From Lonicera japonica (Eukaryota > Streptophyta > Magnoliopsida > Dipsacales > Caprifoliaceae): DNA of 64,000 bases. The stretch covers positions 32,523,234 to 32,587,233 of the forward strand of contig CM038471.1 in assembly GCA_021464415.1 (NCBI GenBank), given 5' to 3'. Shown piece after piece: positions 1 to 64,000 of the stretch. Below the pieces are notes generated by a model. It made no database searches, was not told where the DNA came from, and worked only from the letters and a program-made list of their open reading frames with translations. The translations under genes and the position numbers were made by a program. Position 1 is the stretch's first letter, and each line of letters starts with the position of its first letter.

Positions 1-1073
1 TGTGTTATTTATGCCAAAAGTAATGAGTCCAAATATTTCATTTGTCATTTTTTTTATAGTAATTTCTTCTTCCATTTAAAATTTCATAATTTTATGTACA
101 TATCAAAGCCTCCACTTAAGAGGTAGAATTATCTTATCTTATCCAGATAAAATTAAATAATCTCATCTAACCTTGTTATCCTATGCGTCGAACCCAAAAA
201 TTGAAAAATTTACAATCTTAATTACTCAAAATTCAAATATCAATCACGGTCAAACAAGTGGGTTAACCTAGTTCGAGAGGCACCCACTTGTCCTTTCTTT
301 TTTTAAGGAAAAAAAATCAATTGTGGTGACTTATCAAATTAGGACTAGTCCGTGTAAGAAATGGAAATTTTGGGGAGGTAATTGCAATTATTCCATATTT
401 CAGGGGGGGGTTTTGACCTCCAAATTTCGGATTATATTTGTTAAATCCATCTTAGGGAGAAAGTGTCCAGTTATGCATTGGGGGTTGAAATTAATTTATT
501 TAATATCATAGCCTCTAGTTTGAATCCCATTCTTCTTAATTAATTAATAATCAATTTTAAGCTTGACAAAGGGAAATAACCAAGAAGATGTGTAGTGTTT
601 CAATGGTATAGCCGTATACGCTTCCAACGTGCTGAGAAGTTTATAAATGCACCGGCAAGTATTTAGCAGTTTTTCTTTTTATATACAAGCGATGACAAAT
701 AAACCAAACATTCAAATACGTAAAAAAAGGAATGTGGAGTCAGTACAAAATATTTAGTTGTAAACCAAGTTATTAATCTGCAAGCATTTAGGCTACCAAG
801 TTGTTAATCTACAAGCATTTAGGCTGTATTTAATGCGTTAAATTAGATATTCGGATAGATTAAACAGTCGGATAGGATTATTTAATCATGTCTCGAGAGT
901 ATAAAACAATCCCACTTTTTAGGTGAGATTGGTTGAGATTGGTTAATACATCTCTCTGTGGTATAAAAAGTTTTAGTGGGATAAACAATTCACCCGTATG
1001 TCCAATCCTGACGAGAAGATAGCATAAAGTTATCATATCTCACCTAAATTATCATCTAGAAATTAGGTAGAAT

Positions 1074-1657
1074 GTCTTACTACCCATTGATTTTTACCAA
1101 AACTCCAATGAATAATATTTTTTTGAATGAATGGCCTATTTTAATTGGTAATTAGTGTAAGAGGCCTATTTTATTTTATATTTTAAATGAAGGTATTTGA
1201 ATAAATTTAAATATCATTTCAGTAATAAAAACATGTTATATATTACCTAAATTACCCCCTCTTTATGAAATTTGCACAAAAAATATGAATATTGCAGTGA
1301 AATATGGATTGCAATATGAACTTTGCATTAGAAATATGGACTGCAAAGTTCACATTGTAGTAAAATATGGACTGCAATATGAACTTTGCACCAAAAATAT
1401 GGACTGCAAAGTGCATATTGTAGTAAAATATGGACTGCAAAGTTCATATTGCAGTGAAATATAGACTGTAAAGTTCATATTGCAATCCATATTTTAATGC
1501 ATATTGGTATTTTTTTAGTTTATGTTAAGGGTTGGAATGTCATTTTACAATGAAAAAAAAAACACATGTCATATTATTAATAAAATAAAAAATAGGCCCT
1601 TTATTTACAAAAAAATTATTCATTGGCTTTAGTGTAAAAATCTTTCTCTAATAAGAC
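1074..1657. mobile_element. Nested foldback/MITE-like element
   Basis: The two ends are imperfect inverted repeats of about 55 bp. The left begins GTCTTACTACC and contains CCAATGAATAAT. The right, read in reverse complement, begins GTCTTATTAGAG and contains the same CCAATGAATAAT block followed by a T run. No protein is encoded. The middle holds a short-period repeat array (1265-1500). No clear target duplication was found, so the exact borders are uncertain. Confidence 0.4.
1265..1500. repeat. Short-period array with alternating orientation (about 31 bp)
   Basis: The block CTGCAAAGTTCATATTGCAG, its variants, and its reverse complement TGCAATATGAACTTTGCA recur about every 31-32 bp, roughly seven times, separated by AAATATGGA. 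Because units occur in both orientations the array could fold on itself. It forms the core of the nested foldback element. Confidence 0.65.
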
Positions 1658-1722
1658 CTATTTTTTAATTGTCCCAATTATCATTTCTCACATTTTTATT
1701 CTACGCGTCAAACATAACCTTA

Positions 1723-2788
1723 ATGTTTTGGTTCCTTAAAATCTATCCTTATACTATGAGAAAATAATGATGGGATAAATGCTTGTACTCCATTTTAGTA
1801 CTTTAGAATTTTAAAATTGTACAAATTCATTTAATGAGATTTTTCTTTCGCACTTTTAATGTTTTATGCGCATTTTAATAAAATACTAGATCGAATATTG
1901 AAAGAAAAAGTATTTAACTATACGTCATAGTTAAAATGTTGGCATCTTAATATTAGAATTTGGCTCCGGAATGTGAAATTATTTTGTGCATTTTTTGGTT
2001 TATCTAAATATGAAATTATTTTGTGCTTTTTACTATCACATTCTCAAAATAAAAATTCACTATTTTTTCTTAAGATATCTCAAAGGCAACTGTTATTATC
2101 CAAAAAAATAAAATTTATTTCCTATAGCAAATTTGCCTATCGCAAATTTAGAATTAGTTTCTTTATAGATATAATTAAATTTCGACAAACTAAATAAAAT
2201 TTATTTCGTACTATTCATTAAATTGGTATTGATATATATATCCAAAAAAATAAGTGTTTTAATTAAAGTCTTAGTATAAAAGAAGTATTAAATAACACTA
2301 TCGATGTAAAAAATAAATAAAAAAATAACACTATCGATGAACGATACAATCACAATAATATGATGAGAGGCAATCACAGCCCAAATTATGGTGTCATAAT
2401 AAAAGCATGACAGCAACAAATCTATTTCAAATACAAATATTTACCCTCCATTTTAAATTAAATTACGAGTTTATCCATGTTTAATTTTAAATTTTTAAAA
2501 AAAATAATACTAATTTTAACATGAAAAATGATAGCATGTGCCCTAAAAGCACATGTTAACTATATTATGAATGAAAATAATAACATTTTATATGAAAATT
2601 TGTATATAATTTAATGCATGTTGAAAAATAATTCTTTTTATTTATAGGTACATAACATGGCTCATTTAACATTATTATTGGTGGCTAAAAACTAAACTTT
2701 TATATTATTGGAAAATATGGTATATTCGTTGTCTTATAAAAACCAAATCAACCCCTTAGTTTGGATATCCGTAACGAAATACTAGACT
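1723..2788. other. AT-rich stretch without recognisable features
   Basis: Open frames here are short, low-complexity and without family resemblance. I see no RNA gene, no splice-bounded coding segment and no clear transposon border. Confidence 0.5.
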
Positions 2789-2791
2789 CTA

Positions 2792-2998
2792 GTTGTGTTT
2801 GATATGCCAGATTAAATAATTTGATTAGATTATTTAATCCCATCCGGACAGGATAAAATAATCCAACTTTCTAGGAGGGATTTATTAATGGGGTAAGATA
2901 AATAATCCGCTTCAATATTCAATCTTGATTAACATTAAACATGAGGTAGGATAAAATTACCATACCGTACAATCTTATCTTGCGCGTTAAACACAGTC
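2792..2998. mobile_element. Tourist-like MITE
   Basis: The left terminus GTTGTGTTTGATATGCC and the right terminus (reverse complement GACTGTGTTTAACGCG) are imperfect inverted repeats, related to those of the element at 822-1719. Flanks are CTA (2789-2791) and TTA (2999-3001), consistent with a mutated 3-bp TTA duplication. The 207-bp length and absence of coding fit a MITE. A further partial copy of the same family seems to end near position 190. Confidence 0.45.
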
Positions 2999-3001
2999 TT
3001 A

Positions 3002-5688
3002 AGTCTTATTTTAAGAGAAAAGGAATTATAATATGCATGAATTCGTGTGGTCGTTTAGGTTATAATACTTCGTCTTTTGTCAGTGTAACCATTAGCAAAT
3101 CTATTAATTATAAAACTTTTTAAATATCAACTAGTAGAATTATTGGTTTTATGAATGGTGGTATTATATATTTACACTCCTAAATTTATGACAAACACCC
3201 CCTCCAAAATTTAAGGTCCATTGCCTGATGTTAGGTGAGTGCTTAGCAACACACTCTCCTTATGTAAGCTGAGTTTATGTAAATGCACTTACCTTTCATT
3301 AGGCGAGCTTTATTTGAAAAACATTTCAATAATCCATTACATGATATTACGCAAATTATTATAAACAAATTATCCCTTCACGAAACAATACTAATTCTAC
3401 TTATGAAAATATATGATATTTAACTAAGAAACTTTTCCGTGACAAAGATGTCATATTTCTTTTCAGCAAACTTTATTACACCAAGAGAGGACAATTAATG
3501 TTACACTTATAACTAATAAGATCCAAACATTCCGCTATTAAAAAGTGTTACAATGGAGAATGTGAATTACGAAGAAGTGCATATTCATGCAAGAAGAATC
3601 CTACTTGAAGTACCACCATTGGATTGAAACACAGCCAATTTCTGTTGACACGTTTTTAAGAATTCATTAATAGTTTAAATAAATCATCAAAACATAGTAC
3701 CCCATCCATTCCAAATTAAAAGTTCAACATTTTTTAAGACTTTCTATTTTTACTTTTTTTTTTTGACATAATCAATGAGTCGAATCACATGGGAATAAAC
3801 AAAATTTATTATTGATCATGTCAAAGTTAATGTATCTTGAAATTGTGAGAAAATCAAATTATACTTTTAATTTATTTTAGAGGGAGTCATAACTAATAAC
3901 TATTACAATAGTTTAAGAAGCAAAAACATAAAGAAAAACAAGAAGCTTAAAACCATAATGAATATATTTATTAAGAGACAAAACTATCTTAACTCTTAAG
4001 TAACTAAGAGAAAGAAAAAAGTCAATTTCTATTGCTTAGTAATTAAGGAGAAAGAGAAAGTCAATGTCTATTGCTTAGTAATTAAGGAGAACGAGAAAGT
4101 CAACTATTATTTGATCATCATACAAATAAGTACCCAAAAAAATAAAAAATTGATCAACTTTATTTCTATTTGAAATATTCTCTTGACCAGAAAACATGTG
4201 GCACATTGACATTGTATTATAGAAGACCCTCTTGGCACACTGGTTGTAGTAATTAAATGATTAGAAAATAGTGTTCTTAAATGCAACATATTATGTCTTC
4301 GCATTGTGAGAATATTTTTTTTTTATTCTATTAATTTTTTGAAAAATTTTGTAATTCATTCCAATAGTGAAGTGTGTTTATTGAAATAATACATAGACGA
4401 CAATGTTTCGTCGCTAAAAGTAAAATAATTATATAATATTAACTTTTTCATTAAAATAAAACACAATAAAAAAATTACATCGTTCTTAATAAATTTCATT
4501 AAAAATTACGCACAAGTCATTATACTTATGAAAAAAATATAAAATATTAATTATACTAAATACATATTTAATGATTATATGATATTTCCATATCACAAAC
4601 AATAGACATTTTTTTGAGTTCTTCTATCACAATTAATTGGTCAATACTATTAAAAAGTCAAATTAAATACGGTAAATTAAATTAAGTGAAAGAATGTGAT
4701 TTTGAAACCCCTAATTGACTTTTTTTACTATTTAACTGTTTTGGACCACAAAATTATTATTTTTTTGGCTCACAAGAGAAAGAAAGGTAGTGTAATATTT
4801 GTGTATATATATTTTTTTCCCGTTAAATCAAGAACCCGGAAAACTACATAATATTTACTTGATGAAAATTACAACCGGAAGAAGAACCATGACATTATTT
4901 TACATAGTAAGCAAAAAATTAATTTGTAATTGAGAAGTTGGCTGCCAACAAAGATGGAAAACCCATAGGTAAAATGAATGAAGATCAACATTTTTGAAAC
5001 AAAATTTGCATCTGCACATTGCATTGGCCAATTCAAAACATTCAGAGCTTCACAAGTAAATGCGGCTGAAACATTATTTTTATTGTTAGTGTACAAATTT
5101 GGACCTTTCCCAAACTCAATGCACAAAATTAAGCAAAGAATCACAAATAAAAAATAGTGAATGGATTCAAGAGCAAAGTAACTTCTATCTAGCACAAAGA
5201 AGAGGAACTCGAGTTATAGCACTTCCACTGAGAAGACGAGAAGAAAAAGAAGAAGAAGAACTCTCGTTGTTGCAGTTCCGATGAGAAGAATTCTATATCT
5301 TGTAGACCTATGAAAGAATAAATAATATAATTTTCTAATTAATTTTTTATTTTTAAAAATTTAAGTGGTGAGAAGATAAATTAGCGGTATTTTTAAATGC
5401 ATATAAATCGAGGTAAATATATTGGATTTTATGCTATATTTTAGGTTAAAATTGACATAAATTTGACTTTTAGTGGGGTGAGAAAACGGAATATGTTGGT
5501 GCATTTAAAAACACCCTTAGAAAACTAGTTAAATTTCTTGACAATTTTGAAAAAAAAAAGTAATAAGTAGTTTTATAAGATGTTATTTTAACTTCTTTTC
5601 TCTTTTACCAAAAAAAAAAACCCTTATCTACCATCCAAATAATAAATTTCATGAATAAAAAAAATAATTTAATATCGCCCCAAATTTC
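3002..5688. other. Intergenic, no supported gene
   Basis: AT-rich sequence with homopolymer runs. A minus-strand open frame of about 108 codons (4869-5195) has hydrophobic stretches but no ATG at its start, no family I recognise and a biased composition, so I do not call it a gene. A two-copy 39-bp tandem repeat is listed separately. Confidence 0.5.
4021..4098. repeat. 39-bp tandem duplication
   Basis: Two adjacent 39-bp units starting GTCAATTTCTATTGCTTAG and GTCAATGTCTATTGCTTAG differ at two positions. A third unit begins at 4099 and stops after a few bases. Confidence 0.8.
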
Positions 5689-5799
5689 AAGCCTTATTTT
5701 TATTATTTTGCAACTGTGTATACCATTCATGTGAATACTCATATGCACATGAATGGTATGTTTGATTGTACACTTGTAAAATAATTAAAAATAAGGCTT
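5689..5799. repeat. 111-nt near-perfect foldback (hairpin)
   Basis: AAGCCTTATTTTTATTATTTT at the left pairs with AAAATAATTAAAAATAAGGCTT at the right. Nearer the centre, ATACCATTCATGTG pairs with CACATGAATGGTAT around a loop of about 12 nt. The whole segment can form one long hairpin. It may be a very short MITE or an RNA hairpin source; no target duplication is clear. Confidence 0.7.
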
Positions 5800-8700
5800 A
5801 TAAAGATATATGTATGAATTTTTTTTACATCAGTAGTATGCGAATAAATCCGGTGTTCAACTTTAATTCAACTCCAAACGAGAGAATGAAAACAAGTTTT
5901 CCCCAGTTCGAACAGTGACCAATTGTTGTGAACCTTGGTCTACAAGGGTTACAACTGGAATAGAAAATCTTAATCTGCCCTTAGATTAGGGAAAATCCAG
6001 TTTATCCCCAATGGAATCTACTCCAATAAAGCCTAATTCTCTGCTTTAACAGAGCCAATTTGATATGAATTCATTTCTCCTCATCAAAGAGTAAATTACA
6101 AGCTATATAGGAATTCTCTCTCCACAACTCAAAACGACATCACTTAGTAAAGAGAATATAAAATAACAAAATGATAATAAAAATAAATGACAAAAGACTC
6201 TTCTATCCTTGCTAAAGCCTTGGTTCACTACATTCTCCTTTGGTAGCTTAACTACACGAGTTTAATAAGATTGGCAATTAAATTATCTTTCTCATTTGTA
6301 CATTTTTAAAAAAAAATCTCAAGCAATTATATTTTTCCTTCATGTTAATACGTCTTTCGTCCCTAATTATGTGTCCATGTTTGACTTTCAAATTTTTTAA
6401 AAGCACTGGTTTAAAATAAAACTTGTTTTCCATTTTGATATTGGATGCGTTGGTTATGTTTTAAAAAAGAAAGTTCACTTTTAATTTGTGAAGTACCCAA
6501 AAAAATAAAAAACAGGGGACTCTTAAATTTGAAAAGGAAGGAGTACATTACTTTCCTAATAAAACTAGCGGATGCAAATCTTTATATCATATAAATTTTA
6601 ATCTAGAACAGAAAGAAATTAATTCATATATTTTTACACCACCTTTACTTAGTTTTCAATAAAATCAACAACTATATTTTTTAATAAAAATAAATAAATA
6701 TTAATAAAAGTACCACCAAGATATTAAGACTGTCACGTTGTTCTTTCCCCTTTCTACGCTAGCTAGCAGTTCAACCATTTCTGATCTAATATAAAATTTA
6801 CAATATGATATTATAATAATTTAGGAAGGAAGCAAAGTAGAATTATTAAAATAAACGATCACATAAGGTCACACAGCAATTTTAAATAGACTTTTTGCTG
6901 TTATGTATAGAATAAGGGATGAGCATATGGGGTGTAACATGGCAAATTGAAGTCATTGAAATTTGAACGCTCGAGTTTGTTTGGGTTGTGAAGAACCTAA
7001 ACTTGAATTTGGAGATATTAGGTTCGAGTCTCAACAGCTGTAAATGCAACATTATATCTACTGGCTACGTTCTCCTTGTCATCCATTCTCCAAATCTATA
7101 TGCTTTCTAACACCGCAAGCGGTGATCTTTTAAAGTGTTCTTCACTCCTGGCTTACTTGAACAAATATTCTAAAAAGAGCTAGGCTGTAAGAGAGGGCGT
7201 AGCACCTGGATTGCCCAAGTGGGGAAGACGGGGGAATACATGTTTTCCATGGAAACAAAACCTTATACTCCGTTTGATAACAAGTTGGAAAATGATAGCA
7301 AAGCAAAAACCATTGATTAGTGAGCAAAGTTGGAAAATGAATTGAGAGGCTTATTTTTATGAGTACATGTCCTCCATCCTTGTTTATTTTTTGTGGAAAA
7401 AGTTCGTTTCTCACCGTCGAAAAAACATTTTTCCATAAAATATATATATATATATATATATAAAAGAATAGCTCATCGCATCACTCAACTCATTATCTAA
7501 CTTCTCACAAAAATCAATTGTTTTTGTTATCGTTTACCTTCTTGTTATCAAATGGAGCTTTAATGTCTTATAAAGAAGAATCAAGTCATCAACTATAACT
7601 TACAAACATCATGGCTTGATACGACTAGAAAATAATAAAATATAATCTTGTGCTTTCCGTGCATGATCTTCACCTGTGTACATGCTTGAAATTGAGGTAT
7701 AAAAAACTCCAAAAAAAATCTTACCTTCAAAGAACTAAACAATGTTTAATTAAACCATGAAAGTAAGATGTTGAGGCCTTGGGGAAAAAGGACATATCAC
7801 TATGACATACAGAATGTTTTTAGCTAATAAAACAGAGTAAAATGGGAACCTACCGTAACCTAAAAATTAGAATTCAATAGCAATTTCAAACTCATATTAT
7901 AGATCCAAACAATGGTTTTGGAATTCAAGGGCCCAATTCCAATCCGTGGAATTAAGGGTCCTGTTAAGAAATTTGGGTTTCCATTAGCTTGAAACTTTTT
8001 GACAAATACTAGGACCCGGTGAACCTTAACCACATATGATTGTGAGCATGAAGATATTCTTCTGATTAAACACTTAATGGGTGGAGTTCATCAAATCACT
8101 GATTGACTATAAATAACTGGGTTTCCACTCTCACAATATCATCATTCCATTTGTTTTAGCCTAGTCTATTCATGAATTTTATTTAAATTATAACTTCTAT
8201 ATATAAACTATAGTTTATTATAATTTTATGTGCCGTATCCTTTCCGTATCGAATCCTAAACTATTACAGATTTGTATCCCCGTGTCGGTGCAGTATCCTA
8301 TCAGATATCCATATCCGCATTCATGCTTGTGCTTCCTAGTTCATGACTATTTCAATGATACATAGGATTTTGAATCCTATTTGAATATCAACATTCCGCT
8401 TAGCATATAGACATAGCTGAATTATATATGTCGTATTTCTGAATGCAACTCTTCAATATAGTTAAAAGACATAAGTTCATCTGACTAAAGACACCATGGG
8501 CTTCAAATGCTTCAAGCATGAAGAGTTTTGTGAAAAAACTGGGTATGGTATAAATTATCACATAAGGATGCCATTTCCATATATTTTACATATCTTTAGG
8601 ATCTATGAGAGTAATGATGCTAATGTTTGTAATCATAGACATTGCGAAAGTTAACTGTACATGGTTCTTTATGATTCACATTAGTATTATTATTTGACAG

Positions 8701-9527
8701 GATCGTGAAATCTAGGTACTATTCATATTTGGTTTCGGTGGCCACTACGGATATCTAATCAGGAGCATTCTATAGCTTGACTTTATAAATCAATGCTTGC
8801 CAAGTGAGAGAATGTAAGAAAAGGGCTTCCATTGATTTATGTTTTTGAGAAATACTAAAACAAGGACTAATGATCAAGACCAAATTAAGAATTTAAATAA
8901 CATTGCCCGTAAATTGTGATATAAAGTGTATGAGTTATAGTGTATTCTTAATCACAGAGGACTGTGAGGATGAAGTCACGTAGTTACTGAAAGAGGTTGC
9001 TTTTAGCCTCATGAATCAGAGGTTTATTAACCTAATAAATCAAAGGTGCTACTTTTCTGATTAAACTCTTAAGGGACGGAGTTTATCGGATCGCTGCTAG
9101 CCTATAAATAACTTGGTCCCCACTCTCACAATATCATTGGTTCCGTAAGTTTTAGTTTACTCCCATTTAAAGACAAGGAATTAAGGTTTGAAGAAAGAAG
9201 ATGATTCAAGTGTGAAGGACTTTTATAATCATAGGTGGCCTTTGGTATGTTATCTTGTGTGTTTTAAGTACCTTTATGTTTTGTATTATTTCTTAATCAT
9301 TCATCTCAAATAGAGTCTGAATAAATTGGATTTAAAGATAACTTTTACAAGAAAATGGTCCTAGCAAGAACCTTGTAATCCAATCAATTTCTATATAATG
9401 TTCCCAAAAATTCAGCAAAATAAGAAAATTGCTAGTGTACAACAAAAAACAGTAAATTTACATCTTACCACGTACTGAGAAGCCTTCAAATTCCAGGGTC
9501 CCGCCGTAAACAATAAAAGAACTTTGG
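5800..9527. other. Intergenic with repeat debris, no supported gene
   Basis: No coding segment with family resemblance is visible. A TA microsatellite occupies about 7438-7464. A segment at 8060-8143 recurs diverged at 9057-9138 (see separate entry). Sequence around 8210-8330 (GTATCC-rich) resembles 19820-19965, indicating shared repeat debris. The last part is the presumed 3' flank of the pseudouridine synthase gene. Confidence 0.5.
8060..9138. repeat. Diverged direct repeat pair, possible LTR remnants
   Basis: Both copies (8060-8143 and 9057-9138) read roughly TCTGATTAAAC, then GGAGTT, CTATAAATAAC and CACTCTCACAATATCAT, in the same order and orientation about 1 kb apart. A TATA-like CTATAAATAA in each suggests promoter parts of LTRs of a small decayed retrotransposon, but no coding core remains between them. 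Confidence 0.4.
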
Positions 9528-10183
9528 TTAGCATTCTAGTCCCTGCAATGCTTGGCTTGCCCACACCGGCAAAGGCGCCCGAATCAAAACAGGCAGACCA
9601 GTAACGGGGTGCTCAAAAGACAAACTCTCTGCGTGAAGTTCATGACATTCATATTCCCTCCCCTTCCACTCATAGACGCCCTCGTATTTCACATCTCCCC
9701 TTATAGGTATCCCCAGATACTGACAATGCAAGCGAATTTGATGCGTTCTTCCACTTTGAGGATACGCTCTCACAAGAATCTCATCCTTCTTTTCACCAGA
9801 ATCAATAATAGACTTCTCTTCTACTATTATATTTTCTTCTCCATCTTTAAAGCAGCCTAGCCCATTAACCGACAATACTTCGAATAAAGTTTCCATTTCT
9901 CTAACAGAAGATCCGCCAGGCAGAGTCCGACCCACATCTGATGCAGCATAAACACGCCAGGCTCCAAATTTCGATCTACCGTGGCCTGATTTTAGGGTTA
10001 TTTTTCCCCATTGTGGAGTCGGTCCAATGCAGAAAGCAACGTATGTTTTTGTGACCCTGTGTTCGGTAAAAGCCTTTACAAGCTTGGCCGCTACTTTATG
10101 TGATTTGGTGATTACCATTACACCGCTTGTGTCTCGATCGAGTCTATTAGCAAGATGGAGCTCCGGCTGGTTCACTTCAGTTG
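9528..10183 (-). CDS. RNA pseudouridine synthase, exon 2 (catalytic domain)
   Basis: This exon encodes about 217 residues of an RluA-family pseudouridine synthase, which isomerises uridine to pseudouridine in RNA. The catalytic motif is visible near its start: NRLDRDTSGV, where the Asp after Arg-Leu is the invariant nucleophile. Downstream are TYVAFC, the SGHGRSKFGAWRVY block and SGRTHQIRLHCQYLGIPIRGD, all hallmarks of plant cytosolic-type 'RNA pseudouridine synthase 1'. It ends with TAA at 9528-9530. The intron acceptor reads TTTTTGTTCTCAG before 10183; the exon starts in phase 1, matching the donor of exon 1 at 24549. Upstream in-frame codons before 10183 are intron sequence. The reading frame is intact, so the gene is likely functional. 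Confidence 0.9.
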
Positions 10184-10284
10184 CTGAGAACAAAAATATT
10201 TTAGCTTGGTCAGAACTCAAAAAAAGCTCAAATTTTCATGAAGTGATAAATAAACTTTTTTCGGTTCCATAAGTAAATGAAGGA

Positions 10285-10720
10285 TTTGTCCTTCCTATGC
10301 ACTCGGATGAAACTGTGGATCATCTATTTTTGGACTGTCCCGACCCTTGATAGCGCTGTTTGGCAGTGGCTTTTTAGTAAATTTCAACTTTGCATTAGTG
10401 TTCAGCATAACTTGATTGACTTCTTTAAAAAGATTCTTCATATGAGGCCCCAGGTTAGAGCGCTTTAGCTCGCTGCTGCGGTGGCTGCAATGTGGGGTTT
10501 ATGCAGCCAGAGAAATGCACTCAAATTTGAAGACAAGAAGCCTTGTTTTAATAGGCTTTGTTTTGCTATTTCTGGTTGGGTGAAGGAAGCTGCTCTCAAT
10601 GCTAAAGGGTATATACATAATTCATAACACAGTTCATGACCTTGTGGTAATTAAAGGTTTTGGATTTAAGTCTAATCCTCAAAGGGCTCCTAGAATTATT
10701 GAAGTCAGGTGGTATTCAAC
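10285..10720 (+). pseudogene. Decayed LINE fragment (zf-RVT region)
   Basis: Plus-strand frames with stops read DETVDHLFLDCPDP, then VWQWLFSKF, MWGLWSQRNALKFEDK and FKSNPQRAPRIIEVRW. This order (the zinc-binding H-x4-C box, the W-x-RNA-x-F motif, then the linker toward RNase H) is the C-terminal part of plant LINE reverse transcriptases. It is opposite in orientation to the large LINE at 11940-19346 and unrelated to it in sequence. It lies about 100 bp from the exon 2 acceptor. Confidence 0.7.
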
Positions 10721-11258
10721 TTTTCTTTACTTTTTTGAAAAAAAAGGAAGGTCTAAATCTCTTCCTTTAATTACAATAACAAAGAAAACACTCCCCTCCT
10801 CTTGCTAACGGATCAGATATGGACCAAATTATGTTGAATCCAAATCCGATCCAATTGGCAATATACCAAATCCAATCCGATTCGTGAATCCGACGGATAT
10901 ATGAAATGCTAATCCATACACAATTTTGTTACCAAACAGAATCCAATCCCTATACCCGGTCCAATCCGAAAATGAAGAATTATTAGCCACAACATGACTT
11001 CAATGCAATTTTATTGCTAGACCAATAATTATTTTTAAACAATACAAGGATATATCTACATACATATATAAATGTATATATATGTCAGATCGGATCACAA
11101 ACGAATTGGATTGATATGTATCCATATCCAATTTGTTAATCACAAGGCTTAATGGATTCTGATCAGATTCAGATAAACAGATCAGGAATTCCTTACCATA
11201 TCCAACTAATCAGACCAGATTCGGTTAGAAATCCAATCCTTCAGCTTAACCCCAAGGT

Positions 11259-11313
11259 AGAATCAAACCTGGGATCTCCCGGGCCCAGGTGGGCGCCTTT
11301 ACCAACTAGGCTA
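11259..11313 (-). repeat. tRNA-derived SINE head (A and B boxes)
   Basis: On the minus strand TAGCCTAGTTGG (11302-11313) matches a pol III A box. GGTTTGATTCT (11259-11269) matches a B box about 30 nt downstream. The segment between (GTAAAGGCGCCCACC) resembles a tRNA D/anticodon region but lacks a foldable anticodon arm. This is the promoter head of a plant SINE, not a working tRNA. The body and tail borders, toward lower coordinates, could not be fixed. Confidence 0.6.
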
Positions 11314-12123
11314 GCCCACTCGATCGGGCAGTATCCTCCTTTACAGATGGCCTCTCAAAGTCTCCCTCTAGTCAAGTTTCTTGTGGCCGTCTATTCGGCA
11401 ATTGCAGAGGTTCTGCATGTAGTGTTTTTGTCCAAAATTTGAGTTTTGAAACAGCCTTCCTCGCTGAGTTTTTTTCAGTTATTTTGGAGCAGTTGGCTTA
11501 CAACCTCCAAAGCACAGATTCTTCGCAGGGGATCGCCGTATCTGTATCAAATATGTATCCTGCACCAATATGTGATCGATACACCTGGATATATACATGA
11601 CACGTATCGGAAAATTGTTTATTTTTTAATTTTTCAGATACGGCTAGGATATGCCACAGATACAACTCAGATACACCAATGATACCAAAAGTATGTGGCA
11701 TGGTTGTTTTCAATTCATATAGAAGTAAAATAAGAGGGCTACTTATAAAATCTTTCCACATACATTCTAGGATTTTTCTCGATGATCTCTTTCCAATTGC
11801 TCCCGTCTCAGTCGCCTCAACTTGTGTCACCATCGCCTCACATTGGGTCATAGTACTATTCATAGATTTTCGGGTTTTAGATTCATGCATATTGATAGTA
11901 CTATTCACAGATTTTATGAACATTCTAACTTATATATGTTTTTTTTTTTGATCAGAAACAAAACACTTTTATTAAGAACTGATTAAAGTGATACAACATG
12001 GATTACATCTTTAGTGAACCAGTAGTCCACCAAATCCCCTCAAGAAATATCCAAAGGCTACAACATACCAAGCATTACAAAAAACCAAACAACAATGAAA
12101 AGATGAAGCCATAAACAAGGCTA

Positions 12124-15100
12124 CTACAGGATAGCTGCGTTCCAATTCCCACATAAATCTGAGACTGATAACGGTCTGAACAGGTTCGAAGAGATGGCCC
12201 AAAATGATGCTAACTGTTTTATTTTAAACCATACTTCACCAGCTTGCCAATATTTATCTTCAAAAGTCCTAGCGTTCCTTTCATGCCAAATTCCCCAAGC
12301 TAATGCCAAGCAACAACATCTCCATAACAATTTTGATTTCTTCTTATTTCCACTAAACTGCCAATCCAAGCCTAATAAATCATGCCATGAGCTAGGCAAG
12401 GCTCCAATAGCTCCGAATTCCTCCCTCGCCTTACTCCACATATGACTGGAAAAACTGCAGTGAACTAACATATGATCTATGCTCTCACCTCCCTTTTTGC
12501 AAAGAGTACACCAAGAAGGAGAAATGACCAGATTTGGCCTCTTTTTTTGGAGTAAGTCACAGGTATTAACTCTTTTCCAAGAGGCCAGCCAAGCAAAAAC
12601 TATCACCTTCGGAGGAATACCAACTTTCCAAATAAAATTATGAGGCACAAAGATAGGATCCAATAACGAATTGGTGAGCAAGTGAAAGAACGATTTGCAA
12701 GAGAATGTACCCGACTTTTCCCCCATCCACAATCTATAGTCTCTTTCGAATCTAGATACTTGAGAATTAGAAACCAAATCTAACAATTCCAAAAAATCCC
12801 CAATTTCCCTATCATTTAAATTTCTGCGAAATTCTAAGTCCCATGAGAAAGAATCAATAGAGTTCCAACGAATGATTGATGCTATGAGACTTTTTGTGTT
12901 TCGAGAAATTCTATATAACCGGGGAAAAAGAGAAGCAAGAGTAGAATCCCCAACCCATATATCTTCCCAAAACCTAATGGAATTGCCCATACCCACTTTA
13001 AGTTGAATAAATGATTTAAATTTAACAATGCCACTAGAAATGGCTTTCCAAGGATTTCTATGAGTGCCATTAGTAACCATGTTTGCATCCCATCCATTTT
13101 CATGAAGTCCATACTTGCTTTTAATTATTGAGCACCACAATGAATTTTGTTCAATGGGAAATCTCCAAAGCCAGTTCCCTAATAAAGCTTCATTTTTCTT
13201 AGCAATGTTACCGATGCCCAATCCCCCTTTCTCCTTACTTTTAGACACCAAATCCCAATTCAATAAATGATCGCGAGTTCCCTCCCCGATACCTTCCCAA
13301 AAAAAATTCCTCATTAGTTTTTCAATAGTGTTACACACCGTAATTGGCATTTTGAAAAGAGAGAGATAATAAATTGGAATGCTTTCAAGGACCGACTGAA
13401 TCAAAGTTAACGTACCTCCCCTCGAAAGACATCCTTTTAACCAACCCTGTAACCTATTTGAAATTTTTTCAACTACCGGACCCCAAAACTCGACTCGACA
13501 AGGGTTGTCTCCAAGAGGCATCCCAAGATAGGACATTGGCCACGACCCTAATTCACAACCCGCCGTTCTCGCCAACGACATCATATCTTCTTCCTTCACA
13601 TTGATACCTGCTAACACACTTTTGGATAAATTGATGTTAAGCCCCGAAACTAACCCAAATATATCCAGAATGTCAATCAAATTTTTAAGCTTTCTTTCAT
13701 CTTTTGAGAGGAAGAAGATGGTATCATCGGCGAACTGTAGATGTGAAAGTTTAACTCTATCCCTACCTATCTCGAAACCCTCAATAATTCCCACTTCCCT
13801 AGCTTTCACCACTAGCCTATTAAGAACATCTGCTATTAAGACAAAAATAAAAGGTGAAAGCGGATCACCTTGCCTAATGCCCCTCGATGCGTTGAAAATA
13901 CCCCTCGGTCTACCATTGACCATCACCGAAAAATTAGCAGAGGAAAGGCAGCCCTTAATCCATTTCCTCCATCTAAACCCAAATCCCTTATTTTCAAGCA
14001 CATGATCTATGAAATCCCATTCCACGTGATCGTATGCTTTTTCAAAATCTATTTTAAAAACTACACCTTCTTTCTTCTTGACCCGGTACTCCTCTACACT
14101 TTCATTAGCAATCAGTACAAGATCAAGGATTTGACGTCCTTTAACAAATGCCCCTTGTGACAACCCTACTGTTTCCCCTATTACCTCTCTCAATCTCAAT
14201 GCCAAGACTTTAGCCAGAATTTTGTATAAACTTGTGACAAGGCTAATCGGTCTATAATCTTTAAGTTTGAGAGAAGATAGCTTCTTTGGGATTAGACAAA
14301 TATATGTGGAGTTGGTGCAAGCATTCACTACTCCATTTTCAAAAAATTCATTAAAGACCCCAAGAATATCTTCCTTAAAAATCTCCCACCCCTTTTTGAA
14401 AACCTCAATGGTGAAACCATCTGGGCCCGGTGCTTTGTCTCCCTCACAAGCATCAATTGCAGCCTTAATCTCATTTTCTTCGAACGGTCTTTCGAGTCAA
14501 CCCTTGCTCTCCAAACCGATCGGGTCCCAATCAATTCCTTCAAGTCCCATACTACATCTATCTCTCTTGGTGTACAACTTTTTAAAGTAGTTTACAATCT
14601 TATTCACGATTTCATTTTCAGAATCCACAATTGAACCATCATCTCTTTCAAGTTTAGAAATGATTTTATTCACTTTCTTACTATTTACCACTCTATGAAA
14701 GAGTTTAGAATTGCCGTCCCACTCTCTCACTCCTCGCACTTTAGCTTTTTGGTTCCACGAAATTTCCTCTTTCAAAACTAAGTCCCCAAATTTTTCTCTC
14801 AAGTCCCTCCTCTCACTAATCAAGTCTTCTCCTAGAATTCCTCTTGTTTCCTCTTTATCAATATCTTGAATCCTATCCAAAATTCTACCTTTCTGCACTC
14901 TCACATCCCCAAACACTTCTATATTCCACTTCTTAACGTTATGTTTCACTTGCTCTAACTTTTTGATGAATTTGTGACCCGCCCACCCATGTGCCTCACT
15001 ATCCTCCCACCATTTCCTTAATTTTCCTAAAAACTCCTTATTTGTAAACCACATATTTTCAAACCTAAACGGCGATGGCCCCCATTTGAAAGGATTAGTG

Positions 15101-15786
15101 TCAAGCACTAATGGAAAATGATCCGATTCAATTCTAATAAGGGCCTCTTGCCTCACCGACAAATATGAATCCTCCCACCCCGTAGTGAAAAGAAAACGAT
15201 CTAATCTAGAGTGAGATCTCCCATTTGACCATGTAAACTCAACGTTGCATAAACTTGGATCTCTCAGATTTATTTCGTTAATGAAGGCATCAAAATCCCT
15301 CATGCTTTTCGATATTCTATTAACCCCCTCCCCTTTCTTTTCTGAAGGAAATCTAACTACGTTAAAATCCCCTCCAAGACACCAATTATCCCCACATAAC
15401 CCATATAGACTCGCCAACTCTTCCCAAAATTCCCCACGTTCCCTATATCTACACGGACCATAGACTCCTGACAGCCACCAATTCTCCCCGTGAGATGGTG
15501 AGAACCTAATTGATAATGAAAAATTCCCCATGATATATTCCTCAGCCTTAAGTTTTCTAACATCCCAAATGATTAAAATACCTCCCGATCTACCTACCGA
15601 AGGTAGAAACGCCCAATCTTTAAATCTAACTCTCCATACAGCTCCCACCACTGCCCAATTGATTTTTTCTTTTTTTGTTTCTTGGAGAATAACCACATCT
15701 GGTTTTTCTCTACAAATGCTTTCCTTTATATTTCTTCTTTTACTCCTCGACCCCAACCCCCGCACGTTCCATGATATTATCTTCAT
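12124..15786 (-). pseudogene. LINE ORF2: APE endonuclease, reverse transcriptase, zf-RVT
   Basis: The frame opens with ATG at 15786. Residues 1-230 are an APE-type endonuclease (MKIISWNVRGLGS, the catalytic VILQETK, GGDFNVV, and RIESDHFPLV with its catalytic Asp-His). A TGA at 14497-14499 interrupts the frame. Reading continues in the same frame through DKAPGPDGF, then the reverse transcriptase blocks DYRPISLV, FKIDFEKAYD, GIRQGDPLSPF and the catalytic FADD. The C-terminus has a zinc-binding box CTLCKKGGESIDHMLVHC and GIWHERNARTFED. No RNase H domain follows; it stops at TAG 12124-12126. Start: the ATG overlaps the ORF1 stop as ATGA. Only one lesion was seen, so it is a near-intact ORF2. Confidence 0.92.
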
Positions 15787-18516
15787 TTATTACCGGCCAT
15801 TACCCTACTTTTATAACTCGACCCTCTCCCCTTTTCATAGTTAATATCGCATCTCAGATTTTTTAGTTCTCTCACCCCCTTTCTACTAGAATTTTTCTCC
15901 CCCACTTCTCTTCTATTTATCCTATTCTTAATGGGTACCAACGTCATACCCATTTTGCTAAGTAATGTATTGAATTTCTGCCACTCCTCCTCACTCAAAC
16001 CCGCCCTCCCTCTGCTTTCTGAGGCTAAATTAGGGACTGTTTTAGGAGTTGTACAATCTCCAGAAACAGAATTAATTAACTCATTTTGGTGCTCAACAAT
16101 TAAATGACTTTGTGCATTTAGACCATTGCAACGAGTGGATTGCAAACCACAGTTACTTAGACCCTCTACCCCCTCCTCCAACCTTGGAAATTTTCTGCAT
16201 TTATACAACTTAGGTGATTCATGAGGTTCCACTGTTTTTTCAAAAAATAATGGGTTTCTCCTATGATACACTACGATATCCAACCCCGACGTTGGAGAAT
16301 AAAGGGAAGAAGGAGGTGAACGATATGAATTTGACGATAAAGCATAAGTGCTAGAGAGTGAATATGAAAGATTTTTATGAGAAAGTTCAGAATGTACCTT
16401 TGTGCCCTGCAATTTACTAGGTAATTTAGTATTTACCTCCGTTGAAAACTTGGTTGTGGCCTCAAGGTCAGAATTACTTGGTGATATACAGCCTTCACAG
16501 TTTTCTCCTGCTTCCTCAAATAATCTACCCAACCAATCACTCGTATTTGCATCTTTATCGAATGCATAGCTTGACTCTTGCTCATCTTCGGAGGATAATG
16601 GATCTTCTGAGATTACATCATTCCCTTCTTCCAAACTAAAAATAACACCCTCCCTTGCATCCTGCCATACATTACTTACTTCCCATGCCCCTCCATCATC
16701 ACCAACATCTTCAATCTCCATCACATGAACGGGGTTATTTGCTGCAGGGCGAGTGATTTTTATATTACTAACCGGATCCACCCTCTCCTCACCGTGTACT
16801 GCCATTGTTTCTTCTTCTTCAAAACTGAGAATTAATTTTTTCAACCTATTCCCGTGCTCAAATTCGTACGAGAATAATTTTGGAATCCATCTTAACCTTC
16901 TCAGTTCTATACTTCCCTTAGTTAGCCACTTCAACGCTCTATTGTGCATCTTCAATTTCACTCCACTTTGATTCTCAAACTTTGTAGTTTCAAGGCCTGC
17001 CAGGTTATTTCTAACTACCAGCTGATTAATTCCACACTTGTCAATGAGGTCCAAGTCTTTCTTTATTCTATCAAAAATCCTTCCCACTCCTATCGGGTCC
17101 GAATTCTCCTTTTGCACTATTTTCTGCCTTACCCTTGTTAATACTACCAAATTCCCATCTACATAATCCTCTTCTGGCTCTCCAAAATCCTCCACGTCTT
17201 CCCTCATTTTCTCCACATCTTCATGCACAGTCCCAGTTAAACAGTCATTATTTACCCCCCCCCCCCTTCCTCCATATCTTCATACTCCACCTCATTTTCG
17301 TCTCCACAAACACCCGTATACGCAAAATCCATTGCTGTGACCGATTTTTGGAGAATAAATCTTCTAGACCCAATTTCCAGCTTCGAAGCATTCTTGAGTT
17401 TCAAAGAAAAAACACTTCTTTTCCTTGTGATCTGTATACCTGCTGGCATAAAACCACTGAGGTTGCCCTTGGCCTTAAATTTTGCTTCAAAACAATTTTT
17501 CATGTTCAATGTATCTTGATGAATTTCCAATAAACCCCCACAGTATTCTGCAATCTGTTCGAAATAACTTCGATTCCACATACTAACCGGTAACCCTGCT
17601 ACTGATACCCATCCCCCGGTGAAAGTAATCATTCTACACTTACTGCCTTCATCCTCTACCCAATTTCTAAAAGTAACTGCTATTGATCCTCTAAGAAAAG
17701 CAAAATTTCTGTTACTAAATAAACTTTCTTCCTTATCATTACTGCAAATAAAGAATGCTCTGTCAGCCTGAAAAGGTCTAAGTCTTATTCTACATTTGAA
17801 AAGCTCATTAATTGCTGATTCAATACTACTCCATGCGTCTTCTACTTTTTCTCTAATGCACACAAAAGCTTTTTCTTCCTTGAATTCTGGTGATCTCTCA
17901 ACTTCCTCCATAACTTTCCTCTGAACGGAACTGAAACTCTGTTTTGCGCTATATATACTGCTCTTCCTGAGTGTATCAGCATATGACATAGCACTTTGTA
18001 ATACCTTACCCTGTTTGACCCCATTGATGTTGCGTGGATATTGATACAAATCACAACCTTTCTTCCTCCCGAACCCTCTTTTTTGAACATTAAGACTGTT
18101 GCCATTCTTCCTTCTTTCAACCCACCATTCAGAATTAATTCAATGTATCCTGCAAACTCTATCCATTTCCTCCCGTTTGCCCCTGATGTAACCACTATAT
18201 TTTCCCCTTGTCCGTTCGTATTCTTGTAGATTTCCATGAATTGGCCCTTTCCATTTTTATGCTTATTGACCCAGATGATTTGATCAAATACCTTATTCTT
18301 CCTGAAAAACGAATGCTCTTCTAACCCCTTAACTGCTTCCTTCAGTTGGACAGCCACCCAAAATGCCCCTTCAAAACTTAAGGAAATGACGTTCCTTCCT
18401 CTTTTGTGACTCTCATTAATTTGAATGCTTCTGGATTTCTTTTCTTCAATCTTCAATAGGAAAAACTTCTGTTCTATTCTCAATGAGACAGAATCAAAAC
18501 TTTGGTTAAGAGCCAT
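15783..18516 (-). pseudogene. LINE ORF1 (DUF4283-like RNA-binding protein), frameshifted
   Basis: The product would be the nucleic-acid-binding ORF1 protein of plant LINEs. Translation begins at ATG 18516 (MALNQSFDSVSLRIEQ). It shifts frame near 18.0 kb into a segment with SYADTLRKSS and a DUF4283-like core (GGWVSVAGLPVSMWNRSYFEQIAEYCGGLL). It shifts again at a run of 12 C (17255-17266 on the plus strand) into an acidic, Ser-rich tail ending in a basic stretch at 15783. A zinc knuckle is not evident. The TGA stop overlaps the ORF2 start by four bases (ATGA), compatible with termination-reinitiation. The C-run shift could be a real mutation or a sequencing error. Confidence 0.75.
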
Positions 18517-18991
18517 GACTACTTGCTGAAACTCAGAATTGACCCACTATTCAATACAATCCATGTTTTTGCCCCTTGGAATTTCTATGCTCTGTTTTAG
18601 TTGATGGTGGAAATGATGATGATAGGTATTTAAAGTTGATGACAGAAATGGTATTAGACAGTGGTTCTAGGTAATGGATGGGGAAAAAACTCTACACCTT
18701 CTAGGAAGAGAGAGAAATGGTCGACTATTGATGATGAAGAGAATGGTGGTGGTCGTTAGATAGGGTGATGGTCGTTTCTTGGAGGGAGATAGTCGGCTGT
18801 TGGTGATTAAGAAAATGATGGTAATCGATGGTTAGGGTGGTGATTGTTTGTTGGTATTGATGAAGAAGGTGATGCTCGGAAATTATGGGTGGTGGCTAAG
18901 ATGGTGGTAGACGATGATTAGGGATGGGTTATTGATGATCTGTGATGACGAGTTGAGAGGTTAGGGTTTTACGATGGGGATTGATAACAAT

Positions 18992-19312
18992 GTTAGGTTT
19001 TGACGAGGTTAGGGTTTGATGAGGGATGAAGGAGCTTGGAGATGGAGAAGACGATGATAAACGAAGGTTAGGGATGGAGGAAACGAAGGTTAGGGATGGT
19101 GGAATGGAAGACGACTTTTCATCTTCTAGAGAGAGAAGCTCCTAGGGTTTTTTGTTGATCGTCGTTAGGTTTTGACGAGTTTAGGGTTTGATGAGGGATG
19201 GAGGAGCTTGGATATGGAGAAGACGATGATAAACGAAGGTTAGGGATGGAGGAAACGAAGGTTAGGGATGGTGGAATGGAAGACGACTTTTCATCTTCTA
19301 GAGAGAGAAGCT
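18992..19312 (-). repeat. Two 172-bp-spaced monomers at the LINE 5' end
   Basis: Positions 18992-19140 and 19164-19312 are nearly identical 149-bp copies separated by 23 bp. Both run from GTTAGGTTTTGACGAG to CTAGAGAGAGAAGCT on the plus strand. They lie at the extreme 5' end of the LINE, where an internal promoter is expected, and resemble in layout the repeated 5' monomers of mouse L1. Confidence 0.85.
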
Positions 19313-19374
19313 CTGATATCCTCCTTTGTGTTGTAGTTCGGAATTATCTAACTTATATATGTGTGCGTATGTAT

Positions 19375-19798
19375 ACAGTGGCGATCAGAATGAGTTCGCA
19401 CGAATTCGTCCACTAACATGCGAATCCCACCAATTGAAATTGCAATTTGACTCTCTCATTCGGCACCTTAAAAACACGTTCTCTCTTCCCACGAGTTTAG
19501 ACTAAGCTCTCTCTCTTAAAAACAAAAACCTCCATTCTTCTCTGCTTCTCTCTCTCTTAAAAACAAAAACCCCCCTTCTTCTCTTCTTCTTCTCTCAATT
19601 TTCTCTCACAAATCCAATCAAGAGAGAGAGAGAGAGCTTAGTCTAAGCTCATGGGTAGAGAGAGAGAGAATTTGCTTTCTGGATTTTTTGGTTAAAGTGC
19701 TGAGAGAGTCAAATTGCAATTTCAATTGGTGGGACCCACATGTTAGTGGACGAATTCGTGCTAACTCATTTTGTGAGTTCGCAACTGATCCCCACTGT
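19375..19798. mobile_element. hAT-like MITE with long inverted termini
   Basis: The left end ACAGTGGCGATCAGAATGAG and the right end (reverse complement ACAGTGGGGATCAGTTGCG) begin inverted repeats of about 100 bp. These include ACGAATTCGTCCACTAACATG and CCACCAATTGAAATTGCAA on each side. Flanks GTATGTAT (19367-19374) and GTATGTAC (19799-19806) match at 7 of 8 bases, the hAT-type 8-bp duplication. The centre is rich in CT/GA runs. No coding capacity. Confidence 0.8.
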
Positions 19799-20050
19799 GT
19801 ATGTACATAATAACAACATATATAAATTTTAATATGTTATAATTTTATTTGCCGTAGCCTTTCCATTTCATACCTTCAATTTTTAGAGATTTGATGCATC
19901 CCCATGTCGGTGGGGTGGGGTATTGTATTGGACACCCATATCCATATCGGTGCTTCCTAATTTATAACAAGGGCTGGGGGCAATTGTAGCTGGAAATGGA
20001 TTCAACTATTACTTTTCACACCTTTTTAATAAGACATATGACCCTCCTTG

Positions 20051-20531
20051 TAAGGATGGCAAAGAAGCTCGCGGATTCGGGTCCCCACGGGTTCCTGACC
20101 TGAACAGGGCTGGTACAGGGACTACTACTCTGGGAATGAGATATCCACCCCATACCCACCCCGAGATCCTATACAATGCCCGATACCCTAATATATATAA
20201 AGGACAGTGCAAGCAGTTATATAATATAACATATATTTTCATATATTAATCACATATATTTTTATATATTAATCACAGACCTCTCTTTCTCTGTATGACT
20301 CTGTCTCTTCTTTTTCTTCTTTGATTTTTTTTCTATTTTAATGTTTTCCTTTAAAATGCGGGTAATTCCTGCAGGGGTCAGATACCCAACAGGGACAAAG
20401 ATGGGGATTCCCCGCTTAACCGAAGCGGCAATGGAGATGGGGAATTGGGGATGAGGGTGGAGTTTGGAGGTGGGGATGCGGATGGAAGTCGCAAACCAAA
20501 CCCGACCCGACCCAACCCGGTGCCATCCCTA
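20051..20531. mobile_element. hAT-like non-autonomous element
   Basis: The termini TAAGGATGGCA (left) and TAGGGATGGCA (right, reverse complement) are flanked by a perfect 8-bp duplication CCTCCTTG (20043-20050 and 20532-20539). The subterminal regions carry CGGGT/ACCCG repeats, such as ACCCGACCCGACCC near 20500. It encodes nothing. The TAGGGATGGCA type of end is common among plant hAT-like non-autonomous elements. Confidence 0.85.
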
Positions 20532-20539
20532 CCTCCTTG

Positions 20540-23500
20540 GAAATTTAGGAGGAGGTGAAAGAGATGCATGGACTAGATGGATTCTACGGAGATTAGACCT
20601 TCCCATATTTTTCGTGAATGGAATGTTCCTACTGACATTCTCTCAAATGTAGCCTTGGAGTCTGATAGTTTTAGATGGTGGGGATGCTGCAATTCCCGAG
20701 AGTTATGGTGCTGTTAGTTTGTGTTTACTTTCTTTGCTTTGTTCTTGTTTTTCCCTTTTTGTTAATTATAGGCTTCGCGCCTGTCTTCATTCAAAAAATA
20801 GAGAGTTTGTCCTTCCTCCTTATAGCCCATTAATGAGATTCATTTTAAGGCACTGTCACCACAACTTGCTAGTATGGTATCAATCTCTGATACAGATTAC
20901 ACGAGTTATGGGGATTAAAATTTCTGGTTTGTTCTCTTGTGTACATGTTTTGATAGGCAATATTGAATATGATAAGTAATAATTCGGCATGATGTTTTGG
21001 GAAAAACATTGGATACAACAGTTGTAACGATAACGCGGTACAACGGACTGACAATAACTGTTAGATAATGAAACCAAAGGTTCAGATCACATCACTCGCG
21101 CTTTTGTAAATATATAGCCCCTGCATGCAAGGGAATCCTAGCCATTGCGTCACAAATCCAACGAGTGATATAAATCCGTTATGTCACGTCATCGTTATAA
21201 CTGTTGTAACAAATATTTACTCTGACATTTCATGGTGAAAAGGAGTAACAAAAACCATATTACATCAATAGACTGACGTAAAAAGGGTGTATGTTCCCTA
21301 CCCTCATCACACCAAATTTCAGAATAAGCATCAAAAGCACAAATTCACGTGCTGTGAATAGAAATGATCCACTCTACTGAACGAGCGGGATTCTTATTAA
21401 GGAGTAGAACTATTAATTATTTGGTTTAGGATGGACATGAAGCATAAAACTGAAGCTCAATTAATCTATGTTAGAAGTAAAAATGAAGCTCAAATATTTA
21501 AAGCACATTTAAACATATACAATTAGTATGAGAATCAATTCAACTCATTAACACCCAATTGCTTTATCTTACCGTCTTACGAAACTCCTTGTTTCAACGG
21601 GTTGATAAAAGCCACAAGAATGAAAAAGACGTGTGGGATTTGCCTGTGGTAAAGAACACAAGTCAATAGGAAGGGTACATAGAAGATTATATGTGTAGCA
21701 ACCACTTAATCTTGTGGCTTACACTTTAAAATTTAAATAAAGATCAACAGAATCAGCATCTATGCGATTCAACGGTTGGATTGAATACCTTAGCTGTGCT
21801 GATCACCAAGGCAAGATAGACAAATGAATAGGAAACAATTAATAGGTGCCTTATCAAAAGCATGCTATATATAGACTTACAATATTAATAAAGGAATTGT
21901 GCTTTTCTATTAGGTAGTTGGCGCCAGTGTAAAACATTTCAGATCCTTATGAACACGAATCTTTATCAAAATATATATATTAATAATAATAATAAATAAA
22001 TAAATCAAAACAAGATTTCATTAATTAAGAAATCAAAAAGGTACATTGGGATTCATGCCTAAGTTTAGAAAGATACTTTTAGACTTTGCTTTTAAGTGCC
22101 GCAAATCTTAAAGAGGTGTTTGAAAACTGAGAGGGGACAAGGAGTCCACCATCAAATCATATAACCCAAGCTTTCTTTCCTCCTTTTTGCCTCAACTGAA
22201 AGACTGAATTAGGAAAACTTTGTAACACAGACAAAAATTCAATTCTGCTTCGTAGGCTATTATATGTTAGGTTCCGTTTACACTGAAAATATAATACAAA
22301 GTCATCCAAATACTTGCATTCAACTTAAGTAGAGGCTTTCTTGTTTCTACCACGAGTCCAGACTATTTTCTACCATTTTCACAATGCAAATTATTTCAAT
22401 TACAGCTTTGTTTGGTTTCTTATAATTTAAGAAAATGGAAAAAAAATAGATCAATTGATACACATGAAACACTAGAAAAGTAACAGCATATATTAGAGAG
22501 ATGCAGTGGATCTGATTACTTTTGAGGAGTTTTGTTCACCCTTTTTCACATAAGCTAATCCCTTGCATAGCATTTTCCAGTAATCAAACAGCCAAAATGA
22601 AAATAATTTAGCAGTTCAGGGTCAACTCAAACAAGCCAACTCTCGAATGCTTGCAAGGCATAACAAAAAACGAGACCAAAACTACATTAAGTTATTAAGG
22701 TCAAGTTTGGTTCTCCTTCAAGTTACAAAGTAGGCCATTTTTACGTTACATGCATCGAATGAGAAAGGTTTTTTCAAATTTTAGAACAGTACGAGGGATA
22801 AAAGATCGGAGGGCTAAGATGAAAGATTCCTTCTTAAGCAGTGTTGGAGAGTGAAGATTTTCTTCTGCGTGGGCCACTTTTATATGCATATGTACATGTA
22901 TATAGAAATTATATATGAAATGTAATACTAGTTGGACATGCATTTACTGGCACTTTTAATACTTTAGTGGATAAGCCAATCTTCTATGCAGATACATATA
23001 TATGGTAAGGGAGAATAATTTTGAATCCTAAAAATGTGTAAGGGATAAAATAGTGGAATGCTGAGATGAAAGATAGTCTTTTTTGAAGAGTTGGATGAAG
23101 ATGTTCAAGGGGTTATTTGGTTAATGAGAACCATAGTGCCTGCCTTTGGCACGGGTTCTCACTAATGTTTGACTCTGTCTATATATATTGTGGAGACATA
23201 CATATAACATATGGGTATGCCAAAATGATTTTATTTTGACATTTTTAACACTTCAATGTAATGACAGTCACACTGTTTGTAGTCATATTTTGTGAACACT
23301 TCAAAACAGTAATGGCACTTCATTAGTGTTAGAGTATCAAAAAGTGGAGTGTGTTTGATCATACCTCCAATAAATATATAACTATATATTTCAAAATATT
23401 AGATTCTATGTAAAGCAGCATCTACAGTGGTCGACAAAAGTACGATAAAATTATCCTATAAGCCTGTGCTTAAAATAGGAGAATTTCTTATCATATATCC

Positions 23501-24548
23501 ATTTGGGTTCCAAACGGATAACGATTGCCCATTTGGAAAACGGACAACACTTATACGTTTGGCCGTTTGGGAACCCAAGTGGGTAACACTTGTTCGTTTG
23601 GGTTCTTCTCCATTATGATTCGAACCCAAAAGACCAAACATAAAAATTATCCCAATCATAAGGTAACGCTTCAAGTAAGATAAAAATTCACTATTATATT
23701 ATACTATACCATAAGCACCCTACTGTGGATGCTCTAGCAACGGACTCTCCACTTGCATGTACAATCTAGTGTTCTAAAAATCCAGGCCTAGGGCCAATAA
23801 AAAGTTGGAAAACAATTTAGAAACACTATTTATGCGGAATACGAGAATATTATACATGAATTTGTATTTTATTTTAATGTATTTACATTTGAGGATAATA
23901 GTTTAGTATTTATCTTACGTAGGGTAATTAGGATTGTCTTTATTTAGGGTAATTAGAATTATAGTAGGTAATTACGTTATATTGGTATTTTAAGCTAGAT
24001 TAAGGTTTTCTAGGGTTTCCTTGATAAGTTATGAATAGGGTTGTCATCTTCATTATTATTCAGAGTGTGATTATGAATTAGTTAAACATGTGTGCTTGAG
24101 GTTTGAGAGGCAGCGGATGTGGCATCCCTTCTCCCCCTTTCTCTATTCTTATATTCTTCTGTTCTGCATCAACTACTAAATTTGTATGAGAAGTTGGAAA
24201 ACAAAAAAGAATTTTCGATGGAAAATTTTAAAAAAAATTCTTGCTTGAAATTTTGGTTCGTTCTTGGAATTCTAAATGGGTAAATTCACACTAGGAATTT
24301 CTTGTAATTCGTTGAATTTGATGCGTCTTCAATGTTAATGTTACTATTTTAGATTCCAAGAATGAACAAACACTCCAACCAAACAAGCGACAAAAGTAAT
24401 AGCACATTTCAAGCATTTTCCATTCTTTTATCAAACACGCCCTAATTATGCTATGAACAAATGCAAAATGCGACAAACCTGCGTAAACTAAAACTATTTA
24501 CAACCAAACAAAACCTAATAAAGAACACAAAGGAATATAAAATCTCAC
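20540..24548. other. Intron sequence without recognisable genes
   Basis: AT-rich intron. The segment 23415-23734 looks like a MITE: GCATCTACAGTGG at the left is inverted as CACTGTGGATGC-like sequence at the right, with internal CGTTTGGG repeats, but no convincing target duplication. A diverged repeat with GATGAAAGAT occurs near 22820 and 23064. No RNA gene or exon was found. Confidence 0.45.
23415..23734. mobile_element. Probable MITE
   Basis: The ends GCAGCATCTACAGTGG and (reverse complement of the right) GAGCATCCACAGTAGGG are inverted repeats of the type seen in plant Tourist-like elements. The interior contains repeated, inverted CGTTTGGGTT/AACCCAAA blocks. Flanking trinucleotides do not match convincingly, so the borders are approximate. 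Confidence 0.4.
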
Positions 24549-24900
24549 CTAGCTTATCTGCGAGTAGACTCGGGACTGAAGCCAACACATTCTCGCAGTA
24601 AATCCCTTGAGGCTTATTGACAACCATGAGCCACTCGTCTTCGAAGAGAACCTCATTTGTTGAAAGAGAAAATAGACTTGATTTCGACGCAGCCGACATG
24701 GCTCTGCTGAGCTCTATGTTCTTCGATATTGACGGCAATGGCGGAGAGAGTGGCACCGGGTAATTTAAAAGGTCTTTGGGGTCAATTGTGACATGGGTTT
24801 TGTGAGAATTTGTGTGGGTTTTGTCCGCCATTGATGATAGAGATCGAAGGGATGCGGAGATTTTGAAGAGAGGAGAAGAGCGTGGGGTTAATTGAAGCAT
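24549..24900 (-). CDS. RNA pseudouridine synthase, exon 1
   Basis: The exon encodes 117 residues plus one base. It starts with ATG at 24900; a second ATG lies at codon 24 (MADKTHTN) and may be the cytosolic start, while the longer form adds a Ser/Arg-rich leader that could act in organelle targeting. The segment NYPVPLSPPLPSISKNIELS and the block LFEDEWLMVVNKPQGIYCE are typical of the N-terminal part of plant RluA-like synthases (the conserved 'VNKP.G' strand). The donor reads CTAG/GTGAG. Joining to 10183 keeps phase and gives about 335 residues, near the usual family length. The sequence just upstream on the minus strand (after 24900) is presumably the 5' UTR and promoter. Confidence 0.85.
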
Positions 24901-25110
24901 GGAGGGGGAGAAAAGAAAGCTGTTTGGTATTTTGGGTCCTCTGACTTGACCTCTAACCAGGCTAACCCGGTTGTTGCACCAATATGGAATCTATTTTATT
25001 TTCGCCCGCTAATGTTAGAATTTAGGTTTCGGTAATTTGGGTCCGGGTCAAAATATCGGCCGAGACCGATCTAATATGATTGAGATCGAGTTAGAATGGA
25101 GCTAGTTACA

Positions 25111-28100
25111 TGGTTCAAAATATCAGCTAATACTGATCCGATACAGTTAATATAGAGTTAGAATATAGGATGCCGAACCATTATGATGACCTAATATGAT
25201 TAAATTTGCAGTATTTTTAAATTTTGTTAATATTTTATCGAAATCACACTGAGTCTCCAATATTGCACCGATTTTTCATTTTGTATTGAAAAAAAAAAGT
25301 GAACATAATTGAATAATTGAATAAAGTGACTAAAATTACAAAAAAAAATTGCTCCATGCTGGACTTTGGAGACATGGAATGTAAATTGGCAACTATTGAA
25401 AAAAAAACTGTTGTTTTGTTCCAAAGTAATTTGTTAATCTTTGCTTAATAATGATGGTGGAGGTGGGCTAGGTAGTGATGTTATACGATATACCAATAGT
25501 GGTGGTAAAGACGGTATTTATAATCCTGATACTGATAGCCAACATGATCGTGGTATGTCATGGCGCGGAGATGATAATTATTATGCCACACAAAACACAA
25601 ACCATGGATATTGACTCGGAATAAGTGAGCAGTGTAAGCATTTAGCAGATCTAACTAGGTTCCCTAGTTATGATGAGTATTCTAATGGCTATAATCTACA
25701 TTCAAAAAGCTATCGGCACATTGATGATCAACTGCATAGCTTAAACTTACGTTAACACCATTACGGTGGACATGGATATAACTATGATTATGATAGTCGT
25801 AGACATAGTATCTCTGGAGGCAGAATATGTAATAGTATTGCTGCTCGTGGTGGTCAACATAGAAGTGTTCATGGAACGTATCACGATGGATCTTCAAGTA
25901 GTAGCAATTATCAGGGATTCAAGTACTATCATCACTATGGCCAACTATGAGAATCCGCAAATGCGATCCTAGGGTTTCAACCTCTAGTTTGGGAGTCTGA
26001 AACATCGGAAAGGATTTCGTTGTTCCATTTGCTTTTATGTGTTGATAATTCATATCGAGTGTCCCTCTATCCTATTTTTAAATGTAAGAGGGTTCGTTCA
26101 GAGTCGCCAATACGTTTTACGAGAAAACGGATAAAATAGTTGTGTAAGAGGAAAGGCTACAGATAAGCCTTTCTTTACACGTTTGTCTACGAAACCAGGA
26201 TTCTCTGGTGTTCGAGAACTATGTTATGGATTGAAAATGTGTTAAGCACCCATTCCGCCCTTTCGGTCTCTAGTGGTTTTATATGTTTATTCTATGTTGA
26301 AAAACTTGGATGCTTTTACTGATATTTTACTACTTTCTAAAAATAACTCATGAAAACCTGATTTTGAAAAAAACGAAAAAAATGATGAAAACTTTGTATT
26401 CCGTGATCCGATGTTTTAGTTTTTTCGAAATCTGATTACTAGTGACAAAAGTTTATCTTATCTATTTTGAAATGAGAGTGATTCGGTATTGTTTCTTCAG
26501 ATAACAATATCAATTATCTCCTTAGGTTAATTTAAAAAAGATCGGATCTTATCAGAATTTATTTGATATGGAATTGAACTTTTGAGGAGAGTATATCAGA
26601 TACATTACAGTCTATATCAAAAATAACATATATCTGAATTTAATTCTTGAGTAAACTTTATCAGTCCGGGTTTTAAAATCTTGGTTTAATCCGGACGATA
26701 ATGACTTTACTTCTTCTAGTTTTACAAATGATTTTATCAGCGTTTTATCAAATTGTTTTGTTTGAAAACAATAGAATATCAATAACTTAACAATAAGTTT
26801 ATCTAGCTAGAAAGTGGATAGAGCAACAGATAAAAAGAGTCTACAAATAATAAACTTAATTAAAATTGAAACGAGGAGAGTGGAAGTAAATACTTTCGGT
26901 TTATATTGGCCCAAGTAAGCCAACTCCCTACTCACTTATAATACTTCCGAGAAATTAAGCAAATACATATATATAATAAACTTAATTAAGAGTTGAACAA
27001 ATCTACAATTACTAAATAAAGTACAATAAAACTAATATGCAGATATATTATTTAATTACTATAAGAGACTTTAGTTACATTCCCGACAATATATATAAGA
27101 ATGAAAGAGAGAAAATATAATACGGCAAAGAAAACCTCCGGCGGATATCAGCTTTCCTCTTTAAAATATTTTCAGCGGTCTGACTCTAGAAGGTGTTACT
27201 CCGGGTGCCAAGATTAGATCCGAGGCTCTTGCATAAATAAATGTTATCAAATGTGCTTTCGAAGAAGGCTTAAAAATTGAAAATATGAGATAGAGAATAA
27301 CGAGTTTTGGTGTAAAAATCGTGCTCCGAAGTTGCCGTCTAGAACCCATAGGGGCGTTGCCTTATTTATAGTGTTTGGGAGGGTTTGTCGCGCGACATTC
27401 CTCAACTTTATCTGTTTGTCGCGCGACATATCTGTTCATTGTACCTGTTTGTCACGCTACAAACAGATGAAATGATGGGTTCTGACACTGTAATGTGTCA
27501 GAAAGTGGTTGGTCGGTATTTAATGGGTTTGTTGCTAGACAAACGCATCTGGTAGGCCTATTTGTTGCGCTACAAACTCCCCCGAAGCATTCTTTAGTAT
27601 GTGGATGAGTTTCGGACTTGATATGTACTTTCTACGAATTTTCTTTTAAGGTTTTTGCGGGGGTCACGAATTGGGGTGTCTACACCAACCAAATTTTCCT
27701 GATTATGGGTCATTTAACCATTCATCTCATCTTTATCCCACAAGTACCAATTTTCAACCTCCTTTATATCATCATTCCTCATTGCTGGAGTCCTTGAGTA
27801 ATGATGATAATTATAATCCATATCATTATTCTAGACCTAATTGAACTTATATTTAAGATATTTGTGTTTTATAAGATTGTATTATTATATATTTATTGAA
27901 TTATGATGTAATATTATATTACCAAGTGCGACAGATTATGGTATTTCGATGTAGGTTATGTAATTTGTACTAGATAATGTTATTATGCTTATCTAATTGA
28001 TTCATTTTATTAATCTCTTACTTTAGAATTTTTTCATATTTTTTTTATAATTTTATGGGCCTTATAAATAATGAATCGGTCCCTTTCGCCAAAATCGAAA

Positions 28101-28164
28101 CCGATACCGATATTCGAGTTAAAAATTGTATGGTGTTGGTCTCCGAAACCGCGACTTTGAACCA
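25111..28164 (+). mobile_element. hAT-like element 1, internally deleted and split by a solo LTR
   Basis: The termini TGGTTCAAAATATC (left) and TTTGAACCA (right) share an inverted TGGTTCAAA. From 25441 the plus strand encodes the low-complexity C-terminal tail of a hAT-like protein (Asp/Gly-rich, then Tyr-, His- and Ser-rich, with NPDTDSQHD, WRGDDNYYA and FPSYDEYSNGY). It continues after the solo LTR to YHYSRPN and TGA at about 27840. The same tail is found, reversed, in element 2 at 32.1-32.8 kb. The transposase core (DUF659) is missing here. No 8-bp duplication was found, so the ends are tentative. Confidence 0.6.
25946..27684 (-). mobile_element. Solo LTR of the Tat-type family
   Basis: The segment reads, in reverse complement, from TGTAGACACCCCAATTCGTGACC to CGCATTTGCGGATTCTCATA. 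It aligns along its length with the LTRs at 32759-34292 and 55172-56704. It is flanked by the 5-bp duplication CCAAC (25941-25945 and 27685-27689), showing insertion into the hAT-like tail and later LTR-LTR recombination. The minus-strand TATA box is at 27363-27370. Two perfect TGTCGCGCGACA palindromes (27386-27397, 27417-27428) and three degenerate ones lie just upstream of it. At about 1.74 kb it is slightly longer than the full element's LTRs. Confidence 0.9.
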
Positions 28165-28167
28165 ATA

Positions 28168-28474
28168 CAAGAATAAAACAAACCAAGACAGAAGAAATAG
28201 AAGAGACAACAATGATTAATAGATACAAAGCATCTTTCATTTAGAGAAGAGAGAAATTATAAATGAGTCTGCCACTCATCAACCTGACTAAAACTCCAAA
28301 CTCCGAATGCCTAAACAAAACACAAAGTTCCTTTATCTATAGAGGGAGAGCACTCAATAAAGCAAGGCCCAAATATATGGCCGACAATTCTTTTACAAAA
28401 GTAAATAATACAGCTTAAAAGCGAATTAAAGTATAAGGAATCTACTTTTACAAAAGAAAGAAAAGGGCAGCACA
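28168..28474 (-). repeat. 307-bp direct repeat, copy 1 (promoter-like)
   Basis: This block is repeated 810 bp downstream (28978-29284) with about ten percent differences by eye. On the minus strand it carries a TATA-like segment (near TATAGAG) followed by a leader-like region. The pair flanks a pararetrovirus-like polymerase fragment, so it may represent the viral intergenic promoter/terminal region. An LTR pair of a tiny retroelement is the alternative; TG and CA ends are not evident. Confidence 0.6.
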
Positions 28475-28565
28475 ATCATCCTCATCATCATACTCATGTT
28501 TAACACAATCTTCACACGAGCATGTATTGTACCAAATATGACCTGAAGAACTATTGCCTTCATAG

Positions 28566-28900
28566 CAAGGTGTACCACCTTTGTTGAACCACAAGATAGG
28601 GATAGGGGGTTCTGAAATATTGGGTCTTCAAGAGATTGTTGATGGCAAGTTTCAGCTTCATCCTCACAGTGCCAAGGGCCTTCTCAAGTTCCCAGATAAA
28701 CTCACGTTCGTTACCCAAGTCCAGCAATTTTTGGGTCTTGTGAATTATATGGCTTCATTCATTCATCATTTTTTAAATTTACTGCGCCTCTCTCAGCAAT
28801 GTTGAAGAATGAACCTCCACCTTGGTTAGATGAACAAACCAATAAGGGACGATATCTAAATTGCTATGGGCAATCTTAGACCAATGAAAATAACATGTGG
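28566..28900 (+). pseudogene. Endogenous pararetrovirus-like polymerase fragment
   Basis: The plus strand encodes a short piece resembling the end of the reverse transcriptase and start of RNase H of Caulimoviridae-like endogenous viruses. The recognisable parts are an ILGLQEIVDGKFQLHPH-like segment, FPDK and QQFLGLVNY. The frame then breaks. Only a small part of a polymerase is present, with stops and shifts, so it is a dead relic. A Ty3/gypsy origin is possible but the spacing of these blocks favours a caulimovirid. A related piece lies on the minus strand at about 31.5-31.7 kb. Confidence 0.55.
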
Positions 28901-28977
28901 AAACGAATAATGACGATGGATCATTTATATATCATGCATATCATAGTATTCATAAAGACAACACCAGATGACATTAG

Positions 28978-29284
28978 CAAGAATAAAACAAACTAAGACT
29001 GAAGAAATAGAAGATATAACAATGATTAATAGATACAAAGCATCTTTCATTTAGAGAAGAGGGAAATTACAAATGAGTCTTCCACTCATCAACCTGACTA
29101 CAACTCCAAACACCGAATGCCTAAACAAAACACAAAGCTCCTCTATATATAGAGGGAGAGCACTTAATAAAGCAAGGCCTAAACATGTGGCCGAAAATTC
29201 TTTTACAAAAGTAAATAATACAGCCTAAAAGCGAATTAAAGTAGAAAGAATCTACTTCTACAAAAGAAAGGAAATGACAGCACA
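28978..29284 (-). repeat. 307-bp direct repeat, copy 2 (promoter-like)
   Basis: The copy is collinear with 28168-28474. Its CCTCTATATATAGAGG palindrome holds a clearer TATA box than copy 1. Orientation relative to the polymerase fragment between the copies is opposite, so the arrangement is rearranged rather than an intact provirus-like unit. Confidence 0.6.
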
Positions 29285-29311
29285 CTAAAACAAATCACGC
29301 GAGCACACTTT

Positions 29312-30769
29312 TGTTAGAGTGATATACTAAAAGCCATAATTTTCTTATTGGTTAAGATATGTTATAAGCTTGGTTTTGCTATTTTAATGAGAATCTTTAT
29401 GGGCAATGGTTTCATTGTATTATTTATTTAAATATTGTGCATGTGTGTCTTTTATTCTATATAGTAGATGATTTGGTGTGTAGAGTATAGCTTACACACA
29501 AAAGATCATATCATCGGTTCTTATGGAATATAAGTTTAATGGTTCACAGTCTTAGATGGAATTGGACACTCATCGGTAAGATTGTAGCATAAGTTTTAGT
29601 AGTTTATTTTGACTACAGGAAACGGTATAGTTTTAACTCGTTGTGCTAGTACACTTTGTGTATATTGAATAGGACCAGTTTGGGTTAATTATTTTTATAC
29701 TGACTATATAAAACAATTTAAAATCACATAGTTATTATGATTACTTATGCTCTTAATCTTGAAATAATTAATAGACATATATATATATAGTGTTTGTTGT
29801 TTTGACTCATTAAGAGTGAGATTCATTTATGGATCAATAATCTTCGTGAATTGGATGACGACACTATATGTATGATGAATATTAATTATTAACGGAATCC
29901 ACGTCCCGGTATAGGGATTGATGATAGCCCCTTGAGAAACTTATAAGTTTTAATTATGTCAAACGCTGCAGGTGGATTATGTTAATCCGACATGTCAAAT
30001 AAGTTAAGTGGTAGGCTCAAGGATTAAGAAGTCATTTAAATATAATTGTCAATAATTTAATTTAAATGACGGTTATCTGTAATCTTAACGTGGGGAGAAT
30101 AATAAGGAGCTCGAAATATAATTTTGAGATAAGGACGGGAGTGCAATTATAATTCTTTAGTGGTGTGAATTATAATTTATGGAAAGAACTAATTCATAGT
30201 GGAATTAGGATTCCAGCTTTCCATAGGAAGCCCAAACTTATTTCTCCTTAAAGTCCCTATCGTAGCCTTATATATACGCCGGCCTTGTCTCTTCTTATAA
30301 TAACAATAATTCTCATGAGTTAGGATTTGTTCTATTGAGAGAGGAAAAAATCTTAGTGATACCGTAGCCCACACTCGGTGCAAGATTTGATAGCGGAAGG
30401 AATACGATAGAAGATCTTTAGGTTTTTGGCACAGCAGTCGTAAATCAATCGTAACTTTTGATCGCACCGTTGGATCGGGCTGATTTTTGGATATGTCATT
30501 TGGAACGCAACGTTACAAATAAAAAACGCAAAAAATCAGGACGATCAGAAGTCGTTTTGGTGGCAAAAATAATCGATTTTCGCAGTCTAGTGAGAATTAA
30601 AAAAATCTAACCAAATCGCAATCTGATGCTTTCAAACCCTAGTCTCCTCATATGGATCCTTTACATGATCTACAAAGGTGAAATCCCTTTATTCTTATAG
30701 GGTTTTAGCAAAAGTTTTTTGTTCAATCTATACGCAAAATCAAACGATTCTGTATTTATGTCTCCATCA
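29312..30769. mobile_element. Solo LTR with 5-bp target duplication
   Basis: A 1458-bp block begins TGTTAGAGTGATATAC and ends TCTCCATCA. It is flanked by ACTTT on both sides (29307-29311 and 30770-30774). It contains a TATA-like CTTATATATACGCC near 30268 and no coding frame, as expected for a solo LTR read on the plus strand. It is unrelated to the Tat-type LTRs. The superfamily (copia or gypsy) cannot be told from the LTR alone. Confidence 0.8.
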
Positions 30770-30839
30770 ACTTTATTTTACATCATGGACCATTGGGCTA
30801 ACTCGAGAAGATTATTTTGCCGACACTGAGTCGAACAGC

Positions 30840-31720
30840 TGAGTCACTAAGTCAAATAAAAACCTTCAATTTGTTTCATTGCTGGAGTTAGGATCAAAAT
30901 GATTATCGTAATGGTCGTTGTGAACTGGTTCATCATCTGAGGAGGAAGGTCCAATGACATATGCATCGATGTTAGAACTCTGTGATCCGATGGATCAGAA
31001 ATGACCTTCAGCATAATTAAACAAGTGGATTGCAAGGTCGTTGCACTGAACATTGAAGGAATCATCCCAAGTATCAAGGCCATACTTGATATGTTCTGGG
31101 ATCTTAATAACGTCCACTTCATTCATGAAACAGATGTAGTTCAGAAAATAGACAAAATCAAGGTTGTATGGTTCACGAGCTGTCTTTGCCAGGTTGTAGG
31201 AATACCACTGCTAGATTGTGGCGCCTGCTGGATGAGCTTGAGATTCATCTGGAACTCTGCTTAGATTGTGGAAAGTGATCAAGAATTCTTCTTGTGATTG
31301 TAAGACAAAGAAGAAGGCCCATTTCAAAAAAGGCTCTTACCACAAGAAACGTTCTGACAATTTTCCTCAGCAATTTCCAAAGAAGTCTTCAAAACCCTTT
31401 AAAGGAAAACGAAAATGGAAGTATGTCAAGCGAAAGCCTTTTTCTGGGAGCAACTTAATTAATTCTTCGCGAAGCAACTGTCTAGGATACGCTTGCCATT
31501 GAGTTCTTCAATTAAAATAGCTGCCCAAAATTCATTGCTGTCATCTGTCTGTATGATACGCTTGCCATCAGAAGGAATCTAGAGGGGAGGTAAACTCTGG
31601 GTTAACTCCTTGAGGTTCTGAACACACTTGGTTTGTTCATCTGACCAAGGTGGAGGTTCATTCTTCAATACTGCTAAGAGAGTTACTTGAGAGTTTGAAC
31701 TTCTTGTAGTGCCAATACAA
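30840..31720. pseudogene. Rearranged pararetrovirus-like relics
   Basis: On the minus strand at about 31490-31720, a broken frame resembles the RNase H side of a caulimovirid-like polymerase (NEPPPWSDEQTKCVQNLKEL, then an IIQTDDSNEFWAA-like block). At 31266-31500 the plus strand encodes a very Lys-rich stretch reminiscent of a basic coat-protein tail. The minus strand at 30850-31170 has a different open, acidic segment I cannot assign. Pieces in opposite orientations next to each other indicate rearrangement. All frames are broken. Confidence 0.45.
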
Positions 31721-31756
31721 AATGCTTAGGGTTCATGCCAGAACTTTAAACCTGTA

Positions 31757-32753
31757 TGGTTCAAAGTCGCGGTTTCGGAGGCTAACTCAGGCATTCAATT
31801 TTCAACTCGGATATCGGTTTCGGTTTTAGTTTTGGCGATACGAACCGATTCATTATTTAAAAAACCAAAAAAATCATAAAAAAATATGGAAAAAATTCTA
31901 AAGTATGAGATTAATAAAATGGATCAATTAAATAAGCATAATAACATTATCTAATATAAATTACATAGCCTACGTCGAAATACCATCATCTATCGCACTT
32001 GGTAATATAATATTACATCATAATTCAATAAATATATAACAACATAATCTTATAAAGCACAAATATCTTAAATATAAATTAAGTTAGGCCTAGAATAATA
32101 ATAAAGATTATAATTATCATCATTACTCAAGGATTCCAGGGATGAGGAATGAGAATATAAAAAATGTAGAGAATTGACACCTGTGGGGTAAGGATAAGAG
32201 GACTGGCTAGATGAGCCGTAATCAGAAAAATTTGGTCGGCTATGGTGATGATAGTACCTAAATCCCCAATAATCGCTGCTACATAAAGATCTATCATGAT
32301 ACGTTCCACGATCACTTTCATAATAATCACCACGAGTAGCAATATTTTTATTTGATCCCCTATTACTAGCATAATCTTATGCAGAACCTCTTAACCAGTG
32401 CCAAAACTATAACTACATATTCCTCCTCGTAAGATGCTATGTTTACGAATATCATAATCATATTTGTATCCATGTCCATCTTAATAGTGTTGGCTTGAGT
32501 TTAAGCTCTGTAGTTGATCATCAATGCGCCGATAGCTTTGTGAATAGGGGTCATAGCCATTAGAATACTCATTATAACTAGGTTCCCTAGTTAGATATAC
32601 TAAATGCCTATGCTACTCACTTATTCCAGGTCGATATCCATGGTATGTGTCTTATATGGCATAATAATTATCATCTCCGCGCCATAACATACTACCATCA
32701 TGTTGGTTATCAGTATCAGGATTGTAAGCACCACATCTACCACCATTATTAGT
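31757..32753 (-). mobile_element. hAT-like element 2, 3' part
   Basis: The terminus TGGTTCAAAGTCGCGGTTTCGG (31758 onward) matches the 3' end of element 1. Reading the minus strand from 32753 downwards gives the same tail as element 1 (NPDTDNQHDG, WRGDDNYYA, EYSNGYDPYSQSYRRIDDQL) with stops and shifts. The Tat-type retrotransposon at 32759 separates it from the transposase part at 56710-58870; ACCTC flanks both sides of that insertion. Confidence 0.75.
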
Positions 32754-32758
32754 ACCTC

Positions 32759-34292
32759 TGTAGACACCCCGATCCGTGACCCCCGCAAGAACCCTAACGA
32801 CCTTTGAAAAGTACTGTTTTTGGAGTCCGGGACCCACCCGAACACCTCGAAACTGCCCTGAAAGGGATTGTTGGCCAAACAAACCTATTTTTAAGAGAAT
32901 TTGTCCGACGACAAATCAGTATGTCGCGCAACAATCTCCCTTGTGCCGCGCGACAAACCCCTCTGACACCAGACCATCCACTCTCTGACACATCAGTCTG
33001 TCAAAAACATCACTTCAGCCGTTTGTCGCGCAACATGGTACACACTATCGCGCGACACATGCCCTTTATGGGGAAGTGTCGCACGACATACTCTTCCCAC
33101 CACTATAAATAGGCCAACACCCCCAAGGGTTCAGGGGCAGCAACTTGGGAGCTAAGAATTCTTAGTTTTAAATCTGATTTTCTGTTCTTTTATCAAGTAT
33201 TTTCTACTATCGTTTTATCTCTGAAGAATTATCGAATCTATTCTCGACACTCGACCCGTCTCGTTTCTGGAATCGAATTCTCGGAAATATTTGAAGAAGG
33301 AAAAGATCATTATCGTCGGAGATCTCTCTGCCATATTATATTTTCTTTCTTATTATTATTATTCTCGTCGGGAAGGTAAAGAAAATCTCTTCTAATATTT
33401 AAATTATATGTCTGTGTACTCGTTTTACTTCCGTTGTTCTGTCCACGTTTTATTTGAATAAACTTATTGCCAAGTTATAAATAGTCTACTGTTTCAAAAC
33501 AAAGGACCTTGATAAAATCATTGACAAAACCAGAAGAGTAAGTACATTATCATCTGGACAAAATTCTGTTTTCCAAACCCAAACTGGTAAAACTTACTTA
33601 GGAGTTAAAAACCCGGTATATCCTATTTCTTTCATAGACTGTGATATGTCTGGTAGGACTCCCCTCAAGAGTTCTAATTTCATATTAAATTAGTCTCAAT
33701 ACAGGATTCAAACTTTTCCAAAAGAAGTTGAAACCCGAGAAAACCGTTATTATCTGAGAAATAAAACGGGAAACTCTCCCTGAAACAACCTTTTGTCACT
33801 TGTATTTACATCTTCCAAAACAAAACACTGAATTTTGAAACACAAAGGTTTTTATCCCTTTCCCCGCTTTTCCCAGAAATTAGGATTTTTTCACTTAGAA
33901 AGTAGTAGACTGTTAATAAAAGCATCCAAGTTTTTCAACATAAAATAAACATATAAAGACCACTAGAGACCAAAAGGGCGGAATGGGTGCTTAACACCTT
34001 TCCAATCCGTAACATAGTTTCCGAACCCCATAGAATCCTGGTTTCGTAAACAAACGTGTAAAGAAAGGCTAATCTGTAGCCTTTCCTCTTACACAACTAT
34101 TTTGTCTGTTTTCTCGTAAAATGTACCGGCGACTCTAAACGAACTCTCTTGCATCTAGAAATAGGATAGAGGGACACCTGATATTGGATTATCAACATAA
34201 CGAAGCAAATGGAACGACGGAATCCTTTCCGACGTTTCAGACGCCCTTGAACGGGAGCGAGACCCGGGGCGTTGCATTTGCAGATTCTCACG
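32759..34292 (+). repeat. 5' LTR of the Tat-type element
   Basis: The LTR starts with TG. It has a TATA box TATAAATA at 33104-33111 and, 5' to it, a run of palindromic boxes related to TTTGTCGCGCGACAAA, several mutated (for example at about 32900, 32920, 33022, 33048 and 33081). It ends with ATTCTCACG, where the right LTR has ATTCTCACA. The R and U5 parts follow the TATA box from about 33135. Confidence 0.9.
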
Positions 34293-34293
34293 G

Positions 34294-34311
34294 TGGCGAC
34301 TCTGCTGAGGA
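34294..34311 (+). promoter_or_regulatory. Primer binding site, Arg-tRNA type
   Basis: TGGCGACTCTGCTGAGGA directly follows the left LTR. It is complementary, with a few mismatches, to the 3' end of the plant Arg tRNA that ends in GGAGTCG-CCA. Use of Arg tRNA is typical of Ogre/Tat elements. Confidence 0.75.
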
Positions 34312-35044
34312 CACTAGAAAACTAGACTCTTATATGTGGACTTTTTGTTTATTTGTTGAATATTTGCTTTACTGCTTTTCCTACTAATGTTAATTGATTG
34401 AGAAGAAACATTTTTCTAAAAATAGAAGTTTTCAAAAATACGTAATAAAAATAATGATATTTATGAAAACCAACCTTTCGAACTTCGCACGCACTTTCAC
34501 AAATCATGCATTAGTCCTACGAGTGTGAATTTACCCCAAACCCTCGGAAGTATTATAATTGAGTAGGGAGTTGGCTTGCTTGGGCCAACATAAACCGAAA
34601 GCATTTACTTCCATTCTCCTTGGCCAAGTATGCCCCCGAGGTATATCGAGTGACGAGAACACTCACGTACCCGGTAAGTATATCAAAAGGCTCTTGCACG
34701 TACCCGCCCCTGGGGTATATCACAAGGTCTTGCCAAAAATGAGGGAGCCTGAAGCCTTAACCGTTCGTACACTTGCGCTGCATATAAGATTAAGTCAGCT
34801 AAAACACTTGTCAAATGGTCGTAGGGGATGTACAACCTTATGGCTTACTTTACACCGCCTTTTTAAAAAACCCGAGTCTTTTCTCGGCGATTTTAGTGAT
34901 TCCTTTGGCAAAAATCGAGTCGCGTTATAGTCTTCCTTCATCTTCACCACGTGGTTTCGTCTACAGCCGTAATTCGACGACAGTCTGAAAGGTTGAGCCG
35001 GTCGAGATCATACTAGAAGATTAGTGAGACCAAGCACATCCGAC
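34312..35044 (+). other. Untranslated leader of the Tat-type element
   Basis: The region between primer site and gag. An open frame at 34559-34930 has no recognisable domain and starts without ATG; I treat it as non-coding leader. It contains a GTATATC/CCCGGGTA-like repeated phrase around 34640-34730. Confidence 0.5.
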
Positions 35045-36787
35045 ATGACTGACATAAGTGAGAATCAAATGGATCAAAGCCTAGCCGAGGCGTCAGCAGT
35101 TCAGCCAACCTTAGCCGAGATGCATCATTTGCTCATGACCGTCAGCTAGAATTTAGCAAACCTCACGACCGAGCAACAAGATACCCAAATTCGAATAGAG
35201 GAATTGTCAACTGAACGAACCACATCTCTAGGGTTTGGACGACTACCACCGAACCAAGATCCGAATCAAGGGCAGTCATCACAAATACTTCCCCTAGTCC
35301 AAGGAACCAACCCACCACAAACGGGTCCTGTCACAGCCGGTCCTATTCAAATCGATCCCAATAATCAGAATCAATGGGCCCTAGATTCAGGCTCCATTTA
35401 TCAATAATAAGAGCCACCCATCGTCTGGCCGCAACCCCAACTGGGTTTTGATCCCCAATACCAACCATGGCCACAAGTTCCTATAAGGCTTATTCCGCCC
35501 CCGGCCCCAATAGCCCCTTCTAATGAATACCCAGATATCAACCGACTCCAGGCAGTGTATGCAGAATCGGTTATAGCTCGAAAACAGCCCGACGAGGCAT
35601 CAAGAGAAAGTGAAGAAATGAAAAGGCTGAAGCAACAGATGAGGGTCCTGCAGAAAGGAGTATCCCTAATAAAAGGAGCAGACAAAATTACAGATATGAA
35701 TGCCTTCTCCCTTTACCCAGAGGCAAGATTACCCCAGGGATTCAAGCCCCCTTCCATCACCAAGTTCACAGGAACCACACCCCCTAAAATTCATCTTCAA
35801 TTCTACATCAGATCCATGCAAGTGTCCGATTGTGGAGAGCCGAAATTAGCTCAAGCCTTTCACATGACTCTCACGGGGGCCGCCCTGAGATGGTTTTTTG
35901 ATCTAGAGAGACACCACACAAAGACTTGGGGAGATATTGTCAAGGAGTTCATGACTAAATATGGGTCCAACGAAGATTTAGAAATTACTTGCAAACACCT
36001 GGAAATGGCCAAGCAAGGCGAGAAGGAAAGCTTCAGCGATTTCGTCACACGCTGGAGAGAGATGGCCTCCCAAATGTCCAAACGACCCGATGAAGAAGAG
36101 CAGTTGGAGATCATACAGAAGAATTTCACTCCAGCTGTATTGAGTTGCATGGGAAAACATGTATTCCCATACTTCAGAGCCCTGTTAAGCATGGGGTCAC
36201 AAGTAGAAGAAGAGCTGGCCAAGAAAGCAGAGATCGACACCAAGAAAGCCTCATACACCGGGAGAAAGACGACCACTTCAACCGTAAACAAACTAAGCTC
36301 ATACCCCTATCAACAAAACCCATTTCAGCAGCCACAACAAGCACCTCCGATGAGTTGGCCTGCACAAGGAGACTCTTTGAGCACCGAGGTTAAGAAAAGG
36401 AGAAACTTCTGTACCCTTCCCACTACCTTGGTCAAAAGCTTAGAACTACTCCGAAAGGCCGGACTAATCACTCCACTCAACCCGTGCCCCCCACCAAACC
36501 CTATTCCCAGAACCTGGAGAATGAATGAGAATTGTGCGTACCATCAAACTGCGGGCCATGACACAGAACGCTGTTTGGCTCTTCGCCATCTTATCCAAGA
36601 CCTAATCGAATCTGGAACCATTCCCGCACCCGGCGGTCCTAATGTTACTAACAACCCCCTTCCCAACCATGCTCCACCTGCAGGAATTAATGCTTTGACC
36701 ACTGGTGAAGAAGGTTTTGATCCCGTGGGACTCATTCGAGACGACCCAGCCTACAAATCACCTGCTATATCGCCAAAAAGAACTTAA
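35045..36787 (+). pseudogene. Gag polyprotein, three in-frame stops
   Basis: The frame begins at ATG 35045 (MTDISENQMDQ) and stays in one frame to TAA at 36785. It is interrupted by TAG at 35147 and a TAA-TAA pair at 35405-35410. It encodes a Pro/Gln-rich N-terminal region, a coiled-coil-like segment, and the capsid (retrotrans_gag) domain (KFTGTTPPKIHLQFY, AQAFHMTLTGAALRWF, KEFMTKYG). The zinc-knuckle-like box CAYHQTAGHDTERCLALRHLI, typical of Tat-type gag, lies near the end. The role would be particle assembly and RNA packaging. The absence of frameshifts with three stops suggests point-mutation decay, probably of methylated cytosines. Confidence 0.9.
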
Positions 36788-36991
36788 GTTGAACCAGGCC
36801 TCAATCCGATAATTGACCAGTAGATGGCTAAGATGAACTTTCTACCCGGGCAGGGGTTAGGAAAGGCCAATTAGGGGATCTCACAACCACTTACAATCAA
36901 AACCAATCCCAAAAAATCTGGGATAGGATGGACCCAGGATAAGAAGAAATAACCATAGAAGCCCCGAGGCCTTCCCAATGAGATAATATGT

Positions 36992-37765
36992 ATGACAGAG
37001 ACCTCCCCCAAGACTTTCAGTTGGTCGACGGAACTAGAGTCATCAGAAGCCTCAGAAGGATCAGACCCAGCATCCCTTTGGATACAGCAAATTACCCGTT
37101 CAGGAAGGGTATATCAGCCACCACCAATGGATGCCGAGAAATCACCGCCTCCTAAGGAAATAAGAGAGGATCGAGTACTGGAACAGTTGAAGAAAACCCA
37201 GGCACACATCACCATTTGGGGTCTCTTGGTTGCCTCCAAACCTCACAGGACTGCCTTCATCAAACTCCTAGACGAGGCCGTCATATCACCAGATTCCACG
37301 CCAGAACAATTACCAAACATAATTGGGTCGCTTACAGTCCAAAGAACTTTGTCATTTTCAGATGAAGACTTATCTCCACTGGGAAAGAAACACAGTCTGG
37401 CCCTCCATATTACTGTCCGAACCCGAGGAAAAATTCTGCCACAGGTCCTCATTGACAATGGGTCAACCATAAATGTATGCCCTTTGAAAACAGCCAAATG
37501 TTTGGGTATTTTTGATTCAGAGCTTTCTCCATCAGTTGTAACCGTTAGAGCCTATGACAACACTAGGAGGGCCGTTCTGGGTTCTTTGAAGCTTGATCTC
37601 ATGGTCGGTCCCGGAAACTTTTTGGCCGACTTTCAAATCATAGACATTCCCTCTAGTTTTAACCTCCTGTTGGGAAGAGCATGGCTACACGATATAAGAG
37701 CACTCCCCTCCTCCTTACACCAGAAGATTAAGATACCGTTCGAATGGAAGATAAGCACCATCTAA
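36992..37765 (+). pseudogene. Retroviral-type aspartic protease region
   Basis: An open stretch contains the protease active site VLIDNGSTINVCPLKTAKCLG, where the usual D-x-G is D-N-G as in many Tat proteins. The flap/substrate strand GNFLADFQIIDIPSSFNLLLGRAWLHD follows. It would cleave the Gag-Pol polyprotein. It is separated from gag by stops at 36785-36990, and the frame ends at TAA 37763 well before the RT. Confidence 0.85.
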
Positions 37766-37861
37766 GAAGATCCTGAAAGGACCTTGGCGGATCTAGAATT
37801 ACCTGTCTTGGGCATCGGGAGTCAAAGCATACAGCTGGGAGGCTTTTCTTACGAGTCTTAA

Positions 37862-38605
37862 GTGCAAGCCCTCACCACCCAGAGAATCAAGTATCTTTCC
37901 CCTGATAATATCCCCGGTCTCAGCGCCAAAATCCCAAATATGCTGAGAACGATGAAATACTTACCTGGAGCCAGCTTGGGAATGGGGCAGCCAGGATTAC
38001 TTCAGGCCTTAGAACCAGTAACGAGGCATGAAAGAGAAAGGTTGGGGTACCAACACACCGAAGAAGACAACCAAGAGAAAAGGGCTCGAGGGCATCAATA
38101 TCCGAGTTTTAGCTCTCTTAATGGGTTTTTTGTCAAAGAAGGAGAGGACTTCCCCTTTTGCGGCTTTCAGGAGCCTTGGAGAAAGAGCGACGGAGATAAC
38201 CTTCCAGGATGGAAAATCTTCTATGAAGAGGACCTTTATATCAAGGAAAATATTATACACAGCTTCTTTACCAAGTTAACGATCGGGCCGAGAGAAGAAA
38301 ATAAAGACGAGGACGATGAAGAGGAAGAAATGATCGGAGATCTCTTCGACGTCATGGCTCTAGAGGATGATGAGCCAAGAGACGACCATGTACACTTAAT
38401 ACACGCTAATCCATATTACCAGGAAAAGGGGGAAAATAGTGAAATTGTAAGGGTAAGAGATAAGAGTGAGGGTAGGGCTAAGGAGGAGTCTCTTCTAGAT
38501 TTACTTTTCAAACTTGTACCTGTAAGCACTATTATTAATGAAGAAGATTCTATTTTGCGGTATCCTGTTAGTTCTGATTATGTAATTGCTTATATGGAAA
38601 TATAA
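37862..38605 (+). pseudogene. Protease-RT linker region of Tat pol
   Basis: An open frame between protease and reverse transcriptase. It has a G-patch-like segment (LGMGQPGLLQALEP) seen in Tat/Athila pol linkers, then an acidic stretch (EDEDDEEEE-like). No catalytic domain is recognised. Confidence 0.55.
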
Positions 38606-39659
38606 AGACTAAATGAACACCCTGAACAGGAGGAGCAGCGCATACGGAGCGAAGAGGGGACATTCTTGTGATTAATCTCGGGACAAAAGAGGAAAAGAAA
38701 GAAGTTCGTATTGGGGCGAATCTAAATGAGACAGAAAGAGAAGAATTCACACAAACTCTGAAGGAGTACATGGATATCTTCGCCTGATCCTATGCCAATA
38801 TGCCAGGATTTATGCCGATATGCCAGGATTGAACAGCCAGATAGTAATACACGAGATACACACCAAGCCGGAGTTTAGGCCCGTCAAGCAGAAATTGAAA
38901 AAACTTACGCCTGAATGGTCCCTGAAAGTAAAAGAAGAAGTGATGAAACAACTGAGTGTGGGGTTCTTGCGAGTAATCAAGTACCCTTTATGGTTAGCCA
39001 AGATTGTGCCTATTCCAAAGGCAAATGGGAAGGTCTGCATGTGTGTAGATTACCGAGATCTCAATAAAGTTTGCCTAAAAGACGATTTCTCATTACCCAA
39101 CATTGATTTGATAGTGGATAATATTGCCAACCATGCCTTGAAGTCGTTCGTAGACGGTTTCGCTGGGTATAATCAGATCAAGATGCACCCAGAGCACCAA
39201 GAAAAAATGACATTTATCACGCCATGGGGAACATATTGCTACACCGTTATGCCATTCGGGCTGAAGAATGCCGGGGCAACATATGAGAGGGCAGCTACAG
39301 TTATCTTCCACGACATGATTCACAAAAAAGTAGAAGTATATATGGACGATATGATAATCAAGTCGAAGGAGAGGGAAGGCCATGTACCAGCCTTACGAGC
39401 TTTTTTTGACCACTTCCGCCAGTACCAGATGAGACTCAATCCGCAGAAATGTGTGTTTAGGGTAACCAATGGAAAACTCCTGGGCTATGTCATCAGTAAA
39501 AAAGGAATCGAGCTAGACCCTGCCAAGGTTCGAGCTATGCGAGATATGCCCGAACCTCGTACTGAGAAAGAAGTCTGGGGATTTTTGAGTAATTTACGGT
39601 ACATCAGCAGGTTATCTCTCAACTTACTCAGACTTACGAACCCATCTTCGAATTCCTGA
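38606..39659 (+). pseudogene. Reverse transcriptase domain
   Basis: The open part (38820-39659) contains VKQKLKKLTPEW, the fingers and palm blocks KVCMCVDYRDLNKVC, FVDGFAGYNQIKM, TVMPFGLKNAGATYERA and the catalytic VEVYMDDMIIKSK, followed by LGYVISKKGIELDPAKV. It copies element RNA to DNA. The upstream segment with the usual INLGT and YMDIFA motifs is broken by stops and by a small duplication of ATATGCCAGGATT around 38800-38830. The C-terminal part continues after a stop at 39657 in another frame. Confidence 0.92.
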
Positions 39660-39811
39660 GGAAGTCTTCACCAGGAGAATAGGACGATCAGTGCCATGAG
39701 GCTTTTGATAGAATCAAAGACTACTTCTCCAACCCTCCAGTATTAGCCCCACCACAGACCGAGCTACCACTAATCCTATACCTAACAGTCATTAATTCGG
39801 CTATAGGAGCC

Positions 39812-40453
39812 ATGCTAGCCCAACATGTGATTGATACCCGAAAAGAACAGGCCATCTACTACATCAGCAAAAAAATGTCCCCATTTGAGATAAACTACAT
39901 GTCATTGGAGAAATCATGCACCGCTCTTGTTTGGGTAACACAGAAATTACGGCACTACATGCTGGTTTTCCCGGTCATCTTGGCATCACGAATAGATCCG
40001 CTAAAATACCTATTCGAGAAACCAGCTCTTTCAAACCGTATAGCAAAATGGTTATTCCTACTCACCGAATTCGACATTACCTACATAACCCAGAAGGCAG
40101 TCAAAGGCAAGATCATAGCTGACTACCTAGCCCACAATCCAATATTGGGGGATATGTTCGAAGAAGTCGAGTTCCCAGATGAAACTATCATGAATATCGA
40201 GATCGATGAAGACTGGAAATTGTACTTTGACGGGGCCGCTAACCGAAACGAGAACGGGATAGGCATCCTGTTAGTCTCTCCAGACCAAACCCACTCCCCG
40301 GTATCATATCGTCTAGACTTCTTCTGCACCAACAATGTGGCCGAGTATGAAGCCTGTATAATCGGATTAGAGATCGCGCTCCAAAAAGGTATAAAGAGAA
40401 TACAAGTGTACGGAGATTCGGCATTAGTAGTCCACCAAGTTCTAAACGAATAG
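39812..40453 (+). pseudogene. RNase H region with second (archaeal-type) RNase H
   Basis: The first half is the connection/RNase H1 remnant (AIYYISKKMSPFEINYMSLEK, FDITYITQKAVKGKIIADYLA). The second half begins WKLYFDGAANRNENGIG and continues NNVAEYEACIIGLEIAL, then YGDSALVVHQV. These hold the catalytic Asp, Glu and Asp of an archaeal-type RNase H. This extra RNase H domain is diagnostic of the Tat lineage. A TAG after 40450 ends the frame early. Confidence 0.9.
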
Positions 40454-40588
40454 AAGATCAGAGATGAGAAGTTAGTGCCATACCTTGCCCAACCGGAGGA
40501 TGTCGCATGAAGATTTGAGCATTCGGAGTTTTACTATGTCCCCAGGTCACAAAACAGTTTTGCTGACGCACTAGCAACCCTGGCATCT

Positions 40589-41958
40589 ATGATTGATATC
40601 CCGGAGGGGATAGAAGAAATAACTTTTACCGTACAAAGAAGATCAGGACCAGCACACTGCATGGCCCTTGAGGTAGAGAATGAAAAGAATGGGGACTCAA
40701 CCACTTGGTTTCACGACATCTGGAACCTATTGAAAAATCATCGGTATCTCGAGGAAACAGACAAGAGAACGCGGGTCACACTCAGGAGATTAGCATCAAG
40801 GTTCATACTTTGTGCCGGAAGGCTGTATAAAAGGAACTACGACTGGACCTATCTCCAATGTCTCACTGAAGAAGAATCTGTCAAAATGATGGATCAGATA
40901 CATGGGGGCGATTGTGGACCTCATATGAGCGATCATACACTTGCCCGCAAAATCATCAGATAAGGTTATTACCGGTCTACCCTGCAGAACGACTGCGTTA
41001 ACCATGTACGGTTGTACGCCGTTGTCACAAGTGCCAAATCTCTGCTAAATCTCAGAAACTTCCTCCGAAAGAGTTGTACAACATGACTGCTTCCTGGCCT
41101 TTCGCAACCTAAGGAATCGACATCATTGGAAAGATTTCACCCAAAGTCAGCAACGGCCATGAATTCATACTAGTGGCCATCAACTACTTCACCAAATGGG
41201 TAGAAGCCGAGTCTTTCCAAACCCTTGACGTCAGAAAAGTTGCCCGATTCACCAAACGAAATATCATCTATCGGTATGGGGTCCCACACGAGATCATCTC
41301 GGACAACGGCACCCACTTCGAAGGAGAGGTTAATACAGTCATGGAGGAATACGGTATTACCAGACACAGATCTTCGCCATACAAACCACAAGCCAATGGG
41401 GCAGTTGAGGCCGCCAATAAGAACCTGAAGAATATCCTAAGCAAGATGACCGACACCTATCGAGACTGGCCCGAAAAATTACCATATGCATTGTGGGGAT
41501 ACTGCACCATCGAGAGGGTCTCTACCGGAGCAACCCCATTCTCCCTTACATACGGGATGGAAGCAGTCCTCCCTGTTGAATTAGAGGTCCCCTCCCTCAG
41601 AGTAATGCTAGAGAATCAAGTTAACGAGCTGGACTGGGCCCAGGCACGTTACAACGAGCTGGCCTTGCTAGATGAGAAGAGATTGAGAGCCTCATACCAC
41701 CACCAAGGGTATTAGAAGAGAATCGCTCAAGCATTTAACCAGAAAGTAAAGACTCGAGGTATCAATGAGAACGACATCGTGTTGAAAGAAATTCGAGAGC
41801 CAGCCAGAGACCCAAAGGGAAAGTTCGGACAGAAATAGACAGGGCCGTACATCGTCAAAGAGATTGACACAGGGGGTGCCGCCATACTCATTGACTTTGA
41901 CGGACAATTACTACATTCATCAGTCAACATGGATCGTTTGAAAAAGTATTATCAATAG
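40589..41958 (+). pseudogene. Integrase
   Basis: The order of parts is complete. The HHCC zinc finger (MMDQIHGGDCGPHMSDHTLARKI) is followed by a broken CHKC part. The catalytic core has GIDIIGK with the first Asp, SDNGTHFEG with the second Asp and NGAVEAANKN with the catalytic Glu. The C-terminal part ends at TAG 41956-41958. In-frame stops occur (after HTLARKIIR, and TAA in place of the Trp before GIDIIGK). It would insert the cDNA with a 5-bp duplication. Confidence 0.92.
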
Positions 41959-42177
41959 ATGTAACATGTATAGATAAGAACTACGTAAACCTGAGCCCCA
42001 ACCCAAACTTGTGTTTTTGAAAAATCAAAAGAGGAACGTAGGCAACCTGAGAAGTGACTTCAGGCCTGGTTTAAACATTGTAAAAAAAGTTATTTCTCAT
42101 AAAACAGTCCATCGTATATTATTAAGGTGGTTCAGAACACCGAAAGTTACAAAGGAGATACAATATACAAAAAAAAC

Positions 42178-43434
42178 CTAATCCCTAGGGGTTGGCCAAG
42201 TAGGATCCTCAGTGGCCAAATTAATTCGAGCCTCATCCAGGATCTGGTACGCAAAGATGATGCTCTCAACTGTGGGCTCAGAATCCATGAACCGGAACCA
42301 CTCCATTTGGAAGGGATCGTCAATCAGCTCCCCTTCCAGAGACCCCCAATGAGAACGGATGATGTCAGCCCGGAGGGGCCGGGTAATACTAAAATGGGCA
42401 TAGTTGAACTGACGAGTCAGTCGAGCACGCCACATTCTCTCCACTGATAAAGAAACATGCTGGGTCACAAACTTAGACATGGAAGAAAAGTTGTTCAGGC
42501 CGAGGGTAATGTCCTGAGAAACGTTGAACTGCTGAAAAAGACGTCCTGGGAGATAAAAGGAAGTGAACCAGAGCCCACGGAGCCGAACGTAATTCTTCCC
42601 TCCGGTACTAAGCACCATCACCCTCAGCTTCCACCAAGGAATGTTCCACCAAATAGCCCAAAAATTCTCTGAAAATCACACTGTCCAATCAGAGGAAGAC
42701 ATGGTCAAAACACCAAAGAGGGGATAACGAAAGAAGTGCGTCGGGTTGTCTAGTCGAACCCCATTGAAACCTACCGATCGGAAACGCTCCAACAGCCACT
42801 TGTATAGTAGACGCGGACTTCCCCTGAAGAAGGGTGAAGCTCCCCTTTGAAGATCATGTAGGTCGTTCAGAGTCTCTGCAAGAACGATGGGCAATATAGA
42901 CTCTCTATTCCTATCCTGGTAAATCAAACTCAGAATAGTCGGATCAACACGAGAAGAGCCCGTCACCAGTAGCATATCAGGAACAAGACAGATTAAGGCT
43001 GCCGCAGTACGCCCCATGCTATAAGAGGCTCTCTCTTCGTAACAATGAAATAACCTCACCATTTTGTGGAGGTCAAGAAGCCCGTCGATAATAAAACCAT
43101 CACAGGCCGCTTGGGGAACGACTAACAGAGCAATCAGCATATCTCGAGGACCAATTTTTTCTATGGAAACAGCCATCGAGAGATGAACGTCAGACCGCAA
43201 CAGTCAGGAAAACTCCTCGTAAGTCGGGCAGAGCTCATCTAACTCAAAACGGAAAAGATGATCCACAGGGCTCCAGAAATACAAAGCGCCTAACAAAAAG
43301 GAAAAATCTATAAGACGATAGCACCTGCTCGCTAAAGGACTGAATGCACCAAAGTTGAAGCCATTCTCAGAAGATATCAAAGCATTTCAGGCTTCAACAT
43401 AAGAAAAATCAGAATTTGTAAAATAAGAAGACAT
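42178..43434 (-). pseudogene. Antisense ORF 2 of the Tat-type element, DUF7745-like
   Basis: A single frame of 418 codons runs on the minus strand from ATG 43434 (MSSYFTNSDF) to the stop at 42178 with only three in-frame stops (codon 16, before LLRSDVHL, and after SSDWTV) and no frameshift. The segments YFWSPVDHLFRFELDELCPTYEEF, ILPIVLAETLNDLHDLQRG and SPRLLYKWLLERF resemble the DUF7745/plant-mobile-domain group, whose cellular role is unknown. It has its own TATA box at 43473-43480, about 40 bp upstream. Extra antisense ORFs after pol are known in Tat-lineage elements. The role may be regulatory or transposition-related; that is inference. Confidence 0.8.
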
Positions 43435-43472
43435 TTTGGAGAGGTGTGGGGATGAAGGAAGGCAGATGGATG

Positions 43473-43560
43473 TACTTATAGCAAAAAAAGAGGGTCTTGT
43501 ACCTGTTTGTCGGGCGATAAACCCATATCCAAGAGGGATTGTCGTGCGACAATCTTATGT
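43473..43560 (-). promoter_or_regulatory. Antisense promoter with palindrome boxes (for antisense ORF 2)
   Basis: On the minus strand a TATA box TATAAGTA (43473-43480) precedes antisense ORF 2. Immediately upstream (43500-43557) lie two degenerate copies of the LTR palindrome, TTTGTCGGGCGATAAA and ATTGTCGTGCGACAAT. The arrangement copies that of the LTR promoter. Confidence 0.65.
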
Positions 43561-46261
43561 GGATAACCCTGTTTTTTGCCTTTCTTACACATAAGAGTCA
43601 TTTTTGCCAAAAGAATCACTTTTGAATGCATTTTTTGCTCACTACGTTCTTTTGCAGGGACCCTAAGTACCACCGCGTTACAAGGTATGACTCCTAAATT
43701 ACTGATTCATATAATTATATCTTTCATCATATATAGGGAATAGATATATATCACCAACACAAATAAAGATTTTTATAAAATCACATAAAAACAGTTTTAA
43801 AAAAACTAAGGAACTACTAACAAAATCTAAGTCTAATGTCTAAAAATAAAAAAACTACATATCTGTTTGAAACTAACTAAATGCATGAAAGAAAAGCTAA
43901 TCTCTCCGAGCGCGCTTCGACACGCTCCCACTGTCACCCAAACCCTCCTCAGGAGTAGGATTGACCACTGGGACGTCCGAACGAGAGGGAATTGCTACCT
44001 AGGAGGGCCCCGTCGACTGGACCGGAGCCGTGGGGTGAATCACCGAAGACTGAGATCGCCTGGAGGTCCGGCTACTGCTTCTCCGAGACTCCGTCCGAGC
44101 ACGAGAGGAAGACAGAGGGTCATCTGCCCGCAGGGAAATATCGATCGCCCTCTGATAGTCGCGCATGTATATCGTGGGGTCTCGACCAACGTACTGGAAA
44201 AGGTTCCAGCTGTAGAGATACTGGGAATGCCAAGCTCTCAGATCCGCCACACACACGCTCACCCGCTGTAAAAGAAAAGAAAAAAGAATCAGCACAGTTA
44301 AAATAAATAAACATGGGTATGAAGGGATATTGAGGGAAGAAAAAACATATACCTCATCATCAGGACGACTACCCAAGTAATCGAATGTATCCTCGGGAAG
44401 GGGATACTCGGGCACTATATATCGACGTAGACCGGCGCCAACATAAGAAATGTCCCCGAAGGAGTGGTGGCAAATCTATCGGATGAACAGACGAACCCGT
44501 CGGTATAGCAGCAGAAGTAGACCCACCCTCCTCGCTAATCGGGAATAGAGGAGGTCGAGAGGATGAGCCACCAAGACCTGGAGATCGGCCAGAGGGCCCA
44601 TGGCAGCTGATGGAAGAGGAGTCAGCGTGGCATAAGTGCGGACACCCGGAGGGTCCACAACGGCCGTCTCTCTCAGAAGCGGGACCCCGCTAGAAGGAGT
44701 GGTCGCAGCGGCAGGAGGGGTCCGTCCAAACTGCTCATAATCGACCCTGAAGTCTGCAGGCTCCCAGGACCGCTCAGAAAAATCTGCTCCCCCTCTCTCA
44801 GCAGCGTCAGCAGCATCAAAAATAGCCCCCCGAAGATACCGACGAACCGGTAGGAAACTCAAAACCCTCAACACGCTGCTCCTCCATGGGTGTCGTCTGA
44901 GGAGGCTGCTCTGGAACCGCTGTTGCCCCACCTCCCTCAGGTCTATCATCACCGCCCTCGGTGGCGGCGGGAACGTCCCTCTCTCCCTCGGGGTCATCGT
45001 TATCGGAATCCAAAATATTATCCCTCTGATCAGGGACATGCGGCAGATGACCGGGGACCGTCCTGGACAAATAGGTCTGTCCTCATATGTAGTTGGGATC
45101 GCCTCCTAACTCCCGGTACCTCTCGTAGAAGACCCGCCCTCAAGTCCCCTTCCGCTCCCTCATTAAGTAACGGGCAGCGAAGGCAGTGTAGTCTCCCTCC
45201 TCGGTGAATGTCTGAAAGCCAAGCCCGTCAACTAGAGCCTGCACCGTCACCGGATCGATCTCACCCGTCCGCCTCATCAAAACTGGTGGGAATAAAAGAA
45301 CTCGGGACCACTAGGCCAGTGTATGCTGGTGAATAACCCTCTCGTCCAAATAAAAGTGAAGGCCGTACTCGTTCCTGATAAGCCGCCTGGTCCTCGAGAT
45401 AGTCAAAGCCCGACCATACCCGAAGTGGAGACCCAGATCACCCCAAGGGGCCCACTCAATTTGAACAAAAGAACAAAATTTTATTTCAGTTATTTTTATT
45501 TCTATTTTTTTATTTTATGGAAAGAAAGGAATACTAAGATATTTACCTGCTCTTCCAGCAGGTCATGAATAGCAGCATCATCAGTCTCCCAGGTCCGATA
45601 GACATAAGGAGCTCTATAGTTCCCCGCGATGAATCGGCGGAGAAGGGGAAATGATCCTCGTTCTCAACGAAGAGATCCACCTAGGCGAGACCCAGACGGG
45701 TATAAGCCACGAACCAACTCTGAAGAGGAGACATAAAGAATATCAGCAACAATTAACAGATAATATGTAAAGGACTGAAACAAAGATGAAAGGGCATAAA
45801 TTTATACCTCCCACAGCAATGAGAAGCCCTTGAGGTTCAGGGCCAAACAACGGGAAACCTGGTCCATAGCATCGTAAAGAACAGCAAGAATAAAGCCGCC
45901 CTAGTCGTAATCGAACATAATGCTAAAATCTCGAAGATAAGGCAGCCACCAGAGATGGGCTGTGTCCCCCCCTCGGGCCTCGAACAAATCATAAAACGTC
46001 AGCAAAAGAAGGACGCGGGCATATTGGCGCGCCTCCTATCGGGTCATCGGCACTCCCAAAGCAACCAGGCGAGCTCTCTCTGTCGCCAGACGTGTAACCA
46101 ATACCGCTCGGGGTATCGTATTACCAAAACTCCGTCGCTCCAAAAACCATCTAAGTGCACCAACGATACCCTCTGCCGTCAGACACAAAGGGACATCGAT
46201 CTGGATAGGGACTCCCCCTGAAGGAATCTCGATCAGAGCAAATAGGTCCAGGGGGTCATGG

Positions 46262-46543
46262 TCATCTCCCCCCCCAACTCTAGTGGAAGGTATGAGTGGT
46301 GTCCCACCAATAAGAAGCCAACGCCGACACCAACACCGGTGCCCTAGATACCCGCTCCGGGAGGGCGTCGAAAAGAGGGCCAAATGGAGTTACAAGGAAT
46401 CGTCATCTCCCCCCAGCTCTAGTGGAAGGTATGAGTGGTGTCCCACCAATGAGAAGCCAACGCCAACACCGCCGCCCTAGATACCCAATCCGGGAGGGAG
46501 TCGAAAAGAGGGCCAAATGGAGTTGCAAGGAACAACTCCTGGA
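46262..46543. repeat. 141-bp tandem duplication inside antisense ORF 1
   Basis: Two adjacent copies begin TCATCTCCCC at 46262 and 46403 and run to CAAATGGAGTTRCAAGGAA. The period of 141 bp is a multiple of three. Both copies cover the mobile-domain part of exon 2, so one is an internal duplicate that disrupts the protein. Confidence 0.85.
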
Positions 46544-46647
46544 CAAGGGCCGGAGCCTGTCGCCACTCCAAAAAAATAGCGTTGGGAGAACCCCCAACCT
46601 CGGCCGACTCACTGCAGACAAAACGGAGATATAAATATAAGTAACTT

Positions 46648-47057
46648 GAGGGTACTTTGGTATAATTACGAGAGTTATAGGGTTATAAGGGTAAATTATG
46701 TAATTTTCCAAAACCTGAGGGTACTTTGGTGTAATTATGAGAGTTATAGGGTTATAAGGGTAAATTATGTAATTTTCCAAAACTTGAGGGTACTTTGGTG
46801 TAATTATGAGAGTTATAGGGTTATAAGGGTAAATTATGTAATTTTCCAAAACCTTAGGGTACTTTGGTGCAATTATGAGAGTTATAAGGTTAGAAGGGTA
46901 AATTATGTAATTTTCCAAAACCTGAGGGTACTTTGGTGTAATTATGAGAGTTATAGGGTTATAAGGGTAAATTATGTAATTTTCTAAAACCTGAGGGTAC
47001 TTTAGTGTAATTATGAGAGTTATAGGGTTATAAGGGTAAAATATGTAATTTTCTAAA
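46648..47057. repeat. 69-bp tandem repeat, six units
   Basis: Units start at 46648, 46717, 46786, 46855, 46924 and 46993, each GAGGGTACTTTGGTGTAATT followed by ATGAGAGTTATAGGG and ending in TTTTCCAAAACCT. The period is 69 (23 codons), so frames on both strands stay open. It lies within the first intron of antisense ORF 1. Units differ at only a few sites, so expansion is recent relative to the host element. Confidence 0.95.
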
Positions 47058-47459
47058 GGGTATCACAAGTAAAAGTATGTGTTCACTAAATCGGACGTTA
47101 TTTCTAGGCAGACATGCATACTAAACACAAAAATTGTTTAAATACATGCAGGAAACGACATAAATAATCGAACAAATAAAATACACGATAAGAAGACATA
47201 CCAGAGATTGTCGACGGATCTCGTGAGAAACAGGCTCCATCAAGAGCCAAGGAACATCCGGGACCGGAGCAGCCCGGGTAACATCTCGGTAGACTATCGC
47301 CCGACCGCGGTCCACCCCATCCTCACCGTACCTGTCGAGGTCCGCCCAGTCATCATGATGAGGGCTGCACCGGAGAACTCCTTGGGCATCGGTAAAGGTG
47401 ACCTCCTCCTGGTCACCCTCAAGTCTACACTACACCAAATTGGGCAAAATGTCACTAAA

Positions 47460-47640
47460 ATGCGCGGAGCCTTTGTCACGGTTTTAAACCGTCACAATAA
47501 GTTGTAACAGTTTTGAACCGAAACAAGGAAAAAATGGCACGATTTGTTAGCTTATAACACTTAATTTGTAACATTGTCACGGTTTTAAACCGTTACATTG
47601 GTAGCGGTATGATTGTAACGGTGTCAAACCGAGACAATTG
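47460..47640. repeat. CACTA left subterminal repeat array
   Basis: Repeats of TTTGTCACGGTTTTAAACCG and variants (GTAACAGTTTTGAACCG, CGGTGTCAAACCGAGACAA) in both orientations, mirroring those at 52757-53100. Confidence 0.85.
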
Positions 47641-48546
47641 TTAATTTAGGGCACGAAAATACGAGCGGGATAAAATTTTCATTCTCCCCCTTTTTTATTT
47701 TCACTTTCGCTCTCCTCTCCCTCTCTAATTTTTACGATATCCCTTTTTTCCCCTTTATTCTTCTCTCTCCCATCTCTCCCCCTTTCTCAAGCGCCCAAAA
47801 TCATCCCCTCTGCTCCTCTCATCTCTTCGCACCTCATTCTCCTCCCAAGCTCGATCCTCGCTCTCTCATCTCTTCGCACCTAGTCCCCTATCATCTAGCT
47901 CGATCCTCGCTCTCTCATCTCCTCCCACGCTCAACCCACTAGCTCAAACACACATGAGCCCTAGCCTCTACTAGCCATAGCCTCTCAAGTTCTCACTGAT
48001 CAACCCCTCTACTCAGCTTTCAAGGTCGCCGCTTGAGCCCCCAAACCCACGCTCACTGATCAACCCCTCTGTTCCTCTCATCTTCGCTCCTCATCTCCTC
48101 CCCCCTCAACCCTAGCCTCCGCACAAAATCTTAAACCTTCTAGCTCAAATGCACCTCATCTCCCTTTTATTAGCCTTAGCCTATCAAGTTCGCCGGCGTT
48201 TTGTATAGATTCAAGGTTGCTAAGTGAAGGTATGTTTTTTATTTTAAAATTTATATTCCGAAATTTGATTTTTTTGGCTAAATATTAGAGTTTCAATTAG
48301 TGTAGTTAATCTTGCTCATATTAAAGATTAAAGATTAAATATTAAACATTAGAGTTTTAATTAGTGTAGGTTTTTTTTGGCGAAATTTGCTAAGTCAAGG
48401 TGTGAATCAGTGTATGTAGATTAAAGATTTGAGGTTAAAACCTAATTTTCCAAGTATTCAAGGTTACAGCTTCTTTTAGATACATCCGTAGCCCTCACTC
48501 CCTACGGATGTGCGTGCTTAAGTTGTTAGTGAAGTACTCACATATA

Positions 48547-48599
48547 TTATTATTATTATTATTATTATTATTATGATGATGATGATGATGATGATGATG
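48547..48599. repeat. ATT/ATG trinucleotide microsatellite
   Basis: About nine TTA units followed by about nine TGA units within the CACTA element. Confidence 0.9.
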
Positions 48600-48840
48600 T
48601 TAATTAATCTAATTCATTACTTTGTTTTGTGTATCACTGAAATGGATTATTTCCATTGGAATTTTGGTTAGCGTTATTTGATTCGGCTGATGTTTTTTAT
48701 AATTTCTGCTGAATGTGCATAAATAATAATAAGGTTAATTACATTTACTCATCCTTAAAGTTTCTCATGATATATTTATTAGTAGAGATATGGGTACTAC
48801 TGATAGTTGTTTTTTATACAAATTTTTGAAATTTGTGCAG

Positions 48841-51109
48841 CCAAGGAGCATGTTGTGGGTTAGTATAGCACGGGTCCAAAGTTGAGGGAGAATGACTTAG
48901 ATATTCATGGCTTATTTACTGAGTAAGATTTAATATATGTGTTCTTCAATTTGACATATATCTACCCCCATTCCTCATTTCTTCCCTAGAGAAACCAAAA
49001 GAGGGGATAATATTTTTATGCCTTTTTCTATATTTAGTCGACTACTTGACTCGAGCCAAATCATTCTAACTCTTTCTTTTTTTTCCTTTTGAGAAAAAAC
49101 TTTCTAATGACATATTAATGATTACTTGTTGACCAATGGATCGAGTACGTTTCAATGTTTTGTCATCTTCTATTTCCCCCCTTGTTGGAGCCCTAGTTTC
49201 AAAGTTTATGCCTACTCAATGTCGTTCTGAAGGCATAAATCTGTATAGTGTTAACATTTTCGAAATAGTAATGTAAAGATTTATAAATGAAATCGCGTAA
49301 AGGACATGGATTCATATTCAGGTATAGACAGTGTATAAAACAGTACAACACAATAAAAAAATGTAGGAAACAAGAAGACCTATAATCAAGGGGTCATTCA
49401 CAAGTGGGGCAAATAGAAAGCTAAACAAAGTGTTTAAGTCCAAACATAACAAACCTGAGCAACATCTCACAACCCTTTAATCCTACTACACTATTGTGTA
49501 CAGACCTATGATCAGCACTGTCTTGAAGAAAATTACTACAGTTTAAGACTTTAAGCTATATTAATTGTAAATTTTATTTCCTTGTTTTTTTAGCTTATAT
49601 CTTTATTTCTTATTGGCTAATACTTCCTGTAAATGCAGCTACGTCCCAAATCATGTGTTGGTAATAATAGATGTCCAACCTAAGGAGCTGGGAATACTCA
49701 CTAAAGCTTACTGTGCAGTTAAAGAAGTTAAGGAGGTAAGACTATTGTCGTCGCTAGCTTTTCATCTACCTATTGTGCCTGATTGAACACATACAATTTA
49801 TCCAATGTGAATAAAATATAGTTTTCTATGACGTGTTAATAAAATCTAATTTTTTCCATTGTCATCATGTTGCCTGCTTATATGGTCATAGAATGCTACT
49901 CAAAAAAGCCAGAAGAATTTTGTTCATGTTCCTTCAGAAATTGCTGCTCATGAAGTGGAGGAAATTGGTAATCCATGATATGAAAATCATATTTTTCAGT
50001 GACCCCCTACCCCCACTCTTTTCTCTCTCCATCATGCTCAGAAAAAAGATGATGCTGTCAACAGGAGTTGAGCACTTGCTGAGGAATGTAAAGGATACAA
50101 AGATCAGCACGCTCACAACAGAGGCATGTGTTCTTTCATTCTTTGCCTTTATTATGTGTTTGGTAAACAATTTAGAAAAATATTGAAAACATTACTAGTT
50201 TTATGAGAAGTTGGAAAAGATGTGAGTGATTTGATGAATGTTTTATTACTTTTTGGGTTTTCCATGGAATAAAATTTTTTAGGCAGTAGGTAAGAAAATC
50301 TTGATGTGGAAAACAAGGAAAAGGTGGAGATATATAATATCAAATAGTTATTATTTGATCAATATTTATTATTTGATTTGATTATCAAAAGGGAAAGAAA
50401 TGAATGTTAGTTATTTTTTGTCCAACATACACAGGTCACTGGGAAGCTTACATCTTTGAAGGGTTTAGATGCACGGTTACAAGAGATATGTGGGTACCTC
50501 AATCTAGTTATTAATGGAAAGCTTCCATTAAATCATGAGATTCTATACCATTTGCAGGACCCTTTCATCTGTATATGTACATATATAATATCTGATATTG
50601 CATGTATACCACTCCACATATGAGAGTATTAAGTTCTTCAATTTTTTACTAAAAATATTGTTACCACTAAAACTAAATTTTGCCGCTGAGTTCTGCATAT
50701 GGATGAAGTTTAGTATTTCTAAGTTCTTTAACAGTGCCACCCCTTCCCCCCATGTCGATGTCATTTTTAACCCCATTATATTCATACATAGACCTCAAAT
50801 ATGCCTTTATTATATTTCTACTCTGTATCAATATTTTGGCTGATCCTTTATTGGCTTTGATTTTTGTTAAAATTACATGATGTATTTAATCTTCTTCCTA
50901 ATCTCAACGTGGTCGAGTTAATTAAGGCACTTGCAGGTAAAGCAATGAAGCTAGCATAATTCTTTTGCATGTTACTTGGTTAAATTGTCATCTTGTACAT
51001 TTCTTATTGTTACCTGTTATTTGTGCAGTGAAATTGAACGACTAGATATTGGTATATCTTTCGTCCCTGATCTGAAGTGACAGCTTTCTACAACCTGATC
51101 AATAACAAG
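48841..51109 (+). pseudogene. Captured fragment of the 26S proteasome subunit RPN8 gene
   Basis: Seven exon pieces encode consecutive parts of RPN8 (26S proteasome lid, MPN domain protein): 48841-48922 (AKEHVVG, then PKLRENDLDIHGLF), 49639-49735 ([19 protein letters not shown]), 49892-49967 (NATQKSQKNFVHVPSEIAAH), 50065-50123 (GVEHLLRNVKDTKISTL), 50435 to about 50559 ([18 protein letters not shown]), about 50878-50936 (DVFNLLPNLNVVELIK) and 51029-51109. Most splice sites and phases are kept, including a GC donor after 50123. The first exon has TAG in place of a Trp, exon 5 lacks a donor and exon 7 has stops, so it is dead as a protein gene. The first MPN-domain exons and the C-terminal tail are absent. 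Confidence 0.9.
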
Positions 51110-51423
51110 GTCACACTCTTTTGCTAACACAAAATGTTTATATCGCTATACAAACTTCAAGACCCTGTTTGGTTCGCGGATGGATACTTTTTACTTGGTT
51201 GTGTTTGATTGATTGTGTAATTTTTTTTTTACATGGTAAAAGAAAATTGGGGTTTTTTTGCATACATGGAAAATGAGAAAATTAAGCTAAATGGGAAAAT
51301 AATATACGTACATATATATTAACTATATACGTGTATATATATATATATATATTTGAATAAAGGTTCTTAATGGGAAAATAATATAGGACTTTTCCCCACT
51401 CATACACCCCCTTAAACTTATAA

Positions 51424-52149
<726 letters not shown>

Positions 52150-52756
52150 TAGCTCATGATCCTTCACCCTGCAGCTTTTTTCTACTAGCAATTTTTGGTT
52201 CAGTTTTTTGGGATTTTTATTCAGTATCTGGCAGTTACTTAGCTTCTATGGTTGGCTACGTGCTTCACATTATAGCAGCCACAATTTTATGTATAGGCAG
52301 TCTACTTTATTGGTTTCTACCTTAGTTTTTTTGGTAAAAGTTGTATTGGTTGGGTTAATTGCATCATGGACTTCTAGGAAATTTAGTTAGTCCATTTTGC
52401 AAATGTTCTTCTAGTATAGACTCTTCTAAGCATTTTTTATGAAACTTTTGGGAGTGGGCGTATACACTTTCCATCTTGTATATTTTTCTGGTTATTTATG
52501 ATATGCCCTCTAATGCTTTAGTTTGGGGTTAGAGATTTCTCCAAAAAAGAAAAAGAATTTTTTTTGCTTATGAGGTGTAATTGCCAGATTTATGGTATTA
52601 ATAAATTTGCTTGATTTTTGGTTTTAATAAAATTTCTTGATTTTTGTTGGAATTATTGGTATATAGTTCTTGAATTGTTGTAGCTATATAAATATATATG
52701 ATAATTTTTAGGAAATCAAATTTTCAAAAATAATTTTTTTTATATTATTTTATAAA

Positions 52757-53100
52757 TTGTCACGGTTTAAAACCGTGACAATTCATAGCTCCAGCAGCAC
52801 TGCACAAAAAGCAATATTTCCTAATAGCAATATTCAAAAGACTATTGTCTCGGTCCTAAACCGATACATATTTTTATCTTGTGACGGTCTTAAACCGATA
52901 CAACCTGTTAACATTGTCACGGTTACAACCGTGACAAAGGTACCCTTTAGCGTGCAAGACATCCCCTTAGAGGACCGTGACAATTGTATATTGTCACGGT
53001 TTTGAACCGAAATAGTTGTCTTTGTCACGCCCTTATTTGTCACGGACTTTAGCCGTGACAAAGGGCCTTTGTGACGGTTTAAAACCGTGACAATTCGGGC
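52757..53100. repeat. CACTA right subterminal repeat array
   Basis: At least seven copies of TTGTCACGGTTTAAAACCGTG-like units in both orientations, ending 14 bp before the right terminus. Confidence 0.85.
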
Positions 53101-53275
53101 ATTTTGGTGTAGTGCTATCTGGCTATGCAGGATCCATCTGCATATGAGTGAAATAATAAGGAAAGACGGAAAATTAGAGAGAACGGCAAGGCTTCCGCGC
53201 TTGAGAGAAGAGAGAAAGAGAGCTAGAGAAAGAAAGAGAAAGGAGAGAATGAGGTGGAATGAGCTCAGCAAGGGG

Positions 53276-53359
53276 TTTATATACTGGTTCAGTTTGTCGC
53301 GCGACAAATAGGCTTTTTGTCGCGCGACAAACACCTTTCCACCTAGCTGTCGCGCGACA
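53276..53359 (-). promoter_or_regulatory. Antisense promoter with three perfect palindromes
   Basis: On the minus strand TATATAAA (53276-53283) lies about 130 bp before the ATG of antisense ORF 1, with a CT-rich leader between. Just upstream are TTTGTCGCGCGACAAA at 53293-53308 and 53316-53331 (perfect 16-bp palindromes) and TGTCGCGCGACA at 53348-53359. The same boxes sit upstream of the LTR TATA box. Confidence 0.75.
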
Positions 53360-54180
53360 TTTGGTCCCTTCCCGTGTTTTTTTGACCTTTGTCTCATTTT
53401 TGTCTCCTGCAGGAACACTTCAGAGAAACAGTTTTCGAAAAACTTTTCTAAATACCCCACACCCATGATAAAATTCAAGGAAAAGACTTCCAAGTCATCT
53501 CTCCAAAATGCGATAACAAAATACAAACGGTTAGAGTAATCTTTCATCTCCCAAGAAGGACCAAGACCATCAATGAGAAAAAGGAAATATCAGAATAAGA
53601 CGGGAATAGGAAAAATTGAAAAAGTAAAAAAGAGAAGGAACCCGCATGAGCGCCCAGAGCGAGCGAGAGAAACAGAAATGTAGAGTGACAGGGAGAGCCA
53701 CACCAAAAGTGACAGCTAGGCCAAAAACCAGCTCATGGCTTCGTTTTGGGTGAGTAAGGCTCCTGATCACGGCAAAGGGACAAAAAAGACTCGTGGTCAA
53801 AAACAGAGAAGGCCAGGAAAAGTCTTTCCCAAAGAGACGAAGAAATAAGGGCATCGAAAAAGAGAAAAAGATGTGGGCCCACCAAAAGTGAGAACTAAAG
53901 ATACCAGAGATCAGATATTGACCTTTCAAATTTTCTTTTCAGCACGATACAAAAGAGATGATTTGGGAGAGTAAAACCTTCGAATCATCACTCCGTAAAG
54001 AGCAGAAGAAATCCGAAAACTGCTTTCTGAGAGAAGTATCCTCACCCGAGAAAAACTTAAAGAGTAAAATTTCAGAAAAACATGGGAAAAAAGACATTCG
54101 GATAAAGTTTAAACTCCCGAGAAACTCTTTTCACCCTCGCAAAACTTCTATTTCTCTCACTCTAGCAGTCTAAGAGAGAC
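53360..54180. other. Retrotransposon 3' region without recognisable gene
   Basis: Part of the Tat-type element beyond the antisense promoter. Open frames on both strands are purine- or pyrimidine-biased and without domains. Confidence 0.5.
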
Positions 54181-54189
54181 AACCAAATT

Positions 54190-55060
54190 CACCAGAGTAC
54201 AACACAAGCCCTCCTATAGGCAAATCACGAGCATAAACCCTCGCCAGAGGCAAAAGTACTCACAAAAAAGCCCTCCCAGAGGCAATTTTCTCTCTTTTTA
54301 CAGATCAAAGCCCTCCTAGAGAGGCACAGTGGAGCAATGGTAGTCTTCCCACTTGAGACGAGAAGATCAAAAGCCCTCCTAGAGAGGCAAGTGGAGCAAT
54401 GGTAGTCCTCCCATATTAGGCGAGAAGAACAAAAGCCCTCCTAGAGAGGCACAATGGAGCAATAGTAGTCCTCCCACCTGAGGAAAGAAGATCAAAAGCC
54501 CTCCCAGAGAGGCAAAGTGTAGCAATGGTAGTCCTCCCACATGAGGCGAGAAGAACAAAAGTCCTTCCATCTGAGGCAAGTGGGGCAAATAAAAGCCCTC
54601 CCAGAGAGGCACAGTGAAGCAATGGTAGTCCTCCCACCTGAGGCGAGAAGATCAAAAGCCCTCCCAGAGAGGCAAAGTGTAGCAATGGTAGTCCTCCCAC
54701 ATGAGGCGAGAAGAATAAAAGTCCTCCCATCTGAGGCAAGTGGAGCAAATAAAAGCCCTCCCAGAGAGGCACAGTGGAGCAATGGTAGTCCTCCCACCTG
54801 AGGCGAGAAGATCAAAAGCCCTCCCAGAGAGGCAAATTGTAGCAATGGTAGTCCTCCCATATGAGGCAAGAAGAACAAAAGCCCTCCCAGAGAGGCACAG
54901 TGGAGCGATGGTAGTCCTTCCACCTGAGGCGAAAAGATCAAAGTCCTCCCATCTGAGGCAAGTGGAGCAAATAAAAGCCCTCGAAAAAGGCAATGAGGTA
55001 ACAAAAGCCCTCTCCGGAGGCAAAAACCAAACACAAGCTCTCTCCAGTAGCATTCACGAG
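54190..55060. repeat. 62-63-bp repeat array with 36-bp subunits near the right LTR
   Basis: Units built on AAAAGCCCTCCCAGAGAGGCA, then GTGGAGCAATGGTAGTCCTC and CCACCTGAGGCGAGAAGA recur every 62-63 bp (for example from 54368, 54430, 54493 and 54556), interspersed with shorter units of about 36 bp. The 63-bp period keeps frames open on both strands, which explains the long but meaningless frames here. Simpler GCCCTC-GAGGC phrases extend on either side. Confidence 0.9.
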
Positions 55061-55171
55061 CACCTTTTTTGCATACACACACTTTTTTAGAGTTCTTGCG
55101 GGAGCCATGGACCACGGTCTCTTCCAGTCGCCTCAATTCCTTACAAGCAAGGAGCTTGAGTTGAGAGGGTC

Positions 55172-56704
55172 TGTAGACACCCCAATCCGTGACCCCCGTA
55201 AAAACCCTAACGACCTTCAAAAAGTACTATTTTTGGAGTTCAGGACCCACCCGAACACCCGAAACTGCCCTAAAAAGGATTGTTGGCCAAACAAACCTAT
55301 TTTTAAGAGAAATTGTCGCACGACAAATCAGTATGTCGCGCTACAATCTACCTTTTGTCGCACGACAAACCCTTCTGACACCAGACCATCCACTCTCTGA
55401 CACATCAGTCTGTCAGAAACATCACTTCAGCCGCTTGTCGCGCGACATGGTACACACTATCGCGCGACACATGCCCTTTATGGGGAAGTGTCGCGCGACA
55501 TACTCTTCCCACCACTATAAATAGGCCAACACCCGCAAGGGTTCAGGGGCAGCAACTTGGGAGCTAAGAATTCTTAGTTTTAAATCTGATTTTCTGTTCT
55601 TTTATCAAGTATTTTCTACTATCGTTTTATCTCTAAAGAATTATCGAATCTATTCTCAACACTCGACGCGTCTCGTTTCTGGAATCGAATTCTCAGAAAT
55701 ATCTGAAGAAAGAAAAGATCATTATCGCCGGAGATCTCTCTGCCGTATTATATTTTCTTTCTTATTATTATTATTCTCGTCGGAAAGGTAAAGAAAATCT
55801 CTTCTAATATTTAAATTAGGTGTCTGTGTACTCGTATTACTTCCATTGTTCTGTCCACGTTTTATTTGAATAAACTTATTGCCAAGTTATAAATAGTTTA
55901 CTGTTTCAAAACAAAGGACCCTGATAAAATCATTGACAAAACCAGAAGAGTAAGTATATTATCATTTGGACAAAATTCTGTTTTCTAAACCCAGACTAGT
56001 AAAACTTACTTAGGAGTTAAAAACCTGGTATATCCTATCTATTTCATAGACTGTGATATGTCTGGTAGGACTCCCCTTAAGAGTTCTAATTCCATATTAA
56101 ATTAGTCTCGATACAGGATTCAAACTTTTCCAAAAGAAGTTGAAACCCGAGAAAACCGTTATTATCTGAGAAATAAAACGGGAAACTCTCCCTGAAACAA
56201 CCTTTTGTCACTTGTATTTACATCTTCCAAAACAAAACACTGGATTTCGGAACACAAATGTTTTTATCCCTTTCCTCGCTTTTCCCAGAAATTTGGGTTT
56301 TTTCACTTGGAAAGTAGTAGACTGTCAGTAAAAGCATCCAAGTTTTTCAACATAAAATAAACATATAAAGACCACTAGAGACCGAAAGGGCGGAATGGGT
56401 GCTTAACACCTTCCCAATCCGTAACATCATTTTCGAACCCTATAGAATCCTGGTTTCGTAGACAAACGTGTAAAGAAAGGCTAATCTGTAGTCTTTCCTC
56501 TTACACAACTATTTTGTCTGTTTTCTCGTAAAACGTACTGGCGAATCTGAAGGAACCCTCTTGCATCTAGAAATAGGATAGAGGGACACCCAATATTGGA
56601 TTATCAACACGACGAAGGAAATGGAACGACGGAATCCTTTTCGATGTTTCAGACGCCCATGAATGAGAGCGAGACCCGGGGGGTCGCATTTGCGGATTCT
56701 CACA
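55172..56704 (+). repeat. 3' LTR of the Tat-type element
   Basis: Collinear with the 5' LTR. The palindromic boxes are better kept here: perfect TGTCGCGCGACA at 55436-55447 and 55489-55500, with degenerate copies around 55310, 55335, 55358 and 55460. The TATA box TATAAATA is at 55515-55522. The short purine stretch just upstream (GAGTTGAGAGGG) is a weak polypurine-tract candidate. Confidence 0.9.
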
Positions 56705-56709
56705 ACCTC

Positions 56710-58870
56710 GTATAGCACCACCACCTAGCCCACCTCCACCATCATTATTAGCATCATCATCATCATTCCCTCCGTCGTCATCGTTGTCTTCACTTGAGAA
56801 AACTGTAAGTCTTTAAGGTTGCTTACGACGGAAACCACCCTCCATCTCTTCCTCGCTATTTTGAATACCCTCATCCAATACCCACTCATCCAATATATCA
56901 CCATCATCAAATATATTATTTAGGTTGACTAGGTTATAATAATCGTCTGCATCACTTATGTACGTCAAATTTCTAACTTTGAGGCGCATATTGCAGTGCA
57001 CATACACTAGTTTATATAACTTTGTCATTACTAACTGATTGCGAAGTTTTGCATGAATTATTGACCATGTACTCCATCTTCTTTCACAACCAGAAGATGA
57101 ACATGTTTGACTTAGGATTCTTATGGCAATGCGCGTGAGGTTAAGAGTCGATTCATCATAGTTATACCACCATTCAGTTACATAAAAATAAGTATAAGTA
57201 AAAAAAATATATAAGTATTACTATTATCACATTGCATATGCTTATAATATTATGTTTAATTTAAATAGGTAATTTAGATAGTAATATCGGGAAAAAGACC
57301 TTTTCACTGCTTTTTTTATAAAAATTGATCCAAACTCTCCATTAGGATTAACAAATTATCTGATCTCATTCATTACTTGCACTTCTTTTTTTTAAGTCAG
57401 GTTCCAATCTTTTGATAGCCTCTTTTATTCCAGTTCTTATTTCTTAGTCACTTGAAATATTGCCTTCATATTGAAACATTGGATTCAAAAAATATGTTGC
57501 GATAAGATAAAATAAGTATATGTTAATAATTATAAATTTCATTGAGCATATAAAAAGTATTTAAACTTAAAAATAGAAGTACCTACTGCATGTAATTGAC
57601 AATCCCATCTATTTTCAATCACATTCTAGTACTTTTTCCAATTGCTAACGTTGTCTTTTATGCTAAGTTTAACCATAGCCATTCATTAGATATAACAGAA
57701 AGTGTAGGCTTTTTATCTTGATCAACCACCTTTAAAAGCAGCACCATAGTTCCATGACCAACATAACTTCAGTTACTCGTTGCCAAAATCGATCGGTTAA
57801 AATTAAATCAACGACCTTCGATGCTACCCCCTTTGGTTCTTTTCTCGATTGAATTCAACACATTCACTTATTGTGTACATTCTCTTTAATTCAATTTGAT
57901 GTTGTATAAGACTTTCAAGGGCAATATATTCAGTTGCGAATCTTGTAATGCCCGATCTTAACTATTCTCTATCATTGGTATACTGCTTCATTAGATTCAC
58001 AATTTTTTGACTATTATAAATGAAAAATGTGATCAGCATGGCTTCATTCAATGTAGATTTAATGGATTTCATGTTGCCTATGTCTTCAAGCATTAAATCT
58101 AAACAATGAGCATCACAGGGAGACCAAAATAAGTGCTTTCTCTGGTCTATTAACAACTTGCCAGCTGCTTTGAAGTTGGGCTCGTTGTGAGTTACGACTT
58201 GTACGACATTGCTCTCCCTAATTTCTTCTACCACTTTATCCATAAATGAAAAGATATAATTAGCATTCTTGATTTTATTTATTGTGTCTATTGAGGTGTG
58301 GTATATCATGTTTCGGTCTGAATAAATCATGAAGTTAATAATTGGTTTATTTGTTCTTGAACTCCATCCATCACACATAATAATGCAACCATATTCGGGC
58401 CATTTTGCTTTAAGAGTATTGATATAAGCCTCAGTCTCTTATACCTCCTCATTCAAGTACACCCCACCAATTTAATAACCCGAAGGACTTTTAATCATGG
58501 GGCCAACCTTATTAATTATATCAATCATTGTTTAATAATAAGGTCCACTATCAACTGCATTGATTGGAATTGTATTAAAGTGAAAAAAATTTGCTTATAG
58601 CCTTCCCTACTTTCTTTACGCCATTAGCCAAGAACATTCCCTTCATCGTTTTCTTATAAGCTTTTTTAGGTTTGAACATGTGTGAATCAATTCCAATTAA
58701 TGGCGTATTGACTCATTCCTTAACTGATTAAGTTCTTAATACTTGTGGTCGCTTAATTACTCCCAGAAATAAATGGTCGTGATCTTGAAACATAATATCT
58801 CCATTTATCTTCTGCTAGGAGCGCCATTTGTCTCATTTCTTTGATTGCTTTTTTAAGATGTAATCTTTTA
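56710..58870 (-). pseudogene. hAT-like element 2, transposase part (DUF659 and hAT dimerisation)
   Basis: Read on the minus strand from about 58870, broken frames give HLKKAIKEMRQMALLAEDK and then a DUF659 domain. That domain contains VGPMIKSPSGY, YINTLKAKWPEYGCI and, in the open stretch 58378-57962, MCDGWSSRTNKPIINFMIYS, VVQVVTHNEPNFKAAGK and WSPCDAHCLDLMLEDIG. Near 57100 is the hAT C-terminal dimerisation motif CERRWSTWSIIHAKLRNQL, then an acidic DDDDAN-type tail that continues across the Tat insertion at 32753. The DUF659 Asp residues are present but stops and shifts abound. The BED zinc finger and the 5' end were not found. Confidence 0.85.
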
Positions 58871-58952
58871 TGTGTTCTTATTTCTTATGATATGTATTAA
58901 GTTATATTGTACTACTCCTATTCCTCCCTAACCCTCCTCTTCCGACCCCCTT

Positions 58953-59002
58953 AATATATATATATATATATATATTATTATTATTATTATTATTATTATT
59001 AT
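58953..59002. repeat. AT and TTA microsatellite
   Basis: An AT dinucleotide run of about 22 bp followed by about ten TTA units. Confidence 0.9.
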
Positions 59003-59190
59003 CAGTTGGTAGCTAAAAGACAAAAGCGCCTCGAATATTGAAGATTCCCACGAGAAGCATATTGTATTGGCCAACAAAAGTTGTATAATTATTTTGCTTT
59101 GTACTGTTTACTTTTTTAAAGTTGTATGCTTTTGTAAAAGTTGATTGTACGTTTGTTGATGTAAAATTCCAAGTCTTTTGTTTGCTTGTA

Positions 59191-60225
59191 GGGTGCAGGT
59201 AAAAGCACCTTTGGAAATCAATTTAAACACCCATTTTTTAGGCACGCGTATTTAAATTTTATTTTTACAAGAGCACCCGTAATAGTTAGAGCACCCTACT
59301 AGAATCGTGCATTTATTTAACAAATCAACTTATTTGCAATCAACTTCACAGTCGCTCAAGATGAATTTTGTTGTAGAATTTTCTTAGATCATGATGCTTT
59401 ACATATAGTTTTTCTAGGATGCTACTAAGCTCACCTGAGTACCTGCCATATCAATCATATTTCCATTGGATAACCGTTCATCAACAACTTTTTCACTGTC
59501 AAATATGACAAATCCAAAACCCCGAGAACGATTGATCTCATGATCGCGTATAATCTAGTGCTCACGCACTGCTCTGTACTTGGAGAAGAAATTCTTGAGC
59601 TCATCTGAACAATTAAACATTCTCGAGCGTGGATATTTGCCACTATAATTATTATAAAGAAAAAAAAAAGAAAGGAGAAGGCATAGTACTCTTAGGCCAT
59701 AGCCATATTTTAACAACATGAATGATGTACATTCAGTGACTACAGTTGGTACCGACGAATATCTTCTTTGTTTTAAAATCCTTTGATTGAGAATTCCTTT
59801 TTGGAATGGTTATTTTGATCTTAACCTACCCTCTCAAAAATTCAAGGCCCATTATGAATCAATAAAGACAGAAACTATTTGGACATACAAAAATAGTTGA
59901 GACTTAAAAGAGCAACTCCATTAGCAAAAGAAAAGGAGGGGAAAAAAACTATACATGTTTTCCATTGAAGATGTGGATATCCTCGATGACAGCATCTACT
60001 ACGGAAGGACGTATGAAAGTAAGATAAGTGATGTTGTGCTGCTCAAGGAATTATGAGAAATAAGTGTAGTAGGCAATAAATAGAAGGGTGAGAAGAAAAC
60101 CTTTCAAAATATTAGTTTTTGAAATATGAGGGTGCCTTTAAAATATAACTTTTACTTAAATGGTTTATTTTTAAAATAAAAAAGGGTGTTTAAACTGAAT
60201 TTTAAGGGTGCTTTTACCAGCACCC
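59191..60225. mobile_element. Mutator-like element carrying a gene fragment (Pack-MULE), 9-bp TSD
   Basis: The termini GGGTGCAGGTAAAAGCACC (left) and GGGTGCTGGTAAAAGCACC (right, reverse complement) extend as weaker inverted repeats for over 100 bp. A perfect 9-bp duplication TTGCTTGTA (59182-59190 and 60226-60234) is diagnostic of Mutator-like transposition. No transposase is present. The minus strand carries fragments of an RNA-binding protein gene, so this fits a Pack-MULE. Confidence 0.85.
59440..60060 (-). pseudogene. Captured hnRNP-like RRM gene fragment
   Basis: On the minus strand, 60060 to about 59960 encodes SVVDAVIEDIHIFNGKH, the end of a first RRM as in plant hnRNP A/B-like proteins. 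The segment 59640-59445 encodes SDELKNFFSKYRAVREH, a stop, then IIRDHEINRSRGFGFVIFDS (RNP1 motif RGFGFVIF) and EKVVDERLSNGNMIDMAG of the second RRM. The intervening part corresponds to an intron and linker. The stop and missing ends make it non-coding. RRM proteins of this type bind mRNA in the nucleus. Confidence 0.8.
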
Positions 60226-60234
60226 TTGCTTGTA

Positions 60235-63200
60235 TCACTCCCTTCTATATAAAGAGCTTTTGTGTTTTAGTTTAAGGCATTCAAGTCCTGTGAGAAATCT
60301 CTTTGTAAGCTTTGTGTAATAAATAAAAATTATTAAGTTGTTTTTACATTTCCCTCTTCTTTACTTACGTTTATGTTTGTTTAAATTCGTTTCTGGCTTA
60401 ACTACTCCTTATCCTCCTTAACCCTCCACTTTCGAATTTGGATGATGATGATGATGTTGATTCTTCTTCTTCTTCTTCGTCTTCTTCTTCTTCGTCGTCG
60501 TCGTTGTCGTCGTCTTCATCTTCGTCTTAGTCTTCTTGAACTCGCCTTTTTGTTGGGGATGTGGCAGTAAACAAGAAGAATGTAAAAAGTAGCAAAATGT
60601 CAAATAGAAGACGATGGTTTGGATATTGAGCACAAAGGTTTGCAAAAACCTTCAAAAAACTTAACATTGAAAACTTAAGCAACTTGTGTGTTAGTTTAAA
60701 ATAACAAGGGTAGAAGACGAAAATGAAAATAAAATTGTTGACCTAGAAGGTTTTAATCTTATTTTGGCAATAACAATAAATTAATCTTGTCTAATTTAAC
60801 ATGTTTCTTTAAATAAGTTTATATTTCATTAACTTGAAAATTTAAGAAAAGCATGAATTTCACAAATGAAGCATACCACATTACAAGGATCATTGAAACT
60901 TTTTTTGATCAAGTTAACAAAGTATTGGAGAGGATAAAGAAGATTGATTACTCAATTGCTCTATTAATTTCATACATTTCAAGAGTATCGTATATGTTAA
61001 CAATGCAATTCATGAAGAACAAATACCAAAAAAAATATATGAAAAGCTTCAAAGCAAATGATTCAAGTAAAAATCAAATTGAAGAAACAAATCAAAGTAT
61101 TCGAAGACCCATTAATTCAAAAATTGAGTAAGTGCTTAGGATTTATGTAAAGTTTCTTTATTGATCAATAGCATAGCTCAAAATTGTTCAGCGTCATTTA
61201 TAGATTGAATTCAACAAAAAGTTTGAAATGTATTTTCTTTGAAAAATAATTTCTTTATAAATCGGTTTTCCAATTAATTCATAATTAAATCATACAAATG
61301 ATTTTTGAACCAAAAACAAATTTGGGTGTCTTGGAAATATGTTGGGAATATCTTTTAAGCATTAAAATGAATATTGGATCAAAATTGAAGAAGTTGAAAA
61401 CTAAAAAAATTGTGTTGATGGACAGAAGACATCAGTTGACTGATGGGTATTGCCTCAGTCGACTAATGAGCTTTACTTAGTCGACTGATACCTCAGAATA
61501 CAATCTTTGGACTTTTGATTTTTGCCTTATTTTAAGATAACAACTCTACCTAACCACAAAAATGGCCATATACTCTTTGGGATTATATATTGGAGGTCTA
61601 AGACATATATAAACCAACTTGAATTATCATTTTTACTCATTATTCATCTATTCACAATATTCCAAGATTCAAGAGTTTGCATTGATCATATCATTCATCT
61701 TTGAGCTAAAATTATTTATCAATCTTTATAATTCTAGTGTGAGTTTCATTTGTATCTTGTAAACACTTTAGAGTTATTGTTCATTAGTGTGTATCACCAA
61801 ACAACTTCCATTATTCATTTGTGAGATGATTTCTCATAGTTTAGGAATAAGGTTTTCTTATGTTGAATGTAATGAGATGAATCATACTTGCTTGAGTGTT
61901 GTCAAAAGAATAATACTTGTTGAGTGTATAAGAAAGATTAAACTTGTATTGAGATTTGATATCACCCATAAGAAAATCATTTAATAGAACTTCTTGTGGG
62001 AACTACTCTAGCGCAGACGTATAGTCTAAACAACTGAACTGCGTGAGCAAAACGTATATGTGTTTTATGATTCTATATTTCTAAACTCAAGCACCTTACT
62101 TATCATGATTGTTTTACATTGAGTTTATATTGCTTGACATATCTTCTTGATATATAATTAAATATTTATTGCTTAAACATTTTTCAAAAATATTTTTAAA
62201 TTCCGTACTTAATTCTTTAGACCCTATTCACCTCTTCTCTAGGTTAATTTTTGACTTCCATAAATGTTTTAAATTAAGCATTTAGTTAGGTTGAAAGTGA
62301 TGAATTCTTAATGCTAATATTCTAAAAATATGGAAGTTAACACCTTAATCAATTTAAAAAATAAACACTATTGTGTACCTTTGAATGGTTATAACAGCCC
62401 CATTAAGCCATTTAGAGGCGAAAATGAACACTTTCTTAATGTCGATCGAAATACGATTTGCTAAATGACATGTTTAACATATAGGTCAAACAACACGACA
62501 TGATTAACATTTTAATAAGTAGGTCATGTTGTATTAAATAAGTAATTTTTTCCAATTAACATAATAATATAAATAGTTTACATATAATTTATCCAATTTT
62601 AAGTCTAAACGTGTTAATTACAAATCAGTAAGTCATTTTAGGGTTGATCGTGTCATATTTACTAACTCGAACATGATTTTTTTATTAAACGGATTTGTCA
62701 TATTTGATTTAAAATTGACTTAAACTTGTTTATGATTGCTTTTGACCCACTAATTTCATGTTGAGTTTGTTTCTGGTTCACAGATCGTGTCAACTATTAT
62801 TAGTCCTAGTTGGACTTGATTAAAATTAGATTAACTACACATGTAATACTTATGCGACTTAGATATATTTAATTTGAAAAAAAAAAAAATTTATAAGTGA
62901 CTTAGTGGATGGAAAAAATGGGGTGTTCCCAATGGCCATTTACATTTGTAAAGGGGAATGTTATGATATATGGAGCAATTTTTTTAGATCCTTAAGCCAC
63001 ACCTTAAGAAACACAAATCAGTTCTCACCTTCGTGTCATATAGGGCAAATGGTTTAGTCGATGCTGTTTATGAGTTGTTTCTTGGTAGTCCCATATATGT
63101 TGCTTTTAGCATATATACAAGAACTTCAAAAATGATTGGAATAAGGAATCTCATTTTGAAAAACTAAGTTAGGGAGCTACTAGGGCTTACAAGAAGGAGG

Positions 63201-63279
63201 ATCTAGTAAATTTAAGTTATTTTTTGCAAAGTAACTTAAAGAATTCTTAATTATTTGTTAGTATAGTGAGGCATGTAAC
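60235..63279. other. AT-rich region with repeat debris, no supported gene
   Basis: It contains GAT and TTC microsatellites at about 60441-60530. A plus-strand open frame of 92 codons (60853-61131) is Lys/Ile-rich without a known domain. Three AGTYGACTRA motifs occur at 61432-61490. The CCCTATTCACCTCTTCTCTAGG phrase near 62222 resembles sequence commonly found around LTR-retrotransposon starts. I see no intact gene or RNA. Confidence 0.45.
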
Positions 63280-63719
63280 TAGTGGCGGATTCAAGATTTT
63301 AATTTAGTGGGGGTTTAACTAAAAAAAAATATTACAATAAATAATAACACGACAAAATAAAACTTTCAAAAGAAAGATGTCGAATTTGTTAGTCAACCAT
63401 CCCTACTGTATGAAGTTAAAACGAGAGTGCGAATCCAAACAAGAAATCAAACAAGAGTGAGTGAGAGAGAGTTAAGAGTAAAAACTTTATTTGTTTTCTC
63501 TTTTGTTTTTCTTTGTGGAATTCTTATGCAAAAAAATGCTCTTGTTATTTTGTTGGCCTTTATTAAAAATAATTACAATTTTATCTCCAAGGTTTTAATA
63601 CCTTACAAATCCAACTTCAAACTTTAAAATTTTACACAAAAGTCCATATATTACTATACTTACAAAAAATAAGTCCAAATCTAAGTGGGAGCTACTTGGC
63701 CCACTTTGCCTCCGCCCTT
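63280..63719. mobile_element. hAT-like MITE
   Basis: The left end TAGTGGCGGATTCAAG and the right end (reverse complement AAGGGCGGAGGCAAAG) match the GGCGGA-type termini of plant hAT MITEs. The 440-bp interior is non-coding. Flanks GCATGTAAC and GCATATTAC are similar but not identical, so the duplication is decayed or borders are off by a base. Confidence 0.6.
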
Positions 63720-64000
63720 GCATATTACTGATTATAAGGGGCTTAATTTGGAAGCGCACACATCACACGTAAGGCCACAACTCTTAATTCCAGTGCTTCT
63801 AGTGCCAAAAACTAATATATGACTAAAAGACAAGACTATAGGTCCTACTAAGGAAAAAAAAAGGAGCTCAAAAGGAAGGCAATAAGATATTAAAACCACT
63901 TGGAATGTAGTATTTACTAAAACTCTCTTATTTTTCTGAAATGTTTTGTTACTAGTGATGCTAAGTATGATTACCAAAACTCTATCTTTTTGCTAAGTAT
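63720..64000. other. Window end, nothing recognised
   Basis: A minus-strand open frame without family resemblance occupies 63732-63977; its composition gives no support for coding. Confidence 0.4.

What the first reader, a model, noticed from the sequence alone, without database searches (positions are those of the whole stretch)
53276..53359. A CpG palindrome code shared by LTR promoters and internal antisense promoters
Seen: TTTGTCGCGCGACAAA (perfect 12-16 bp palindrome) and variants sit immediately upstream of a TATA box in the right LTR (55436-55522), left LTR (32900-33111), solo LTR (27363-27585, minus), and also upstream of minus-strand TATA boxes before antisense ORF 1 (53276-53359) and antisense ORF 2 (43473-43560). 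Spacing to TATA is similar each time. Inference: one factor, or one RNA/DNA hairpin, controls sense and antisense transcription of the element, or the antisense promoters arose from U3 copies. CpG retention in AT-rich decayed DNA suggests past selection. I know of no description of this motif.
Basis: partly seen in the sequence, partly recalled or inferred. Interest (0 to 1): 0.88.

Follow-up and report, generated by a model that had tools for sequence, protein, structure and literature searches.

The report
Shared palindrome arrays in retrotransposon promoters
In one decayed plant retrotransposon, the same rare 12-letter DNA palindrome sits in small, regularly spaced clusters just upstream of its main promoter and of two backward-facing internal promoters, which suggests that one DNA-binding protein once switched both directions together.

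Summary
TGTCGCGCGACA (up to 2 mismatches) occurs 20 times in 64 kb, against 0.41 expected. All 20 lie in five clusters: both LTRs and a related solo LTR of a plant Tat-type Ty3 element, and upstream of two minus-strand TATA boxes inside it. The nearest site's centre lies 17.5-21.5 bp from the TATA in four clusters, 33.5 in the fifth. Neighbouring sites within groups are 20-23 or 30-33 bp apart, near whole helical turns. Between two related LTRs, the three TATA-proximal sites match at 33 of 36 positions, the remaining U3 at 161 of 265. The antisense promoters show no U3 homology outside the sites. One is followed by an ATG and a 418-codon frame with only 3 internal stops; the other by an ATG whose frame stops after six codons, just before a CACTA-type insertion.

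Best reading: a dyad site for one dimeric DNA-binding protein, arrayed on one helix face and shared by sense and antisense promoters. Hairpin and U3-copy ideas fare poorly; special CpG retention since insertion is not seen. Host or element binder: open. No other copy, genome or transcript could be examined.

The parts
53295..53359 (-). Antisense promoter 1: three exact TGTCGCGCGACA sites at 53295, 53318 and 53348 (spacing 23 and 30)
53276..53283 (-). TATATAAA of antisense promoter 1; its first base lies 17.5 bp from the centre of the nearest site
   Evidence: sequence
53141..53143 (-). First ATG found downstream of antisense promoter 1; its frame meets a stop after six codons, and the CACTA-type insertion begins 26 bp after the ATG
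47428..53114 (.). CACTA-type DNA transposon insertion (CACTACACCAAAwTG terminal repeats, target duplication CTA) between antisense promoter 1 and the rest of the antisense region
   Evidence: ends and flanks printed
43508..43551 (-). Antisense promoter 2: two imperfect sites (2 and 1 mismatches), 32 bp apart
43475..43480 (-). TATAAG of antisense promoter 2, 33.5 bp from the centre of the nearest site
42178..43434 (-). Antisense frame 2: ATG at 43434, 418 codons plus final stop, three internal stops (Markov mean 19, minimum 6 in 5000); weak collinear DUF7745 match below its cut-off
55172..56704 (+). Right LTR (ends approximate; target duplication ACCTC), 94.3% identical to the left LTR over 1535 aligned positions
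55314..55500 (+). Six sites in right U3 at 191, 171, 149, 69, 47 and 16 nt before TATAAA (55516)
32759..34292 (+). Left LTR (ends approximate)
32902..33088 (+). Six sites in left U3 (first with 3 mismatches), TATAAA at 33104
25946..27684 (-). Related solo LTR on the minus strand (ends approximate; target duplication GTTGG)
27386..27574 (-). Five sites in solo U3 (27530 with 3 mismatches) at 16, 47, 80, 160 and 193 nt before TATAAA (27370)
35411..41715 (+). Broken gag-pol region: Retrotrans_gag, RVT_1, RT RNase H followed by a second RNase H (RVT_3), integrase core

Best explanation
The palindrome is a DNA-level binding site for one dyad-symmetric (dimeric) sequence-specific protein. Copies are repeated near whole helical turns on one face of the DNA just upstream of TATA boxes. 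It formed a shared enhancer or operator for the sense promoter (U3 of the LTR) and for two internal antisense promoters of a Tat-type Ty3 retrotransposon, so that gag-pol RNA and the antisense accessory transcripts were switched together. Shown here: the sites, their TATA proximity, the phasing, the conservation of the proximal sites between two diverged LTRs, and an old antisense coding frame downstream of promoter 2. Inferred: protein binding, dimerism, activation rather than repression, and past transcription. The protein is unidentified; a host transcription factor is the plainer guess and an element-encoded one is possible.
For: 20 hits against 0.41 expected, all in five TATA-proximal clusters. 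Ten neighbouring spacings (20, 22, 22, 31, 31, 33, 33, 23, 30, 32) concentrate near multiples of 10.5 bp: V 0.758, P 2.5e-5 against uniform 15-39 (1e-5) and 0.0037 against uniform 20-33. With one spacing shared by descent dropped (n=9): 7.3e-5 and 0.0079; without the solo LTR (n=7): 3.6e-4 and 0.013; n=9 with the best period from 9 to 12 searched for: 0.0019. Against the full-element LTR, the solo LTR has an 11-bp longer gap between two sites (22 versus 33), about one turn. U3 solo versus right LTR: proximal three sites identical at 33 of 36 aligned positions, the rest 161 of 265, Fisher P 1.4e-4. Antisense promoters share only the sites and a TATA with U3. Antisense frame 2 starts 46 bp below the first base of its TATA and has 3 internal stops against 19 expected.
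Against: No binding, expression or start-site data. Only one full copy and one related solo LTR were seen. Over all six right-LTR sites the conservation excess is weak (52 of 69 versus 142 of 232, P 0.032). The phasing test is post hoc; the two 80-bp gaps between proximal and distal groups, left out of it, are not whole turns (7.6). The phasing of the antisense promoters alone is weak (n=3, P 0.038 to 0.17). Antisense promoter 2 has two imperfect sites and a longer TATA distance. Antisense promoter 1 has no open frame shown behind it in this copy: its first ATG frame stops after six codons and the insertion follows. The alignment that gives the conservation figure may itself be pulled by the sites.
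Confidence: 0.68

Rival explanations
1. A specific host transcription factor binds the dyad; the element gathered its sites in several promoters independently, as other plant LTR elements use host heat-shock or WRKY sites. This is the best explanation with the binder named as host.
For: Plant LTRs commonly recruit host factors (HSFA2 at ONSEN, WRKY at EVADE; passages of PMC12786077). The antisense promoters share no other sequence with U3, as expected for independent gain.
Against: No part of the 64-kb window outside the element and the solo LTR carries the motif at up to 2 mismatches, though the window is small. From memory I could match the site to no standard plant motif; no motif library was on hand.
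Confidence: 0.42
2. An element-encoded protein, made from an antisense frame, binds the dyad in U3 and in its own antisense promoters and forms a feedback circuit that activates, represses or un-silences the element.
For: Sites at up to 2 mismatches are confined to this element type in the window. The TRP28 domain of Retand antisense proteins is predicted to bind DNA (PMC11963269) and the Grande antisense protein is nuclear and made from its own promoter (review PMC7264820). VANC21 of VANDAL21 binds dense motif arrays in its own family (PMC5735166).
Against: No known DNA-binding domain was found in the antisense pieces scanned; only a sub-threshold DUF7745 match (12.5-13.4 bits, cut-off 26). 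The structure job did not finish.
Confidence: 0.25
3. The sites act as RNA hairpins or DNA cruciforms rather than as protein sites.
For: Perfect inverted symmetry of the exact sites.
Against: Of 13 altered symmetric pairs none is compensated, 12 are broken and 1 is G-U. U3 sites lie upstream of the predicted start. TATA-anchored helical spacing fits DNA binding.
Confidence: 0.05
4. The antisense promoters are moved copies of U3.
For: Same sites and TATA arrangement.
Against: With sites masked only one 11-nt match remains, E 0.14; the spacings also differ.
Confidence: 0.06
5. Chance or a simple-sequence effect.
For: Other perfect 12-bp palindromes exist in the window, nearly all AT-rich.
Against: 0.41 expected against 20 observed, and the TATA proximity.
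Confidence: 0.01

Closest known systems
Maize Grande gene23 and Retand antisense ORFs (Tat lineage)
   Same: Long pol-to-3' LTR region with antisense coding frames; Grande gene23 is transcribed from its own internal antisense promoter (review PMC7264820, passages seen; PMC11963269, abstract, passages and part 1 of one section seen; the original Grande paper not read).
   Different: No TRP28 domain found in the pieces tested; LTR about 1.53 kb, above the 315-1194 bp listed for recently active Retand clusters. In the passages seen, neither paper describes a motif shared by LTR and antisense promoter.
VANC21 and its YAGTATTAY arrays in Arabidopsis VANDAL21
   Same: Dense arrays of a family-specific short motif in noncoding parts of a mobile element, bound by an element protein (PMC5735166, passages seen).
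   Different: VANDAL is a DNA transposon (recalled), its motif is non-palindromic and arrayed in one orientation; here the binder is unknown and the sites sit at TATA boxes.
Host-factor enhancers in plant LTRs (ONSEN, EVADE)
   Same: Host-factor sites in the LTR (for ONSEN upstream of the start) that drive its transcription (PMC12786077, passages seen).
   Different: None of the passages seen links such sites to internal antisense promoters.
HTLV-1 U3 21-bp repeats with Tax, and the antisense gene HBZ
   Same: Repeated U3 sites and an antisense gene in one retroelement (recalled; that HTLV has an antisense promoter in its 3' LTR is in PMC7264820).
   Different: Unrelated virus; its antisense promoter lies in the 3' LTR, not internally.
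MAIN/MAIL1 'DOWN' promoter motif
   Same: A promoter motif linked to TE-derived plant mobile domain proteins (PMC7156037 and PMC9899485, passages seen).
   Different: The motif instance given for MORC1 (CATGCAGTTT) is not this palindrome.

Membership tests
Ty3/Gypsy LTR retrotransposon | Two LTRs with target duplication, gag and RT-RNase H-integrase order | tested here: met
   Target duplication ACCTC and LTR pair; gag, RT, RNase H, integrase in order (integrase 32.0 bits, just below its 32.6 cut-off)
Tat lineage | Second RNase H domain after the RT RNase H (criterion recalled) | tested here: met
   PF17917 then PF13456 in one frame
Tat lineage | Reverse transcriptase phylogeny | not tested
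   No reference set on hand
Retand (Tat sub-lineage) | Antisense ORF with TRP28 (PF04195) | tested here: not met
   No PF04195 match in the antisense pieces scanned; not every short frame was scanned and the antisense region near 47 kb is broken up, so a decayed domain could be missed
Retand (Tat sub-lineage) | LTR 315-1194 bp, pol-3'LTR up to about 6.6 kb in recently active clusters (PMC11963269) | tested here: not met
   LTR about 1.53 kb; pol to 3' LTR about 13.5 kb, of which 5.7 kb is the CACTA-type insertion
Grande-like antisense gene with its own promoter | TATA and coding frame antisense between pol and 3' LTR | tested here: met
   TATAAG 43480, ATG 43434, 418-codon frame with 3 internal stops; for the 53.3 kb promoter no open frame was shown
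Grande-like antisense gene with its own promoter | Detected antisense transcript | not testable with these tools
   No RNA data
DUF7745 protein | Score above Pfam cut-off | tested here: not met
   12.5 and 13.4 bits against 26, E 0.075 and 0.041, collinear over about 170 residues in the second run
Element-encoded regulator with own binding sites (VANC-like) | Element protein binds the array | not testable with these tools
   Needs DAP-seq or EMSA

The most novel reading that the evidence does not exclude
A plant LTR retrotransposon carried its own regulatory circuit: an antisense-encoded DNA-binding protein recognised an 18-bp dyad (GTTTGTCGCGCGACAAAC) arrayed at whole helical turns in U3 and in its own two antisense promoters, so that one element protein co-ordinated sense and antisense transcription, much as complex retroviruses do.
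Probability: 0.22. Interest if true: 0.78.

Novelty: new variant of a known kind. Interest (0 to 1): 0.52.

Why it matters
Antisense genes of Tat-type retrotransposons are widespread but their function is unknown (PMC7264820, PMC11963269). A site array shared by the LTR and the antisense promoters would tie the two transcription units together and gives a concrete bait, a 12-18 bp dyad, with which to fish out the regulator. If an antisense protein binds it, plant retrotransposons would have a counterpart of retroviral transcription regulators.

Tried and rejected
Rejected: RNA hairpin (0 compensated pairs); antisense promoters as U3 copies; special CpG retention after insertion; identity with the MAIN/MAIL1 'DOWN' motif (instance CATGCAGTTT); filing as Retand (TRP28 not found, LTR too long).

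Literature string searches: the 12-mer in 1 paper, unrelated by title; the 10-mer GTCGCGCGAC in 8 papers, that one included, none on retrotransposons by title; topic searches (20 of 126 listed; 10 of 42 listed; 1; 10 of 54 listed). Supplementary files were not searched.

Rows dropped: the left LTR was left out of the 16 'non-redundant' sites and of the spacing set because it repeats the right LTR; two 80-bp gaps were left out of the phasing test (10 of 12 spacings used); site 27530 (3 mismatches) was included in both although it is below the threshold.

Changed on checking: solo LTR end 25946 (was 25948); the stop after six codons behind the 53143 ATG added; spacing of the L001 copies corrected.

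Full report
What is there. The window holds a decayed plant Ty3/Gypsy element with LTRs at about 32759-34292 and 55172-56704 (94.3% identical over 1535 positions) and a 5-bp target duplication ACCTC. It encodes gag, RT, RNase H, a second RNase H and integrase on the plus strand. The double RNase H is a mark of the Tat lineage (recalled). A related solo LTR lies on the minus strand at about 25946-27684 with target duplication GTTGG; its U3 matches that of the full element at about 65%, its downstream part at about 75%. A CACTA-type transposon (47428-53114, target duplication CTA) lies between pol and the 3' LTR.

The motif. TGTCGCGCGACA occurs 20 times at up to 2 mismatches against 0.41 expected. 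All 20 lie in five clusters. At 3 mismatches 7 more appear, 2 of them inside the LTR clusters and 5 scattered, so 2 mismatches is about the right cut. Each cluster has a TATA box beside it on the strand of the unit it would serve. Centre-to-TATA distance is 21.5 bp in both LTRs and the solo LTR, 17.5 (19.5 if the inner TATAAA is taken) at 53.3 kb, and 33.5 at 43.5 kb. A random position has a TATAA[AG] within 30 nt outward on either strand with probability 0.078.

Layout. Counted from the TATA, sites lie at 16, 47, 69, 149, 171 and 191 nt in the full element's right U3 and at 16, 47, 80, 160 and 193 nt in the solo U3. Both have a proximal group, an 80-bp gap and a distal group. Neighbouring spacings within groups are 20-23 or 30-33 bp. 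Their concentration near multiples of 10.5 bp has P 2.5e-5 (uniform 15-39) to 0.0037 (uniform 20-33, the strictest null tried). With one homologous spacing removed it is 7.3e-5 to 0.0079, without the solo LTR 3.6e-4 to 0.013, and 0.0019 after searching over periods 9-12. The test is post hoc and leaves out the two 80-bp gaps, which are not whole turns. The three antisense spacings alone do not settle it (P 0.038 to 0.17). Among 16 sites (right LTR 6, solo 5, antisense 3 and 2) the bases T1, T3, A10, C11 and A12 never vary, and the flanks lean to GTT before and AAC after (9 to 12 of 16 per position), giving an extended dyad GTTTGTCGCGCGACAAAC.

Selection. Between solo and right U3 the proximal three sites agree at 33 of 36 aligned positions, the remainder at 161 of 265 (P 1.4e-4). 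Over all six sites the figures are 52 of 69 against 142 of 232 (P 0.032). This fits constraint while the family was active. After insertion the sites decayed like the rest: 7 of 72 motif columns and 80 of 1462 other columns differ between the two LTRs; 5 of 17 motif CpGs and 21 of 57 others are lost in one LTR.

Antisense units. At 43.5 kb the minus strand reads: two sites, TATAAG (43480), ATG (43434), then a frame of 418 codons with 3 internal stops to 42178. A first-order Markov model gives 19 stops on average and at least 6 in 5000 trials; the other five frames have 15-26. This is an old coding frame, weakly and collinearly similar to DUF7745 (12.5-13.4 bits, below the cut-off of 26). At 53.3 kb the minus strand reads: three exact sites, TATATAAA, a CT-rich leader, ATG at 53143 whose frame meets a stop after six codons, then the CACTA-type insertion; no open frame behind this promoter was shown. 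With the sites masked, neither antisense promoter resembles U3 (one 11-nt match, E 0.14). So the sites were gained or kept independently of U3 flanks.

Mechanism. A 12-bp perfect dyad, repeated near whole turns and anchored to TATA boxes of three otherwise dissimilar promoters of one element, is what one expects of a site for a dimeric DNA-binding protein that acts on all three. Hairpins are unlikely: of 96 symmetric pairs 83 are unchanged, 12 broken, 1 G-U, none compensated. Activation or repression cannot be told from sequence. Whether the protein is the host's or the element's is open. Plant LTRs often use host factors (PMC12786077, passages). But antisense proteins of related elements are nuclear or predicted to bind DNA (PMC7264820, passages; PMC11963269, abstract, passages and part of one section), and VANC21 shows that a plant mobile element can encode a protein that binds motif arrays in its own family (PMC5735166, passages).

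Known or not. The 12-mer is in one paper of 5.39 million, unrelated by its title; the inner 10-mer in eight, none on retrotransposons by title. Topic searches (for some only the top of the list was shown) gave no paper on a motif shared by LTR and antisense promoters in the listings or passages seen. Subscription papers are mostly not held, and the original Grande promoter study was not read. So the sharing appears undescribed in what could be searched, no more.

Limits. One full copy, one solo LTR, no expression, no other genomes: the genome search did not answer in nine calls, the protein database was off, and the fold job did not finish.

Noticed in passing
27482-27501 and 55397-55416: A second U3 dyad, CTGACA-N8-TGTCAG, lies between the proximal and distal palindrome groups in solo and right LTR (one base changed in the left LTR); its halves resemble GRF-type sites (recalled).
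   Followed up: partly
25491-25831, 27685-28132, 31792-32239, 32414-32754: The solo LTR and the full element sit in two inverted copies of the same repeat, 84-86% alike.
   Followed up: partly
[quoted passage not shown]
   Followed up: no
12124-18546: Large minus-strand frames with endonuclease-like and reverse-transcriptase-like sequence, probably a LINE (by eye), lying between frames at 24451-24990 and 9528-10235 that look by eye like parts of an RNA pseudouridine synthase gene.
   Followed up: no
57965-58438: Strong DUF659 match on the minus strand (E 4.6e-48), probably a hAT transposase remnant.
   Followed up: no
L001:4530-4571, and L007, L008: Bacterial contigs carry arrays of the same dyad; L001 (Methylococcaceae by title) has two exact copies with a near-copy between them, 15 bp apart start to start. 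Probably convergence.
   Followed up: no
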